In this document: piece after piece, positions 1 to 44,074 of the stretch
Position numbering within the stretch: position 1 is the stretch's first letter
Layout of the letters: each line of letters begins with the position of its first letter
NCBI GenBank assembly: GCA_019351895.1
Contig: JABBOH010000017.1
Span: 49,974 to 94,047, forward strand
DNA length: 44,074 nucleotides
Direction: 5' to 3'
DNA from: Pseudomonadota bacterium
GTDB lineage: Bacteria > Pseudomonadota > Alphaproteobacteria > Acetobacterales > Acetobacteraceae
The notes under the pieces: generated by a model
What the model saw: only the letters and a program-made list of their open reading frames with translations
Databases searched by the model: none
Told to the model about the DNA's origin: nothing
Made by a program: the position numbers and the translations under genes

Positions 1-528
1 CTCGCTGTAGAGGGGGCCGGGGGCGGGCGCCGCCGCTGCGTGGCCCTCCACGCCGGTCATCTTGATGGTGACGCCGTTATACTGCAGCGGCTCCGCCGCG
101 AGGGTGCGAATCGTGTCATACAGCTGCCCCTGGGTGAGCGGTGTCGCGTGTTCGGCGGCGGCGGTCTTGGTGAATGCGGCCTGATCGGCGCAGCGCTCCT
201 TGAGAACGATCGACGATCCGTCAGACCAAGCGACCGCCTGGTTCGCGACGGCGAGCGCGAAGCGCCCTGACTTGTCGCCCTGCGTGAAGGTGATGGTGTT
301 GCCATCGACGCTGTAGGTCGTGCGCGGCGTTCCCAGCACCGCGCCCGTGTCGATGACGCTGCCGTCCGGCCGGAAGACGACCACGTCGGCGGTGCAGCTG
401 CTGTCCGATCCCCAGGCGCCGAGCAGCCCCGCGGGGATTGTCGTCTGTGCCGCGGCGGGCTGGGGGGTCGTGATGGCGAGCGCCGCCAGAGCGACGGCGG
501 AGGCGGCAGCGAGATGATGGCGGCGCAT
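1..528 (-). CDS. Secreted hypothetical protein, C-terminus cut by window edge
   Basis: An open frame runs from an ATG at 528 to the window edge: 176 codons with no stop. The N-terminus (MRRHHLAAASAVALAALAI, then an AAAQ-type cleavage site near residue 28) is a classical Sec signal peptide, so the product should be periplasmic or exported. The mature part begins with IPAGLLGAWGSDSSC and continues with short beta-like segments and few cysteines, which suggests a small beta-rich domain. I do not recognise a family. It is divergent from the DUF2147 gene and shares the 148-nt gap 529-676 with it, so the two may share a promoter region. The reading frame is convincing because of the signal peptide and codon pattern; the function is unknown. 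Confidence 0.6.
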   Translation of the reverse strand, partial: MRRHHLAAASAVALAALAITTPQPAAAQTTIPAGLLGAWGSDSSCTADVVVFRPDGSVIDTGAVLGTPRTTYSVDGNTITFTQGDKSGRFALAVANQAVAWSDGSSIVLKERCADQAAFTKTAAAEHATPLTQGQLYDTIRTLAAEPLQYNGVTIKMTGVEGHAAAAPAPGPLYSE

Positions 529-676
529 GGCGAAGCACTCCTGATGCGAACAGTAGGGTGGGCTGGGGCGAGCCTTAGCCTGTCCGGCCGGCCGCGGCGA
601 ACTCTGTTGATATGGGTCCGATTAGCGGCTCAGATGGCTCGCTGCCGCCTTACACCGATGGATCGAGACACTGGAC

Positions 677-1219
677 ATGATGCCGGCACGTGCCGCTAGC
701 AGGATGATGGTTGTCTGTCGGGCGTGGCGCCCGGCAGCGGCAGGCCCGGCGATCGCCTTCGCGCTGAGCCTGATCGTCTCCGCGCTGGGCGGGGTAGCCG
801 CGCCCGCCCGGGCGGACCAGCCGCGCAAGCCGGGCCCCATAGGCTACTGGGTGCTGGAACAAAATCAGGGGGTGGTGCAGATCTATTCGTGCGGCTGGCA
901 AACGCTCTGCGGCGCGCTGGTCGGCATCGAAGTGGATCATCCGGCGGATCCGATACCGATGACCTGGGATCGCCGCAGCCAGTGCCGTTTCGTCCTCATC
1001 GCCGACCTCAAGCCGCGCGGCGACGCCTGGGTGGGGTCGATCACCGATCCCAAGAACGGGCATAGCTACGACGTCCGGGTCTCCATGGCGTCTCCCGGAG
1101 TCCTGAAGGTCCGGGGCTACCTGCTGTTCGCGGCATTCGGTCAGACCCAGACCTGGACGCGCTTCCCCGGAATTCCGCCCGCCGACTGCCGCATGTCCCC
1201 CAACGCCTTCACCCGGTAG
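677..1219 (+). CDS. DUF2147 family secreted protein
   Basis: This is a 180-residue protein with a long N-terminal signal sequence (about residues 1-46, ending APARA-D). The mature part matches the DUF2147 pattern: GYWVLEQNQGVVQIY near the start, a paired-cysteine segment SCGWQTLCGALVG, then WVGSITDPKNGHSY and the C-terminal GYLLFAAFGQTQTWTR signature. Known members are small exported beta-barrel-like proteins of unsettled function, so a periplasmic location is expected. The central segment is less canonical than usual (QCRFVLIADLKPRG in place of the common LCG...L form). Two adjacent ATGs (677, 680) and two more at 704 and 707 all keep a signal peptide, and no strong ribosome site decides between them. 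Confidence 0.8.
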   Translation: MMPARAASRMMVVCRAWRPAAAGPAIAFALSLIVSALGGVAAPARADQPRKPGPIGYWVLEQNQGVVQIYSCGWQTLCGALVGIEVDHPADPIPMTWDRRSQCRFVLIADLKPRGDAWVGSITDPKNGHSYDVRVSMASPGVLKVRGYLLFAAFGQTQTWTRFPGIPPADCRMSPNAFTR

Positions 1220-1512
1220 CCCGCGGAGTTGCCGCCGTTCCCCGCCTCGGCTAAACCGCTGCTGCGTCAACACCGAGGGCGGGAGGGTCAGATGTATCGA
1301 CTGACGCAGCGCCACCCGCTGAAGCCCCGAGGATACGCCGCGATCTCCGGTGGCCGCTGGTCCGGGGCTCCGCTGACGCCACTGCGTCGGTAGCACGCCG
1401 GAGCGGCCACCCAGGTTATCGCCCGCACCGGTAGGCGTGGCGCGACGGCTTTCCCGGGTTTCGCAGATGCGCCGGCCATCCACCACGGCCGGGGTGAACG
1501 ACAGGTTTCCCC

Positions 1513-2898
1513 ATGACGACCCAAGCCTCGGCCTTCGCCAACCCGCGCCCGGTTCTGCGCGAGGTGCAGGCTCTCGTTCCGCTGGCGCTGCCGCTCATTC
1601 TCGGCCAGCTCTTCGGCATTGGAACTGATGTCATCATCTCGATCGTCGCGGGCCACATCGGCGCCGATGTCATGGCCGCCGTGGCGCTCGGCAGCAGCCT
1701 CTGGATCGTCGTCTTCATGGCCGTCGTCGGGCTCATGATGTCCCTGCAGCCGGCGGTCTCCACGCTCGACGGCGCTGGCCGGGGCCACGAGGCAGGGCAT
1801 CTGCTGGCCCAGGGCCTCATGCTCGGGCTCCTGGCGGGCACGCTCGCCGGCCTGCTGCTGGCTCTCGCCGGCCCGGCCTTCGCGCGTGAGACCGGGATGC
1901 CGCGCGCGATCCTCTCCGGCGTCGATGCCTTCCTGCACGGCGCGGCGTGGTCCCTGCCGGCGCTCGGCGTGCTCGCGGCCTGCCGTGGCGTGTCCGAAGG
2001 ACTGTCGATGACCCGCCCGACGATGATCTGCGGCGGGCTCGGCCTGATCGCGCTGGGGCCGAGCGCCTACGGTCTGATGCATGGGATCGTCCTGCCGGCG
2101 ATGGGGCCGATGGGCGGTTTCGGCGCGGAGGGCGCGGGTTTCGCGATCGCCGTCATCTTCTGGCTGCAGGCCGTCGCCTATCTTGGCTGGATCAGGATGT
2201 CGGGCCGCTACCCGGCTGACGCCTGGAGAGGCCGCGCCTGGGCGCCGGATCTCCGCGTCCTCGCCCGTCTTGTCCGCGTGGGCGCGCCCATCGCCGTCAC
2301 CATCGTGCTCGAGGTCTGCATGTTCTCGGTCGCGACGCTGATGGCGGGACGGTTCGGCGCGGTCGCCGTTGCTGGACATCAGGTCGCGCTTATGACCTCC
2401 GCCGTGTTCTTCATGGTGCCGCTCGGCCTGTCGCTCGCGGTGACCGTGCGGGTCGGCCGCGCGGTGGGGCAGCGCGATCCGGTCGCGGTCCGCCGCGCCG
2501 GTCTCGCGGGTTTCACGGTCATGCTGGTGGCGCAAGGCATCAGCGCGGTCGCGATGTTCTCGGCGTCCGGCACCATCGCCGGGCTGTTCACCCAGGTGCC
2601 GCCTGTCGTCACCCTGGCATCGACGCTGCTGACGATCGCCGCCTTCTTCCAGTTCGCCGACGGCACACAATGCGTGGCGATGGCCGCCCTCCGCGGGCTG
2701 CAGGACACGCGGGTGCCGATGCTGCTCGCCATGCTCTCCTACTGGCTGCTGGGCGTGCCGCTTGGCGCGTGGCTCGCCTTCGACCGTGGCTTCGGCGTGC
2801 CCGGCATCTGGATCGGCCTGATGGCGGGGCTGACGGTCGCGGCGATCCTGTTGACGACGCGGTTCCTGTGCAGGACGGCTCTGCCCGCCGGACGGTGA
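1513..2898 (+). CDS. MATE family multidrug/toxin efflux transporter (NorM-like)
   Basis: This is a 461-residue integral membrane protein with about 12 hydrophobic segments in two halves, the length and layout of MATE exporters. It opens with LVPLALPLILGQLFGIGTDV, and the second half has FGAVAVAGHQVALMTSAVFFMVPLGLS, the repeat-2 signature; GLQDTRVPML near residue 400 is also typical. MATE proteins expel cationic drugs or metabolites from the cytoplasm in exchange for H+ or Na+; the substrate cannot be read here. Upstream, 1220-1512 holds no gene and no convincing promoter. The next gene, on the opposite strand, ends 15 nt downstream, so the two are convergent and probably functionally unrelated. 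A 460-codon antisense frame across this gene is a composition artefact. Confidence 0.9.
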   Translation: MTTQASAFANPRPVLREVQALVPLALPLILGQLFGIGTDVIISIVAGHIGADVMAAVALGSSLWIVVFMAVVGLMMSLQPAVSTLDGAGRGHEAGHLLAQGLMLGLLAGTLAGLLLALAGPAFARETGMPRAILSGVDAFLHGAAWSLPALGVLAACRGVSEGLSMTRPTMICGGLGLIALGPSAYGLMHGIVLPAMGPMGGFGAEGAGFAIAVIFWLQAVAYLGWIRMSGRYPADAWRGRAWAPDLRVLARLVRVGAPIAVTIVLEVCMFSVATLMAGRFGAVAVAGHQVALMTSAVFFMVPLGLSLAVTVRVGRAVGQRDPVAVRRAGLAGFTVMLVAQGISAVAMFSASGTIAGLFTQVPPVVTLASTLLTIAAFFQFADGTQCVAMAALRGLQDTRVPMLLAMLSYWLLGVPLGAWLAFDRGFGVPGIWIGLMAGLTVAAILLTTRFLCRTALPAGR

Positions 2899-2913
2899 CC
2901 TGGGGACGGTCTA

Positions 2914-4110
2914 TCAGGCGGCGGTGGCGCGGGCTGCCGTCAGGGCCGCGACCGCGGGCACGCGCCGGATGGCGCCGATCACGTGATGCGCCGTGATGAG
3001 CCGGCTGCACTCGAACATGCGCGGCGTGTCTTTATGGCGCGGGCACCAGAGGAAATCGCCGCTCTCGAATGGCGCCGTGTCGTCATTCCAGCAGGAGTTG
3101 CAGGCGTGCCAGTTGATGACGCGGTAGGGCGTGCTGAACTCGTTCGTCGGGTGGGTGAAGCCGGAGATCATCACGACCGGCGCGCCCGCCGCCCAGGCGA
3201 GCCACGAGAGGCCGGATGAGAGGCCGACAAACAGCGTCGCGTGGCGCAGCCAGAGTGCACGCTCGACGAGCGGGCGGTCGCCGGTCTGGTCCTCGGCCGC
3301 GCGCGGCATGCTGTTGCGGATGAAGCCCACGGAGGTCACGGGCTTCTGGTCGATGCAGATGACCCGCAGGCCGAGGCCCTGGAGGAAGGCGACCACCTGA
3401 TCCCAGCCATCCGGGTTGTTCCAGTATTTCGCCTGACCCGTCGCCTGGGTGGCGATGCAGACGTAGGGCTCTGGGATCGGGCGCGCCTCGTCCGGCAGTG
3501 CCAGCATCGGACGCCGCTCCTCTGGGTCGACGCCGAGCAGATAAGCCGCATTCTGCTGCAGGCTGAGCGTCCGGCCCTCGCAGGTGTTCCACAGCCGGTC
3601 GCGGTCGCCGAAGAACATCATGACCTTGTACGTGGCGTAGTAGGGGCGGTCACTGGCGGCGTCGGGCGTCACGAAGCGAATCGCGGGATAGACGTCGCGG
3701 AACAGGGGAATGAGCAGCTCCGACATGCTGCAGGTCAGCCGGCAGCCGTGCAAACGGGCGAACTCCGCCGCATAGGGGAACCACGCGAGAATGTCGCCCA
3801 GCGTGCCGACGTGGAAACGGATCAGCACATCCTGGCCGCGTGCATCATAGCTGTGGTCGAGCACAGGCTTGTCGCCGTCGAAGACCTCGATACGGCCTCG
3901 GAAGAACCATTTCTTGGCGCTCATCACCATGCCCCCCGCGGCGGTCGACTCATAGAGCGTGTTGCCGGTGCCGATGTCTGAAAGCCGCACCCGCCACACC
4001 CCGGAGGCGCGGGACGGAAGTGCGACCCGGGCACCCTCGTTGAAGTCGAAGCGGATGCCTGCGGCGGCTTCTATGACCGGCGTCGGAGGCGGCGCGTCGG
4101 TCTGGGCCAT
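2914..4110 (-). CDS. Protein O-heptosyltransferase, BAHT family (TibC/Aah-like)
   Basis: This 398-residue protein matches the bacterial autotransporter heptosyltransferase family, cytoplasmic enzymes that move heptose from ADP-heptose to Ser/Thr of strand-loop-strand repeats in adhesins. Visible marks are a beta-rich N-terminal domain (about 15-95), the nucleotide-sugar loop HVGTLGDILAWFPY with Asp106 (equivalent to the proposed catalytic base), QATGQAKYWNNPDGW with Lys228, GLSSGLSWLAWA, and the family C-terminus HPTNEFSTPYRVINW. Four cysteines, C337, C340, C356 and C368 (C-x2-C-x15-C-x11-C), match the structural iron site of TibC. The ATG at 4110 follows a strong GGAGGT site. It is the last gene of the minus-strand cluster, 19 nt after a GT4 gene. 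No autotransporter lies in the window; the cluster instead carries type I secretion genes, so the acceptor may be a type I cargo. Family confidence is high; the acceptor is inference. Confidence 0.88.
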   Translation of the reverse strand: MAQTDAPPPTPVIEAAAGIRFDFNEGARVALPSRASGVWRVRLSDIGTGNTLYESTAAGGMVMSAKKWFFRGRIEVFDGDKPVLDHSYDARGQDVLIRFHVGTLGDILAWFPYAAEFARLHGCRLTCSMSELLIPLFRDVYPAIRFVTPDAASDRPYYATYKVMMFFGDRDRLWNTCEGRTLSLQQNAAYLLGVDPEERRPMLALPDEARPIPEPYVCIATQATGQAKYWNNPDGWDQVVAFLQGLGLRVICIDQKPVTSVGFIRNSMPRAAEDQTGDRPLVERALWLRHATLFVGLSSGLSWLAWAAGAPVVMISGFTHPTNEFSTPYRVINWHACNSCWNDDTAPFESGDFLWCPRHKDTPRMFECSRLITAHHVIGAIRRVPAVAALTAARATAA

Positions 4111-4129
4111 GAACGCGACCTCCTCGTTG

Positions 4130-5389
4130 TCATTCCAGCGTCGCCCGCGAGCGGCCCGGCAGCGGCTGGTTCGTCAGCCGCTCGATCAGCCGGACAAAAT
4201 CGTCGAGATGCGCGCGGCGGTCCAGATGCGCCTCGGCATGGAGGCGCGCACGGCGCCGCAACCTCCGGCTGAGCGTCGGGTCGTCGAGCAGGCGGAGGAT
4301 GCTGTCGGCAAGCCGGTCGGGTTCCAGGAAGGGCGTGAGCAGCCCGGTTTCCTCATGGGTGATGAATTCCCGCACAGGCGCGGTATCGCTGCCGACGATC
4401 GCAACGCCGATCGCCATGGCCTCCCGCAGAGACCAGGAGGCGACGAAGGGGTAGCTCAGATAGACATGTGCGTCGGACCGGCGCATCAGCGCCACATGGG
4501 TGTCGTAGGGCACCTGCCCGAGGAAATGCACGCGCTCGAGGTCGAGCTTCCCCGCCATCTCGCGCATCATCGTCTCCCGCCACGTCGTGCCGTCGGCGGG
4601 CAGCGCGCCATAGCCGGGCTGGTCGTGGCCGACGAGCGTCACGTGCAGGTCGGGCCGCGCCACCTGAAGCCTGGGCAGCGCGCGCATGAACACATGGAAG
4701 CCGCGATAGGGCTCGAGGTTGCGCGACATGAAGGTGATGAGCTGGTGCTTCGGCTCCAGCCTGAAGCCGTCGGGCAGGGTGAAGCGCCGGCTCGCACGCG
4801 GCGCGGCCGGGCTGCAGTGTTCGAGATCGACGCCTTCGCGCAGCAGCGCGATCTGCGGGCGGGCCCATGCCGGATAGGTGCTTCGCTGCCATTCCGTCGG
4901 CGTCTGGCCATGCGCATCGGGAAGCGAAAGGGCCGCGAGATTGACCGCGTTCTTCGCCCGCACCATGGGAAGGCGGTGCTCGGGCACGGGGAACTCGGGG
5001 TCGAAATTCACATCCTGGCCCACGAGATTGTAGAAGAACTCGAAATAGCCGAGCAGCGGCGTGCCGGGGAAGACATCTTGCATGTTGAGCAGTTCACCCC
5101 AGCCGTGATGCCCGATGATGATGTCCGGCACGAAGCCGAGCGCCTTGATCTGGCGCGCGGCGTTCGCGGCCGCCTCCGCGCGGCGGACCGCCATCTCGAA
5201 CTCGCGCGCATTCTCATGCGTGCGCTCATCGGATGCGCGCGGCGAGACATAGGCGATCTTCCGCACATCGGGGAGCTGGTTCGCGTTGGGTTCGCTCAGG
5301 AACACCACGTCGTGCAGCTCCCGCGTCAGATGGCGGACGATATGCACATACTGTCCGGGAAAGTTCTGATGGACAAAGAGAAAGCGCAA
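4130..5389 (-). CDS. Family 4 glycosyltransferase (GT-B fold)
   Basis: This is a 419-residue GT-B enzyme. The N-terminal half (MRFLFVHQNFPGQYVHIVRHL, then DIIIGHHGWGE and GYFEFFYN) resembles the Glyco_trans_4_3 acceptor domain. The C-terminal half has the nucleotide-sugar domain: ITFMSRNLEPYRGFHVFMRAL, HFLGQVPY, and the retaining-GT E-x7-E region around SWSLREAMAIG and APVREFITHEETGLL. It should transfer an activated sugar in the cytoplasm; donor and acceptor are unknown. The start is a TTG at 5389, with an AGGA about 9 nt upstream. It lies 19 nt ahead of the O-heptosyltransferase gene, which suggests the two act on the same glycoprotein, for example by extending or priming the glycan. No truncation or frameshift is seen. 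Confidence 0.85.
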   Translation of the reverse strand: MRFLFVHQNFPGQYVHIVRHLTRELHDVVFLSEPNANQLPDVRKIAYVSPRASDERTHENAREFEMAVRRAEAAANAARQIKALGFVPDIIIGHHGWGELLNMQDVFPGTPLLGYFEFFYNLVGQDVNFDPEFPVPEHRLPMVRAKNAVNLAALSLPDAHGQTPTEWQRSTYPAWARPQIALLREGVDLEHCSPAAPRASRRFTLPDGFRLEPKHQLITFMSRNLEPYRGFHVFMRALPRLQVARPDLHVTLVGHDQPGYGALPADGTTWRETMMREMAGKLDLERVHFLGQVPYDTHVALMRRSDAHVYLSYPFVASWSLREAMAIGVAIVGSDTAPVREFITHEETGLLTPFLEPDRLADSILRLLDDPTLSRRLRRRARLHAEAHLDRRAHLDDFVRLIERLTNQPLPGRSRATLE

Positions 5390-5483
5390 CGAGGCGTGTC
5401 CTATTCCAATGCCTCAATGAAGTTCGGCGGCAGGTCGGCCGGCCCGGCACGCATGGTCGCCGACCGCCACGCCGATGATGACG

Positions 5484-6494
5484 CTACCGCGTCGCTGCCT
5501 TGGATGACTTGGCACCTTTCGCGGCGGGTTTGACGGGAGCCGCTGGCGGGGAGGGGCGGCTTGCATCCGCCTTCGTCCCCGCTTTCGGCGGTGCGGCGAG
5601 TGGCGCCGATGTCTTGGCGGCCGTCGCTCTCTTCGGGGCGAGTTCGATGCGCATGGCTTCCAGCGCCGCGAGCGCCGGGGTCTCGCAGCTTTCATCGCTG
5701 CCGACATCCTCGAGCCGCGTGCCGTCGACGAAGGTCGCCGACAGGCGAAGGTCATAGCGCTTGGCAGCCGCCTCGGTGAGCTTGATCCTGAGGCCGAGTA
5801 TGGGGAGCGCCATGCCCCGGCTGCCGCAGAACTGGCCCGACTCCGACCACGGCGACATCCAGCCGCGGCCGAGGACGGCCTGGTAGCTCAGGTCGCCAGG
5901 TGCCAGATCCTCTGGCGCGGTGATGCTGAAGCCTTCGATCGCGGCCTTGCTGCCGGGCGTGCCGATCCAATCCCCGAAGGCGTGGCCCACGTCGCCCGCG
6001 CGTTGGACATGGGCGATGATGTCATGCGCCTCCGTCAGCACCATCACCGGACGCCGTGCGGCCCCAGCCGCCAAGGGGGCGACGGCTTCAGGCGCGCTCG
6101 CGGGGACCGCCTCGGCGGGCGGGGCCGCGTCCGACAGGCGCAGCACGCGCAGCTTCGGCGCGCCGTCCGTGGCGCCAGCGGGCTGATAGATGGTAATGAG
6201 GATCTGTGCCGGGCCCCGTCCGACCCGGATGAGGGCAGAATCGCCGTCCCCCGCGAGCCAGCCGTCGGGCCGCAGCGCCGCTATTGCGACGTTCGGATCG
6301 AAGGGATCGGTCGCGGAGACCCGCACGCCGAAGATCACGCCATCGGCGGGACGGGGGGAGCCGTTCACCAGGCAGAACGTGCCGGTCTCGAGCGTCATGA
6401 GATGGGCGGAGGCCCTCAGCTCCTGCACCCGGCCATCGGCGGGCCGGGCCGGGACTTGCCGTTCGGACGGGGACATTGGGAGCCTCACATTCAT
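5484..6494 (-). CDS. Uncharacterised protein with ChW-like region and basic Ala/Pro tail
   Basis: This is a 336-residue protein that I cannot assign to a named family. Residues about 20-125 form a beta-rich domain (LETGTFCLVNG, GVRVSATDPFDPNVAIAAL). Residues about 155-250 contain IIAHVQRAGD, GDWIGTPGSKAAIEGFSI, then YQAVLGRGWMSPWSESGQFCGSRG, recalling the clostridial hydrophobic-W repeat (HVQ..GW, GT.G...EAI, YQ). The C-terminal 55 residues are an Ala/Pro/Lys-rich low-complexity tail. No signal peptide is visible, so it is probably cytoplasmic. An alternative ATG at 6476 has a better ribosome site (TGAGG, 6 nt). It lies between two glycosyltransferase genes on the same strand, so it may be an acceptor-recognition or scaffold component. 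The frame is well supported; the function is not known. Confidence 0.72.
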   Translation of the reverse strand: MNVRLPMSPSERQVPARPADGRVQELRASAHLMTLETGTFCLVNGSPRPADGVIFGVRVSATDPFDPNVAIAALRPDGWLAGDGDSALIRVGRGPAQILITIYQPAGATDGAPKLRVLRLSDAAPPAEAVPASAPEAVAPLAAGAARRPVMVLTEAHDIIAHVQRAGDVGHAFGDWIGTPGSKAAIEGFSITAPEDLAPGDLSYQAVLGRGWMSPWSESGQFCGSRGMALPILGLRIKLTEAAAKRYDLRLSATFVDGTRLEDVGSDESCETPALAALEAMRIELAPKRATAAKTSAPLAAPPKAGTKADASRPSPPAAPVKPAAKGAKSSKAATR

Positions 6495-6602
6495 CTCGCC
6501 CGGGCGAATGGCCGGGCAGGCGGCAGGGGTTTCATGGGACGACGCTTATCGGTGCCAGCTATGTGCTACGCCCGGCGGGAAGCCGCAATATGAATCGTAT
6601 TG

Positions 6603-9600
6603 TTAATGGTATGCCTCTGCAAATGCGATGAGGCTGTTGTTGATTCCCGAGACGGGGAGAGCCAAGGGCAGAACCCAGCCGCGTTCCGCCGCGCGCATAC
6701 GTTCCGCCTGCGTTCCTATATCGAAGACTGCCGCGCGCAGCCCGGCGGCCCATGCGTCGCTGAGGGCGAAGCACCATGTTTCTGGCCAGATCGAGGGGAT
6801 GAATGCGATATCGGCTGCCTGCGCGGTGATTTCGGCCACCGCCGTCTCGGGGGCGAAGCGGTAGGTGATCTGCACCCGGCCGGTGTCGATCAGCCGCATG
6901 TCGTCATGGGTATAGCCGATGATGACGAAATCCATCGGAAGGTTCCGCTGGGCCGCGTCCCGCGCGCAGGCGAGCACCACGTCGTAGCCTTTCTCGGTGC
7001 CGATCGCGCCGATGATGGCGATGCGGCTCCGGCGGCCGGCGAGCGGCGCGTGCCGATGCTGCGTCCTGCCCATCGGGGCGGCATCGTCCTCCCAGGGCCT
7101 GATCTCGCCACGCAGCCGCGGAACATAGCGGCGCAGCCGCTTCTCGGCGTCCCCCGAGGGGAAGACGACGCGCCGCGCCGCCGCGAACTCGGACGCCGTC
7201 CAGCGGCGGAGATGCGCGACCGGGATGTCCTCCCGCAGCCGGCTGCCGAGATCGGCGATGCAGGTCTCGCACTGCGCCGCCTCGGGTTCGCCGCAGTAGC
7301 GGTTGGTGGTCGTCACCAGCGTCATGCGCGGGCAGATGGCGGCGTAGTCGTGAACCACGATGTCCAACGGCACATCGAGCCGCTCGGGTAGTGTCAGCAA
7401 GGCCTGGCTGTGGCCGAGACGATGATGCAACTCGACATGATCAGGCCGCTCGCGCCGCAGCAGGGTCGCGAGGGCGGCCAGCTCATCCGGCACGCGGTAT
7501 CGGAGATTGGGAAACTCCGAGCGCCATGCGTCGGGCCCTGACACACCCATCGCGACGCGGCAGATGCCCTCGCCGCCCGGCCTCAGGAGGATCGGGCGAA
7601 AACCCGCCGCCGCAAGCGAGCGCGAACGCGCGCCGATCTGCCGCTCGACGCCGCCGCCCTCGTCGTGGGTGATGAGGATGACCGAAGGTTTGCTGGACCG
7701 GCCCATCCCCCTCCAGCGCGCGAGGTCGAGCCGGCGGCGTGCCTCCGCGAGCGGGTCTGCCGCGACATGGGCTGCGATGAGGTCGTGGTAGCCGGGATGC
7801 AGCCGCTCCAGCAGGGTCAGGTTGCGGCGGAGCAGGTGCTCGCGCGCGGCGCGGAAGGATTGACCGCCGACATGGCTGACGAAGACGCCGGCCGCCGCCA
7901 TGTGACGCCAGCCGAGATGGCGCGAGCGCAGGCAGAAGTCGTTCTCCTCGCCGTAGCCCTGAGCAAAGACATCCTCCCGCAGCGGGCCGGTTTCGGCGAG
8001 GCAGTCGCGGCGGATATACATGCAGAAGCCGACGCTGGTCGGGATCTCGACGAGGAGACCCGCATTGACGCGGGCCGCCATCCGGTCGATCCGGCCAAGC
8101 ATCGGAGGTTCCGGCGGCGGCTCGGCGCGGTTCACGTGGGGGTAGCTGAGGATCGTGGCGTCGTTCGACAGCGGGGCGACGGTGCCGATATCGCGCGCCG
8201 ACCAAGCCGCGTCCCGCAGCCGCTCGAGCCAGCCCGCCGGGACCATGGCATCGCTGTTGAGCAGCACGACATCGCGCGATCCCGCCGCGGCGATGCCGGC
8301 GTTGGCGCTGCCGGGGAAGCCGAGATTGCGCGGGTTGCGGATCAGCGTGATGCGGCGGTCGCGCGCCAGGGTGGTCAGCGCCGCCACCAGCGCCGGTTCG
8401 GGCGAGGCATCCTCGACCACGATGACCGGCGTTCCGGCGGGCACCGTCGCCAGCACACGGGCAAGGCAGAGCCGGGTCGTCTCAAGCCCACGAAAGACAG
8501 GAACGACCACGGCGGGGGCGAGGCTTCCTCGGAGCGCGGCTTTCTTGCCCGCGTCGCGCATGGGACGCCGCGTATCGGCCCAGATCGCCACCAGCGCCGG
8601 CCCTTCGGCCCGGCTTCGCCCTTTGCGCCCGCTCGGCCCCATCATACGCGCGGCGGCGGTGGCGGCGTCCTCCCATTGATGAGGATCGAGCGGGCTGCCG
8701 GTGAGGTCGTGGCCCCACGTGTCGGTGACATGCAGAAGGCCGCGCCGCCGTTGCAACACCTTGGGCGGGACCTGGAAAGCCCTGGGTGCCGTGAGCCCGT
8801 CCATGTTCGGGAAGCGCGCCGGTCCGTCCGGTGCGATGACAAGCGCCGCGGGACGCCCGCTTTCCGTCGTCAGCCGCAGGCGGATGGGCGCATCCGCATC
8901 GGCGGGGTTCCAGGCCCAGCCGCTCAGGCCGCCGCCCTCGGCTCCGGGCGGGCTTTCGACGAAACCCTCGACCAGCCGCCGCCGCTCGAGGTCGATCGGA
9001 CTGCCGAGCAGGTGGCGGCCGCCGGCCATGACCGAAAGCGCGGCGGCCGCCATCCAGGCGCGTGGCAAAACGAGGCTGCCATCCGGCTGCCGGCGGGCTG
9101 TGACGGCTACACCGTCCAGCGCCAGCGTGACGGTGCCGGAGGCCATGACAGTGACGCGTCCGCAGGCATCGGCTCCGCACCACCCGGGGAGCGAGGCCGC
9201 GTCAGCGATCCGGCTCGCAAATTGGCGGAAATCGGGGTCGGAGGGTGGGGCGAAACGCGACAGCAGAGCGGCCGTGGCGTCCCTCCGCAGCGCAGGATCG
9301 GCGACGAGGCTCGCGGCGGTCGCGACGCCCCGATGCGCCGGCGCGGTGTCCGAGATCGCGGCGAGGCGGCGGAAGACGCCCAGAGCCTCGGGGTCCCGCT
9401 CGCGCAGCAGCACGATGCCGAGCAGAAAACGGACCTGCGTATCGTCCGGCCCGAGACGTGCGGCGCGCTCCGCCCAATATCGGGCATTCGCTACATCGCC
9501 CGCCGCGAGCGCGTCATGGCCGCGCTTCCAGGCATCGAGCGCGAGGTCGAGCGCCTCGGGCCGCATCGCTGTCCGCCGATCGGTCAGCAGCCAGTCGAAG

Positions 9601-9623
9601 CCAGGCTGCTCGTGGCTGTGCAT
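6603..9623 (-). CDS. TPR-GT2-GT4 fusion glycosyltransferase, 1006 aa
   Basis: This multidomain cytoplasmic glycosyltransferase has TPR-like helices at about 30-90 (AWKRGHDALAAGDVANARYW) and beta-rich modules at about 150-315 that include LSGWAWNPADADAP. A GT2 domain spans about 370-620 (VVVPVFRGLETTRLCL, IVVEDASPEP, the NSD donor motif in VVLLNSDAMVPAGWL, and GYGEENDFCLR). A GT-B/GT4-like domain spans about 645-1000 (VILITHDEGGGVERQI, IAIIGAIGTEKGYDVV, FIPSIWPETWCFALSDA). A cysteine cluster at about 765-789 (ICPR, YCGEP, CETCIADLG) may bind metal. With two catalytic domains it could add two sugars in sequence. It starts 3 nt after the Sel1-repeat stop, which suggests coupled translation; Met20 (9566) is an alternative start. 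It belongs to the glycosylation cluster. Substrates are unknown. Confidence 0.85.
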   Translation of the reverse strand: MHSHEQPGFDWLLTDRRTAMRPEALDLALDAWKRGHDALAAGDVANARYWAERAARLGPDDTQVRFLLGIVLLRERDPEALGVFRRLAAISDTAPAHRGVATAASLVADPALRRDATAALLSRFAPPSDPDFRQFASRIADAASLPGWCGADACGRVTVMASGTVTLALDGVAVTARRQPDGSLVLPRAWMAAAALSVMAGGRHLLGSPIDLERRRLVEGFVESPPGAEGGGLSGWAWNPADADAPIRLRLTTESGRPAALVIAPDGPARFPNMDGLTAPRAFQVPPKVLQRRRGLLHVTDTWGHDLTGSPLDPHQWEDAATAAARMMGPSGRKGRSRAEGPALVAIWADTRRPMRDAGKKAALRGSLAPAVVVPVFRGLETTRLCLARVLATVPAGTPVIVVEDASPEPALVAALTTLARDRRITLIRNPRNLGFPGSANAGIAAAGSRDVVLLNSDAMVPAGWLERLRDAAWSARDIGTVAPLSNDATILSYPHVNRAEPPPEPPMLGRIDRMAARVNAGLLVEIPTSVGFCMYIRRDCLAETGPLREDVFAQGYGEENDFCLRSRHLGWRHMAAAGVFVSHVGGQSFRAAREHLLRRNLTLLERLHPGYHDLIAAHVAADPLAEARRRLDLARWRGMGRSSKPSVILITHDEGGGVERQIGARSRSLAAAGFRPILLRPGGEGICRVAMGVSGPDAWRSEFPNLRYRVPDELAALATLLRRERPDHVELHHRLGHSQALLTLPERLDVPLDIVVHDYAAICPRMTLVTTTNRYCGEPEAAQCETCIADLGSRLREDIPVAHLRRWTASEFAAARRVVFPSGDAEKRLRRYVPRLRGEIRPWEDDAAPMGRTQHRHAPLAGRRSRIAIIGAIGTEKGYDVVLACARDAAQRNLPMDFVIIGYTHDDMRLIDTGRVQITYRFAPETAVAEITAQAADIAFIPSIWPETWCFALSDAWAAGLRAAVFDIGTQAERMRAAERGWVLPLALPVSGINNSLIAFAEAYH

Positions 9624-9626
9624 CGC

Positions 9627-11423
9627 TCAGTTGTGGATGAGCTGAGGACCCGGAGGGCTTCTGGCAGGCGCGCGGACGCGGTCCGCCTCGCTGAGTTCAA
9701 GCGGTGCGGGCCGCTCCTGCGGTGGCTCGGCGGCATTGAGAACCGCAAGCTCGGTCGCGGCCTCGCTGAGGCCGCTGTCGAGCGCGCGCTTGAACCAGAT
9801 CCGGGCTTCCGCGACATCGGCGGGCCCTGCGAGGCCCAGCCGGAGGTAGCGGCCGAGCATAAGCTGCGCCTGAGGGTGGCTGCGCTCCGCCGCCTTGCGG
9901 AACCAACGGAAGGCGGCAGGCCGGTCCATCGGCACATCGTGGCCGCCGCCGTACAGCGCGCCCAAGCCGAACATCGCCCCGCCATGGCCGAGTTCGGCCG
10001 CCCGGGCGAAAAGACGGGCGGCTTCGAAATGGTCGCGCGCGCCGCCACGGCCGTTCACCATCATCTCGGCGAGGACCACCAGCGCGTCGGCCATGCCGGC
10101 ATCGCCGGCTTTCGCGAACCATGTGCGCGCTGCCGCAGCGTCGGCCGGCACGCCGGTGCCTTCCAGCAGCATGCGCCCGTATTGGAACTGGGCATTGACG
10201 ATGCCGTCCGCGGCGCGATGCATCCAGAAGGCGGCGCGCTCCGGGTCTCGTTCCACCCCGAAGCCGCGCGACAGGCAGACGCTGAAATTGAAGGCGGCGA
10301 TGAGGTCGCCGCTTTCCGCCGCCTGCTCGAACCAGGAGCGCATGCGGTCCGGATCGGCGTCGCGGACGCTGCCCTGAAGCACGAGGTTGGCGAGATCGAC
10401 CTGCGAGTGGGCGTGCCCGGCACTGGCCGCACGTTCGAACCAGACGGCGGCCTCGTCGGCATTGCGGCCGACGCCGGCGCCGGTGAGGTAGAGCATGCCG
10501 AGCGCGCGAGCGGCCATGGTGTGACCGCCCTCGGCGGCGCGCTGAAACCAGACGGCGGCCTCAGCATAATTGGGCGGAAGCGAACCGCCCTTGGCGTAGA
10601 TGTCGCCGACCATGGCCGCGGCTTCGATGTCGCCGGCCAGGGCCGCGCGCCGCAGCCAGGATTCGCCGCCGACGGGGTCGGGCTTGGTGCCGCGACCCTC
10701 GATCAGCGCGAGTCCCAGGCGAGCCATAGCCGATCGCAGCCCCGTCGCCGCCGACTTCTGATAGAGCTTGACCGCGCGCGGCATGTCCTTCTCGACGCCG
10801 ACCCCATGCTCGAGCAACACGCCATGGAGATACTGCGCCATCGGCAATCCGAGATCGGCTGCCTCGGCGATCTCCTTGATGCCGTCGGTCTGTAGCGACG
10901 GGTCGCTGCCGGCGCGCCTGAGCATGGCGAGCCCGAGCCCGAGCTTGCCCTGTGCGCTACCACCCTGAGCCGCGCGCTTGTACCAGCCTTCGCTCTGTTC
11001 CGGGTTGCGAATGCCCTCGGGGCCGACGCTGAGGATGTAGCCGAGCAGCGCCTGGCCATCGGCCGAGCCCTTTTCGGCGGCGCGGCGCGCCCAGCCTTCC
11101 GCCGCCATGAAGTCGGGCTGTGCCGGCGTCTCCTCCGTGAAGAGGGCGCTGCGTCCGGTCGCCGATGCTTCTTCGGCATGCCCGGTGATGAGGAGGGTCG
11201 CGAGCGCCGCCTGCGCTTCGCCATGGCCTTGTGTCGCGGCGAGTTCAAGCCACCGCCGGCCCTCGGCGCGGCTGGGGGGTACGCCTTTGCCCTGGAGGTA
11301 GCAGAGGCCGACGCGATATTCGGCTGCGGCGAGCTTCGCCTGCGCGGCGCGAGCGACGAGCTTGAAACCGCCATCGGGATCGCCGCCATCGAGCGCGGCC
11401 TCTCCCTTCTTGAGAAGCCCCAT
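9627..11423 (-). CDS. Sel1-like (TPR-type) repeat protein
   Basis: This is a 598-residue protein made almost entirely of Sel1-like repeats: about fifteen helix pairs with the A-x-G-x2-G-x4-G-x-G-V and A-x2-W-x2-R-A-A-E-x-G pattern, for example EAAVWFQRAAEGGHTMAARA and RAAFWMHRAADG. Such solenoids are protein-binding scaffolds. I chose the ATG at 11423 (MGLLKKGEAALDGGD), preceded by GGCGGAG. The frame stays open to 11510, but that extension would start inside a perfect 16-bp hairpin and adds non-repeat sequence. No signal peptide is seen with this start. It sits between the type I secretion genes and the glycosyltransferases, so it may hold glycosylation enzymes or unfolded cargo near the exporter; that role is inference. 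The C-terminal 40 residues are Pro/Arg-rich and outside the repeats. Confidence 0.85.
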   Translation of the reverse strand: MGLLKKGEAALDGGDPDGGFKLVARAAQAKLAAAEYRVGLCYLQGKGVPPSRAEGRRWLELAATQGHGEAQAALATLLITGHAEEASATGRSALFTEETPAQPDFMAAEGWARRAAEKGSADGQALLGYILSVGPEGIRNPEQSEGWYKRAAQGGSAQGKLGLGLAMLRRAGSDPSLQTDGIKEIAEAADLGLPMAQYLHGVLLEHGVGVEKDMPRAVKLYQKSAATGLRSAMARLGLALIEGRGTKPDPVGGESWLRRAALAGDIEAAAMVGDIYAKGGSLPPNYAEAAVWFQRAAEGGHTMAARALGMLYLTGAGVGRNADEAAVWFERAASAGHAHSQVDLANLVLQGSVRDADPDRMRSWFEQAAESGDLIAAFNFSVCLSRGFGVERDPERAAFWMHRAADGIVNAQFQYGRMLLEGTGVPADAAAARTWFAKAGDAGMADALVVLAEMMVNGRGGARDHFEAARLFARAAELGHGGAMFGLGALYGGGHDVPMDRPAAFRWFRKAAERSHPQAQLMLGRYLRLGLAGPADVAEARIWFKRALDSGLSEAATELAVLNAAEPPQERPAPLELSEADRVRAPARSPPGPQLIHN

Positions 11424-11490
11424 TGCTCCGCCGAACTTAAGCCAGCCGAAAACCAACGGATTTGTCCTTCTGGTCGGGAAATTCTGAGGC

Positions 11491-11526
11491 GGAACGGCGG
11501 CGACCGCCACCGGTCGCCGCCGTTCC
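11491..11526 (-). promoter_or_regulatory. Perfect 16-bp hairpin between secretion and glycosylation genes
   Basis: Positions 11491-11506 and 11511-11526 are exact inverted complements (GGAACGGCGGCGACCG and its complement) around a 4-nt loop. On the minus-strand transcript it lies 26 nt after the HlyD stop and 67 nt before the Sel1 start. No T-run follows, so a simple intrinsic terminator is unlikely. A processing or stability hairpin, or a leaky terminator that lowers downstream expression, fits better. Confidence 0.6.
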
Positions 11527-11552
11527 GGGCTCAGGCGTCGTCGCGCGTGAGG

Positions 11553-12944
11553 TCAATCGGGCTCCCGCATGCCGGTAGTGAAGGCCGGCAGAACACGCTT
11601 CAGCAGGTAGGCGACGATCGTCCGCTTGCCGATGTTGATGTCGCCGGTGAGCGGCATGCCCGGCGTCAGCTCGAAACCCGCCGGCGTGTTATGGAGCTTG
11701 TTGTCCACGATCTTCACGCGAACCCGGTAGAACAGGCCGGTCGGCTCGCCCCCAGAGATATTGGAGATGCTGCCAGACTGGACCTGCTGCGGATCGAATG
11801 AGTTCGAACTGACGGATTCCACGACGCCCTTCAGATCGCCGTACATCGTGAACGGCAGGGTATCGAGCTTCAGGTCGACCGTGTCGCCGACGTGGACATA
11901 GCCGGAGCTTTGGCCCGAGATGTCGACCTCGCCCTCGAGCGGCGCGTCGAGGGGCGTCAGGCTGATGAACTTCTCGCCGGCCTGAAGCACCGAACCCACC
12001 GAGACGTTGGCGAGGTTGAGAACGACGCTGTCGCTCGGTGCCTTCAGCATGACGAGTTGGTGGATCTTGCGATCCTTCGTCAGCGCCTGCTGCGCGGGCG
12101 CGAGGCTGATCTCGGCCTGCTGCAGCTGCTGGCCGAGGTTCGAGAACCACTGCTTGATGAACGCCTCTCGCTGCGCCTCGATCGACGCGATGTCGCTCTG
12201 GGCCTTCTTGGCGGATGCCTCAGCGTCGGCAAGATTGCCCGCCATGCTGATGCGGTTGTCGGCTGCGGCGAGCGAGTCGAGGCGGCTGCCAACCTGCATC
12301 TGCTGCAACTTGCTGCGCATCGCCTCCACGTTGTTCGCGAGGGCGAGACGCGCCGCATATTGGCGCGAGTCGGACACGGACTGCTGCAACTGCGCTTGCA
12401 GGCTCCCGATCTGCTGGTCGAAATTCGAGACGCCCGCCTGATATTGGGCCTGCAACGCGTTGTAGGTCTGCAGCTGCAGCGCCGTCTGGCTATTCGTGCT
12501 CACCGGCAGATAGGGCTTCTCGGCAAGCTGTGCCTTCAGCCGGTCAATCAACGCCGTGTAGTTCGCAACCTGCTCCTGGTCCGAATTCATGTCGGCGCCG
12601 GAGAAGGTCGGATCGAGTTCCGCGAGCAACTGGCCCTTTTTCACATGCTCGCCCGGATGCACGAGAATGTTGCGCACGATCGCCTCGTTGAGCGGCTGGA
12701 TCTGCGTGGTCTCTTCGGTCGAGGAGAGGCTGCCCTGCGCGCTCACGACCTTGTCGGTCTTGATGACGCAAGCGGCCGTAACCGCGGCGATCGTCGCGAT
12801 GCCGAACCAGAGCGTGACGCTCCGGGCCGAACGCGGAACGGGCGTGGCGATCAGGGCGGAGGTGGGGGACTGGAATTCCAGTACCGCCAGCGCATCGCCC
12901 TGAGGATCAGTCGCCTTGCGCGAGGACAGGAGTTGGCGAGCCAT
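11553..12944 (-). CDS. HlyD family type I secretion membrane-fusion adaptor
   Basis: This is a 463-residue periplasmic adaptor that links an inner-membrane ABC exporter to an outer-membrane TolC-type channel. Residues 1-40 are cytoplasmic, one membrane segment follows (VTLWFGIATIAAVTAACVI), then a lipoyl half-motif (NILVHPGEHVKKGQLLAELDP). A long Gln/Ala-rich alpha-helical hairpin covers about 110-280, the second lipoyl half is at LKAPSDSVVLNLANVSVGSV, and the C-terminal beta-barrel ends with the family signature LTPGMPLTGDINIGKRTIVAYLL. Its ATG lies inside the transporter gene (38-nt overlap), so the two are translated together. No TolC-type gene is present in the window. The cargo probably carries a C-terminal secretion signal and is encoded elsewhere. 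Confidence 0.92.
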   Translation of the reverse strand: MARQLLSSRKATDPQGDALAVLEFQSPTSALIATPVPRSARSVTLWFGIATIAAVTAACVIKTDKVVSAQGSLSSTEETTQIQPLNEAIVRNILVHPGEHVKKGQLLAELDPTFSGADMNSDQEQVANYTALIDRLKAQLAEKPYLPVSTNSQTALQLQTYNALQAQYQAGVSNFDQQIGSLQAQLQQSVSDSRQYAARLALANNVEAMRSKLQQMQVGSRLDSLAAADNRISMAGNLADAEASAKKAQSDIASIEAQREAFIKQWFSNLGQQLQQAEISLAPAQQALTKDRKIHQLVMLKAPSDSVVLNLANVSVGSVLQAGEKFISLTPLDAPLEGEVDISGQSSGYVHVGDTVDLKLDTLPFTMYGDLKGVVESVSSNSFDPQQVQSGSISNISGGEPTGLFYRVRVKIVDNKLHNTPAGFELTPGMPLTGDINIGKRTIVAYLLKRVLPAFTTGMREPD

Positions 12945-15168
12945 GGCGAGTATTTCCCTGGTTTTCCGTCAGATGGCGATTCTGCTGCAGCCACAGCATG
13001 CGATAGACCGAGCAGCGCTCCACAAGCTCGGCATGGGTGCCGACATCGAGCACGGTGCCCTTGTCCATCACGATGATCGCGTTGCAGTCGACAAGGGAGG
13101 CGAGCCGGTGGGAGACGATTACCATCGTCCGCCCGGCGCCGATCCGCTTGAGGTTCGCGTTCACCAGGGCCTCGCTCTCCGGGTCGAGGGCGGAGGTCGC
13201 CTCGTCGAGGATCATCAGCTTCGGATCGACTATGAGCGCGCGGGCGATCGCGATGCGCTGGCGCTGGCCGCCGGAGAGGTTAGGCGACCCCTCCTGGATG
13301 AAGGTGTCGTAGCCGGCCGGCAGACGCTCGATGAATTCCTCGGCGCCGGCGAGGCGCGCGGCGCGCACCACATCCTCCATCGTCAGACCCGGACGGCCGC
13401 CGATGATGTTGTCCCGGATCGAGCCGCGAAACAGGAAGTTCTCCTGCAAGACGACGCCGAAGTTGCGCCGCAGATGGCGCAGGTTGATGGACCGCAGTTC
13501 GACGCCGTCGATCTTCACGAAGCCCGTATAGTCCCGGCTGATGCCCTGCAGCAGACGGGTGACCGTCGACTTCCCCGAGCCGCTGCGGCCGACGAGGCCG
13601 AGCATTGTGCCGGGCGGCACCGAGAACTGCACGTCGTCGAGCGCCGGGCGCTGCGACCCCTGATACGTGAAGGAGACGCCGTCGAACTCGATCGCACCCT
13701 CGAACGCCGGCCGCAGGCCGCGATCGATGCCGCGGATTTCCGGCGGGTTGTTCAGCACCGCCTGAGCCTCGGCCATTGTTGCGCGGACATCCTCGAAATC
13801 CTGGATCAGCTTGGCGAAGCTGATCAGCGGCGAGGCGACGCGCATCGAGATGAGCGTGAAGGCCATCATCGAGCCGATCTCGGCCTGGCTTTTGCTCGTC
13901 ACGGCGATGTAGGCCCCGAGCAGGATGACGCCATATTGGCAGTAGCGCTGCAGCGGGATCGTGAGGGTCGCCGGCCAGAGGGCAAGGCGGCCAGCCTGCA
14001 GGCGAAGGTCGCCAGCCTGGGCCACGTATTCGTCCCAGGCGCTGTAGCGCGCGGATTCGAGGGCGAGGGACTTGACCGTCTTGATGCCGTGCAGCGTCTC
14101 GACCAACACCGAGAATTTGCGCGACTCAGCCGCCGAGACCTTGCCGGACAGGATGCGGATGGGCCGCAGGAACACTGCGATGACCAGCATGATGAGCCCG
14201 GCCGCCGCCACGATCGTCCAGGAGAGGGTCGGCGACATGAAGAACATGATCGGCAGCATCACGAGCAGCATCGTGCCGTCGATGAAGGTCGTCAGCAGGC
14301 GGCCCGTGATGAACTCGCGGATCTGGTAGATTTTGCTGATCGCCTGCCCGATGACGCCGGTCTGGTTGCGCTCGAAGTAGTCGAGCGGCAGCGCGAGCAC
14401 TCGCTTGAAGACATAGAGCTGGATCTTGGCGTCGATCCGGGTCGACACGACCTGCAGCAGACTGCCGCGCGCATGCTCCAGGATCGCATCCATGATGGTG
14501 ACGATCACCATGATGATCACGATGAGCAGCAGCGTGCTCATGCTGTGATATTCGATGATGCGCTGGACCGAGGAGAAGACGAACAGAATCGGAATGATCG
14601 TCAGGAAGGTTATGATGAAGGACGAGAAGGCGATGGAGCGCAGGATGCTCCTCTCCATCATCACGAGCTTTGTCAGAAAGCCGAAGCTGAGCGGGGCATC
14701 CTCGTCGCTATCGCTGCGCTGCGGCCGGAGTAGCACGACCTCGCCGTCCCAGACCTGGGAGAGGCGCAGCTCGTCGACCGGAACGGCCACGCCGCCGCCG
14801 CCGATCGTTGGTTCCTTGACGAAGACGACGTTCTTGACCGCATCGGCCTCCACCACGAGGACGGCGCCGCCGTCCTTCATCAGCAGCATGACCGGGCCGG
14901 AGGTTTCCAGGCGCAGAAGCTGCTGCCATTTGAGCCGCACGGCCTTCGCCCACATGCCCTGTTCCCGTACCCATTCGACCAGCACGGCGGGCGAGGGCAC
15001 GGGAATGGCTGGATCGAGACGGAATGTACTGGGATCGAGATCAATGCCGTGATAGCGCGCGATCGCCAGCGCGCCGACGAGCCAGGTATGAAGGCCGGGC
15101 TCGCGTCCGACGGATTTCTCGTCGATGCGGCCGGAGCCCTCGGGTTCAGGACGGCTCGCTGTGTCCAT
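12907..15168 (-). CDS. Type I secretion ABC transporter with degenerate C39-like domain
   Basis: This is a 753-residue HlyB-type exporter. Residues about 24-150 form a C39 peptidase-like domain, but the segment where the catalytic cysteine should lie reads GLHTWLVGALAIARYHGID and has no cysteine. It is therefore a non-cleaving CLD domain, as in HlyB, which holds cargo rather than removing a leader. A six-helix membrane domain (about 175-450) follows, then the ATPase: Walker A GRSGSGKST at 527-535, signature LSGGQ at 631-635, Walker B LMILDE at 651-656 and switch His687. It powers one-step export of an unfolded protein with the HlyD partner that overlaps its 3' end. It is the first gene of the minus-strand cluster, and a sigma70-like promoter is visible about 155 nt upstream. 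Confidence 0.93.
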   Translation of the reverse strand: MDTASRPEPEGSGRIDEKSVGREPGLHTWLVGALAIARYHGIDLDPSTFRLDPAIPVPSPAVLVEWVREQGMWAKAVRLKWQQLLRLETSGPVMLLMKDGGAVLVVEADAVKNVVFVKEPTIGGGGVAVPVDELRLSQVWDGEVVLLRPQRSDSDEDAPLSFGFLTKLVMMERSILRSIAFSSFIITFLTIIPILFVFSSVQRIIEYHSMSTLLLIVIIMVIVTIMDAILEHARGSLLQVVSTRIDAKIQLYVFKRVLALPLDYFERNQTGVIGQAISKIYQIREFITGRLLTTFIDGTMLLVMLPIMFFMSPTLSWTIVAAAGLIMLVIAVFLRPIRILSGKVSAAESRKFSVLVETLHGIKTVKSLALESARYSAWDEYVAQAGDLRLQAGRLALWPATLTIPLQRYCQYGVILLGAYIAVTSKSQAEIGSMMAFTLISMRVASPLISFAKLIQDFEDVRATMAEAQAVLNNPPEIRGIDRGLRPAFEGAIEFDGVSFTYQGSQRPALDDVQFSVPPGTMLGLVGRSGSGKSTVTRLLQGISRDYTGFVKIDGVELRSINLRHLRRNFGVVLQENFLFRGSIRDNIIGGRPGLTMEDVVRAARLAGAEEFIERLPAGYDTFIQEGSPNLSGGQRQRIAIARALIVDPKLMILDEATSALDPESEALVNANLKRIGAGRTMVIVSHRLASLVDCNAIIVMDKGTVLDVGTHAELVERCSVYRMLWLQQNRHLTENQGNTRHGSPTPVLAQGD

Positions 15169-15321
15169 GTCTTTCTTTCACCTTCTCACTGCGCACCGCG
15201 CTCGCATCCAGGTTTGACGCAGGTCCCGTAACTTTTTGGCGGGAACGCAAAGCACTTTCTGCGCTTCCGTGCGGGCTGATTGAGAGCCGCGGGCCTCTAT
15301 ACCGCTTTAGAGGTGTACGCG

Positions 15322-15350
15322 ATACTAATAAGTGTTAACTCACATGACAA
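15322..15350 (-). promoter_or_regulatory. Candidate sigma70 promoter for the type I secretion cluster
   Basis: Read on the minus strand, TTGTCA (15350-15345) is followed after exactly 17 bp by TAGTAT (15327-15322). That is 5/6 and 4/6 matches to the -35 and -10 consensus, in a locally AT-rich patch of otherwise GC-rich DNA. Transcription would start near 15315, leaving a leader of about 147 nt before the transporter ATG. The leader contains a short CCTCTA/TAGAGG inverted repeat (15294-15313). The rest of 15169-15418 holds no gene. Confidence 0.5.
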
Positions 15351-15418
15351 AAAGGCGTAGATGCCAGTTAAGCGGGCGAGGACGGATCGTTATCGTTACA
15401 AATCCCGTTGAATGCAAG

Positions 15419-16675
15419 TCAGTTCGGGAGACGCGCCCGAGCCAACAATGCCGAACCGAGAACGCGGGTCCCGGCGGCGAGTTGAGATGCCGTCGTAAAT
15501 TCGGCAGGATTATGGCTGATTCCATTATGACTTGGCACGAATATCATGGCGCTCGGCGCGACCGCCGCCACGAGCTGGGCGTCATGAAAAGCCCCCGAGG
15601 GCATATCCGTCCATCGCAGATCCAAGACATTTGCCGCCGACCGGATGCTGTGGAGGACCCCGTCGTCGAAGGCGAGCGGCGGCGCGTTGAAACGCTCCTC
15701 GACGATGGCGGCGACCGGAGCCGCCGCCTCGGCGACGGCCGCCGCGATAGCATCGCCGCGCGCCGCCAGGATCGCGCCGTCGGGGTGGCGCAGGTCGATC
15801 GTGAAGCGAACGCGCCCAGCGACGCTGTTGGACGAGCCGGGCTCCACCACGAGGCTGCCGATGGTGAAGCGCAGCCGGTCGGCAGGATCGTCCATCAGCA
15901 GGTTCAGCGCGTTGATCGCCCGGACCGCTGCCTGTAGCGCGTCCCGCCGGCGCGAAACCGGGGTCGTGCCGGCATGGGCCGAGGCACCGGTGAGGGTGGC
16001 GGTGAACCAGCGGCTGCCCTGGATGCCGGTAACCACGCCGATATCGAAGCCCTCGGCCTCCAATCGCGGCCCCTGCTCGATATGCGCCTCTATGTAGGCG
16101 TGCGGACGACCGCCCAGCGGCCGGTGGGGCAGGTCGACCTCGGCCGCGAGGTGCGTGGCCAGGGCGTCGGCGAAGCGCACCCCCTCTGCGTCGGCGATGT
16201 CGGCGAAATCCCCGAGCGGCCGTGTGCCGGCCCACGCCATGCTGCCCATGCAGCCGGGGGCGAAGCGGCTGCCCTCCTCATTCGTCCAGGCGACGACCTC
16301 CAACGGCCGGCCCGGCACGATGCCGCTGTCCCTGAGCGCGCAGATCACCTCGAGCCCGGCGACGACGCCGTAGATGCCGTCGAAGCGGCCGCCCTGGGGC
16401 TGGCTGTCCATGTGGCTGCCGGTCAGAACCGGGGCGGCGCCCGGCTCGGCGCCTTCAAGCCGGAGCCAGAGATTGGCAGCGTCGTCGACCGATACCTCGG
16501 CCCCGGCTTCCCGCGCCCAGCCGATGACGAGGCGGCGCGCCTCACGGTCCGGCGCCGTCAGGGCCTGACGGTTGACGCCGTCGCCGGGGATGGCGCCGAT
16601 CTTGGCCAAGGCCATCAGCCGGTCCCATTGCCGCGTCTCATCCACCGCCGCCGCCAAGGTGCGCGCCTGTTCCAT
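15419..16675 (-). CDS. M20-family Zn hydrolase (allantoate / N-carbamoyl-L-amino acid amidohydrolase type)
   Basis: This is a 418-residue metal-dependent amidohydrolase of the hydantoinase/carbamoylase group, which cleaves ureido or carbamoyl groups from allantoate, ureidoglycolate or N-carbamoyl amino acids in the cytoplasm. Metal ligands are visible: GSHMDS (His88, Asp90), GGRFDGIYG (Asp99), NEEGSRF (Glu133, Glu134), IEAHIEQGP and the late HNGISHNPAEFT histidine. The dimerisation insert contains GASAHAGTTP. The start is the ATG at 16675, which has GGGAG 5 nt upstream; an in-frame ATG at 16717 lacks this. The family members cannot be separated by eye, so the substrate is left open. The gene is divergent from the EF-G gene and on the same strand as the secretion cluster, but 250 nt and a promoter separate them. 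Confidence 0.88.
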   Translation of the reverse strand: MEQARTLAAAVDETRQWDRLMALAKIGAIPGDGVNRQALTAPDREARRLVIGWAREAGAEVSVDDAANLWLRLEGAEPGAAPVLTGSHMDSQPQGGRFDGIYGVVAGLEVICALRDSGIVPGRPLEVVAWTNEEGSRFAPGCMGSMAWAGTRPLGDFADIADAEGVRFADALATHLAAEVDLPHRPLGGRPHAYIEAHIEQGPRLEAEGFDIGVVTGIQGSRWFTATLTGASAHAGTTPVSRRRDALQAAVRAINALNLLMDDPADRLRFTIGSLVVEPGSSNSVAGRVRFTIDLRHPDGAILAARGDAIAAAVAEAAAPVAAIVEERFNAPPLAFDDGVLHSIRSAANVLDLRWTDMPSGAFHDAQLVAAVAPSAMIFVPSHNGISHNPAEFTTASQLAAGTRVLGSALLARARLPN

Positions 16676-16893
16676 ACCGTCTCCCGAGCTTGTCCTGGCG
16701 CCGGAGCCGGCCGCCACCCCGAGTTTAGACGCAGCAATTCGCTAGCCGCAAAGCGCTGAAGCGTCCCTGAAGCTTGCTAAACGGGCGTCCGTGGCGCAAA
16801 AGACGCCCACGAAAACACCGGCAATGGGCTGGGACGTGACTGAGCGCGCGGGGCCGCTTCCCCTGCCGCGCTTTTCTTGCATGGAGGCAGATC

Positions 16894-18990
16894 GTGACCA
16901 GCACACCGCCGCTTGGCCTTATCCGAAATATCGGCATCACCGCGCATATCGATGCCGGCAAGACGACCACGACCGAGCGGATTCTCCACTACACCGGCGT
17001 GTCGCACAAGATCGGCGAGGTCCATGACGGTAACACCACGACCGACTACATGGACCAGGAGCGCGAGCGCGGGATCACCATAACCTCCGCCGCCGTGACC
17101 TGCGAGTGGAAGGGTCACCGCATCAACATCATCGACACGCCCGGCCACATCGACTTCAATATCGAGGTCAACCGGTCGCTCCGCGTGCTGGATGGCGCCA
17201 TCTTCATCATCGAGGGCGTCGCCGGCGTGCAGCCGCAGTCCGAGACCAACTGGCGCCTGGCCGACCGCTACAACGTGCCGCGCATCATCTTCATCAATAA
17301 GCTTGATCGGACCGGCGCTGACTTCTATCGCGCCTTCGACACGCTGAAGGAGAAGCTCGACATCGTGGCGCTGCCGCTGCAGCTGCCGATCGGGATCGAG
17401 GAGAACTTCATCGGCGTTGTCGACCTCGTGGAGATGAAAGCGATCATCTGGGAAGGCGGCGATCTGGGCGCGGCCTTCCATGACGAGCCGATCCCGGCCG
17501 ATCTGGCCGACAAGGCCGCCGAGTATCGCGAGCTCCTGCTGGACACGGCGCTCTCGGTCGATACGGTCGCGATGGAAGAGTATTTCGAGAAGGGCGATGT
17601 CTCGGTCGAGACCCTGAAGCGCTGCATCAAGGCGGGCGCCATCAGCGGCGCGTTCCGCCCGGTCCTGTGCGGCACGGCCTTCAAGAACAAAGGCGTGCAG
17701 CCGTTGCTCGATGCCGTGCTCGACTATCTGCCGTCGCCGATCGACGTGCCGGGCATCAAGGTCGCGGCCGAGGAAGACGAGGAGGACACCCCCGAGGCGC
17801 TCGCCAAGCGCCGCGTGATCCCGGCCAACCCGAATGCGCCCTTCGCCGGCCTCGCCTTCAAGATCATCAACGACAAATACGGCACCCTGACCTTCGTGCG
17901 CGTCTATTCCGGCACCCTGAAGTCGGGCGACACGGTGATGAACACGACCAAGGACTCCAAGGAGCGTATCGGCCGCATGTTCCAGATGCACGCCGATAAG
18001 CGCGCGGAGATCAAGGAAGTTTCGGCCGGTGACATCGCGGCCTTCGTCGGCCTGAAGGATACCGGCACGGGCGACACGCTGGCCTCCGCCGACGATCCGG
18101 TGGTGCTGGAGCGCATGGCTTTCCCGGTGCCGGTCATCGACATCTCGGTCGAGCCGAAGACCAAGGAAGGCGTCGAGAAGATGACGCTCGGGCTGCAGAA
18201 GCTGGCCGGCGAAGACCCGTCTCTGCGTCTCAAGACTGACCAGGAAACCGGTCAGACGATCCTTTCCGGCATGGGCGAGTTGCATCTCGAGATCATCATC
18301 GACCGTCTGCGGCGCGAATACGGCGTGGACGCCAACATCGGCGCGCCGCAGGTGGCGTATCGCGAGACGATCTCGCGCGCGCACACCGAGACCTATACGC
18401 ACAAGAAGCAGTCCGGCGGTTCGGGCCAGTATGCCGAGGTGAAGATCATCTTCGAGCCTCAGGAATGGAACCAGGGCGTTCTGTTTGAGAATAAGGTCGT
18501 CGGCGGCTCGATCCCGAAGGAATACATCCCGGCGGTCGAAAAGGGCATCCGGGTGCAGGCCGATACGGGCGTGCTCGCCGGCTTCCAGACGGTCGACTTC
18601 AAGTACACGCTGATCGACGGCAAGTACCATGACGTTGACTCGTCAGCGCTGGCCTTCGAGATCGCCGCCAAGGCGTGTTTCCGTGAAGGCATGAAGAAGG
18701 CCGGGCCGATCATCCTGGAGCCCATCATGGACGTGGAGGTCACGACCCCGAACGACCATGTCGGCGACGTCGTGGGCGACCTCAACCGCCGCCGCGGGAT
18801 GATCCAGAACCAGGAAAGCTCGGGCTCCACGGTCATCGTGCGGGCGCATGTGCCGCTCAAGGAGATGTTCGGCTACATCTCGCATCTGCGCAGCATGACG
18901 AAGGGCCGGGCGTCCTTCACCATGCAGTTCCACCACTACGATCCGGTGCCGCGCAATGTGGCCGACGAGATCATGGCCAAGAGCGCGTAA
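16894..18990 (+). CDS. Elongation factor G-like GTPase, outside the str operon
   Basis: This is a full-length 698-residue translational GTPase. The G domain has G1 AHIDAGKTT, switch [11 protein letters not shown]3 DTPGHIDF and G4 NKLDR. Domains II-V follow in the usual order, with domain IV marked by [14 protein letters not shown] and domain V by [25 protein letters not shown] as separate recognisable pieces. It starts at GTG 16894 with GGAGG 6 nt upstream. EF-G drives tRNA-mRNA translocation and, with RRF, ribosome recycling. It has none of the usual neighbours (rpsL, rpsG, tuf), and several positions differ from standard alphaproteobacterial EF-G (NKLDR for [15 protein letters not shown] for FTIEVERS-R). 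It could be the only fusA, moved, or a paralogue with a special role; I favour a paralogue, with moderate confidence. Confidence 0.88.
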
Positions 18991-19010
18991 GCGTCTCGGG
19001 GCGACTGTAG

Positions 19011-19050
19011 AAAAGCCGGCGGAGGGGAAACCCTCCGCCGGCTTTTTCTT
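19011..19050 (+). terminator. Rho-independent terminator of the EF-G gene
   Basis: A perfect 16-bp stem (AAAAGCCGGCGGAGGG at 19011-19026 pairing with 19031-19046) closes a GAAA tetraloop. The stem ends in a T-run continued as TCTT, 20 nt after the EF-G stop codon. This is a textbook intrinsic terminator, and it shows that the EF-G gene ends its own transcription unit. Confidence 0.9.
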
Positions 19051-19051
19051 T

Positions 19052-19080
19052 GGTGCCCGGTGCCCGTGCCCGTGCCTGTG
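19052..19080. repeat. Short imperfect GTGCCC tandem repeat
   Basis: About four to five copies of a GTGCCC-type hexamer, with small changes in spacing, follow the EF-G terminator directly in the non-coding gap 19051-19215. It looks like a slippage-prone microsatellite with no clear function. The remainder of the gap shows no gene. Confidence 0.4.
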
Positions 19081-19215
19081 TCGGTCGACCGAGCGGAACG
19101 GATGTGGCGGGTCATAAGGGCACGGCGCCGGACGTGGGCCTTGAGCCGCCGGGCTCAAGTCAGATCGGCTGCCGCCTCCGGGTTGGAGCGGCGGCCGGAG
19201 GATTATGAGCGACCG

Positions 19216-20466
19216 TCAGGGCGAAGTGCGACGAGCCGTCCCGCGATGGCCGAGCCGGATGAAACGCTGCTCCACATAGGTGAAGGAGAGCCAAGCGAGG
19301 CTGGTTGTCAGGGCAAAGGCGCAGACGAAGAGAAGGATATGGGCGGCATAGGATGCCGGGCCCATGACCGGCGCCTGAAACATCGGCACCAGGGCGGCAA
19401 GGACGATCAGAACCGGGGGGTGGAACAGGTAACCGCCATAGGAGATGCGGCCGATCGCTTGCAGGCCGGGCAAACGGCAGAATTTCAGAAGGTGAGGCTG
19501 GCCCGCGAGGATCGCGATCAGCAGCGCAGCGCTGATAGAGGTTGGAACGAAATACACCAGCACCTCCCGGCCCTGGCCGAACAAAATTCCTGAGATGATG
19601 TTTCGCATGGCCCCGACCGAGACGTGGCCGGCTAGCCTCGCGTTGATGACGAAATACCCAGCCACGTAGCAGGCAACCAAGGCAGCGGTGATGACGACCG
19701 AGATGGCGATCAGCTGCCTGTGGCGCTCGATCTCGTGCCGCCACATCGCGATGAGCGAGCCGACGGCGAAGGCGTCGAACTGCGCCGGGCCGAATATGTA
19801 GACAGCCAAGGCGGCACGCGGCGAGTCGAACCCATGCGCCAAGGCCCACCGCCCCGTCGCATAACGGATGATTGGAGCGATCGCGATGACCCCGAGCAAG
19901 GCGAGGCTGCGGAGGTGGCGCCCCGGCAAAAACAGCAGAAAGGGAAAGACCACATAGAACTGCTGCTCCACTGACAGCGTCCAGAGATGCCCGAACCCGC
20001 CCCAGAAGGTGCCCGGCGCGTAGCTCGCGATGATCATCTCCATGTTCTCAGTGAAGGTGACCAGCCAGGGCAGCTGCCTGAACGTGCCCCATTCGCCGAT
20101 CGCGATGAGGAAGGCGAAGCCTGCTGCGACATAGGCGAAGTAGATCGGCCAGATGCGGAGAGCCCGACGGATGTAGAAGGAGCGGATCCTGGACCAGATG
20201 CCGAGCTGGCTCGCTTTAGCCGACATGAGCGACGAGGTCACCGCGAAGCCGGAGACGACGAAGAAAAGCCAGACGCCCATCCAGCCCAAGGGGAAGAGGT
20301 CGCAATGAAGGGCTATGACCGCCGTCATGGCGAGACAGCGCAACGCGTCCACTTCGTGAACATAGCGGCTTGAACGGGGGGCCGCTTTGGCCGTCTCGAT
20401 ATGGTCGGCTCTTGCCCGTCGATCCGCTACAGCCCGTGTGGGTGAGCCAAAGGCCGCAGATGTCAT
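19216..20466 (-). CDS. Acyltransferase 3 family membrane protein (OafA/YrhL type)
   Basis: This is a 416-residue integral membrane protein with about ten hydrophobic segments. After a 35-residue cytoplasmic lead it has the family opening VDALRCLAMTAVIALHCDLFPLGWMGV, with the conserved His of the active site, and then FFVVSGF, IRRALRIWPIYF and LWTLSVEQQFYVVFPFLL. These enzymes move O-acetyl or other acyl groups onto surface sugars such as O-antigen, capsule or Nod-factor-like glycans; the acceptor is not readable here. The ATG at 20466 has GGAGG 8 nt upstream. It is a lone gene between the EF-G terminator and the aldehyde oxidoreductase operon, on the same strand as the latter but 170 nt beyond it. 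Confidence 0.88.
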   Translation of the reverse strand: MTSAAFGSPTRAVADRRARADHIETAKAAPRSSRYVHEVDALRCLAMTAVIALHCDLFPLGWMGVWLFFVVSGFAVTSSLMSAKASQLGIWSRIRSFYIRRALRIWPIYFAYVAAGFAFLIAIGEWGTFRQLPWLVTFTENMEMIIASYAPGTFWGGFGHLWTLSVEQQFYVVFPFLLFLPGRHLRSLALLGVIAIAPIIRYATGRWALAHGFDSPRAALAVYIFGPAQFDAFAVGSLIAMWRHEIERHRQLIAISVVITAALVACYVAGYFVINARLAGHVSVGAMRNIISGILFGQGREVLVYFVPTSISAALLIAILAGQPHLLKFCRLPGLQAIGRISYGGYLFHPPVLIVLAALVPMFQAPVMGPASYAAHILLFVCAFALTTSLAWLSFTYVEQRFIRLGHRGTARRTSP

Positions 20467-20635
20467 GGGCAGACCTCCGAACGGTCGCGGAACCGCGCGC
20501 GCCCAATATCCTTACCATCCAGCGCTACAGGACCGTCGGCGGTCTCGTAACTCCTACGAAAGGTCTATGATCGGAAGGGTAACGGACGTAGGAGCGGAGT
20601 GGTATCGCCCCGCCCACCGTCCGATCAGCCCCGCG

Positions 20636-22882
20636 CTAGGCGTCCAACAGCTTGTCCAGCGTCATCGGGAAACTGCGCAGGCGGGTGCCGGTCGCGTGCC
20701 AGACGGCATTGGCGATGGCGGCGACCGTCCCGGTGACGCCAATCTCGCCGACACCCTTGATCCCGAGCGCGTTGACGTAGGGATCGTCTTCCTCGACCAG
20801 GATCGCTTCGAGCGAGGGCACGTCCGCGTTCAGCGATACATGATACTCCCCGAGATTGGGGTTCATCGGCCGCCCCGACTGGGGATCCAGCACCGCCTTT
20901 TCGTGCAGGGCGAAGGACACGCCCCAGATCATGCCCCCGAAATACTGGCTCTCCACCAGCCTCGGATTGATGATCCGCCCGGCCGCGAAAGCGCCGACGA
21001 GACGTGTGACCCGGATCTGTCCAAGAAGAGGGTCCACCTTCACCTCGGCAAAGACCGCGCCATGCGCATGCATGGCGTAACGCTCCTGCGCCGAAGGCTC
21101 GCGCGAGGCCTGACCACGGCTTTCGATCATAGGGCGTCCCGCGCGCGCGAGGATCTCCGCATAGGTCTCGCCACGGCTTTCGTCGTCCCGCCGGTGCAGG
21201 CGTCCATTCCGCGCAGCGACGCCCGCGTTTCCGGCGCCATACAGCGGGGAGCGCTGGTCCGCCGTCGCGATCGCCGCGAGTTGCGCGATGACCTCACCAC
21301 CCGCGTTGTGGATGGCCGATCCCGCGGTCGCGGTGAAGGCCGAGCCCCCCGCGATGCCACCATTCGGCAGGTCGGACGTGCCGGTGCGAAACTCGACACG
21401 ATCAACGTCGAGGGCAAGGCCATCGGCCGCGATCTGGGCCAGCGCCGTCAGCGCACCCTGGCCCATGTCCATGGCGCCGATCTCGACCGTCGCGGAACCG
21501 TCCGCGCGTAGCTCGGCCCGGGCCTCGGCCTGGAACACGAGCGCCGGGAAGGTCGCGGTGCCCATCCCCCAGCCGACCAGAAGCCCCGCATCGTCCCGCA
21601 TCTGGCGGGGCGTAGGCGGGCGACCTGCCCATCCGAAGCGGGCCGCGCCCTGGGCGTAGCATTCGCGGAGCGCCTTCGACGAGAACGGCCTGCCCGACAT
21701 CGGCTCGGCCTCGGCATAGTTCTTGAGGCGGAAGGCGAGCGGGTCCATGCCGCAAGCCACCGCCAATTCGTCGATCGCACTTTCGAGCGCGGCGCTGCCG
21801 GTCGCTTCGCCGGGCGCGCGCATGAAGGTGGGCGTGCCGGTGTCGAGGCGAACGGCCTCGTATGAGGTGCGCAACGCCGGCGTCGTATAGAGGGTGTGAG
21901 AGACGCCGCCGGCAGGCTCGAAAAAGTCGTCGAAGGTGCTGGAGGCGGTGAGCGTGTGGTGGTGGACGGCGGTCAGCGTGCCGTCCGCCTCGGCTCCGAG
22001 CCGGACCGTCTGCCGGGTGGGCGGACGATGGCCCACCGGGCCGAACATCTGCTCCCGCCGCATGACGAGCTTCACCGGCTTGCCGACTATGCGGGCGGCC
22101 ATGATGCCGAGCACCTGTGGCGACCAGATCACGCCCTTGCAGCCGAAACCGCCGCCCAAAAACGGGCTCCGGAGGTGGATCTTGGACGGGTCGATGCCGA
22201 AGAGGCCCGCGATGCGCCCGAGTGCCATCGCGAAGCCCTGGCTCGGCGTATCGAGGGTGAGGCTGTCGCCGTCCCAGGCCGCGATCACCGCGTGCGGTTC
22301 GAGCGGGTTGTGATACTGCGCCGGCGTCTCATAAGTCGCCTCTATCCGCGTCTGGGCGGCCGCCAGTCCCGCGACGACATCTCCGTAGCCGGCTTCGGCC
22401 TCCTGTCCGACGCCGACAGCCTGCGGCACGAAGTGTTCGGCGCCATCGAGACCGACCCGAGCGGGCTCGCTCTCATAGGTCGGGCGGAGCAGCGCCGCGC
22501 CTTCCGTCGCCGCTTCCAGCGTCTCCGCGATGACCACCGCGATCGGCTGGCCGGGATAGCGGACGCCGTTGTCCTGCAGCAGGTCGAGCTTGAAGGTGAA
22601 GGGCGCGTTGATCTCATCGGGATGCTGGGCAAGCCTGGGGGCATTCTCCGGCGTCATCACCTCGACGACACCCGGGTGGGCGCGGGCGGCCGCGAGATCA
22701 AGAGACGCCACCCGCCCGCGCGCGATGGTGCTGACCGCCATCGCGGCGTGCAGCATGCCGGGCGGGTGGTGGTCGGCGGCGTAGAGCGCTGCACCCGTGA
22801 CCTTGAGGATGCCTTCGCGGCGCGTCTGCGGCTGGCCGATGTTGGAGCCGTGGCGGATATGGACGGGACCGCTGTCAGGCAT
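20636..22882 (-). CDS. Aldehyde oxidoreductase molybdenum-binding subunit (PaoC-like)
   Basis: This is the 748-residue large subunit of a xanthine-dehydrogenase-family enzyme and carries the molybdenum cofactor. Visible marks are the N-terminal RREGILKVTGAALYAADH, Moco-binding GGGFGCKG, GATGSAALESAIDELA-type segments, and the C-terminal KGVGEIGVTG with the catalytic glutamate. With the two smaller subunits it hydroxylates an aldehyde or N-heterocycle. I place the start at the ATG at 22882, which overlaps the FAD-subunit stop by 8 nt; the open frame continues upstream to 22993, but that stretch is shadow of the FAD gene. No Tat signal is seen here. The three-gene order Fe-S, FAD, Mo and the FAD-subunit cysteines favour PaoABC (YagTSR) over true xanthine dehydrogenase. 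The substrate is unknown. Confidence 0.88.
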   Translation of the reverse strand: MPDSGPVHIRHGSNIGQPQTRREGILKVTGAALYAADHHPPGMLHAAMAVSTIARGRVASLDLAAARAHPGVVEVMTPENAPRLAQHPDEINAPFTFKLDLLQDNGVRYPGQPIAVVIAETLEAATEGAALLRPTYESEPARVGLDGAEHFVPQAVGVGQEAEAGYGDVVAGLAAAQTRIEATYETPAQYHNPLEPHAVIAAWDGDSLTLDTPSQGFAMALGRIAGLFGIDPSKIHLRSPFLGGGFGCKGVIWSPQVLGIMAARIVGKPVKLVMRREQMFGPVGHRPPTRQTVRLGAEADGTLTAVHHHTLTASSTFDDFFEPAGGVSHTLYTTPALRTSYEAVRLDTGTPTFMRAPGEATGSAALESAIDELAVACGMDPLAFRLKNYAEAEPMSGRPFSSKALRECYAQGAARFGWAGRPPTPRQMRDDAGLLVGWGMGTATFPALVFQAEARAELRADGSATVEIGAMDMGQGALTALAQIAADGLALDVDRVEFRTGTSDLPNGGIAGGSAFTATAGSAIHNAGGEVIAQLAAIATADQRSPLYGAGNAGVAARNGRLHRRDDESRGETYAEILARAGRPMIESRGQASREPSAQERYAMHAHGAVFAEVKVDPLLGQIRVTRLVGAFAAGRIINPRLVESQYFGGMIWGVSFALHEKAVLDPQSGRPMNPNLGEYHVSLNADVPSLEAILVEEDDPYVNALGIKGVGEIGVTGTVAAIANAVWHATGTRLRSFPMTLDKLLDA

Positions 22883-23933
22883 AAGCTGGCACTCCGGATT
22901 GGACGGCGAACGGCGAGGCAGGTAGCGCGGGCAGCCGGTCCGGCGTTCCGGCGGCGGCCAGCGTGAGCGCCCGGCGGATAACGCGCCGGGCAAGCTCGAT
23001 CTTGAAGGCGTTGTCGCCGGATGGGCGGGCTTCGGTCAGGGCGGCCTCGGCCGCCGCGCGGAATGCGGCCTCGTCGGGAGCGGCCCCCAGGAGAACCGCT
23101 TCCGCCGCCCGGGCGCGCCACGGTTTCAGCGCCACGCCGCCGAGCGCGACGCGTGCCTCGGCGATCCTGCCGCCCTCGAGCCGAAGGGCAGCGGCGGCCG
23201 AAACGACGGCGAAGGCGTAGGAGGTGCGGTCGCGCACCTTGAGGTAGCGGGCATGGCCGGAGAAGACGGCGGCCGCAGGCGGGAGGCGGATGGCGACGAT
23301 CAGCTCGCCCGGTGAGAGGACGGTTTCGATCTGCGGCGTGTCTCCGGGGAGTTGGTGGAACGCCTCGAGCGGAACCTCACGCCGGCCGGCTGCGCTCTCG
23401 ATCTCGACGACCGCGTCGAGCGCGACGAGCGGCACGCAGAAGTCGGATGGGTGCGTCGCGACGCAGTGCTCGCTCCAGCCGAGGATCGCATTGAGACGGG
23501 TCTCGCCGCCGCGCGCATCGCATCCGGCGCCGGGGTCGCGTTTGTTGCAGGCGCTCGCCGTGTCGTAGAAATAGGCGCAGCGCGTGCGCTGCATGACGTT
23601 GCCGCCGGTGGTCGCGGCGTTGCGAAGCTGCGCCGAGGCGCCTGACAGCAGGGCCTCCGCCACCGCCGGGTAGCGTTTCGCGAAGTCCCGGTCGTGGGCG
23701 AGGTCGCTGTTGCGGACAAGTGCGCCGATGCGCGAGCCCCCGTCGGGGAGTGTCTCGATCCGGTCGAGGCCGGGGAGGCGCGTGATGTCGATCAGGCGGT
23801 CCGGACGGGTGACGCCGCCCTTCATCAGGTCGAGGAGGTTGGTGCCTGCGGCGAGGAACGTCGCACCGGGCGATACCCCGGCCGCGACCGCCTCGGCGAC
23901 GCTGCCGGCGCGGGTATAGTCGAAGGGGTTCAT
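22875..23933 (-). CDS. Aldehyde oxidoreductase FAD/4Fe-4S subunit (PaoB-like)
   Basis: This 352-residue medium subunit transfers electrons from the Fe-S protein to FAD. It begins MNPFDYTRAGSVAEAV and contains the FAD loops FLAAGTNLLDLMK and GNVMQRTRC. The insert RCAYFYDTASACNKRDPG, followed by GC, carries the extra cysteines that bind a 4Fe-4S cluster in E. coli PaoB and are absent from ordinary xanthine dehydrogenase, so the PaoB assignment is stronger than a generic one. Later marks are THPSDFCVPLVALDA and KVRDRTSYAFA. The ATG at 23933 overlaps the preceding stop as ATGA; an upstream in-frame start at 24014 would overlap the Fe-S gene by more than 80 nt and is rejected. Confidence 0.88.
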   Translation of the reverse strand: MNPFDYTRAGSVAEAVAAGVSPGATFLAAGTNLLDLMKGGVTRPDRLIDITRLPGLDRIETLPDGGSRIGALVRNSDLAHDRDFAKRYPAVAEALLSGASAQLRNAATTGGNVMQRTRCAYFYDTASACNKRDPGAGCDARGGETRLNAILGWSEHCVATHPSDFCVPLVALDAVVEIESAAGRREVPLEAFHQLPGDTPQIETVLSPGELIVAIRLPPAAAVFSGHARYLKVRDRTSYAFAVVSAAAALRLEGGRIAEARVALGGVALKPWRARAAEAVLLGAAPDEAAFRAAAEAALTEARPSGDNAFKIELARRVIRRALTLAAAGTPDRLPALPASPFAVQSGVPAYA

Positions 23934-24427
23934 GCAGCTTCTCCCTGCACGGACGGCTGCATCCGTTGCTCGGCCTTCAGGATCGCTTCGGTGATGCCGG
24001 CATAGGCTCCGCAACGGCAGAGATTGCCGCTCATGGCTTCGCGGATGCGTTCCGGGTCGCCATCGGTCTGGGCTTCTTCAAGCAGCGCGACAGCACTCAT
24101 GATCTGGCCGGGGGTGCAGAAGCCGCACTGGAAGGCGTCGTTTTCGATGAAGGCCTGCTGCACCGGGTGAAGGGCGTCGCCCACGGCCAAGCCTTCGATC
24201 GTGCGGATTTCCGCGCCGTCGTGGCTGATGGCAAGCGCCAAGCAGGAGTTGATCCGCCGGCCGCCGATATGGACCGTGCAGGCGCCGCACTGGCCGCGAT
24301 CGCAACCCTTCTTGGTGCCGGTCAGATCCAGGCGCTCGCGCAGCACGTCGAGAATGGTGGCTCGGGCGTCCTCCAGCACGAGGTGCTGCGGAGTGCCGTT
24401 GACGATGAGGGTGATCGGAAAGGCCAA
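23930..24427 (-). CDS. Aldehyde oxidoreductase 2Fe-2S subunit (PaoA-like)
   Basis: This is the 165-residue small subunit with two 2Fe-2S clusters. The ferredoxin-like cluster uses Cys42, Cys47, Cys50 (GCDRGQCGAC) and Cys62; the helical C-terminal cluster uses Cys101, Cys104 (QCGFCTPG) and Cys137, Cys139 (LCRCGAY). It takes electrons from the molybdenum site and passes them to the FAD subunit. It starts at a TTG (24427) with GGAGG 6 nt upstream, which supports this rare start. E. coli PaoA has a Tat signal, but none is present here, so this complex is probably cytoplasmic. It is first in a three-gene operon. The gap 24428-24592 to the LutC gene shows no gene and no clear terminator. No XdhC/PaoD-type Moco chaperone gene is in the window. 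Confidence 0.9.
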   Translation of the reverse strand: MAFPITLIVNGTPQHLVLEDARATILDVLRERLDLTGTKKGCDRGQCGACTVHIGGRRINSCLALAISHDGAEIRTIEGLAVGDALHPVQQAFIENDAFQCGFCTPGQIMSAVALLEEAQTDGDPERIREAMSGNLCRCGAYAGITEAILKAEQRMQPSVQGEAA

Positions 24428-24592
24428 GGTGTTCCTCCGCGGCGTGTCGGTGTTCGCACGGTAGGGCTTCGGGGCGACAAGTCGACTGGGCCGGAGCGGG
24501 TTCTCACGGAGGCGTGATCGCCGCTGCCTGTGACAAAAGCGCTGTCATGGTTCTGCCGCGAACGCGCGTGGTGGCCCCGGGTGACGCGCGGC

Positions 24593-25183
24593 TCAATGCC
24601 GGTTGGCGAATACGACCGTGAGGCTGCGCACGCCCTGGGCGCCGCGGATCATGACGCCCTCGATATCAGCCGTCGCCGAGGGGCCCGTCATCAGCGACAC
24701 GTAGCGCGCGTCGGCAAAGTCCGGCCGCAAATAGGCATCCGCGATCCCCGGCACGATGGCCGCGGGGTCCAGCAGCACGATAAGATGCTGCGCCAGATAG
24801 GCGATCGTGTTCACCCGCAGCTCACGGTCGCTGAGGAAGACAGACCCGGTTTCGGCCACTCCAAAGCGCGCCCGCACTATCGCTACATCGACATTCTCGA
24901 GATCGCGCGGATGGTTCACCGCGTCGACGCGCGGAAAATCCGGCAATTCGTCCGTGGCCGAGCGGATCAGCGGCCCGTCGCCCACCCGCGCCCGGATGAA
25001 GGCACCCAGAGCGTCGCCTTCGGGCAGCCTCACCCATTGGCCGCCCATGACGGCGAGGCTCGACTGGAAGGCCGCCAGCAGATCGCCCTCGATCCCCGGG
25101 AAGCAAGGCAAGTCGGGCAGCGGGTGCTCGCCCGCCGGTCGCGCCGCGCGCAGCGCCGTCAGGATATCCTCCCGCGCGCTCAC
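24593..25183 (-). CDS. lutC: Lactate utilisation protein C (LUD domain)
   Basis: This 196-residue protein is made of one LUD domain, the third subunit of the LutABC L-lactate oxidase system. It opens SAREDILTALRAA and has the family segments VDAVNHPRDLENVDVAIVRA, FGVAETGSVFLSDRELRVN, HLIVLLDPAAIVPGIADAY and TGPSATADIEG. The start is a GTG at 25183 that overlaps the LutB stop as GTGA; the frame runs open to 25450, but that is antisense-like sequence inside lutB. Known LutC proteins are needed for growth on L-lactate, though the subunit chemistry is not fully settled. It is the last gene of a six-gene unit that starts at rhaD. Confidence 0.88.
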   Translation of the reverse strand: MSAREDILTALRAARPAGEHPLPDLPCFPGIEGDLLAAFQSSLAVMGGQWVRLPEGDALGAFIRARVGDGPLIRSATDELPDFPRVDAVNHPRDLENVDVAIVRARFGVAETGSVFLSDRELRVNTIAYLAQHLIVLLDPAAIVPGIADAYLRPDFADARYVSLMTGPSATADIEGVMIRGAQGVRSLTVVFANRH

Positions 25184-26592
25184 GGGCGTCGGGCGTTCGG
25201 TTGCGCCGGCCGGTTTCGTGCGGCCCAGGCGGCGAAGCTTTCGCGCGGGGCGGCCGGTACCTCGCGGTCGCGTCCCCAGGCGTTGAGGCGGCTGTAGAGC
25301 AGCGGGCGCGGCAAGACCCGCACGGCGAGACGCGCGCTGGCCGTCGCCAGCCGGTAGAGCCGGGGCGATGCCAGGACAACGCCCATCACCCGCAGGCCGA
25401 GCACCTTCTTCCTCGGCAGCAATCCCCCCTCGGCGATCAGGCGGCGCCATTTGTAGAGCTGGTCGTGAATGTCGATCCTGACCGGACAGACGTTGGTGCA
25501 GCTTCCGTTGAGCGTCGAGGCGAAGGGGAGGGCCGCGTAACGCGCCGGATCATAGGCCGGGTTGATGATCGCGCCGATCGGGCCCGAATAGACGGCGCCA
25601 TAGCTGAGGCCGCCCGAGCGGCGATAGACCGGGCAGGTGTTCATGCAGGCGCCGCAGCGGATGCATTTCAGCGAGGTCCAAAAATCCGCCTGGCCCAGTC
25701 GCTTGGAGCGGCCGTTGTCGACAAGGATGATATGCATCTCGGCCCCGTCGCGCGGACCGCGGAAGTGCGAGGTGTATTGCGTGATCGGCGAACCGAGCGC
25801 GCTGCGTGACAGCAGGCGGATGAAGACGCCGAGGTCGGCCTGGCGCGGGATGAGCTTCTCCACCCCTGCCGAGACGATATGGACTTTCGGCAGATTGGCG
25901 CTGAGATCGGCATTGCCCTCGTTCGTGCAGACGACGACGGCGCCCGTTTCAGCCACTAGGAAGTTGGCGCCCGTCATGCCGGCATCGGCATCCAGCATCA
26001 GCGGTCGTGTCGTCATCCGCGCATGTTCGGCGAGCGCATTGGGATCGGAATTGTTGGGGTCGCCGCCGATCGTGCGGGCGAAGACGCGCGCCACATCCGC
26101 ACGCAGCTTGTGCACTGCGGGCACCACGATGTGGCTCGGAGATTGACCGTCCAGCTGCTGGATGCGCTCGCCGAGATCGGTCTCGGTGATGGTGATGCCA
26201 TGACGCTCCAGGAAGGGCGCCATCTCGCATTCCTCTGTCAGCATCGACTTCGACTTGGCCAGCGTCCTCGCGTCATGCGCCCGCAGGATGCGCAGCACCG
26301 TCGCGTTGTGCTCCTCGGCGTCACGCGCCCAATGGACGTGGATGCCGTTGGCGCGGGCCTGGGCCTCGAACCGCTCCAGATATTCTGGCAGCTGGCTCAG
26401 CGTGTGCTCCTTGATGGCTGAGGCGAGGTCACGAAGCTCCTGCCACTCGGCCACGCCGTGCATCTGCCCGTCGCGCTTCTGTCTCAGCTCCCACAGCCGC
26501 TTGTCGTGGAAGGCGAGGTGCGGCGCATCGGCGACGAACACCGCAGCGGCGGCGGCGTGATCCACGGGCTTGTGCCGGACGGTGGTGCTCAT
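25180..26592 (-). CDS. lutB: Lactate utilisation iron-sulfur protein B
   Basis: This 470-residue protein has an N-terminal LUD domain (about 60-290; SKSMLTEECEM, GANFLVAETGAVVVCTNEGNAD) and a C-terminal ferredoxin-type region. The first cluster motif is complete (C310, C313, C316, C320 in CIRCGACMNTCP). The second is short, LNGSCTNVCP with C365 and C369, so one ligand must come from elsewhere or the second cluster is modified. In Bacillus and other bacteria LutABC oxidises L-lactate to pyruvate in the cytoplasm. The ATG at 26592 overlaps the lutA stop as ATGA. The downstream tail (about 400-470) is Arg/Ala-rich and less conserved. The position behind rhamnose genes fits use on the L-lactate made from rhamnose. 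Confidence 0.9.
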   Translation of the reverse strand: MSTTVRHKPVDHAAAAAVFVADAPHLAFHDKRLWELRQKRDGQMHGVAEWQELRDLASAIKEHTLSQLPEYLERFEAQARANGIHVHWARDAEEHNATVLRILRAHDARTLAKSKSMLTEECEMAPFLERHGITITETDLGERIQQLDGQSPSHIVVPAVHKLRADVARVFARTIGGDPNNSDPNALAEHARMTTRPLMLDADAGMTGANFLVAETGAVVVCTNEGNADLSANLPKVHIVSAGVEKLIPRQADLGVFIRLLSRSALGSPITQYTSHFRGPRDGAEMHIILVDNGRSKRLGQADFWTSLKCIRCGACMNTCPVYRRSGGLSYGAVYSGPIGAIINPAYDPARYAALPFASTLNGSCTNVCPVRIDIHDQLYKWRRLIAEGGLLPRKKVLGLRVMGVVLASPRLYRLATASARLAVRVLPRPLLYSRLNAWGRDREVPAAPRESFAAWAARNRPAQPNARRP

Positions 26593-27332
26593 GCGCGCGC
26601 GCCGTTCAGGATCTGCGCGATATGGATGAAGCGCAGCGGCACCCCGGCACGCCGCGCACAGCCCTGTTGATGCATCAGGCAGGAGGTATCGGCGGAGACG
26701 ATATACTCCGCCCCTGCCGCCTGATGATCGCGCACCTTGTCGAGCCCCATGCGCCCCGAGACCGCGTCTTCGGCGACAGAGAAGGTGCCGCCGAAGCCGC
26801 AGCATTCGTCCGGCCGCGCCGGCATCACGAATTCGATGCCCGGGACCTTTGAGAGCAGGTCCAGCGGCTTTGAAAACGGTGGCTCGCCCAGTTCCGACAT
26901 GCTGGCGTGGCGAAGGCTGCGAAGCGTGCCGCAGCTGTTGTGCAGGCCGACCTTGTGCGGGAACTCCGCCCACGGGAACTCCCGCACATCGAGCACGTCG
27001 TGCAGGTATTCGACAAGCTCATAGGTACTGGCCCGCAGATGGCGGACGCGGTCGGTCTGCGGGATCGCATCGAAATGCGAGCGGAGATGGTGCACGCAAC
27101 TGCCGGACGGCATCACCACCGCGTCGAAATCCGCGAAGACCTCTATGAAATGCGCCTCGGCGCCACGGGCGGCACCTTGGCATCCGTTGTTGGCCATCGG
27201 CTGCCCGCAGCAGGTCTGCCCCTGCGGGTATACGACATCGACGCCCAGCCTTTCCAACAGCTCCAGCGTGGCGATGCCGACTTCCGGGAAGAAGGCGTCG
27301 ACGAAGCAGGGAATGGCAAGGCCTATCGTCAT
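26589..27332 (-). CDS. lutA: Lactate utilisation protein A (CCG-domain Fe-S protein)
   Basis: This is a 247-residue protein with two cysteine-rich CCG domains, each of the CX(n)CCGX(n)CXXC type. The first has QTCCGQP and a later GSCVHH; the second has DECCGFGG and DTSCLMH. These bind iron-sulfur clusters as in the glycolate oxidase GlcF and heterodisulfide reductase families. The opening MTIGLAIPCFVDAFFP is typical of LutA/YkgE. The ATG at 27332 overlaps the FAH-gene stop as ATGA, and its own stop overlaps lutB the same way, so equal synthesis of the subunits is likely. With LutB and LutC it should form an L-lactate dehydrogenase feeding electrons to the respiratory chain. Confidence 0.92.
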   Translation of the reverse strand: MTIGLAIPCFVDAFFPEVGIATLELLERLGVDVVYPQGQTCCGQPMANNGCQGAARGAEAHFIEVFADFDAVVMPSGSCVHHLRSHFDAIPQTDRVRHLRASTYELVEYLHDVLDVREFPWAEFPHKVGLHNSCGTLRSLRHASMSELGEPPFSKPLDLLSKVPGIEFVMPARPDECCGFGGTFSVAEDAVSGRMGLDKVRDHQAAGAEYIVSADTSCLMHQQGCARRAGVPLRFIHIAQILNGARA

Positions 27333-28189
27333 GCGGCGGAGGCGGTCCAGGCGACGACCTGCTGCCGCTGGTCGCCCAGCTTCTCGATCCCGAGCCTGAT
27401 GACATCGCCGGGCTTGAGAAACACGGGCTCAGGCTTCATCCCCATGCCGACACCGGGCGGCGTGCCGGTGGTGATGATGTCGCCGGGCATCAGCGTCATG
27501 AACTGGCTGACGTAGCTCACCAGTACCGCCGCGCCGAAGATCATCGTGCTGGTGTTGCCGGTCTGCATCCGCTTCCCGTTCACGTCGAGCCACATGCCGA
27601 GGGATTGCACATCGCCGACCTCGTCCTTCGTCACGAGCCATGGCCCTGTGGGTCCGAAGGTGTCGCAGCCCTTGCCCTTGTCCCAGGTGCCCCCGCGCTC
27701 GATCTGCCACTCGCGCTCGGAAACATCATTGACCAGGCAATAGCCGGCGACATGCGCGAGTGCGTTCGCCTCGTCGACATACTGAGCCTTCGTGCCGACA
27801 ACGATGCCGAGCTCGACTTCCCAGTCGGACTTCTTCGACCCCTTGGGGATGACGACCGTGTCGTTCGGTCCGCAGAGGGAGGTGATCGCCTTCATGAAGA
27901 CGATCGGCTCCTTGGGGATGGGCAGGTTGGATTCGGCCGCGTGGTCGGCGTAGTTGAGGCCGATGGCGATGAACTTGCCCGAACCGCTGACGGGCACGCC
28001 GTAGCGTGGCGAGCCTTCGACCAAAGGCAGGCTCCCGGGGTCGACCGTTGCGAGCTTCGCAAGAGCGTCCTTGGAGAGTTGGGCCGGGGTGATATCGTCG
28101 ATGTGACCGGAGAGGTCGCGGATTCGGCCTTGGGCGTCGAGCAGGCCAGGTTTTTCCGAGCCCATGGGGCCGTAGCGCAGCAGTTTCAT
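27329..28189 (-). CDS. FAH-family hydrolase (2,4-diketo-3-deoxy-L-sugar-acid hydrolase type)
   Basis: This is a 286-residue fumarylacetoacetate-hydrolase-fold enzyme. The divalent metal site is visible as Glu124 and Glu126 (SDWEVELG) and Asp155 (VNDVSERE). GLNYADHA, FMKAITSLCGPND, GPWLVTKDE and GDIITTGTPPGVG are family marks. In non-phosphorylative L-fucose and L-rhamnose pathways, close relatives split 2,4-diketo-3-deoxy-sugar acid into pyruvate and L-lactate, which suits the lut genes that follow with a 4-nt overlap. The earlier enzymes of that route (sugar dehydrogenase, lactonase, dehydratase) are not in the window, so the role here is open. The ATG at 28189 is chosen over an in-frame start at 28417 that lies inside rhaI. 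An 85-nt gap with a small hairpin separates it from rhaI. Confidence 0.85.
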   Translation of the reverse strand: MKLLRYGPMGSEKPGLLDAQGRIRDLSGHIDDITPAQLSKDALAKLATVDPGSLPLVEGSPRYGVPVSGSGKFIAIGLNYADHAAESNLPIPKEPIVFMKAITSLCGPNDTVVIPKGSKKSDWEVELGIVVGTKAQYVDEANALAHVAGYCLVNDVSEREWQIERGGTWDKGKGCDTFGPTGPWLVTKDEVGDVQSLGMWLDVNGKRMQTGNTSTMIFGAAVLVSYVSQFMTLMPGDIITTGTPPGVGMGMKPEPVFLKPGDVIRLGIEKLGDQRQQVVAWTASAA

Positions 28190-28210
28190 CGAAGTCCGTC
28201 TCCCGGTTTT

Positions 28211-28226
28211 CGGGGCAGCCGCCCCG
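28211..28226 (-). promoter_or_regulatory. Small hairpin between rhaI and the FAH-hydrolase gene
   Basis: CGGGGC (28211-28216) pairs exactly with GCCCCG (28221-28226) around a 4-nt loop, in the only sizeable gap (28190-28274) of the rhaD-to-lutC unit. On the minus strand no T-run follows it, so it is not a clear terminator; it may tune expression of the downstream genes. Confidence 0.35.
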
Positions 28227-28274
28227 TATCCGCGATTATCGGACAGGGGCGGGCAGGCGGCAAGGCACGCGCCC

Positions 28275-29597
28275 TTACACGATCCCGCCGCTGCCGCCCG
28301 TCTTGACGGGCCTGATGCGGGCGACGGCCGCGCGGTAGCCGCTCGCACGGTAGGCCGCCACCGGATCGATCGCGGCGCCCTTGCGGTTGCGCGCCATCGC
28401 CAGGATCGGCTGCACATCGGTCGTGTAGGCGCGCTTCAGCGTCTGGCTCGCCATCAGCGGATCGTTCGCCGTCTGGAACTCGTCGAGCGCCGTACGGTCA
28501 ACCAGCAGCGCCTGCGCATAGGCACGCTGCACTTCGACGGCGCTCGTCATCAGGCTCTCGATCGGGTCGGTGACGTTGTGCGACTGGTCGAGCATGTAGG
28601 AAGGCTGGAAGCCGGGTGTGCGGCGCTGCTCGGCGTCGACGAGTTCGTTGAAGACGAGAAAGAGGCGATAGGGATCGATGGCGCCCGCATCCAGATCGTC
28701 ATCGCCATATTTCGAGTCGTTGAAGTGGAAGCCCGCAAGCTTCCGCGCGTGCACGAGCCGCGCCACGATCATCTCGATGTTGACGTTCGCAGCATGGTGG
28801 CCGAGGTCGACGAGGCAAAGGCAGCGGTCGCCGACCGCCTGCGCCGCGAGCAGCGAAGAACCCCAGTCTTGGATCACCGTCGCATAGAAGGCGGGCTCAT
28901 ACATCTTGTGTTCCAGGAACAGGCGGAACGTCTCCGGCATGCCGGCATAGATCGCCTGCACGCTCTCGATGTATCGGTCGAAGGCGCGGCCGAAATGCTG
29001 CTGGCCCGGAAAGTTGGCGCCGTCGCCGATCCAGACCGTCAGCGCCTTGCTGCCGAGCGCTTCACCGATCTCGGCGCAGCGCAGGTTATGCTCGATTGCT
29101 TGGGCCCGCACCGCCGGATCCGTATGGCTCAGGCTGCCATACTTATAGGAAAGCGGGTGCCGCGGATCGTTCGGATGATCCTGAAAGGTGTTGGAGTTGA
29201 CGGCATCGAAGCCGAGCCCAAGCGAGGCGGCCAACTCCTTCAGCGCCGGAAGATCGGAGGTCTCGTCCCATGGGAAGTGCGGGGAGATCGTGGGCGTGGC
29301 GCCCGCCAGCGCGTTCACGACCGCGCAGTCTTCGAGCTTGTCGAAGATGTCGCGGGGTTCTCCCGCCATCGGGAAACGCGCGAAGCGGGTGCCGCCCGAG
29401 CCGACGGCCCAGGTCGGCGCCGCGACCGCGAATGCGCTGACAGCCTTGGTGATCGCCTCTATATCGATGCCGCGGCGGTCGAGCGCACGTCCGAGGGCCG
29501 CATAGTCATCGTCGAGCGCAGCCGTCAGCGGCGCGTTCTGAGCCGCGACAAAATCCTGATCCAGAGCCAATGTCGTGATCTGATCCATGATGCTCAC
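28275..29597 (-). CDS. rhaI: L-rhamnose isomerase, Rhizobium/Pseudomonas type
   Basis: This 440-residue TIM-barrel isomerase converts L-rhamnose to L-rhamnulose with two divalent metals. Candidate metal ligands are Glu229 (FLEHKMYEP), Asp264 and His267 (VDLGHHA), His291 (FHFNDSKYGDDD), Asp299, Asp301 and Asp337 (MLDQSHN). Their spacing agrees with the Pseudomonas stutzeri enzyme at a constant offset of ten. It is not the E. coli RhaA type. A GTG at 29597 overlaps the rhaD stop as GTGA; an internal ATG at 29588 is an alternative. It follows rhaD directly, as in the Rhizobium leguminosarum rhaDI pair. Confidence 0.93.
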   Translation of the reverse strand: MSIMDQITTLALDQDFVAAQNAPLTAALDDDYAALGRALDRRGIDIEAITKAVSAFAVAAPTWAVGSGGTRFARFPMAGEPRDIFDKLEDCAVVNALAGATPTISPHFPWDETSDLPALKELAASLGLGFDAVNSNTFQDHPNDPRHPLSYKYGSLSHTDPAVRAQAIEHNLRCAEIGEALGSKALTVWIGDGANFPGQQHFGRAFDRYIESVQAIYAGMPETFRLFLEHKMYEPAFYATVIQDWGSSLLAAQAVGDRCLCLVDLGHHAANVNIEMIVARLVHARKLAGFHFNDSKYGDDDLDAGAIDPYRLFLVFNELVDAEQRRTPGFQPSYMLDQSHNVTDPIESLMTSAVEVQRAYAQALLVDRTALDEFQTANDPLMASQTLKRAYTTDVQPILAMARNRKGAAIDPVAAYRASGYRAAVARIRPVKTGGSGGIV

Positions 29598-31702
29598 CGC
29601 GTGAAGGCGTTGGCGTTGCCGGCATCGATATTGATGATGTTGCCGGTCGACTTCGACGAGATGTCGGACGCGAAGAAGGCGATGCCTTCTGCGATGTCCT
29701 CGGGATAGACGCTCCGCTTGAGCAAGCTTCGCTCGCGGTAGACGGCTTCCAACTCATCGAGAGAGCTTTTCTTGTAGCTGGCCGCGCGCTGGTCGCCCCA
29801 CTCGCCCTTCCAGATCCGCGAGCCGCGCAGAACGGCGTCAGGGTTGACCACGTTCGAGCGGATGCCGAGCGGTGCGCCCTCCAGCGCGATGCAGCGCGAC
29901 AGATGCAGTTCCGACGCTTTGGCCGTGCAATAGGCCGACGCGCCGGGGGACGCCACGAGCGCGTTCTTGCTCGCGACCATGATGATGGACCCGCCGAGCG
30001 CCTGCTCCTTCATCAGCCGGAAGGCTTCGCGCGCGGTCAGGAAATACCCGGTCGCCAGAATGTCGATGTTCTTCTGCCAGAGCGCGATAGACGTATCCTC
30101 CAGCGGGGCTGCGGAGGCGATGCCAGCATTGCACACGCAAATGTCGAGCCCGCCGAAGGCCGCCGCTGCTTCGCGGAAGGCCGCTACTATCGCATCTTCC
30201 TTGGTGACGTCGGCCCAGACGGTCGCGACCACGTCGCGTCCGAATGTCTTCGTAAGCTCATCCTTCGAGGTGGCTAGCACGTCGCGGTCGATATCGCAGA
30301 GCACGACACATGCGCCGTCCTGCATCAGCCGCCGCGCGGTCGCCATTCCGATGCCGCCCGCGCCGCCAGTGATGAAGGCGATCTTCCCGGCCAGGACGCG
30401 AGGCTTTGGCATCCGTTGTAGCTTCGCTTCCTCCAGCAGCCAGTATTCGATGTCGAATGCCTCCTGCTCGGGCAGGCCGCGATAGGTGGAGACGGTGCTC
30501 GATCCGCGCATCACGTTGATGGCGTTGAGGTAGAACTCGCCGGCGATCCGTGCGGTTGCCTTGTCGCCGGCAAAAGTCAGCATGCCGACGCCGGGGATGA
30601 GATAGACGACGGCATTCGGATCGCGCATCGGGGGGCTGTTCGGGCGGCGGCAGCGCTCGTAATAGGCGGCGTAGCTCTGGCGGTAGCCTTCCAGCGCCGC
30701 CGGCAGACCCGGCAGCAGATCGGTCGCGGTCTGTGTGGCGGGATCGAAGTCCAGCACCAGCGGCGCAATCTTGGTGCGCAGGAAGTGATCGGGGCAGGAG
30801 GTGCCGAGCGGTGCCAGCTTCGGCAGATCCTGGCTGCCGACGAACTCCAGAACCTCCGGGCTGTCGTCGAAGTGCCCGAGTTTGAGCGGTCCGTCGCGAC
30901 TGATGAGCCCGCGGATGACCGGCATGACAACCGCGGCGACGGCGCGGCGCTGAGCGGGTGCGGCGGCGGCGATGCGCTGGCCACCGAACATGGTCTTGCC
31001 GCGACTGCGCTCGGCGAGGAAGGCGATCGCCTTGTTGATGACCGAGAGCGTCGTCTCGTAGCAGTCCTTCTGCGTCTCGCCCCAGGTGAACAGGCCGTGC
31101 GCCTCCAGCACCAGCCCCTTCGCGCGAGGGTTGTCATCGGAAAACCTTTTGAGCCATAGCCCAAGCTCGAAGCCGGGGCGCCGCCACGGCACCCATCCCA
31201 CCGTGTCGCCGAAGATCTCCCGCGTCAGCGACCGGCTATCCTCCGAGGCGGCGATCGCGATGATGGCGTCCGGGTGGACGTGATCGACATGCGGGTGGTC
31301 GATGAAGCCATGCAGCGCAGTATCGATACTGGTGGCGCGCGGGTTCAGGTTGAAGGTGCAATGATTGTAGAGCCCGACCATCTCGTCTTCCTGATCGGTG
31401 CCTTTGTAGATCGACCGCAGGCGATGGAGCTTGTCCATATAGAGCGTCGCGAAGCCGTCGAGCGTGATGCTGCCGATATCGCCACCCGAGCCCTTGACCC
31501 ACAGCACCTTCACCATCTCGCCGGTCAGCGGGTCGCGCATGTAAAGCTTGGACGAGGTGTTTCCGCCGCCGTAATTCGTGATCCGCTTGTCGGAGCCAAG
31601 AAGGTTCGAGCGATAGACGAGCAGCGCCTCGGGGCTCAGGCTATCGGCGATCGCATCGTCCCAGCGGTTTTCCAGCAGTGATACATGGTCGAGCGCGTCC
31701 AT
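29594..31702 (-). CDS. rhaD: Bifunctional rhamnulose-1-phosphate aldolase / short-chain dehydrogenase
   Basis: This is a 702-residue fusion. Residues 1-420 form a class II aldolase with its zinc histidines in HVHPDA (His141, His143) and LEAHGLF (His202); it splits L-rhamnulose 1-phosphate into DHAP and L-lactaldehyde. Residues 438-702 form a complete SDR domain: GGAGGIG at 446-452, NAG at 525-527, Ser578, and YCTAK with Tyr591 and Lys595. In the homologous RhaEW enzyme the SDR part oxidises L-lactaldehyde to L-lactate. The ATG at 31702 follows a GGGAGGA site; the frame stays open to 31885, but that covers the promoter region. It is first in a six-gene unit with rhaI, the FAH gene and lutABC, and divergent from rhaR. 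Confidence 0.95.
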   Translation of the reverse strand: MDALDHVSLLENRWDDAIADSLSPEALLVYRSNLLGSDKRITNYGGGNTSSKLYMRDPLTGEMVKVLWVKGSGGDIGSITLDGFATLYMDKLHRLRSIYKGTDQEDEMVGLYNHCTFNLNPRATSIDTALHGFIDHPHVDHVHPDAIIAIAASEDSRSLTREIFGDTVGWVPWRRPGFELGLWLKRFSDDNPRAKGLVLEAHGLFTWGETQKDCYETTLSVINKAIAFLAERSRGKTMFGGQRIAAAAPAQRRAVAAVVMPVIRGLISRDGPLKLGHFDDSPEVLEFVGSQDLPKLAPLGTSCPDHFLRTKIAPLVLDFDPATQTATDLLPGLPAALEGYRQSYAAYYERCRRPNSPPMRDPNAVVYLIPGVGMLTFAGDKATARIAGEFYLNAINVMRGSSTVSTYRGLPEQEAFDIEYWLLEEAKLQRMPKPRVLAGKIAFITGGAGGIGMATARRLMQDGACVVLCDIDRDVLATSKDELTKTFGRDVVATVWADVTKEDAIVAAFREAAAAFGGLDICVCNAGIASAAPLEDTSIALWQKNIDILATGYFLTAREAFRLMKEQALGGSIIMVASKNALVASPGASAYCTAKASELHLSRCIALEGAPLGIRSNVVNPDAVLRGSRIWKGEWGDQRAASYKKSSLDELEAVYRERSLLKRSVYPEDIAEGIAFFASDISSKSTGNIINIDAGNANAFTR

Positions 31703-31806
31703 CCGATCCTCCCGCGAGAGCCCTTCTTCTGGAAGCCGGGTCGGCCAGGGCTTGGCCCCCTTCCTAGTCCAGTCGGGCACCTCGATCAACCATCTTCGAT
31801 AGAAAA

Positions 31807-31837
31807 CCGTCAAGGAGTGAAAGAAGCTGCTTGACGG
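31807..31837. promoter_or_regulatory. Palindromic operator/promoter candidate between rhaD and rhaR
   Basis: CCGTCAAG (31807-31814) and CTTGACGG (31830-31837) form a perfect 8-bp inverted repeat with a 15-bp centre. Each arm supplies a -35-like TTGACG, one pointing towards rhaR and one towards rhaD, although the matching -10 boxes are weak. A third GTCAAG lies at 31863-31868, just ahead of the rhaR start. The symmetry fits a dimeric DeoR-type repressor controlling both arms. This is the only such palindrome I saw in the 185-nt gap. Confidence 0.5.
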
Positions 31838-31887
31838 ATGATCGTTTCTGACGCCTTCTTGGGTCAAGCAATAGGAAACCTCCAACC

Positions 31888-32709
31888 GTGCTCGAACGCG
31901 AGCGTCACCGCATCATCCGCAATCTGGTCGAGGACCGGTCCGTCGTCTCCGTCACGGAGCTGGTGGAGTTGCTCACGGCGTCCGAGGCCACGATCCGCCG
32001 CGACATCAATGCGATGGCCGACCGTGGCGAGCTGCGGCGTGTGCGCGGCGGGGCGGAGGCGTTGCGCCCGCGCCACCAGACCCATCTGGGAGCAGCGCAT
32101 TTCGCGACCGAGGAGCGGGTCTGCTTCGCCGAAAAGCGCGCGATCGCCCGCGCGGCGGCGGCAATGATCGAAGACGGCGACAGCGTCGTCATCAATGGCG
32201 GGACGACGACCTACCGGCTGGTCGAGTTTCTCGGCGACCTCAAGCTCGACATCCTCACGAACTCCTTTCCGATCGCGAGCGAGCTGATGCAGAGTCATCG
32301 GCATCGCATCACGATCCCCGGTGGTACGATCTATCCCCAGCAGAGCATCGTGCTGAGCCCCTTCAGCCAGGACACCACCAAACACTTCTGGGGCCGCACG
32401 CTGTTCACCGGCTGCTACGGACTGAACAGCTTCGGCATGATGGAGACGGACCCCCTCGTCGTGCAGGCCGAGATGAAGCTGCTGGAATGCGCCGAGCGTC
32501 TCGTCATCATGGCTGACAGCCGCAAGCTTCGTCAGAGGTCTTCGATGGTTGTGGCGCCGCTCGCGCGTATCGCGACCGTGGTGACGGATAGCGGCGCTGC
32601 CGCGGAGGAGTTGGAGATGCTGCGCGCGGCAGGGATAGAGACGGTGGTGGTGACTGCCGAGGAGCCCGCCGCCGAACCCGGAGCAAAAGGATTTCTGCAC
32701 GTCGCGTAA
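31888..32709 (+). CDS. rhaR: DeoR-family rhamnose regulator
   Basis: This is a 273-residue DeoR-type transcription factor. Its N-terminal winged helix (LERERHRIIRNLVEDRSVVSV, then SEATIRRDINAMADRGELRRVRGGAE) is followed by a sugar-phosphate sensor domain resembling phosphosugar isomerases (VINGGTTTY, ILTNSFPIASEL, the later ADSRKL). In Rhizobium leguminosarum the equivalent RhaR represses the rha genes. It starts at GTG 31888 with AGGAAACC upstream at slightly long spacing; the ORF has no better start. It is the first gene of the plus-strand arm, 66 nt before rhaS, and divergent from rhaD across the palindrome described at 31807. The ligand is probably a phosphorylated rhamnose intermediate, which is inference from the family. 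Confidence 0.9.
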   Translation: MLERERHRIIRNLVEDRSVVSVTELVELLTASEATIRRDINAMADRGELRRVRGGAEALRPRHQTHLGAAHFATEERVCFAEKRAIARAAAAMIEDGDSVVINGGTTTYRLVEFLGDLKLDILTNSFPIASELMQSHRHRITIPGGTIYPQQSIVLSPFSQDTTKHFWGRTLFTGCYGLNSFGMMETDPLVVQAEMKLLECAERLVIMADSRKLRQRSSMVVAPLARIATVVTDSGAAAEELEMLRAAGIETVVVTAEEPAAEPGAKGFLHVA

Positions 32710-32775
32710 GCGAGGTTGACGAACAAGACCACCAAACGACGGCAGAAGCGTCGGATCAAACAGGGAGGAAAGATC

Positions 32776-33783
32776 ATGGACCGTAGAGGCTTTATCAAGA
32801 CGACCGCCGCCATGGCGGGTGTTGCCGCAATCCCCGCGGCCTTTGCGCTGCCGGCGCGCGCCGCCGGCGAGATCCGCCTGGGTCTGGTGGCCAAGTCGCT
32901 CGGCAACGGGTTCTTCGTGGCCGTGGACAAGGGCGCCGAGGAAGCCGCGAAGCAGATCGGCAATGTGAAGGTGATCTTCACCGGCCCGACTTCGACTACG
33001 GCCGAAGGCCAGATCGAGGTCATCCAATCCCTGATCGATCAGCATGTCGATGCGATTGCAATTTCTGCCAACGATCCGGATGCGCTCGTCCCCATCTGCA
33101 AGCGTGCGATGGCGCGAGGCATAAAGGTGATGTCCTATGACAGCGCCGTCAGCCCGGCCGGCCGTATCGTGCATCTGGCGCCCTCATCCGACGAGTTGAT
33201 TGGCGAGGCGCTGGACAAGCTCGCCGCTGCCTCGCTGCCCGGCGGCAAGGGGCAGATCGCGCTTGTGTCGGCTACCCCGACCTCCACGAACCAGAACGCC
33301 TGGATCGCGGTGATGAAGCAGCATCTGTCGCAGTATCCGGGCCTCGATCTTGTCGCCACGACTTATGGCAATGACCTTGCCGACGACAGCTACCGCGAGG
33401 CGACTGCGCTCCTGCAGAAGTATCCCCACCTCAAGGTGATCGTCTCGCCGAGCTCCGTCGGCATCGTGGCGAGCGCCAAAGCGGTCGAGGATGCGAAGAA
33501 GGTCGGCCAAGTGTATGTCACGGGTCTCGGTCTGCCCTCCGAATGCGCGGGTCACGTCATGGCGGGTTCCATCAAGGAGTTCGCGATCTGGAACCCGATC
33601 GACCTCGGCTACTCGGTCACCTATGTTGCGGTCGATCTGGTGAAGGGCATGAAGGGACCGGGCAACAGCCTGCCCGCTGGCAAGATGGGCAAGATCGCCT
33701 TCAACTCTGACGGCATCGGCGCGATGGCGGTTCCGTTCACTTACGACAAGTCGAACGTCGAGCAGTTCGCGAAGGTGTTCTGA
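32776..33783 (+). CDS. rhaS: Rhamnose ABC importer, periplasmic binding protein
   Basis: This is a 335-residue type-I sugar-binding protein of the RbsB class. The N-terminus MDRRGFIKTTAAMAGVAAIP with an ARA-A cleavage site near residue 30 contains a twin-arginine motif, so export may be by Tat. The mature domain has EIRLGLVAKSLGNGFFVAVD, DAIAISANDPDALVP and KVMSYDSAV, the usual two-lobe ligand-binding pattern. It captures L-rhamnose in the periplasm and passes it to RhaPQ. The ATG at 32776 is preceded by GGGAGGA; the upstream in-frame ATG (32716) adds only a basic stretch and is rejected. A stem-loop after the gene probably stabilises its mRNA relative to the rest of the operon. Confidence 0.92.
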   Translation: MDRRGFIKTTAAMAGVAAIPAAFALPARAAGEIRLGLVAKSLGNGFFVAVDKGAEEAAKQIGNVKVIFTGPTSTTAEGQIEVIQSLIDQHVDAIAISANDPDALVPICKRAMARGIKVMSYDSAVSPAGRIVHLAPSSDELIGEALDKLAAASLPGGKGQIALVSATPTSTNQNAWIAVMKQHLSQYPGLDLVATTYGNDLADDSYREATALLQKYPHLKVIVSPSSVGIVASAKAVEDAKKVGQVYVTGLGLPSECAGHVMAGSIKEFAIWNPIDLGYSVTYVAVDLVKGMKGPGNSLPAGKMGKIAFNSDGIGAMAVPFTYDKSNVEQFAKVF

Positions 33784-33803
33784 GCAGCTGCTCTCACGTC
33801 ACA

Positions 33804-33836
33804 CCGTCATGCGCGGATAAGCCCTGCGCATGACGG
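33804..33836 (+). promoter_or_regulatory. Intergenic stem-loop between rhaS and rhaT
   Basis: An 11-bp perfect inverted repeat, CCGTCATGCGC (33804-33814) and GCGCATGACGG (33826-33836), with an 11-nt loop, lies 21 nt after the rhaS stop. No T-run follows. Hairpins in this place in ABC-importer operons commonly protect the binding-protein mRNA and give it higher expression than the membrane parts. Confidence 0.6.
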
Positions 33837-33854
33837 CGATCAGGTGGTAGGTCC

Positions 33855-35339
33855 ATGGCCGAGCCGGTTCTCAGCATGTCGGGCGTCACGAAATCCTTCT
33901 CGGGAGTTCGCGCGCTGGTGAAGGGTGAACTCGACCTCTATGCGGGCGAGGTGACGGCGCTGATCGGCGAGAACGGCGCAGGCAAATCCACGCTGGTGAA
34001 GATCCTGACGGGTGTTCACCACGCCGACGAGGGCACGATCCGCCTCAACGGGCAGCCGGTGCGGATCGGGTCGGCCGATGGCGCAGGGCGGCTCGGCATC
34101 AGCGCGATCTTCCAGGAGGCCGTGGTCTTCGACGACCTGTCGGTGGCGGAGAACATCTTCGTCACCGATCGGCCTCGCCGGCACGGCATGGTTGATTGGG
34201 CGACCATGCAGAGCCGCGCTAGGACGATCCTGGCGGGGCTCGACCCGCGCATCGACCCCAGCGTGCCGATGCGCCAGCTCAGCGTGGCGCAGAAGCATCT
34301 CGTGCAGATCGCCCGCGCGCTTTCGGTCGAGGCGCGCATCGTCATCATGGACGAGCCGACGGCGGCCTTGTCGCATCGCGAGGTGGACGAGCTGTTCACC
34401 ATCGTCCGGCGGTTGAAGGCCGAGGGCCGCGCCGTGCTCTTCATCAGCCACAAGTTCGAGGAGATCTTCGACGTGGCGGATCGCTACGCGGTATTCCGCG
34501 ACGGTGCGGCGGTGGGGCAGGGCTTTATCCGCGACGTGGACCGCGACACGCTGATCTCGCTGATGGTCGGCCGCTCGGTGGATCACATATTCCCCAAGGT
34601 CGAAGTACCCATCGGTGAGGAACTGTTTCGCGTCGACGGGTTCTCCCGCGGCGAGGAGTTCGCCGATGTCAGCTTCGCCCTTCGCCGCGGCGAGATCCTC
34701 GGCGTCTACGGGCTTGTCGGCGCTGGGCGCAGCGAGGTCATGCAGGCGCTGTTCGGGCTGACACGCGCGGATGCGGGGCGCGTGACGCTGGAGGGCCATA
34801 GCCTCGTCATTCATTCCCCTGAGGATGCGATCCGCGCAGGCATCGCCTATGTGCCCGAGGACAGGCAGATACAGGGCGGCATCCTCCGCTTCCCCATAAG
34901 CAGCAATATTGTGCTGCCATCGCTGGGACACCTGTCCCATCGCGGGTTCCTCCGCCGGTCGGAGGAGCGGGCGCTGGCGGGCAACTACGTGACGCAGCTG
35001 CAGATCAAGACCTCAGGCGTCGGCCAGAGGCTCGAGGAACTTTCCGGCGGCAACCAGCAGAAGGTCGTCATCGCGAAGTGGCTGGCGACGAACCCGCGCG
35101 TGCTGATCATGGACGAGCCGACCAAGGGCATCGACGTGGGCGCCAAGACCGCGGTCTACCGGCTGATGGGCGAGATGGTGGCACAGGGTCTGGGGATCAT
35201 CATGGTGTCCTCTGAACTGCCTGAGGTATTGGGCATGGCCGACCGGATCCTGGTCATGCGGCGCGGCAGGCTGCGCGCGAACTTCAGCAGGGCCGAGGCG
35301 ACACCGGAATCCATCGTGAAGGCGGCGACCGATGCATAA
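33855..35339 (+). CDS. rhaT: Rhamnose ABC importer ATPase, two ABC domains
   Basis: This is a 494-residue double ATPase of the RbsA/XylG class. Domain 1 has a complete Walker A (GENGAGKST, 38-46), an unusual signature LSVAQ (142-146), Walker B IVIMDEP and switch His199. Domain 2 has a degenerate Walker A GLVGAGRSE (286-294, no lysine) but a good LSGGN (396-400) and VLIMDEPTKGIDVG. This asymmetry is normal for the family: only one site hydrolyses ATP well. It drives rhamnose uptake through RhaP and RhaQ. The name follows the Rhizobium rhaSTPQ scheme and is not the E. coli RhaT symporter. Its 3' end overlaps rhaP by 8 nt. Confidence 0.93.
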   Translation: MAEPVLSMSGVTKSFSGVRALVKGELDLYAGEVTALIGENGAGKSTLVKILTGVHHADEGTIRLNGQPVRIGSADGAGRLGISAIFQEAVVFDDLSVAENIFVTDRPRRHGMVDWATMQSRARTILAGLDPRIDPSVPMRQLSVAQKHLVQIARALSVEARIVIMDEPTAALSHREVDELFTIVRRLKAEGRAVLFISHKFEEIFDVADRYAVFRDGAAVGQGFIRDVDRDTLISLMVGRSVDHIFPKVEVPIGEELFRVDGFSRGEEFADVSFALRRGEILGVYGLVGAGRSEVMQALFGLTRADAGRVTLEGHSLVIHSPEDAIRAGIAYVPEDRQIQGGILRFPISSNIVLPSLGHLSHRGFLRRSEERALAGNYVTQLQIKTSGVGQRLEELSGGNQQKVVIAKWLATNPRVLIMDEPTKGIDVGAKTAVYRLMGEMVAQGLGIIMVSSELPEVLGMADRILVMRRGRLRANFSRAEATPESIVKAATDA

Positions 35340-36330
35340 GCTGTCCGCCCGGCTGAGGGCGCTGCCGCATGAGGCAGGGCTGGCGTTGCTCACCGTGCTG
35401 CTTCTGGCGCTGGTGACGAGCGCCTTCCCGCGCTTCCTGACCGTGGACAACGTCAAGTCCCTTTTCGATGACACCGCCTTGCTGATCATGCTCGCGGTAG
35501 GCGAGATGTTCGTTTTGCTGACGCGCAGCGTCGATTTGTCGGTTGCGGCCAACGCGGCGCTCACCGGCATGGTCGTTGCTCTTTTCAATGCTCACCACCC
35601 TGGCGCGGGCATTGTCCCGGTTCTGATCATCGCCGTGGTCATGGGCGGCGCGCTTGGCCTCATCAACGGGTTGCTGGTCTGGCGCGTCAACATCCCCTCG
35701 ATCGTGGTGACGCTCGGCACGCTCTCGGTCTATCGCGGCTGCGTCTATGTCGTCTCGGGCGGCGCCTGGGTGAACAGCGGGCAGATGTCGCCGTTCTTCC
35801 TCGGTTTTGTGCGCGTGCCCATCCTCGGCATCAGCGTGCTGAGCTGGATCGGCATCATCGTCGCCGTGCTGGCCTATCTGTTCCTGCGCTACACGGTTCC
35901 GGGCCGCAACCTCTACGCGGCCGGCAACAACCCGAACGCCGCCGCCTATGCGGGCATCGACGTGGGCCGCATGCAGTGCATGGCCTTCGTCCTCTCGGGC
36001 GCCATCGCCGGCCTCGCCGGGTACCTCTGGGTGGCGCGCTTCGCCGTCGCCTATACCGATATCGCCTCGGGCTTCGAGCTTCAGGTCATCGCCGCCTGCG
36101 TCATCGGCGGCGTCTCCATCACCGGCGGCGTCGGCGGGGTCGTGGGCGTGGTGCTGGGCGGGCTGTTCCTCGGCATCATCAAGAACGCGTTGCCCGTCGT
36201 GGGCATCTCGCCCTTCTTCCAGATGGCGGTGAGCGGTCTCGTGATCACCATCGCCGTCATCCTCAACGCCGGCACCTATCGCAAGAGCCACGGCCGCAAG
36301 ATACTTGAGCGTGCGGAGGCGGGTCCGTGA
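35332..36330 (+). CDS. rhaP: Rhamnose ABC importer permease 1
   Basis: This is a 332-residue inner-membrane permease of the BPD_transp_2 (RbsC) family with about 8-10 hydrophobic segments. Marks are ALLIMLAVGEMFVLLTRSVDLS, LINGLLVWRVNIPSIVVTLG and the cytoplasmic loop YAAGNNPNAAAYAGIDVGRM, where the ATPase docks. It pairs with RhaQ to form the channel for L-rhamnose. It starts at ATG 35332 inside the rhaT end and overlaps rhaQ by 4 nt (GTGA), so the importer subunits are translationally coupled. The C-terminal 25 residues are basic and cytoplasmic. Nothing is missing relative to the family. Confidence 0.92.
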   Translation: MHKLSARLRALPHEAGLALLTVLLLALVTSAFPRFLTVDNVKSLFDDTALLIMLAVGEMFVLLTRSVDLSVAANAALTGMVVALFNAHHPGAGIVPVLIIAVVMGGALGLINGLLVWRVNIPSIVVTLGTLSVYRGCVYVVSGGAWVNSGQMSPFFLGFVRVPILGISVLSWIGIIVAVLAYLFLRYTVPGRNLYAAGNNPNAAAYAGIDVGRMQCMAFVLSGAIAGLAGYLWVARFAVAYTDIASGFELQVIAACVIGGVSITGGVGGVVGVVLGGLFLGIIKNALPVVGISPFFQMAVSGLVITIAVILNAGTYRKSHGRKILERAEAGP

Positions 36331-37331
36331 GCATCTCGTCGCCTCCGGTCGCGGCGCGCGAGACGGTGCGCCAGCCCTTTTCCTGGCGCCGGCTGATGCG
36401 GTGGGAGGTGTTGCTCGGTCTCGTCGTCATCGCGGACTTCCTGCTCAACACGCGGCTCTCGCCCTACTTTCTCAGCCCCTGGACGCTGTCGGACGCGAGC
36501 TTCAACTTCACCGAGCGCGCCATCATGGCGCTGCCGATGGCTTTTCTCATCATCGCGGGCGAGATCGACATCTCTGTCGGCTCGACGATGGCGATGGCCT
36601 CGGTCTTCATGGGTCTGGTGGCGCAGGCGGGTTTCGGCACGCCGCTGGTTATCGTCACTGGCCTCGTCGTCGGGTTCATCGCCGGCTGCTTCAACGGCGT
36701 GCTCGTCACCATCTTCCGGGTGCCGTCCATCGTCGCGACCATCGGCACGCTCAGCCTGTTCCGCGGCATCGCCTACGCCATCATCGGCGATGGGGTGCTG
36801 AAGGCCTACAGGCCGGACTTCGCCTATCTCGGGCAGGGTTATGTCTGGGGCCCGGTCTCCTTCGAACTCGTGCTCTTTGCCGTGCTGGCTGTCATCTTCG
36901 CGATCGTCTTGCATACGACCGTCATCGGCCGGCGCATCTACGCGATCGGCGCCAACCCCATCGCCGCCCGGCTCTCGGGCATTCGGGTCGATAGCTACAA
37001 GTTCTGGATCTTCGCGCTGCTCGGCATGACGGCGGGCTTGGGCTCCGTGCTGCTGACCTCGCGGCTGGGTTCGACACGCCCCTCCATCGCGACGGGGTGG
37101 GAGCTTGAGGTCATCACCATGGTCATTCTCGGCGGCATCTCGATCGACGGCGGCCAGGGCTCCATCGTCGGCGTCGTGTTGTCGGCCTTGCTGATCGGCT
37201 GCGTGACCTTCGGGCTTTCGCTGCTCAACGTGCCCGGCATCGTGCTCGCCATCGTCACCGGCTCGCTGCTGATCTTCGTGGTCGCCCTCTCATCCCTCGT
37301 CGGCTATTCCGGCCGTCGGCGGCGGCACTAG
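36327..37331 (+). CDS. rhaQ: Rhamnose ABC importer permease 2
   Basis: This is the 334-residue second permease of the importer and a paralogue of RhaP, with the same signatures: ALPMAFLIIAGEIDISVGS, FNGVLVTIFRVPSIVATIG and IYAIGANPIAARLSGIRVDS. The N-terminal 25 residues are cytoplasmic, and about eight to ten membrane segments follow. It starts at GTG 36327, overlapping the rhaP stop, and ends 12 nt before rhaU. A heterodimeric permease fits other rhamnose importers of this class. No anomaly is seen in frame or length. Confidence 0.92.
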   Translation: MSISSPPVAARETVRQPFSWRRLMRWEVLLGLVVIADFLLNTRLSPYFLSPWTLSDASFNFTERAIMALPMAFLIIAGEIDISVGSTMAMASVFMGLVAQAGFGTPLVIVTGLVVGFIAGCFNGVLVTIFRVPSIVATIGTLSLFRGIAYAIIGDGVLKAYRPDFAYLGQGYVWGPVSFELVLFAVLAVIFAIVLHTTVIGRRIYAIGANPIAARLSGIRVDSYKFWIFALLGMTAGLGSVLLTSRLGSTRPSIATGWELEVITMVILGGISIDGGQGSIVGVVLSALLIGCVTFGLSLLNVPGIVLAIVTGSLLIFVVALSSLVGYSGRRRRH

Positions 37332-37343
37332 GACGCGCGGCGC

Positions 37344-37658
37344 ATGGAACAGATCGCCTTCCGCATGATGCTCAACCCGGGTCAGGCGAAAGCCTATCGC
37401 CACCGCCACGATGAGATTTGGCCGGAACTCGTGGCAGTGCTACGTGAGGCCGGGATCAGCGACTACAGCATCTTCCTCGACCCGGAGACGAACGCCCTGT
37501 TCGCGGTGCTGCGCCGCGCGGCGGATCATCGGATGGAGGCGCTGCCCCGGCACGAGGTGATGCAGCGCTGGTGGGCCTTCATGGGCGACATCATGGCGAC
37601 GAATGCCGATGGCTCGCCAGTCGTGGTGCATCTGCAACCTGTTTTCCATCTGGACTAG
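37344..37658 (+). CDS. rhaU: L-rhamnose mutarotase
   Basis: This 104-residue single-domain protein is equivalent to E. coli RhaM. It interconverts alpha and beta anomers of L-rhamnose so that the incoming sugar matches the isomerase. The active-site residues are visible at the family positions: Tyr18 and His22 in [13 protein letters not shown]. The [20 protein letters not shown] strand and [10 protein letters not shown] helix follow, and the C-terminus is [12 protein letters not shown]. It sits between the importer and the kinase, as in Rhizobium leguminosarum (rhaU there). Confidence 0.93.
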
Positions 37659-37664
37659 CCGCCG

Positions 37665-39050
37665 ATGTCCGAGCTGCTCGCCGTCATCGACATCGGCAAG
37701 ACGAACGCCAAGCTGATGCTGGTCGATGACGGCAGCGGGGCCACCGTCTGGTCGCGCGAGCGCGCCTCTCCCGCGATCGCGGTTCCGGGCTTCGGCACGC
37801 TCGCGCGGCAACTCGACGTGCACGGGATCGAGGGCTGGCTCGTCGCCCAACTCAAAGCCACGCCCGAGAAGCACCGCATCCGGGCGATCCTGCCCGTGGC
37901 TCACGGCGCGGCGATGGCGCTGGTGGACGGCGAGGGCGAGACACTGATCGCGCCTGATTACGAGGACACCTGCTTCGACGCCTTGCGCAGGCAATATCGG
38001 GCGAGCCGACCCGCCTATGCCGAGACGCTGTCGCCCGCGCTGCCCGCGGGCCTCAACCTCGGCGCGCAGATCTTCTTCGTCCAGGAAACGCTGCCCGAGG
38101 TCTTCCTGCGCGCGCGCACGATCCTCACCTATCCGCAATACTGGTCCTGGCGCCTCAGCGGCATCGCGGCCAGCGAGGTGACATCGCTCGGCTGTCACAG
38201 CGATCTGTGGAATCCCGCGAGCCAGACCTTCTCGAAGCTCGTCGCCGATCAGGGCTGGGGCGGCCTGATGCCACCGCTGCGGCCCGCGCGGGCGGTGCTC
38301 GGGCCGCTGCGGCAGCTGTTGACGGAGGCCACCGGCCTGCCGGCCGATTGCGCCGTCATCTGCGGCATCCACGACAGCAACGCATCCTACCTGTCGCATC
38401 GCGTGGCGCGCGGGGAGGATGAGGCGTTCTCCGTCATCTCCACCGGCACTTGGTGCATCGTGCTCTCCCATGGGGCCGACCTCGCCCGGCTGCGCGAAGG
38501 CGAGGACATGCTCGCCAATGTCGACGCGCTCGGCGTGCCGACGGCAACCGCGCGGTTCATGGGCGGGCGGGAATACGCCGCGATCGCGGGGGACGCCGCC
38601 GTTGTGCCGCCAACCGCCGCCGGTCTCTCGGCGGTGCTCGAGGCGGGCGCAATTGCCTTGCCAAGCTTCGCGCTCGGCGGTCCGTGCCAGGGCCAAGAGG
38701 GCCGGGTGATGCGCGCGGAAGCGCTGACGGCGGAGGCGCGGGCGGCGCTCGCCACGCTTTACTGCGCGCTGATGGCCGATCTCATTCTCGACCGGCTCGA
38801 TGTTTCCGGTCCTGTCCTTGTGGACGGACCCTTCGCCGCCAATCCGCTGTTCCCGGCCGTGCTGCAAAGCCTGCGTCCCGAGGACCGGGTCGCGGCCAGC
38901 GGCACGCGCGGCGGCATCACGGCGGCCGTTCTGTGGCTGGCGGGCTCCGCACTTCCGGCCGAGCCGCCCGCGGCGTCTCTGGCGCCATTGCCTCAGGCGC
39001 GGGCGCTGCGCGGCTATCGCGACCGCTGGCGGGGCATGCTAACCGCCTGA
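37665..39050 (+). CDS. rhaK: FGGY-family carbohydrate kinase, rhamnulokinase of Rhizobium type
   Basis: This is a 461-residue two-domain FGGY kinase. The N-terminal phosphate loop is LAVIDIGKTNAKLMLVDDG; later marks include CGIHDSNASYLSHR, the ATP-domain SVISTGTWCIVL, and DGPFAANPLFPAVLQSL. It should phosphorylate L-rhamnulose to the 1-phosphate that RhaD cleaves. In R. leguminosarum, RhaK is also needed for activity of the rhamnose ABC importer, so its place behind rhaSTPQU is meaningful. Its stop lies 2 nt before the epmA ATG. The protein is shorter than E. coli RhaB and belongs to a different FGGY branch. Confidence 0.9.
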   Translation: MSELLAVIDIGKTNAKLMLVDDGSGATVWSRERASPAIAVPGFGTLARQLDVHGIEGWLVAQLKATPEKHRIRAILPVAHGAAMALVDGEGETLIAPDYEDTCFDALRRQYRASRPAYAETLSPALPAGLNLGAQIFFVQETLPEVFLRARTILTYPQYWSWRLSGIAASEVTSLGCHSDLWNPASQTFSKLVADQGWGGLMPPLRPARAVLGPLRQLLTEATGLPADCAVICGIHDSNASYLSHRVARGEDEAFSVISTGTWCIVLSHGADLARLREGEDMLANVDALGVPTATARFMGGREYAAIAGDAAVVPPTAAGLSAVLEAGAIALPSFALGGPCQGQEGRVMRAEALTAEARAALATLYCALMADLILDRLDVSGPVLVDGPFAANPLFPAVLQSLRPEDRVAASGTRGGITAAVLWLAGSALPAEPPAASLAPLPQARALRGYRDRWRGMLTA

Positions 39051-39052
39051 GG

Positions 39053-40072
39053 ATGGCGCCCCTTCCGAACTGGCATCCCGAAAGCCTCACCGCGCGGCTG
39101 CCGTTTTTGCGGCGTCGGAACCTGTTGCTCGCCGCGACCCGCGCCTTTTTCGCCGCGCGCGGCTATACCGAGGTCGAGACGCCCTACGCGGTCACGGCGC
39201 CGGGCGAGGAGGTGCATCTCGCTGCCTTCGCCACCGAGCGGATCGGGCCGGACGGCGCGCGGACGCCGCTCTGGCTGCACACGAGCCCCGAATTCGCGAT
39301 GAAGCGGCTGCTGGTGGCGGGGGCGGGGCCAATTTTTCAAATCGCGCGCGTCTGGCGGAACGGCGAGGGCAGCGCGCGCCACGCCGCCGAGTTCACCATG
39401 CTCGAATGGTATCGGCCCGGCGCGTCGATGGACGAGCTGATTGCCGAGACAGCGGCGTTTCTCCGGGCTGTGCTACCGCCTGTGGTGACGAGCCAGGGCG
39501 TCACGACGGCGCTGCACACGGTCGAGCGGCTGACGCTGGCCGAGGCTTTCGCGCGCCATATGTGCGCCGATCTTCTCGCCACGGCGGGGGACGCTGCGGC
39601 CTTGGCGGCGGCGGCCGGCGCGCGGCTCCGCGCGGGCGAGACCTGGGAGGATCTGTTCTTCCGGCTGCTGCTCGCGCATGTGGAGCCGCATCTGGGGCAG
39701 GCGCATCCGACGTTTCTCACGCATTGGCCTGCGGCGCAGGCGGCACTGGCGCGGCGCGACCCCGCCGACCCCCGCGTCGCGGAGCGGTTCGAGCTTTTCG
39801 TCTGCGGCATGGAACTCGCGAACGCCTTCGTGGAACTCACGGACGCCGCGGAGCAGCGGGCGCGGTTCCTGGAGGACCGGGCGCGGCGACAGGCGCTCTA
39901 TGGCGCGGCGGGCTGGCCGCTCGACGAGGATTTCCTGGCGGCGATGTCGCATGGCATGCCGCCGGCGGCCGGGATCGCGCTCGGTTTCGACCGGCTGGCG
40001 ATGATCGCTTCCGGCGCCGACCGCGTGGATCAGGTGCAGTGGCTGCCGGAGGCGCGGGAGGCTAGGCCTTGA
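39053..40072 (+). CDS. epmA: EF-P lysine lysyltransferase (EpmA/GenX/PoxA)
   Basis: This is a 339-residue class II lysyl-tRNA-synthetase-like enzyme without the tRNA anticodon-binding domain. It attaches a lysine derivative to the conserved lysine of elongation factor P, which helps ribosomes through polyproline stretches. Marks are FLRRRNLLLAATRAFFAARGYTEVETP, the motif-2 region FQIARVWRNGE and EFTMLEWYR, FVCGMELANAFVELTD, and motif 3 GIALGFDRLAMI. The ATG at 39053 is 2 nt after the rhaK stop; the upstream open frame to 38450 is a shadow of rhaK. The 3' end overlaps the convergent GST gene by 11 nt. Neither efp nor epmB (kamA-like) is in the window. Confidence 0.9.
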   Translation: MAPLPNWHPESLTARLPFLRRRNLLLAATRAFFAARGYTEVETPYAVTAPGEEVHLAAFATERIGPDGARTPLWLHTSPEFAMKRLLVAGAGPIFQIARVWRNGEGSARHAAEFTMLEWYRPGASMDELIAETAAFLRAVLPPVVTSQGVTTALHTVERLTLAEAFARHMCADLLATAGDAAALAAAAGARLRAGETWEDLFFRLLLAHVEPHLGQAHPTFLTHWPAAQAALARRDPADPRVAERFELFVCGMELANAFVELTDAAEQRARFLEDRARRQALYGAAGWPLDEDFLAAMSHGMPPAAGIALGFDRLAMIASGADRVDQVQWLPEAREARP

Positions 40073-40763
40073 GGACCTTGCGCAGCGAGGCTTCGATCTG
40101 GCCGCCGCAATAGGCGTCGCCGTAATCCTCTCGCGCCTTGGCGGCAAGCTGGGCCAGCGGCGGCAGATCGGAAACGCGTCGGGCCAAAGCGGCCGTCTTG
40201 GGCGCGGCTTCTTTCAGGATCGCCTCGATCTTTGGCAAGCGGTCGGTCATGGTCGTCCACAGGGTCGCTGTCACCACGTCGGCGATCCCGGGTGCATCGC
40301 CGCCGAGCAGAAAGCCGGATTGCGCCTTCAAGCCGTGGCGGCGGCCGGTCTCCTCCCAGAACGACATCCACTTCTGCAGGCGGGGGACGAACTCCGCCCA
40401 CTTCTTCTCCGTCCACATTTCGCGGCCGCCATCCTGGGTGATCTCGTCGATCACGTCGTTGGCATCGTTGACGATCTTCATCGTCATGGCGCGAAGGGCG
40501 GGGGTGGCGGGCAACAGGTCCAGCGTCTCGCCCAGATAGAGGACGATGGCCGGCATCTGCGCGATGGCGACATCCGCCTTTCTGTCGATCAGCAGAGGCG
40601 GCCCCATGAAGGGGACCGGCATGTGCCTGGCCGTGTCGCTCATCAGCTTCGAGATCGCCGCGGCGTCGCCTTCGGTCCACGCCTTTCCGGCATGGGCGAG
40701 GACAGCGCGCACGAACTGGCCTCGGAATGGCACCGGCCAGTAGTAGAGATCGTAGTCGGGCAT
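40062..40763 (-). CDS. Glutathione S-transferase family protein
   Basis: This is a 233-residue protein with the two-domain GST layout. Residues 1-80 form a thioredoxin-like domain (YDLYYWPVPFRGQFVRAVLAHAG, the VPFMGPPLLIDRKADVAIAQ cis-Pro region, then MPAIVLYLGETLDL, the usual SQS/QM-P site). An all-helical domain follows, with GIADVVTATLWT. It probably conjugates or reduces electrophiles with glutathione; the substrate is not predictable. I use the ATG at 40763, which has GGAG 8 nt upstream, over a GTG at 40793. The gene is convergent with epmA, with an 11-nt 3' overlap. No operon partner is seen. Confidence 0.85.
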   Translation of the reverse strand: MPDYDLYYWPVPFRGQFVRAVLAHAGKAWTEGDAAAISKLMSDTARHMPVPFMGPPLLIDRKADVAIAQMPAIVLYLGETLDLLPATPALRAMTMKIVNDANDVIDEITQDGGREMWTEKKWAEFVPRLQKWMSFWEETGRRHGLKAQSGFLLGGDAPGIADVVTATLWTTMTDRLPKIEAILKEAAPKTAALARRVSDLPPLAQLAAKAREDYGDAYCGGQIEASLRKVLKA

Positions 40764-40933
40764 CTCGTCGGCTCCGAGTGATTGGGTCGTCACCGCTCAT
40801 ACCATGACGCTCTCGGCGCCCGCTGAGGGCCGGTCGTGCCAATGCCGTGTGCTGCCGCCACTTCAACGGCTTGCCCGACGATTTGTCATTTATCAGGCTT
40901 TGGGCGGTCGTGCGGATCCAGTAGAAGAATCGC

Positions 40934-41329
40934 ATGCCATCCCTGTCCAGCTTCAGCATCGTCGTTCCCGCAATCGTGTCGCTCGCGCTCGCGGGCTGCG
41001 CCGTAGGTCCGACGCTTCCCCAGCGCCTGGAGGCTTATGTCGGGCAGCCGGAATCGGTGCTCGTGCAGGGTCTCGGCGTGCCGACGCGCAGCATCACCAC
41101 CGGCGGCATCAAGTTCCTGGCCTATGACTGGCAGTCGCAGACCGTCATTCCCGGCAGCCCGGGCTATGTCGGCTGGGGCTGGGGCGGTTATGGCCCCGGC
41201 TTTGGCGTTTTGGGCGCCGGATGGCCGACGCCTCCGGCGGTCATCACCACGGGTTGCGAGGCGACCTTCCAGATGTCGCCCGCCGATACGGTGGTGGCCT
41301 TCACCCTCAGGGGAAACGCCTGCCGATGA
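40934..41329 (+). CDS. Small lipoprotein, uncharacterised
   Basis: This is a 131-residue protein with a lipoprotein signal: the lipobox LAGC places the lipidated cysteine at residue 22. The mature part starts AVGPTLPQRLEAYVGQPE and contains FLAYDWQSQTVIP, a Gly/Trp/Tyr-rich low-complexity segment (GYVGWGWGGYGPGFG), and ends with a cysteine pair around TTGCEATF and GNACR. I do not recognise a family, although QRLEAYVGQPESVLVQGLGVPTR resembles the start of SmpA/OmlA-like small outer-membrane lipoproteins. It is followed by the GNAT gene with an ATGA overlap. The upstream gap 40764-40933 shows no gene. Confidence 0.75.
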   Translation: MPSLSSFSIVVPAIVSLALAGCAVGPTLPQRLEAYVGQPESVLVQGLGVPTRSITTGGIKFLAYDWQSQTVIPGSPGYVGWGWGGYGPGFGVLGAGWPTPPAVITTGCEATFQMSPADTVVAFTLRGNACR

Positions 41330-41946
41330 GCGGGGTCGCGGCGCCGCGCATCCAAACAGTGACCGGCGAGGCTTTACGGCCATACATCCCGGCGCTCGCC
41401 CGGCTGAGGATCGCCGTCTTCCGCGACTGGCCCTATCTTTATGAGGGCGCGCCGGACTACGAGGAGACTTATCTGCCCGTCTATGCGGACAGCCCGCGCG
41501 CGGCGGTCGTGCTGGCGCTCGATGGCGAGAGCGTGGTCGGCGCCTCCACCTGCCTGCCGCTCGCGGACGAATCTGCCAACGTGCAGGCGCCCTTCCGGAT
41601 CGCCGGCATCGGCATCGACCGCGTCTTTTATTTTGGCGAGTCCGTCCTGCTTCGCCCGTATCGCGGGACCGGACTCGGCGTCCGCTTCTTCGAGGAGCGG
41701 GAGGCCCATGCACGCCGCGTCTCCGCTTGCGACTTCGCGGCCTTCTGCGCGGTCGAGCGGCCCGCCGATCATCCGGCGCGCCCCGCCGATGCCGTGCCGC
41801 TCGACGGCTTCTGGCGGCGCCGCGGCTTCACGCCTTATCCAAGCCTCGCCTGCGAGATGCGCTGGCGCGAGGTCGGCGCGACGGATCAGACGCCGCACCG
41901 GCTCGTCTTCTGGCTGAAAAGCCTGACCGGAGCGCCCTTGCCATGA
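41326..41946 (+). CDS. GNAT family N-acetyltransferase
   Basis: This is a 206-residue acetyl-CoA-dependent acetyltransferase. The acetyl-CoA P-loop is LRPYRGTGLGVRFFEERE, with R113-G114-T115-G116-L117-G118. The preceding strands hold VVLALDGESVVGASTCLPL, and the C-terminal part (GFWRRRGFTPYPSLACEMRWRE) closes the fold. The substrate is unknown. The ATG at 41326 overlaps the lipoprotein stop, and its own stop overlaps the nitrilase ATG, so the GNAT and amidohydrolase are translated together. A GNAT domain fused to a carbon-nitrogen hydrolase is known in other bacteria (YhcX-type proteins), which supports a joint function. Confidence 0.85.
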   Translation: MSGVAAPRIQTVTGEALRPYIPALARLRIAVFRDWPYLYEGAPDYEETYLPVYADSPRAAVVLALDGESVVGASTCLPLADESANVQAPFRIAGIGIDRVFYFGESVLLRPYRGTGLGVRFFEEREAHARRVSACDFAAFCAVERPADHPARPADAVPLDGFWRRRGFTPYPSLACEMRWREVGATDQTPHRLVFWLKSLTGAPLP

Positions 41947-42833
41947 CCCGCCTTCGCCTCGCCCTGGCGCAATATCCCGTGGAGAAGCTTGCGGGCATCG
42001 AGGATTTCGAGGTCAAGCTCGACGCCATCCTCAGCGCCGCAGGGCAGGACGGGGCCGATCTTCTGGTGCTGCCCGAATACGCGGTGATGGAACTGGCCTC
42101 TGCCTTCACGCACCCTGCCGCCCAGGATGCGGCCGACGCGGTCGCGGAGCGCGACGCGATCGTCGAGCGCGCCGATGTCATCGTCGAGGTGATGCGCGAG
42201 GCCGCTCGCCGCCACCGCATCTGGCTGCTCGGCGGTTCTGTGCCGATGCTTCGGGATGGCGCCGTGCGCAATCGCGCGCCCCTGATCTCGGCCCAGGGTC
42301 GCGTGGCTTTCCAGGAGAAGCGGGTCATGACCCGGTTCGAGACCGAGCAGTGGCAGGTCTCGGCGGGGGATGAGCCCGTCGTGTTCGACACGCCCTGGGG
42401 CCGGATCGGCATCGCCATCTGCTACGACGTGGAGTTCCCGATGCTGGCGCGCGCGCAGGTCGAGGCAGGGGCGTGGCTCATCCTCGCGCCGTCCTGCACC
42501 GACACGCTCTGGGGCTTCAACCGGGTGCATATCTCCGCCCGAGCGCGGGCTATCGAAAACCAGTGCTTCGTCGCCATTGCGCCGACCGTGGGCGATGCGC
42601 CGTGGTCGGCGACCCTCGACCGCAACCGCGGCTATGCCGGCGTCTTCGGCCCCTGCGACCGGGGCTTTCCGGAGGACGGCGTCATCGCTCGCGGCCAGAT
42701 GGATGAGCCGGGCCTCGTCTTCGCGGAGCTTGACCCCGCATTGCTGGAGGCGGTGCGCCAGGACGGCGGGGTTCGCAACCACCGGGATTGGCCGGCCCAT
42801 CCGGCAGGCTGCCGCAACGCCACGCCTGCATGA
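41943..42833 (+). CDS. Carbon-nitrogen hydrolase (nitrilase superfamily)
   Basis: This is a 296-residue cytoplasmic amidase-type enzyme with the Glu-Lys-Cys triad: Glu45 (LVLPEYAVME), Lys126 (FQEKRVMTRF) and Cys160 (AICYDVEFP). Other marks are HISARARAIENQCFVAIAP and TLWGFNR. It hydrolyses a C-N bond in an amide, ureide or nitrile; the substrate is unknown. Translation starts at ATG 41943 inside the GNAT stop. The stop TGA (42831-42833) is shared with the first of two tiny open frames that lead to lpxB. The frame extends upstream to 41727 as a GNAT shadow, which I reject. Confidence 0.88.
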   Translation: MTRLRLALAQYPVEKLAGIEDFEVKLDAILSAAGQDGADLLVLPEYAVMELASAFTHPAAQDAADAVAERDAIVERADVIVEVMREAARRHRIWLLGGSVPMLRDGAVRNRAPLISAQGRVAFQEKRVMTRFETEQWQVSAGDEPVVFDTPWGRIGIAICYDVEFPMLARAQVEAGAWLILAPSCTDTLWGFNRVHISARARAIENQCFVAIAPTVGDAPWSATLDRNRGYAGVFGPCDRGFPEDGVIARGQMDEPGLVFAELDPALLEAVRQDGGVRNHRDWPAHPAGCRNATPA

Positions 42834-42867
42834 TCGACGACCCGGCATGAGCGCCAGCCCGGCATGA
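42830..42867 (+). other. Chained six-codon open frames linking nitrilase to lpxB
   Basis: ATG 42830 (inside the nitrilase stop) opens MIDDPA and stops at TGA 42848-42850. ATG 42847 (inside that stop) opens MSASPA and stops at TGA 42865-42867. ATG 42864 (inside that stop) is the lpxB start. All three junctions are ATGA. The chain would let a ribosome move by stop-and-restart without leaving the mRNA. The second frame lies in a 17-bp tandem duplication. Confidence 0.6.
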
Positions 42868-42874
42868 GCGCAAG
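42841..42874 (+). repeat. 17-bp tandem duplication over the lpxB start
   Basis: Units 42841-42857 and 42858-42874 (CCCGGCATGAGCGCCAG) differ at one base, and a third partial copy (CCCGGC) follows. Because 17 is not a multiple of three, the duplicated ATG is out of frame with lpxB and produces the small MSASPA frame instead of a longer N-terminus. Confidence 0.85.
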
Positions 42875-44030
42875 CCCGGCGCTCGTCTACATCGTGGCGG
42901 GCGAGGCGAGCGGCGACGTGCTCGGCGCGCGGCTCATGCACGCGATGCGCGCCCAGCGTCCCGACCTCGCCTTCGCGGGTATCGGCGGCCCACGCATGGC
43001 GGAGGAGGGGCTGCACAGTCTCTTTCCCATGCACGAACTGGCGCTCATGGGTCTGGCCGAGGTGCTGCCCAAAATCCGCCAACTCAAGCGGCGGATGGAG
43101 GAAACGGTCGCGGACATCGCGGCCCGTCGCCCGGGCGTCGTGGTGACCATCGACAGCCCAGGATTTGCGCTCAGGCTGCTGCGGCGGATCGCGCCGCTCG
43201 GCCTGCGGCGCGTGCATTACGTGGCGCCCCAGGTCTGGGCGTGGCGCGAGAGCCGCGTGCGACATTATCCGGGGCTCTGGGACCGGCTGCTCTGCCTGCT
43301 GCCCTTCGAGCCGGCGTTCTTCGCGGGGCACGGCCTCGCGGCGGATTTCGTCGGCCATCCGGTGCTGGAGTCGGGCGCGGAGACGGGCGATGCCGCGCGG
43401 TTCCGCGCCGCCCACGGCATCGCGCCCGAGGCCATGCCCGTCATCCTGATGCCCGGCAGCCGCGTCACCGAGATCAACCGCCTCATGCCGATCTTCGCCG
43501 AAACGCTCCGCCGTCTGGAGGCGCGCTTCCCCAACCTCGTGCCGGTCATGCCCATCGCCGCTGCGATCGAGCCGCGCGTGCTGGCCGCGCTGGACGGCTG
43601 GCCGCGCAAGCCGATCCTGGTGACCGACGTGGTGGGGAAGCACGATGCCTTCGCCGCCGCGCGGGTGGCGCTGACGAAATCGGGCACCTCAACGCTGGAG
43701 CTTGCGCTCGCGGGCGTGCCAATGGTGGTGGCCTACCGCGTCAACCCGATCACGGCGGCCATCGTGCGCCGCGTCGTGAAAGTCTCCTACGCCGCGATGG
43801 TCAACCTGCTGGCGGGGCGGGAGGTCGTGCCTGAACTGATCCAGCAGCACTGCACGCCCGAGCGTCTGGCGGCCGAGGTGGCGCGGCTGATCGAGACGCC
43901 GGTGGCTGCCGAGGCGCAGCGTGCCGCCTTCGCGGAGGTGATGGAGGGTCTTCGGCCGCCGCAGGGGCTGCCGTCGGAGGCGGCGGCCGCTGCCGTGCTG
44001 GCTTTGCTGGACACCCGCACCGAGGCATAG
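42864..44030 (+). CDS. lpxB: Lipid-A-disaccharide synthase
   Basis: This 388-residue GT19 glycosyltransferase joins UDP-2,3-diacyl-glucosamine and lipid X to give the tetraacyl-disaccharide 1-phosphate of lipid A at the cytoplasmic face of the inner membrane. Marks are YIVAGEASGDVLGARLM, AGIGGPRMAEEG, MGLAEVLPKI, VVTIDSPGF, HYVAPQVWAWRESR, LPFEPAFF, FVGHPVLE, LMPGSRVTEINR and LTKSGTSTLELALAGVPMVVAYR. The length is close to the family norm. It is usually encoded behind lpxD-fabZ-lpxA(-lpxI); here it follows the GNAT and nitrilase genes and none of those partners is present. Its ATG overlaps the stop of a six-codon frame, so translation is probably coupled upstream. Confidence 0.96.
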   Translation: MSASPALVYIVAGEASGDVLGARLMHAMRAQRPDLAFAGIGGPRMAEEGLHSLFPMHELALMGLAEVLPKIRQLKRRMEETVADIAARRPGVVVTIDSPGFALRLLRRIAPLGLRRVHYVAPQVWAWRESRVRHYPGLWDRLLCLLPFEPAFFAGHGLAADFVGHPVLESGAETGDAARFRAAHGIAPEAMPVILMPGSRVTEINRLMPIFAETLRRLEARFPNLVPVMPIAAAIEPRVLAALDGWPRKPILVTDVVGKHDAFAAARVALTKSGTSTLELALAGVPMVVAYRVNPITAAIVRRVVKVSYAAMVNLLAGREVVPELIQQHCTPERLAAEVARLIETPVAAEAQRAAFAEVMEGLRPPQGLPSEAAAAAVLALLDTRTEA

Positions 44031-44042
44031 GAACGTCAGCAC

Positions 44043-44074
44043 GTGACGAGCCCGGACATGATCTACACGCGCGA
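44043..44074 (+). CDS. Possible gene start cut by window edge
   Basis: GTG 44043 opens a frame reading MTSPDMIYTR to the window end, 12 nt after the lpxB stop on the same strand. The short residue run is not enough to name a family. Confidence 0.25.
   Translation, partial: MTSPDMIYTR

Follow-up and report, generated by a model that had tools for sequence, protein, structure and literature searches.

A conserved six-gene operon of Acetobacteraceae pairing a type I exporter with glycosyltransferases, and a heptosyltransferase gene added beside it in one genome

The window analysed here is a stretch of 44,074 nucleotides from a genome of the Acetobacteraceae, whose minus strand carries, between positions 2914 and 15168, seven genes with a GC3 of 0.82-0.88 (Table 1). 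All seven reading frames are open, and the same-strand array of a preliminary description of this DNA is thus real. The gaps of 3 to about 110 nt given there hold for the five intervals from the HlyD gene down to the BAHT gene (42, 3, 108, 94 and 19 nt, the last one following GT4), but not for the ABC and HlyD reading frames, which overlap by 38 nt. A consensus scan placed two promoter-like sites on the minus strand 5′ of the ABC gene, of which the more distant (15538-15509) lies within the neighbouring ORF; in the whole region such sites number four, against 0.9 in shuffles. On the minus strand only one terminator-like site was found, and its position (10312-10294) falls within the Sel1 ORF rather than between genes. 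Neither a TolC-type outer membrane channel gene nor a cargo gene is found among the seven.

Table 1. Features of the locus, with positions counted within the window.
Feature	Position	Strand	Remarks
HlyB-type ABC exporter, C39-like N-terminal domain (predicted)	12907..15168	-	first gene of the conserved six
HlyD-type periplasmic adaptor	11553..12944	-	TIGR01843, 299 bits (cut-off 209)
Sel1-repeat protein	9627..11510	-	PF08238; third gene of the conserved block
TPR-GT2-GT4 fusion, double glycosyltransferase	6603..9623	-	PF00535, PF13439, PF00534
Two-domain all-beta "ChW" protein	5484..6494	-	PF07538; apparently glycosyltransferase-associated
GT4 glycosyltransferase	4130..5389	-	PF12000, PF00534; sixth and last gene of the block
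BAHT heptosyltransferase (predicted), local addition	2914..4110	-	TIGR04414, 566 bits (cut-off 200); residues kept
MATE transporter, convergent neighbour	1513..2898	+	immediately next to GT4 in two sister species
Promoter-like site upstream of the ABC gene	15322..15350	-	consensus scan only

The conserved unit consists of six genes, encoding the ABC, HlyD, Sel1, TPR-GT2-GT4, ChW and GT4 proteins. In Acetobacteraceae all of them occur, in the same order, in 63 of 80 loci, and the 17 incomplete loci comprise 15 that start at a contig end, one that is unclear and one exception; in a second set of relatives the order is kept in 16 of 18 loci. Furthermore, an orthologue of the exporter (at least 49% identity) is present in 6/6 operon-bearing genomes and in none of nine genomes of the family that lack ChW. 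These ordered loci, together with the joint absence of exporter and ChW, indicate that neither loss of gene order nor independent conservation of the type I genes occurred for the main copies. The type I genes and the glycosyltransferases therefore form one unit with a conserved gene order, as had been proposed, with the restriction that this tie does not extend to two paralogous ABC-HlyD pairs of another genome (G021), which are devoid of glycosyltransferases. Variants of the block include a locus of G030 that has TPR-GT, ChW and GT4, with the exporter genes missing from the 8 kb upstream, and a locus (L138) where ChW and GT4 lie downstream of a different, TPR-GT9-like gene. Among the ORFs flanking the 80 loci no conserved cargo gene was found; the gene that most often adjoins them is divergently oriented and encodes a GNAT acetyltransferase (34/80).

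Judging from its sequence, the ABC protein is of the HlyB type, with a C39-like, non-peptidase N-terminal domain. It matches HlyB (7sgr) over profile positions 29-729, this domain included; the window protein has no Cys in its first 160 residues, and no N-terminal Cys is common to all 16 orthologues. Its TIGR01846 score (489 bits) is under the cut-off of 725. In the window's genome there is a single exporter match at E 1e-60, with 72 of 200 candidates scored. The HlyD protein has one membrane segment, at its N-terminus, and the Sel1 protein (PF08238, E 5e-83), which has none, is probably a cytosolic scaffold.

The AlphaFold model of TPR-GT2-GT4 has a pLDDT of 88. The PDB entries nearest to its GT2 part are polypeptide GalNAc-transferases, a resemblance that is a general GT-A likeness, and those nearest to its GT4 part are BshA/MshA. 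The ChW protein matches PF07538 in a single stretch only (32 bits, cut-off 22), its tail is rich in Ala, Pro and Lys, and a PDB fold search with it gave no match under E 0.001. In two other alphaproteobacteria (L202, L203) ChW and TPR-GT2-GT4 are one chain, adjoined in both cases by GT4, and in one of these loci the co-directional upstream gene encodes a Ser/Thr-rich RTX-like protein. Elsewhere, the C-terminal domain of ChW is fused to GT61. Such fusions identify ChW, at the sequence level, as a glycosyltransferase-associated protein.

The seventh gene is a local addition. Its product has the features expected of a true BAHT family member: besides its family score it matches TibC at E 1e-115, and it keeps both TibC residues Asp106, Thr224, Lys228, Arg284 and Trp303 and the iron-binding Cys337/340/356/368. 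BAHT, however, is found in 0/98 operon loci, and a scan of eight wider BAHT regions of 12-20 kb each turned up not one of the six genes, those of the type I exporter included. In the window and in two sister species a flippase-like MATE gene comes after GT4, and the direct adjacency of GT4 and MATE in the sister species, exactly where the window has BAHT, marks the insertion point of the latter. The preliminary description had included BAHT in the unit and proposed a heptose-based glycan. Such a seven-gene heptose unit is rejected in view of the operon loci, and, as BAHT is absent from all others, a heptose glycan would rest on a gene that adjoins the operon in the window only.

The likely partners of BAHT are strand-loop-strand repeat proteins encoded elsewhere, which the enzyme, separate from the block, would most likely heptosylate. 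Over 17 genomes this target repeat occurs in 12/12 with BAHT (G018 having one weak match) and in 1/5 without it, and BAHT adjoins a strand-loop-strand gene in four of the eight wider regions; the window holds no ORF rich in the repeat. Four operon-bearing genomes (G014, G021, G026, G029) have neither BAHT nor the repeat. The strand-loop-strand proteins of the family have a Hint_2 domain in 8 of 10 examined and a barrel match in 0 of 9 scanned, which sets them apart from ordinary autotransporters. A putative autotransporter, L092:12999-19076, was also considered and dropped, Pfam giving no family. In the window's genome, the C-terminus of one strand-loop-strand protein (L082) is like that of a cargo-like protein of L202, and because this terminus is type-I-like, the BAHT target may here feed the same exporter.

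As candidate cargo of the six-gene block we propose Ser/Thr/Gly-rich, almost Cys-free RTX-like proteins encoded outside the operon. They have in common a type-I-like C-terminus, and inspection by eye and hydropathy revealed no obvious signal peptide. Their RTX motifs carry Asp at 18 of 109 calcium-binding positions and Ser/Thr at 32 of 109; in proteins of operon-less relatives the calcium-binding Asp is present in 118 of 129 motifs. In 6 of 24 cases such a C-terminus lies within 3 kb of a TPR-GT paralogue, where 0.16 would be expected, a pattern that was noticed before the count was made. Glycosyltransferase-like ORFs occur in 8 of 25 cargo regions vs none of 20 control regions (Fisher P 0.005), the 17 cargo regions without any including two of the window's own genome and L251, and in three genera the cargo gene is flanked on both sides by multi-domain glycosyltransferases. 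None of 28 main operon copies has a cargo-like gene at 3 kb or less. Of 27 operon-bearing genomes, two (G033 and G035) yielded no cargo-like C-terminus; among operon-less genomes such termini occur in eight of nine, there mostly in ordinary RTX proteins.

Other candidates were rejected or fit less well. Matches to the RTX repeat (PF00353), counted in 27 of the 36 family genomes, have a median of 3.5 in 18 operon-bearing vs 47 in nine operon-less genomes. Ordinary RTX proteins were discarded as general cargo, since most matches sit in operon-less genomes and the operon-bearing G017, G018 and G033 have none. Hint_2 proteins have a median of five in operon-bearing vs one in operon-less genomes, and operon-bearing G021 has zero. 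An ALTTAQ-repeat protein, present in only 9/27 genomes, was also set aside.

Alongside the observed gene content, order, co-absence, fusions and linkage of cargo genes with glycosyltransferases, we infer that the six-gene module glycosylates and exports a cargo. It seems somewhat more probable than its opposite that the block joins a type I exporter with its own cytosolic glycosyltransferases acting on the cargo before export, and the module would probably modify a secreted surface protein with sugar before its exit. TPR-GT2-GT4 would add an O-linked glycan to Ser/Thr of the unfolded cytosolic cargo, held together by ChW and perhaps by the Sel1 protein too, and the separate GT4 would extend this glycan. 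The glycosylated chain, possibly one of the RTX-like proteins, some of whose genes neighbour those of TPR-GT paralogues or of other glycosyltransferases, would then be exported in one step by the HlyB-type ABC protein, HlyD and a TolC encoded elsewhere, as these families suggest. The earlier idea of a glycosylate-then-export system is thereby retained for the six-gene module and abandoned in its seven-gene heptose version. A bolder and quite tentative proposal is that in Acetobacteraceae a dedicated, exporter-linked TPR-GT2-GT4/ChW complex O-glycosylates Asp-poor RTX-like cargo, the glycan replacing Ca2+ in type I secretion. If so, the glycan, instead of Ca2+-driven folding, would solubilise the chain, drive its outward movement or shape it outside.

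GT2 and GT4 enzymes are frequent in polysaccharide synthesis, and the glycosyltransferases could build an envelope polysaccharide or glycolipid while the exporter sends an unmodified protein to the same surface layer, the operon reflecting co-regulation only. The linkage of cargo-like genes to TPR-GT paralogues instead of the main operon would fit this arrangement, as would the MATE gene after GT4 in the three Acidisoma-type genomes. We nevertheless consider it rather unlikely: the six conserved genes give zero matches to families of initiating transferases (phosphoglycosyltransferases included), flippases, polymerases or Wza/Wzc, the TPR-GT paralogues adjoin cargo-like genes far above expectation, and exporter and ChW are missing jointly. 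Export of a glycan or glycolipid by the ABC-HlyD pair itself, to which the additional matches of the ABC protein to MsbA-type and glucan exporter models might point, is very improbable in view of the HlyB match spanning the C39-like domain and of a HlyD of the type I class.

That all seven genes cooperate, BAHT starting the glycan with a heptose on the type I cargo, would agree with the proximity of BAHT to GT4, its intact catalytic residues, the shared C-terminus of the L082 protein and the unlike-autotransporter character of the strand-loop-strand proteins. Against this, operon and BAHT occur apart from each other in every other region compared, BAHT tracks its target repeat, and operon-bearing genomes exist without both, which makes such cooperation improbable. 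Least probable of all is that ChW is the exported cargo: its family is not one of enzymes, scaffolds or transporters, and it lacks membrane segments, but it is fused to glycosyltransferases in the loci described above and is without the Ser/Thr-rich, RTX-like composition of type I cargo. The reading of a type I exporter with its own cytosolic glycosyltransferases is the one we favour.

With HlyB/HlyD/TolC secretion, the six-gene operon shares a HlyB-type ABC protein with a C39-like domain and a HlyD adaptor in one operon; it differs in adding three glycosyltransferase domains, Sel1 and ChW, and in having neither a cargo gene nor TolC. Known glycosylate-then-secrete routes rely for export on accessory Sec, two-partner or autotransporter systems. 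In HMW1C with the two-partner adhesin HMW1, and in the SRR adhesins with accessory Sec, dedicated cytosolic glycosyltransferases are coupled to one exporter, a likeness to the operon, but these exporters are not of type I and the glycosyltransferases belong to other families. The Aah/TibC heptosyltransferases act with the autotransporters AIDA-I/TibA (PMC4358343), and there too glycosylation is coupled to one secreted partner; the conserved six genes, however, do not include BAHT, their export is type I and not type V, and the BAHT of the window has no adjoining strand-loop-strand gene. A literature search, with low coverage of subscription journals, found no description of the six-gene operon.

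A family-wide, ordered operon with its own glycosyltransferases would add type I secretion as a further glycosylate-then-secrete route. The module is common to acetic acid bacteria and relatives. The earlier seven-gene reading is corrected in that its most conspicuous member, the heptosyltransferase, is a local addition and alone stands outside the unit. The hosts are easily grown food and insect-gut bacteria, in which the cargo family and ChW are named targets for direct tests. Within the same family, a locus of G032 (L191) has two TPR-GT41 genes next to those of an ALTTAQ-repeat protein and of ABC-HlyD, and thus likewise combines glycosyltransferases, a repeat-rich putative cargo and a type I exporter, with GT41 replacing GT2-GT4 and an exporter only 37-39% identical.

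The seven open reading frames on which the preliminary description built a glycosylate-and-secrete locus are all found in the window and belong to the families named there, in a genome (G000) of 4.7 Mb in 141 contigs. The claimed spacing of 3 to about 110 nt stands for the gaps of 42, 3, 108, 94 and 19 nt and falls for the ABC exporter and HlyD genes, which overlap by 38 nt. In a simple hydropathy scan, ABC presents four membrane segments, HlyD one, and TPR-GT2-GT4 a weak one within its GT2 domain, and none was detected in Sel1, the two-domain ChW-like protein (ChW), GT4 or the heptosyltransferase BAHT.

Six of these genes constitute a real, family-wide operon of type I secretion and glycosyltransferase genes. 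Among loci selected through ChW, so that the counts describe what accompanies this gene, the complete order ABC-HlyD-Sel1-TPR-GT2-GT4-ChW-GT4 was found in 16 of 18 loci of relatives (one of the 16, L072, has its ABC gene cut where the fetched stretch ends). At L076 the operon is interrupted by a contig end, and at L075 (genome G030) TPR-GT, ChW and GT4 are present while Sel1, HlyD and ABC are absent from the 8 kb upstream. In a scan of named genomes, 303 ChW relatives were confirmed and the best 80 of them retained (L101-L180); all six genes occur in order in 63 of 80 loci, 15 of 80 begin no more than about 100 bases from the end of a contig, one (L180) is cut downstream and ambiguous upstream, and the last (L138) carries a TPR-GT9-like gene ahead of ChW and GT4 (see table); this set shares organisms with the former one, and the two are not additive as independent samples. 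Its ChW-bearing genomes include Acetobacter, Gluconobacter, Gluconacetobacter, Acidocella, Acidiphilium, Rhodovastum and many MAGs.

Coordinates of individual features, within the window or within loci taken from the compared genomes
Feature	Locus	Positions	Remark
Proposed seven-gene unit	window	2914-15168	
GT4 gene	window	4130-5389	apparent non-ATG start; same residue in L060, L061, L062
TPR-GT9-like protein with ChW and GT4 after it	L138	2333-6199	the first in place of TPR-GT2-GT4
ChW C-terminal domain fused to GT61	L100	5763-7802	apparently two tandem ChW-type domains after GT61
ChW C-terminal domain fused to GT61	L085	6897-8708	
ChW C-terminal domain fused to GT61	L096	5751-7349	
Row of two TPR-GT41 genes, 1484-residue ALTTAQ-repeat protein (PF20080) and ABC-HlyD pair	L191 (G032)	235-13258	
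Second BAHT copy of G000 with its neighbour	L057 (G000:C124)	3679-10089	CBM60-GH5 cellulase-like protein about 3 kb away
EmrA/HlyD-like membrane fusion protein	L083 (G000:C38)	4048-5418	strand-loop-strand repeat match near N-terminus

Furthermore, 27 of 60 genomes (that of the window included) carry ChW; all 27 belong to the window's family, represented by 36 genomes, and none to the 24 from other families. An exporter orthologue was found at 49% identity or more in all six operon-bearing genomes tested and is absent from the nine ChW-less genomes of the family, where the best identity is 39%; two of these nine, G007 and G032, contain distant TPR-GT2-GT4 matches. Median intergenic gaps over 57-70 loci are -1, 32.5, 15, 94 and 39.5 nt. 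No description of the operon came up in our literature search, nor in eight passages on glycosylation from a review of type I secretion (PMC8277102). Its commonest neighbour, in 34 of the best 80 of 303 loci, is a divergent GNAT acetyltransferase gene upstream of ABC. In genome G021, two paralogous ABC-HlyD pairs without glycosyltransferases (L189, L190) share 51-53% identity with the operon exporter, and repeat-rich proteins lie beside both.

BAHT, which had been counted as the seventh member of the unit, is rather an addition, a passenger to this operon: it occurs in none of 98 operon loci (the 18 and the best 80 of 303, overlapping in organisms) and, conversely, none of the six operon genes lies in eight wider regions around BAHT genes. 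In sister species (L060, L061), GT4 meets a convergent MATE gene, with 7 nt between them or an overlap of 4 nt, and it is exactly between these two genes that BAHT sits in the window; two other congeners (L059, L062) have different neighbours at this position.

Regarding ChW itself, the predicted model shows a pair of all-beta domains together with a tail of low confidence (pLDDT 79, pTM 0.53), and no relative was found in the PDB. Of 289 genomes in a class-wide sample, five were found to contain ChW, three of them members of the family. In the two that belong elsewhere (L202, L203), TPR-GT2-GT4 and ChW form a single chain with ChW at its end, and GT4 follows as the next gene; in three further loci the C-terminal domain of ChW is fused to GT61 (see table). 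Because of these fusions to enzymes, the sequences point to ChW as a glycosyltransferase partner with a cytosolic role, and not as cargo. In turn, TPR-GT2-GT4 has a confident predicted model (pLDDT 88, pTM 0.87) and invariant columns in both glycosyltransferase domains across 40 orthologues. Among solved structures, its GT2 part comes closest in fold to polypeptide GalNAc-transferases and its GT4 part to BshA/MshA; the former likeness fits protein O-glycosylation, yet it is of the general GT-A kind.

The likely specific cargo, judging from sequence, would be a family of Ser/Thr-rich, RTX-like proteins encoded outside the operon. At L202, the co-directional gene upstream of the TPR-GT2-GT4/ChW fusion encodes a 399-residue Ser/Thr/Gly-rich RTX-like protein, whose C-terminus we take to resemble type I secretion signals and is shared by a strand-loop-strand protein of G000 (L082). 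A search with both C-termini gave matches in 33 of the 36 genomes of the family, including a 443-475-residue member starting MAI[VI]T in five operon-bearing genomes, being the sole match in G017, G026, G029 and G034, but not in G012; no cargo-like protein was found by this search in operon-bearing G033 and G035. The 22 cargo-like proteins of operon-bearing genomes contain 2 Cys in 9647 residues. Their 109 GGxGx? motifs carry Asp 18 times and Ser/Thr 32 times, versus Asp in 118 of 129 for six proteins of operon-less relatives (G008, with one cargo-type protein and Asp in 2 of 8, included), the proteins being hand-picked from those loci of the C-terminus search that were then fetched, and the two groups differing in phylogeny; without four of the proteins, the Asp counts are 16/95 and 116/121. 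The C-terminus also occurs in eight of nine operon-less genomes, mostly in ordinary RTX proteins. The median number of RTX matches is 3.5 in 18 operon-bearing versus 47 in nine operon-less genomes, a poverty that fits the proposal but is confounded by phylogeny.

Moreover, TPR-GT paralogues have a cargo-like gene no more than 3 kb away in 6 of 24 cases versus 0.16 expected (Poisson P 2e-8, for a pattern noticed in two lists before counting), as do five of the seven full-length paralogues and none of the 28 main copies in the operon. A glycosyltransferase-like ORF is present in 8 of 25 cargo-gene regions versus none of 20 control regions, each 12 kb long and set by hand at round-number positions (Fisher P 0.005), and in 7 of 18 once seven cargo regions shorter than 9 kb are set aside (P 0.0025); the other 17 of the 25 contain none. 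Against the proposal stand these 17 regions, the failure to find cargo-like proteins in G033 and G035, their presence in eight of nine operon-less genomes, and the exporter pairs of G021. At L252 (G034), L253 and L254, two multi-domain glycosyltransferases flank the cargo gene.

Type I export seems to have been joined to glycosyltransferases more than once in the family, considering the TPR-GT41 row of G032 (see table) together with G019, where two TPR-GT41 genes and ABC-HlyD occur with a large RTX gene nearby.

As for BAHT, it is a full TIGR04414 member (566 bits), and its alignment retains counterparts of TibC Asp110, Thr226, Lys230, Arg286 and Trp305, and of the four iron-binding Cys, all residues listed in PMC4358343. 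It exceeds the cut-off in 12 of 60 genomes. Among 17 hand-chosen genomes, its target, the strand-loop-strand repeat TIGR04415, was found in 12 of 12 with BAHT (G018 among them giving a single weak match) and 1 of 5 without. No strand-loop-strand-rich ORF lies in the 20 kb around the second copy of G000, and no BAHT in the regions around strand-loop-strand genes at L086, L093, L097 and L100. Such a gene directly adjoins BAHT, at 41-320 nt, in four of eight wider BAHT regions (L089, L090, L092, L095), and does not in L057, L091, L098 and L099. The partners in this family look to be of a different kind, since a Hint_2 domain occurs in 8 of 10 strand-loop-strand proteins (in L089 by coordinates only), none of nine scanned gave a barrel match, and their N-termini carry no signal peptide evident by eye or hydropathy. 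In a midpoint-rooted tree, 24 BAHTs fall into two clades (support 95/91), and the window copy belongs to one with six members, four of whose five other members are accompanied by an other-clade copy within about 5 kb.
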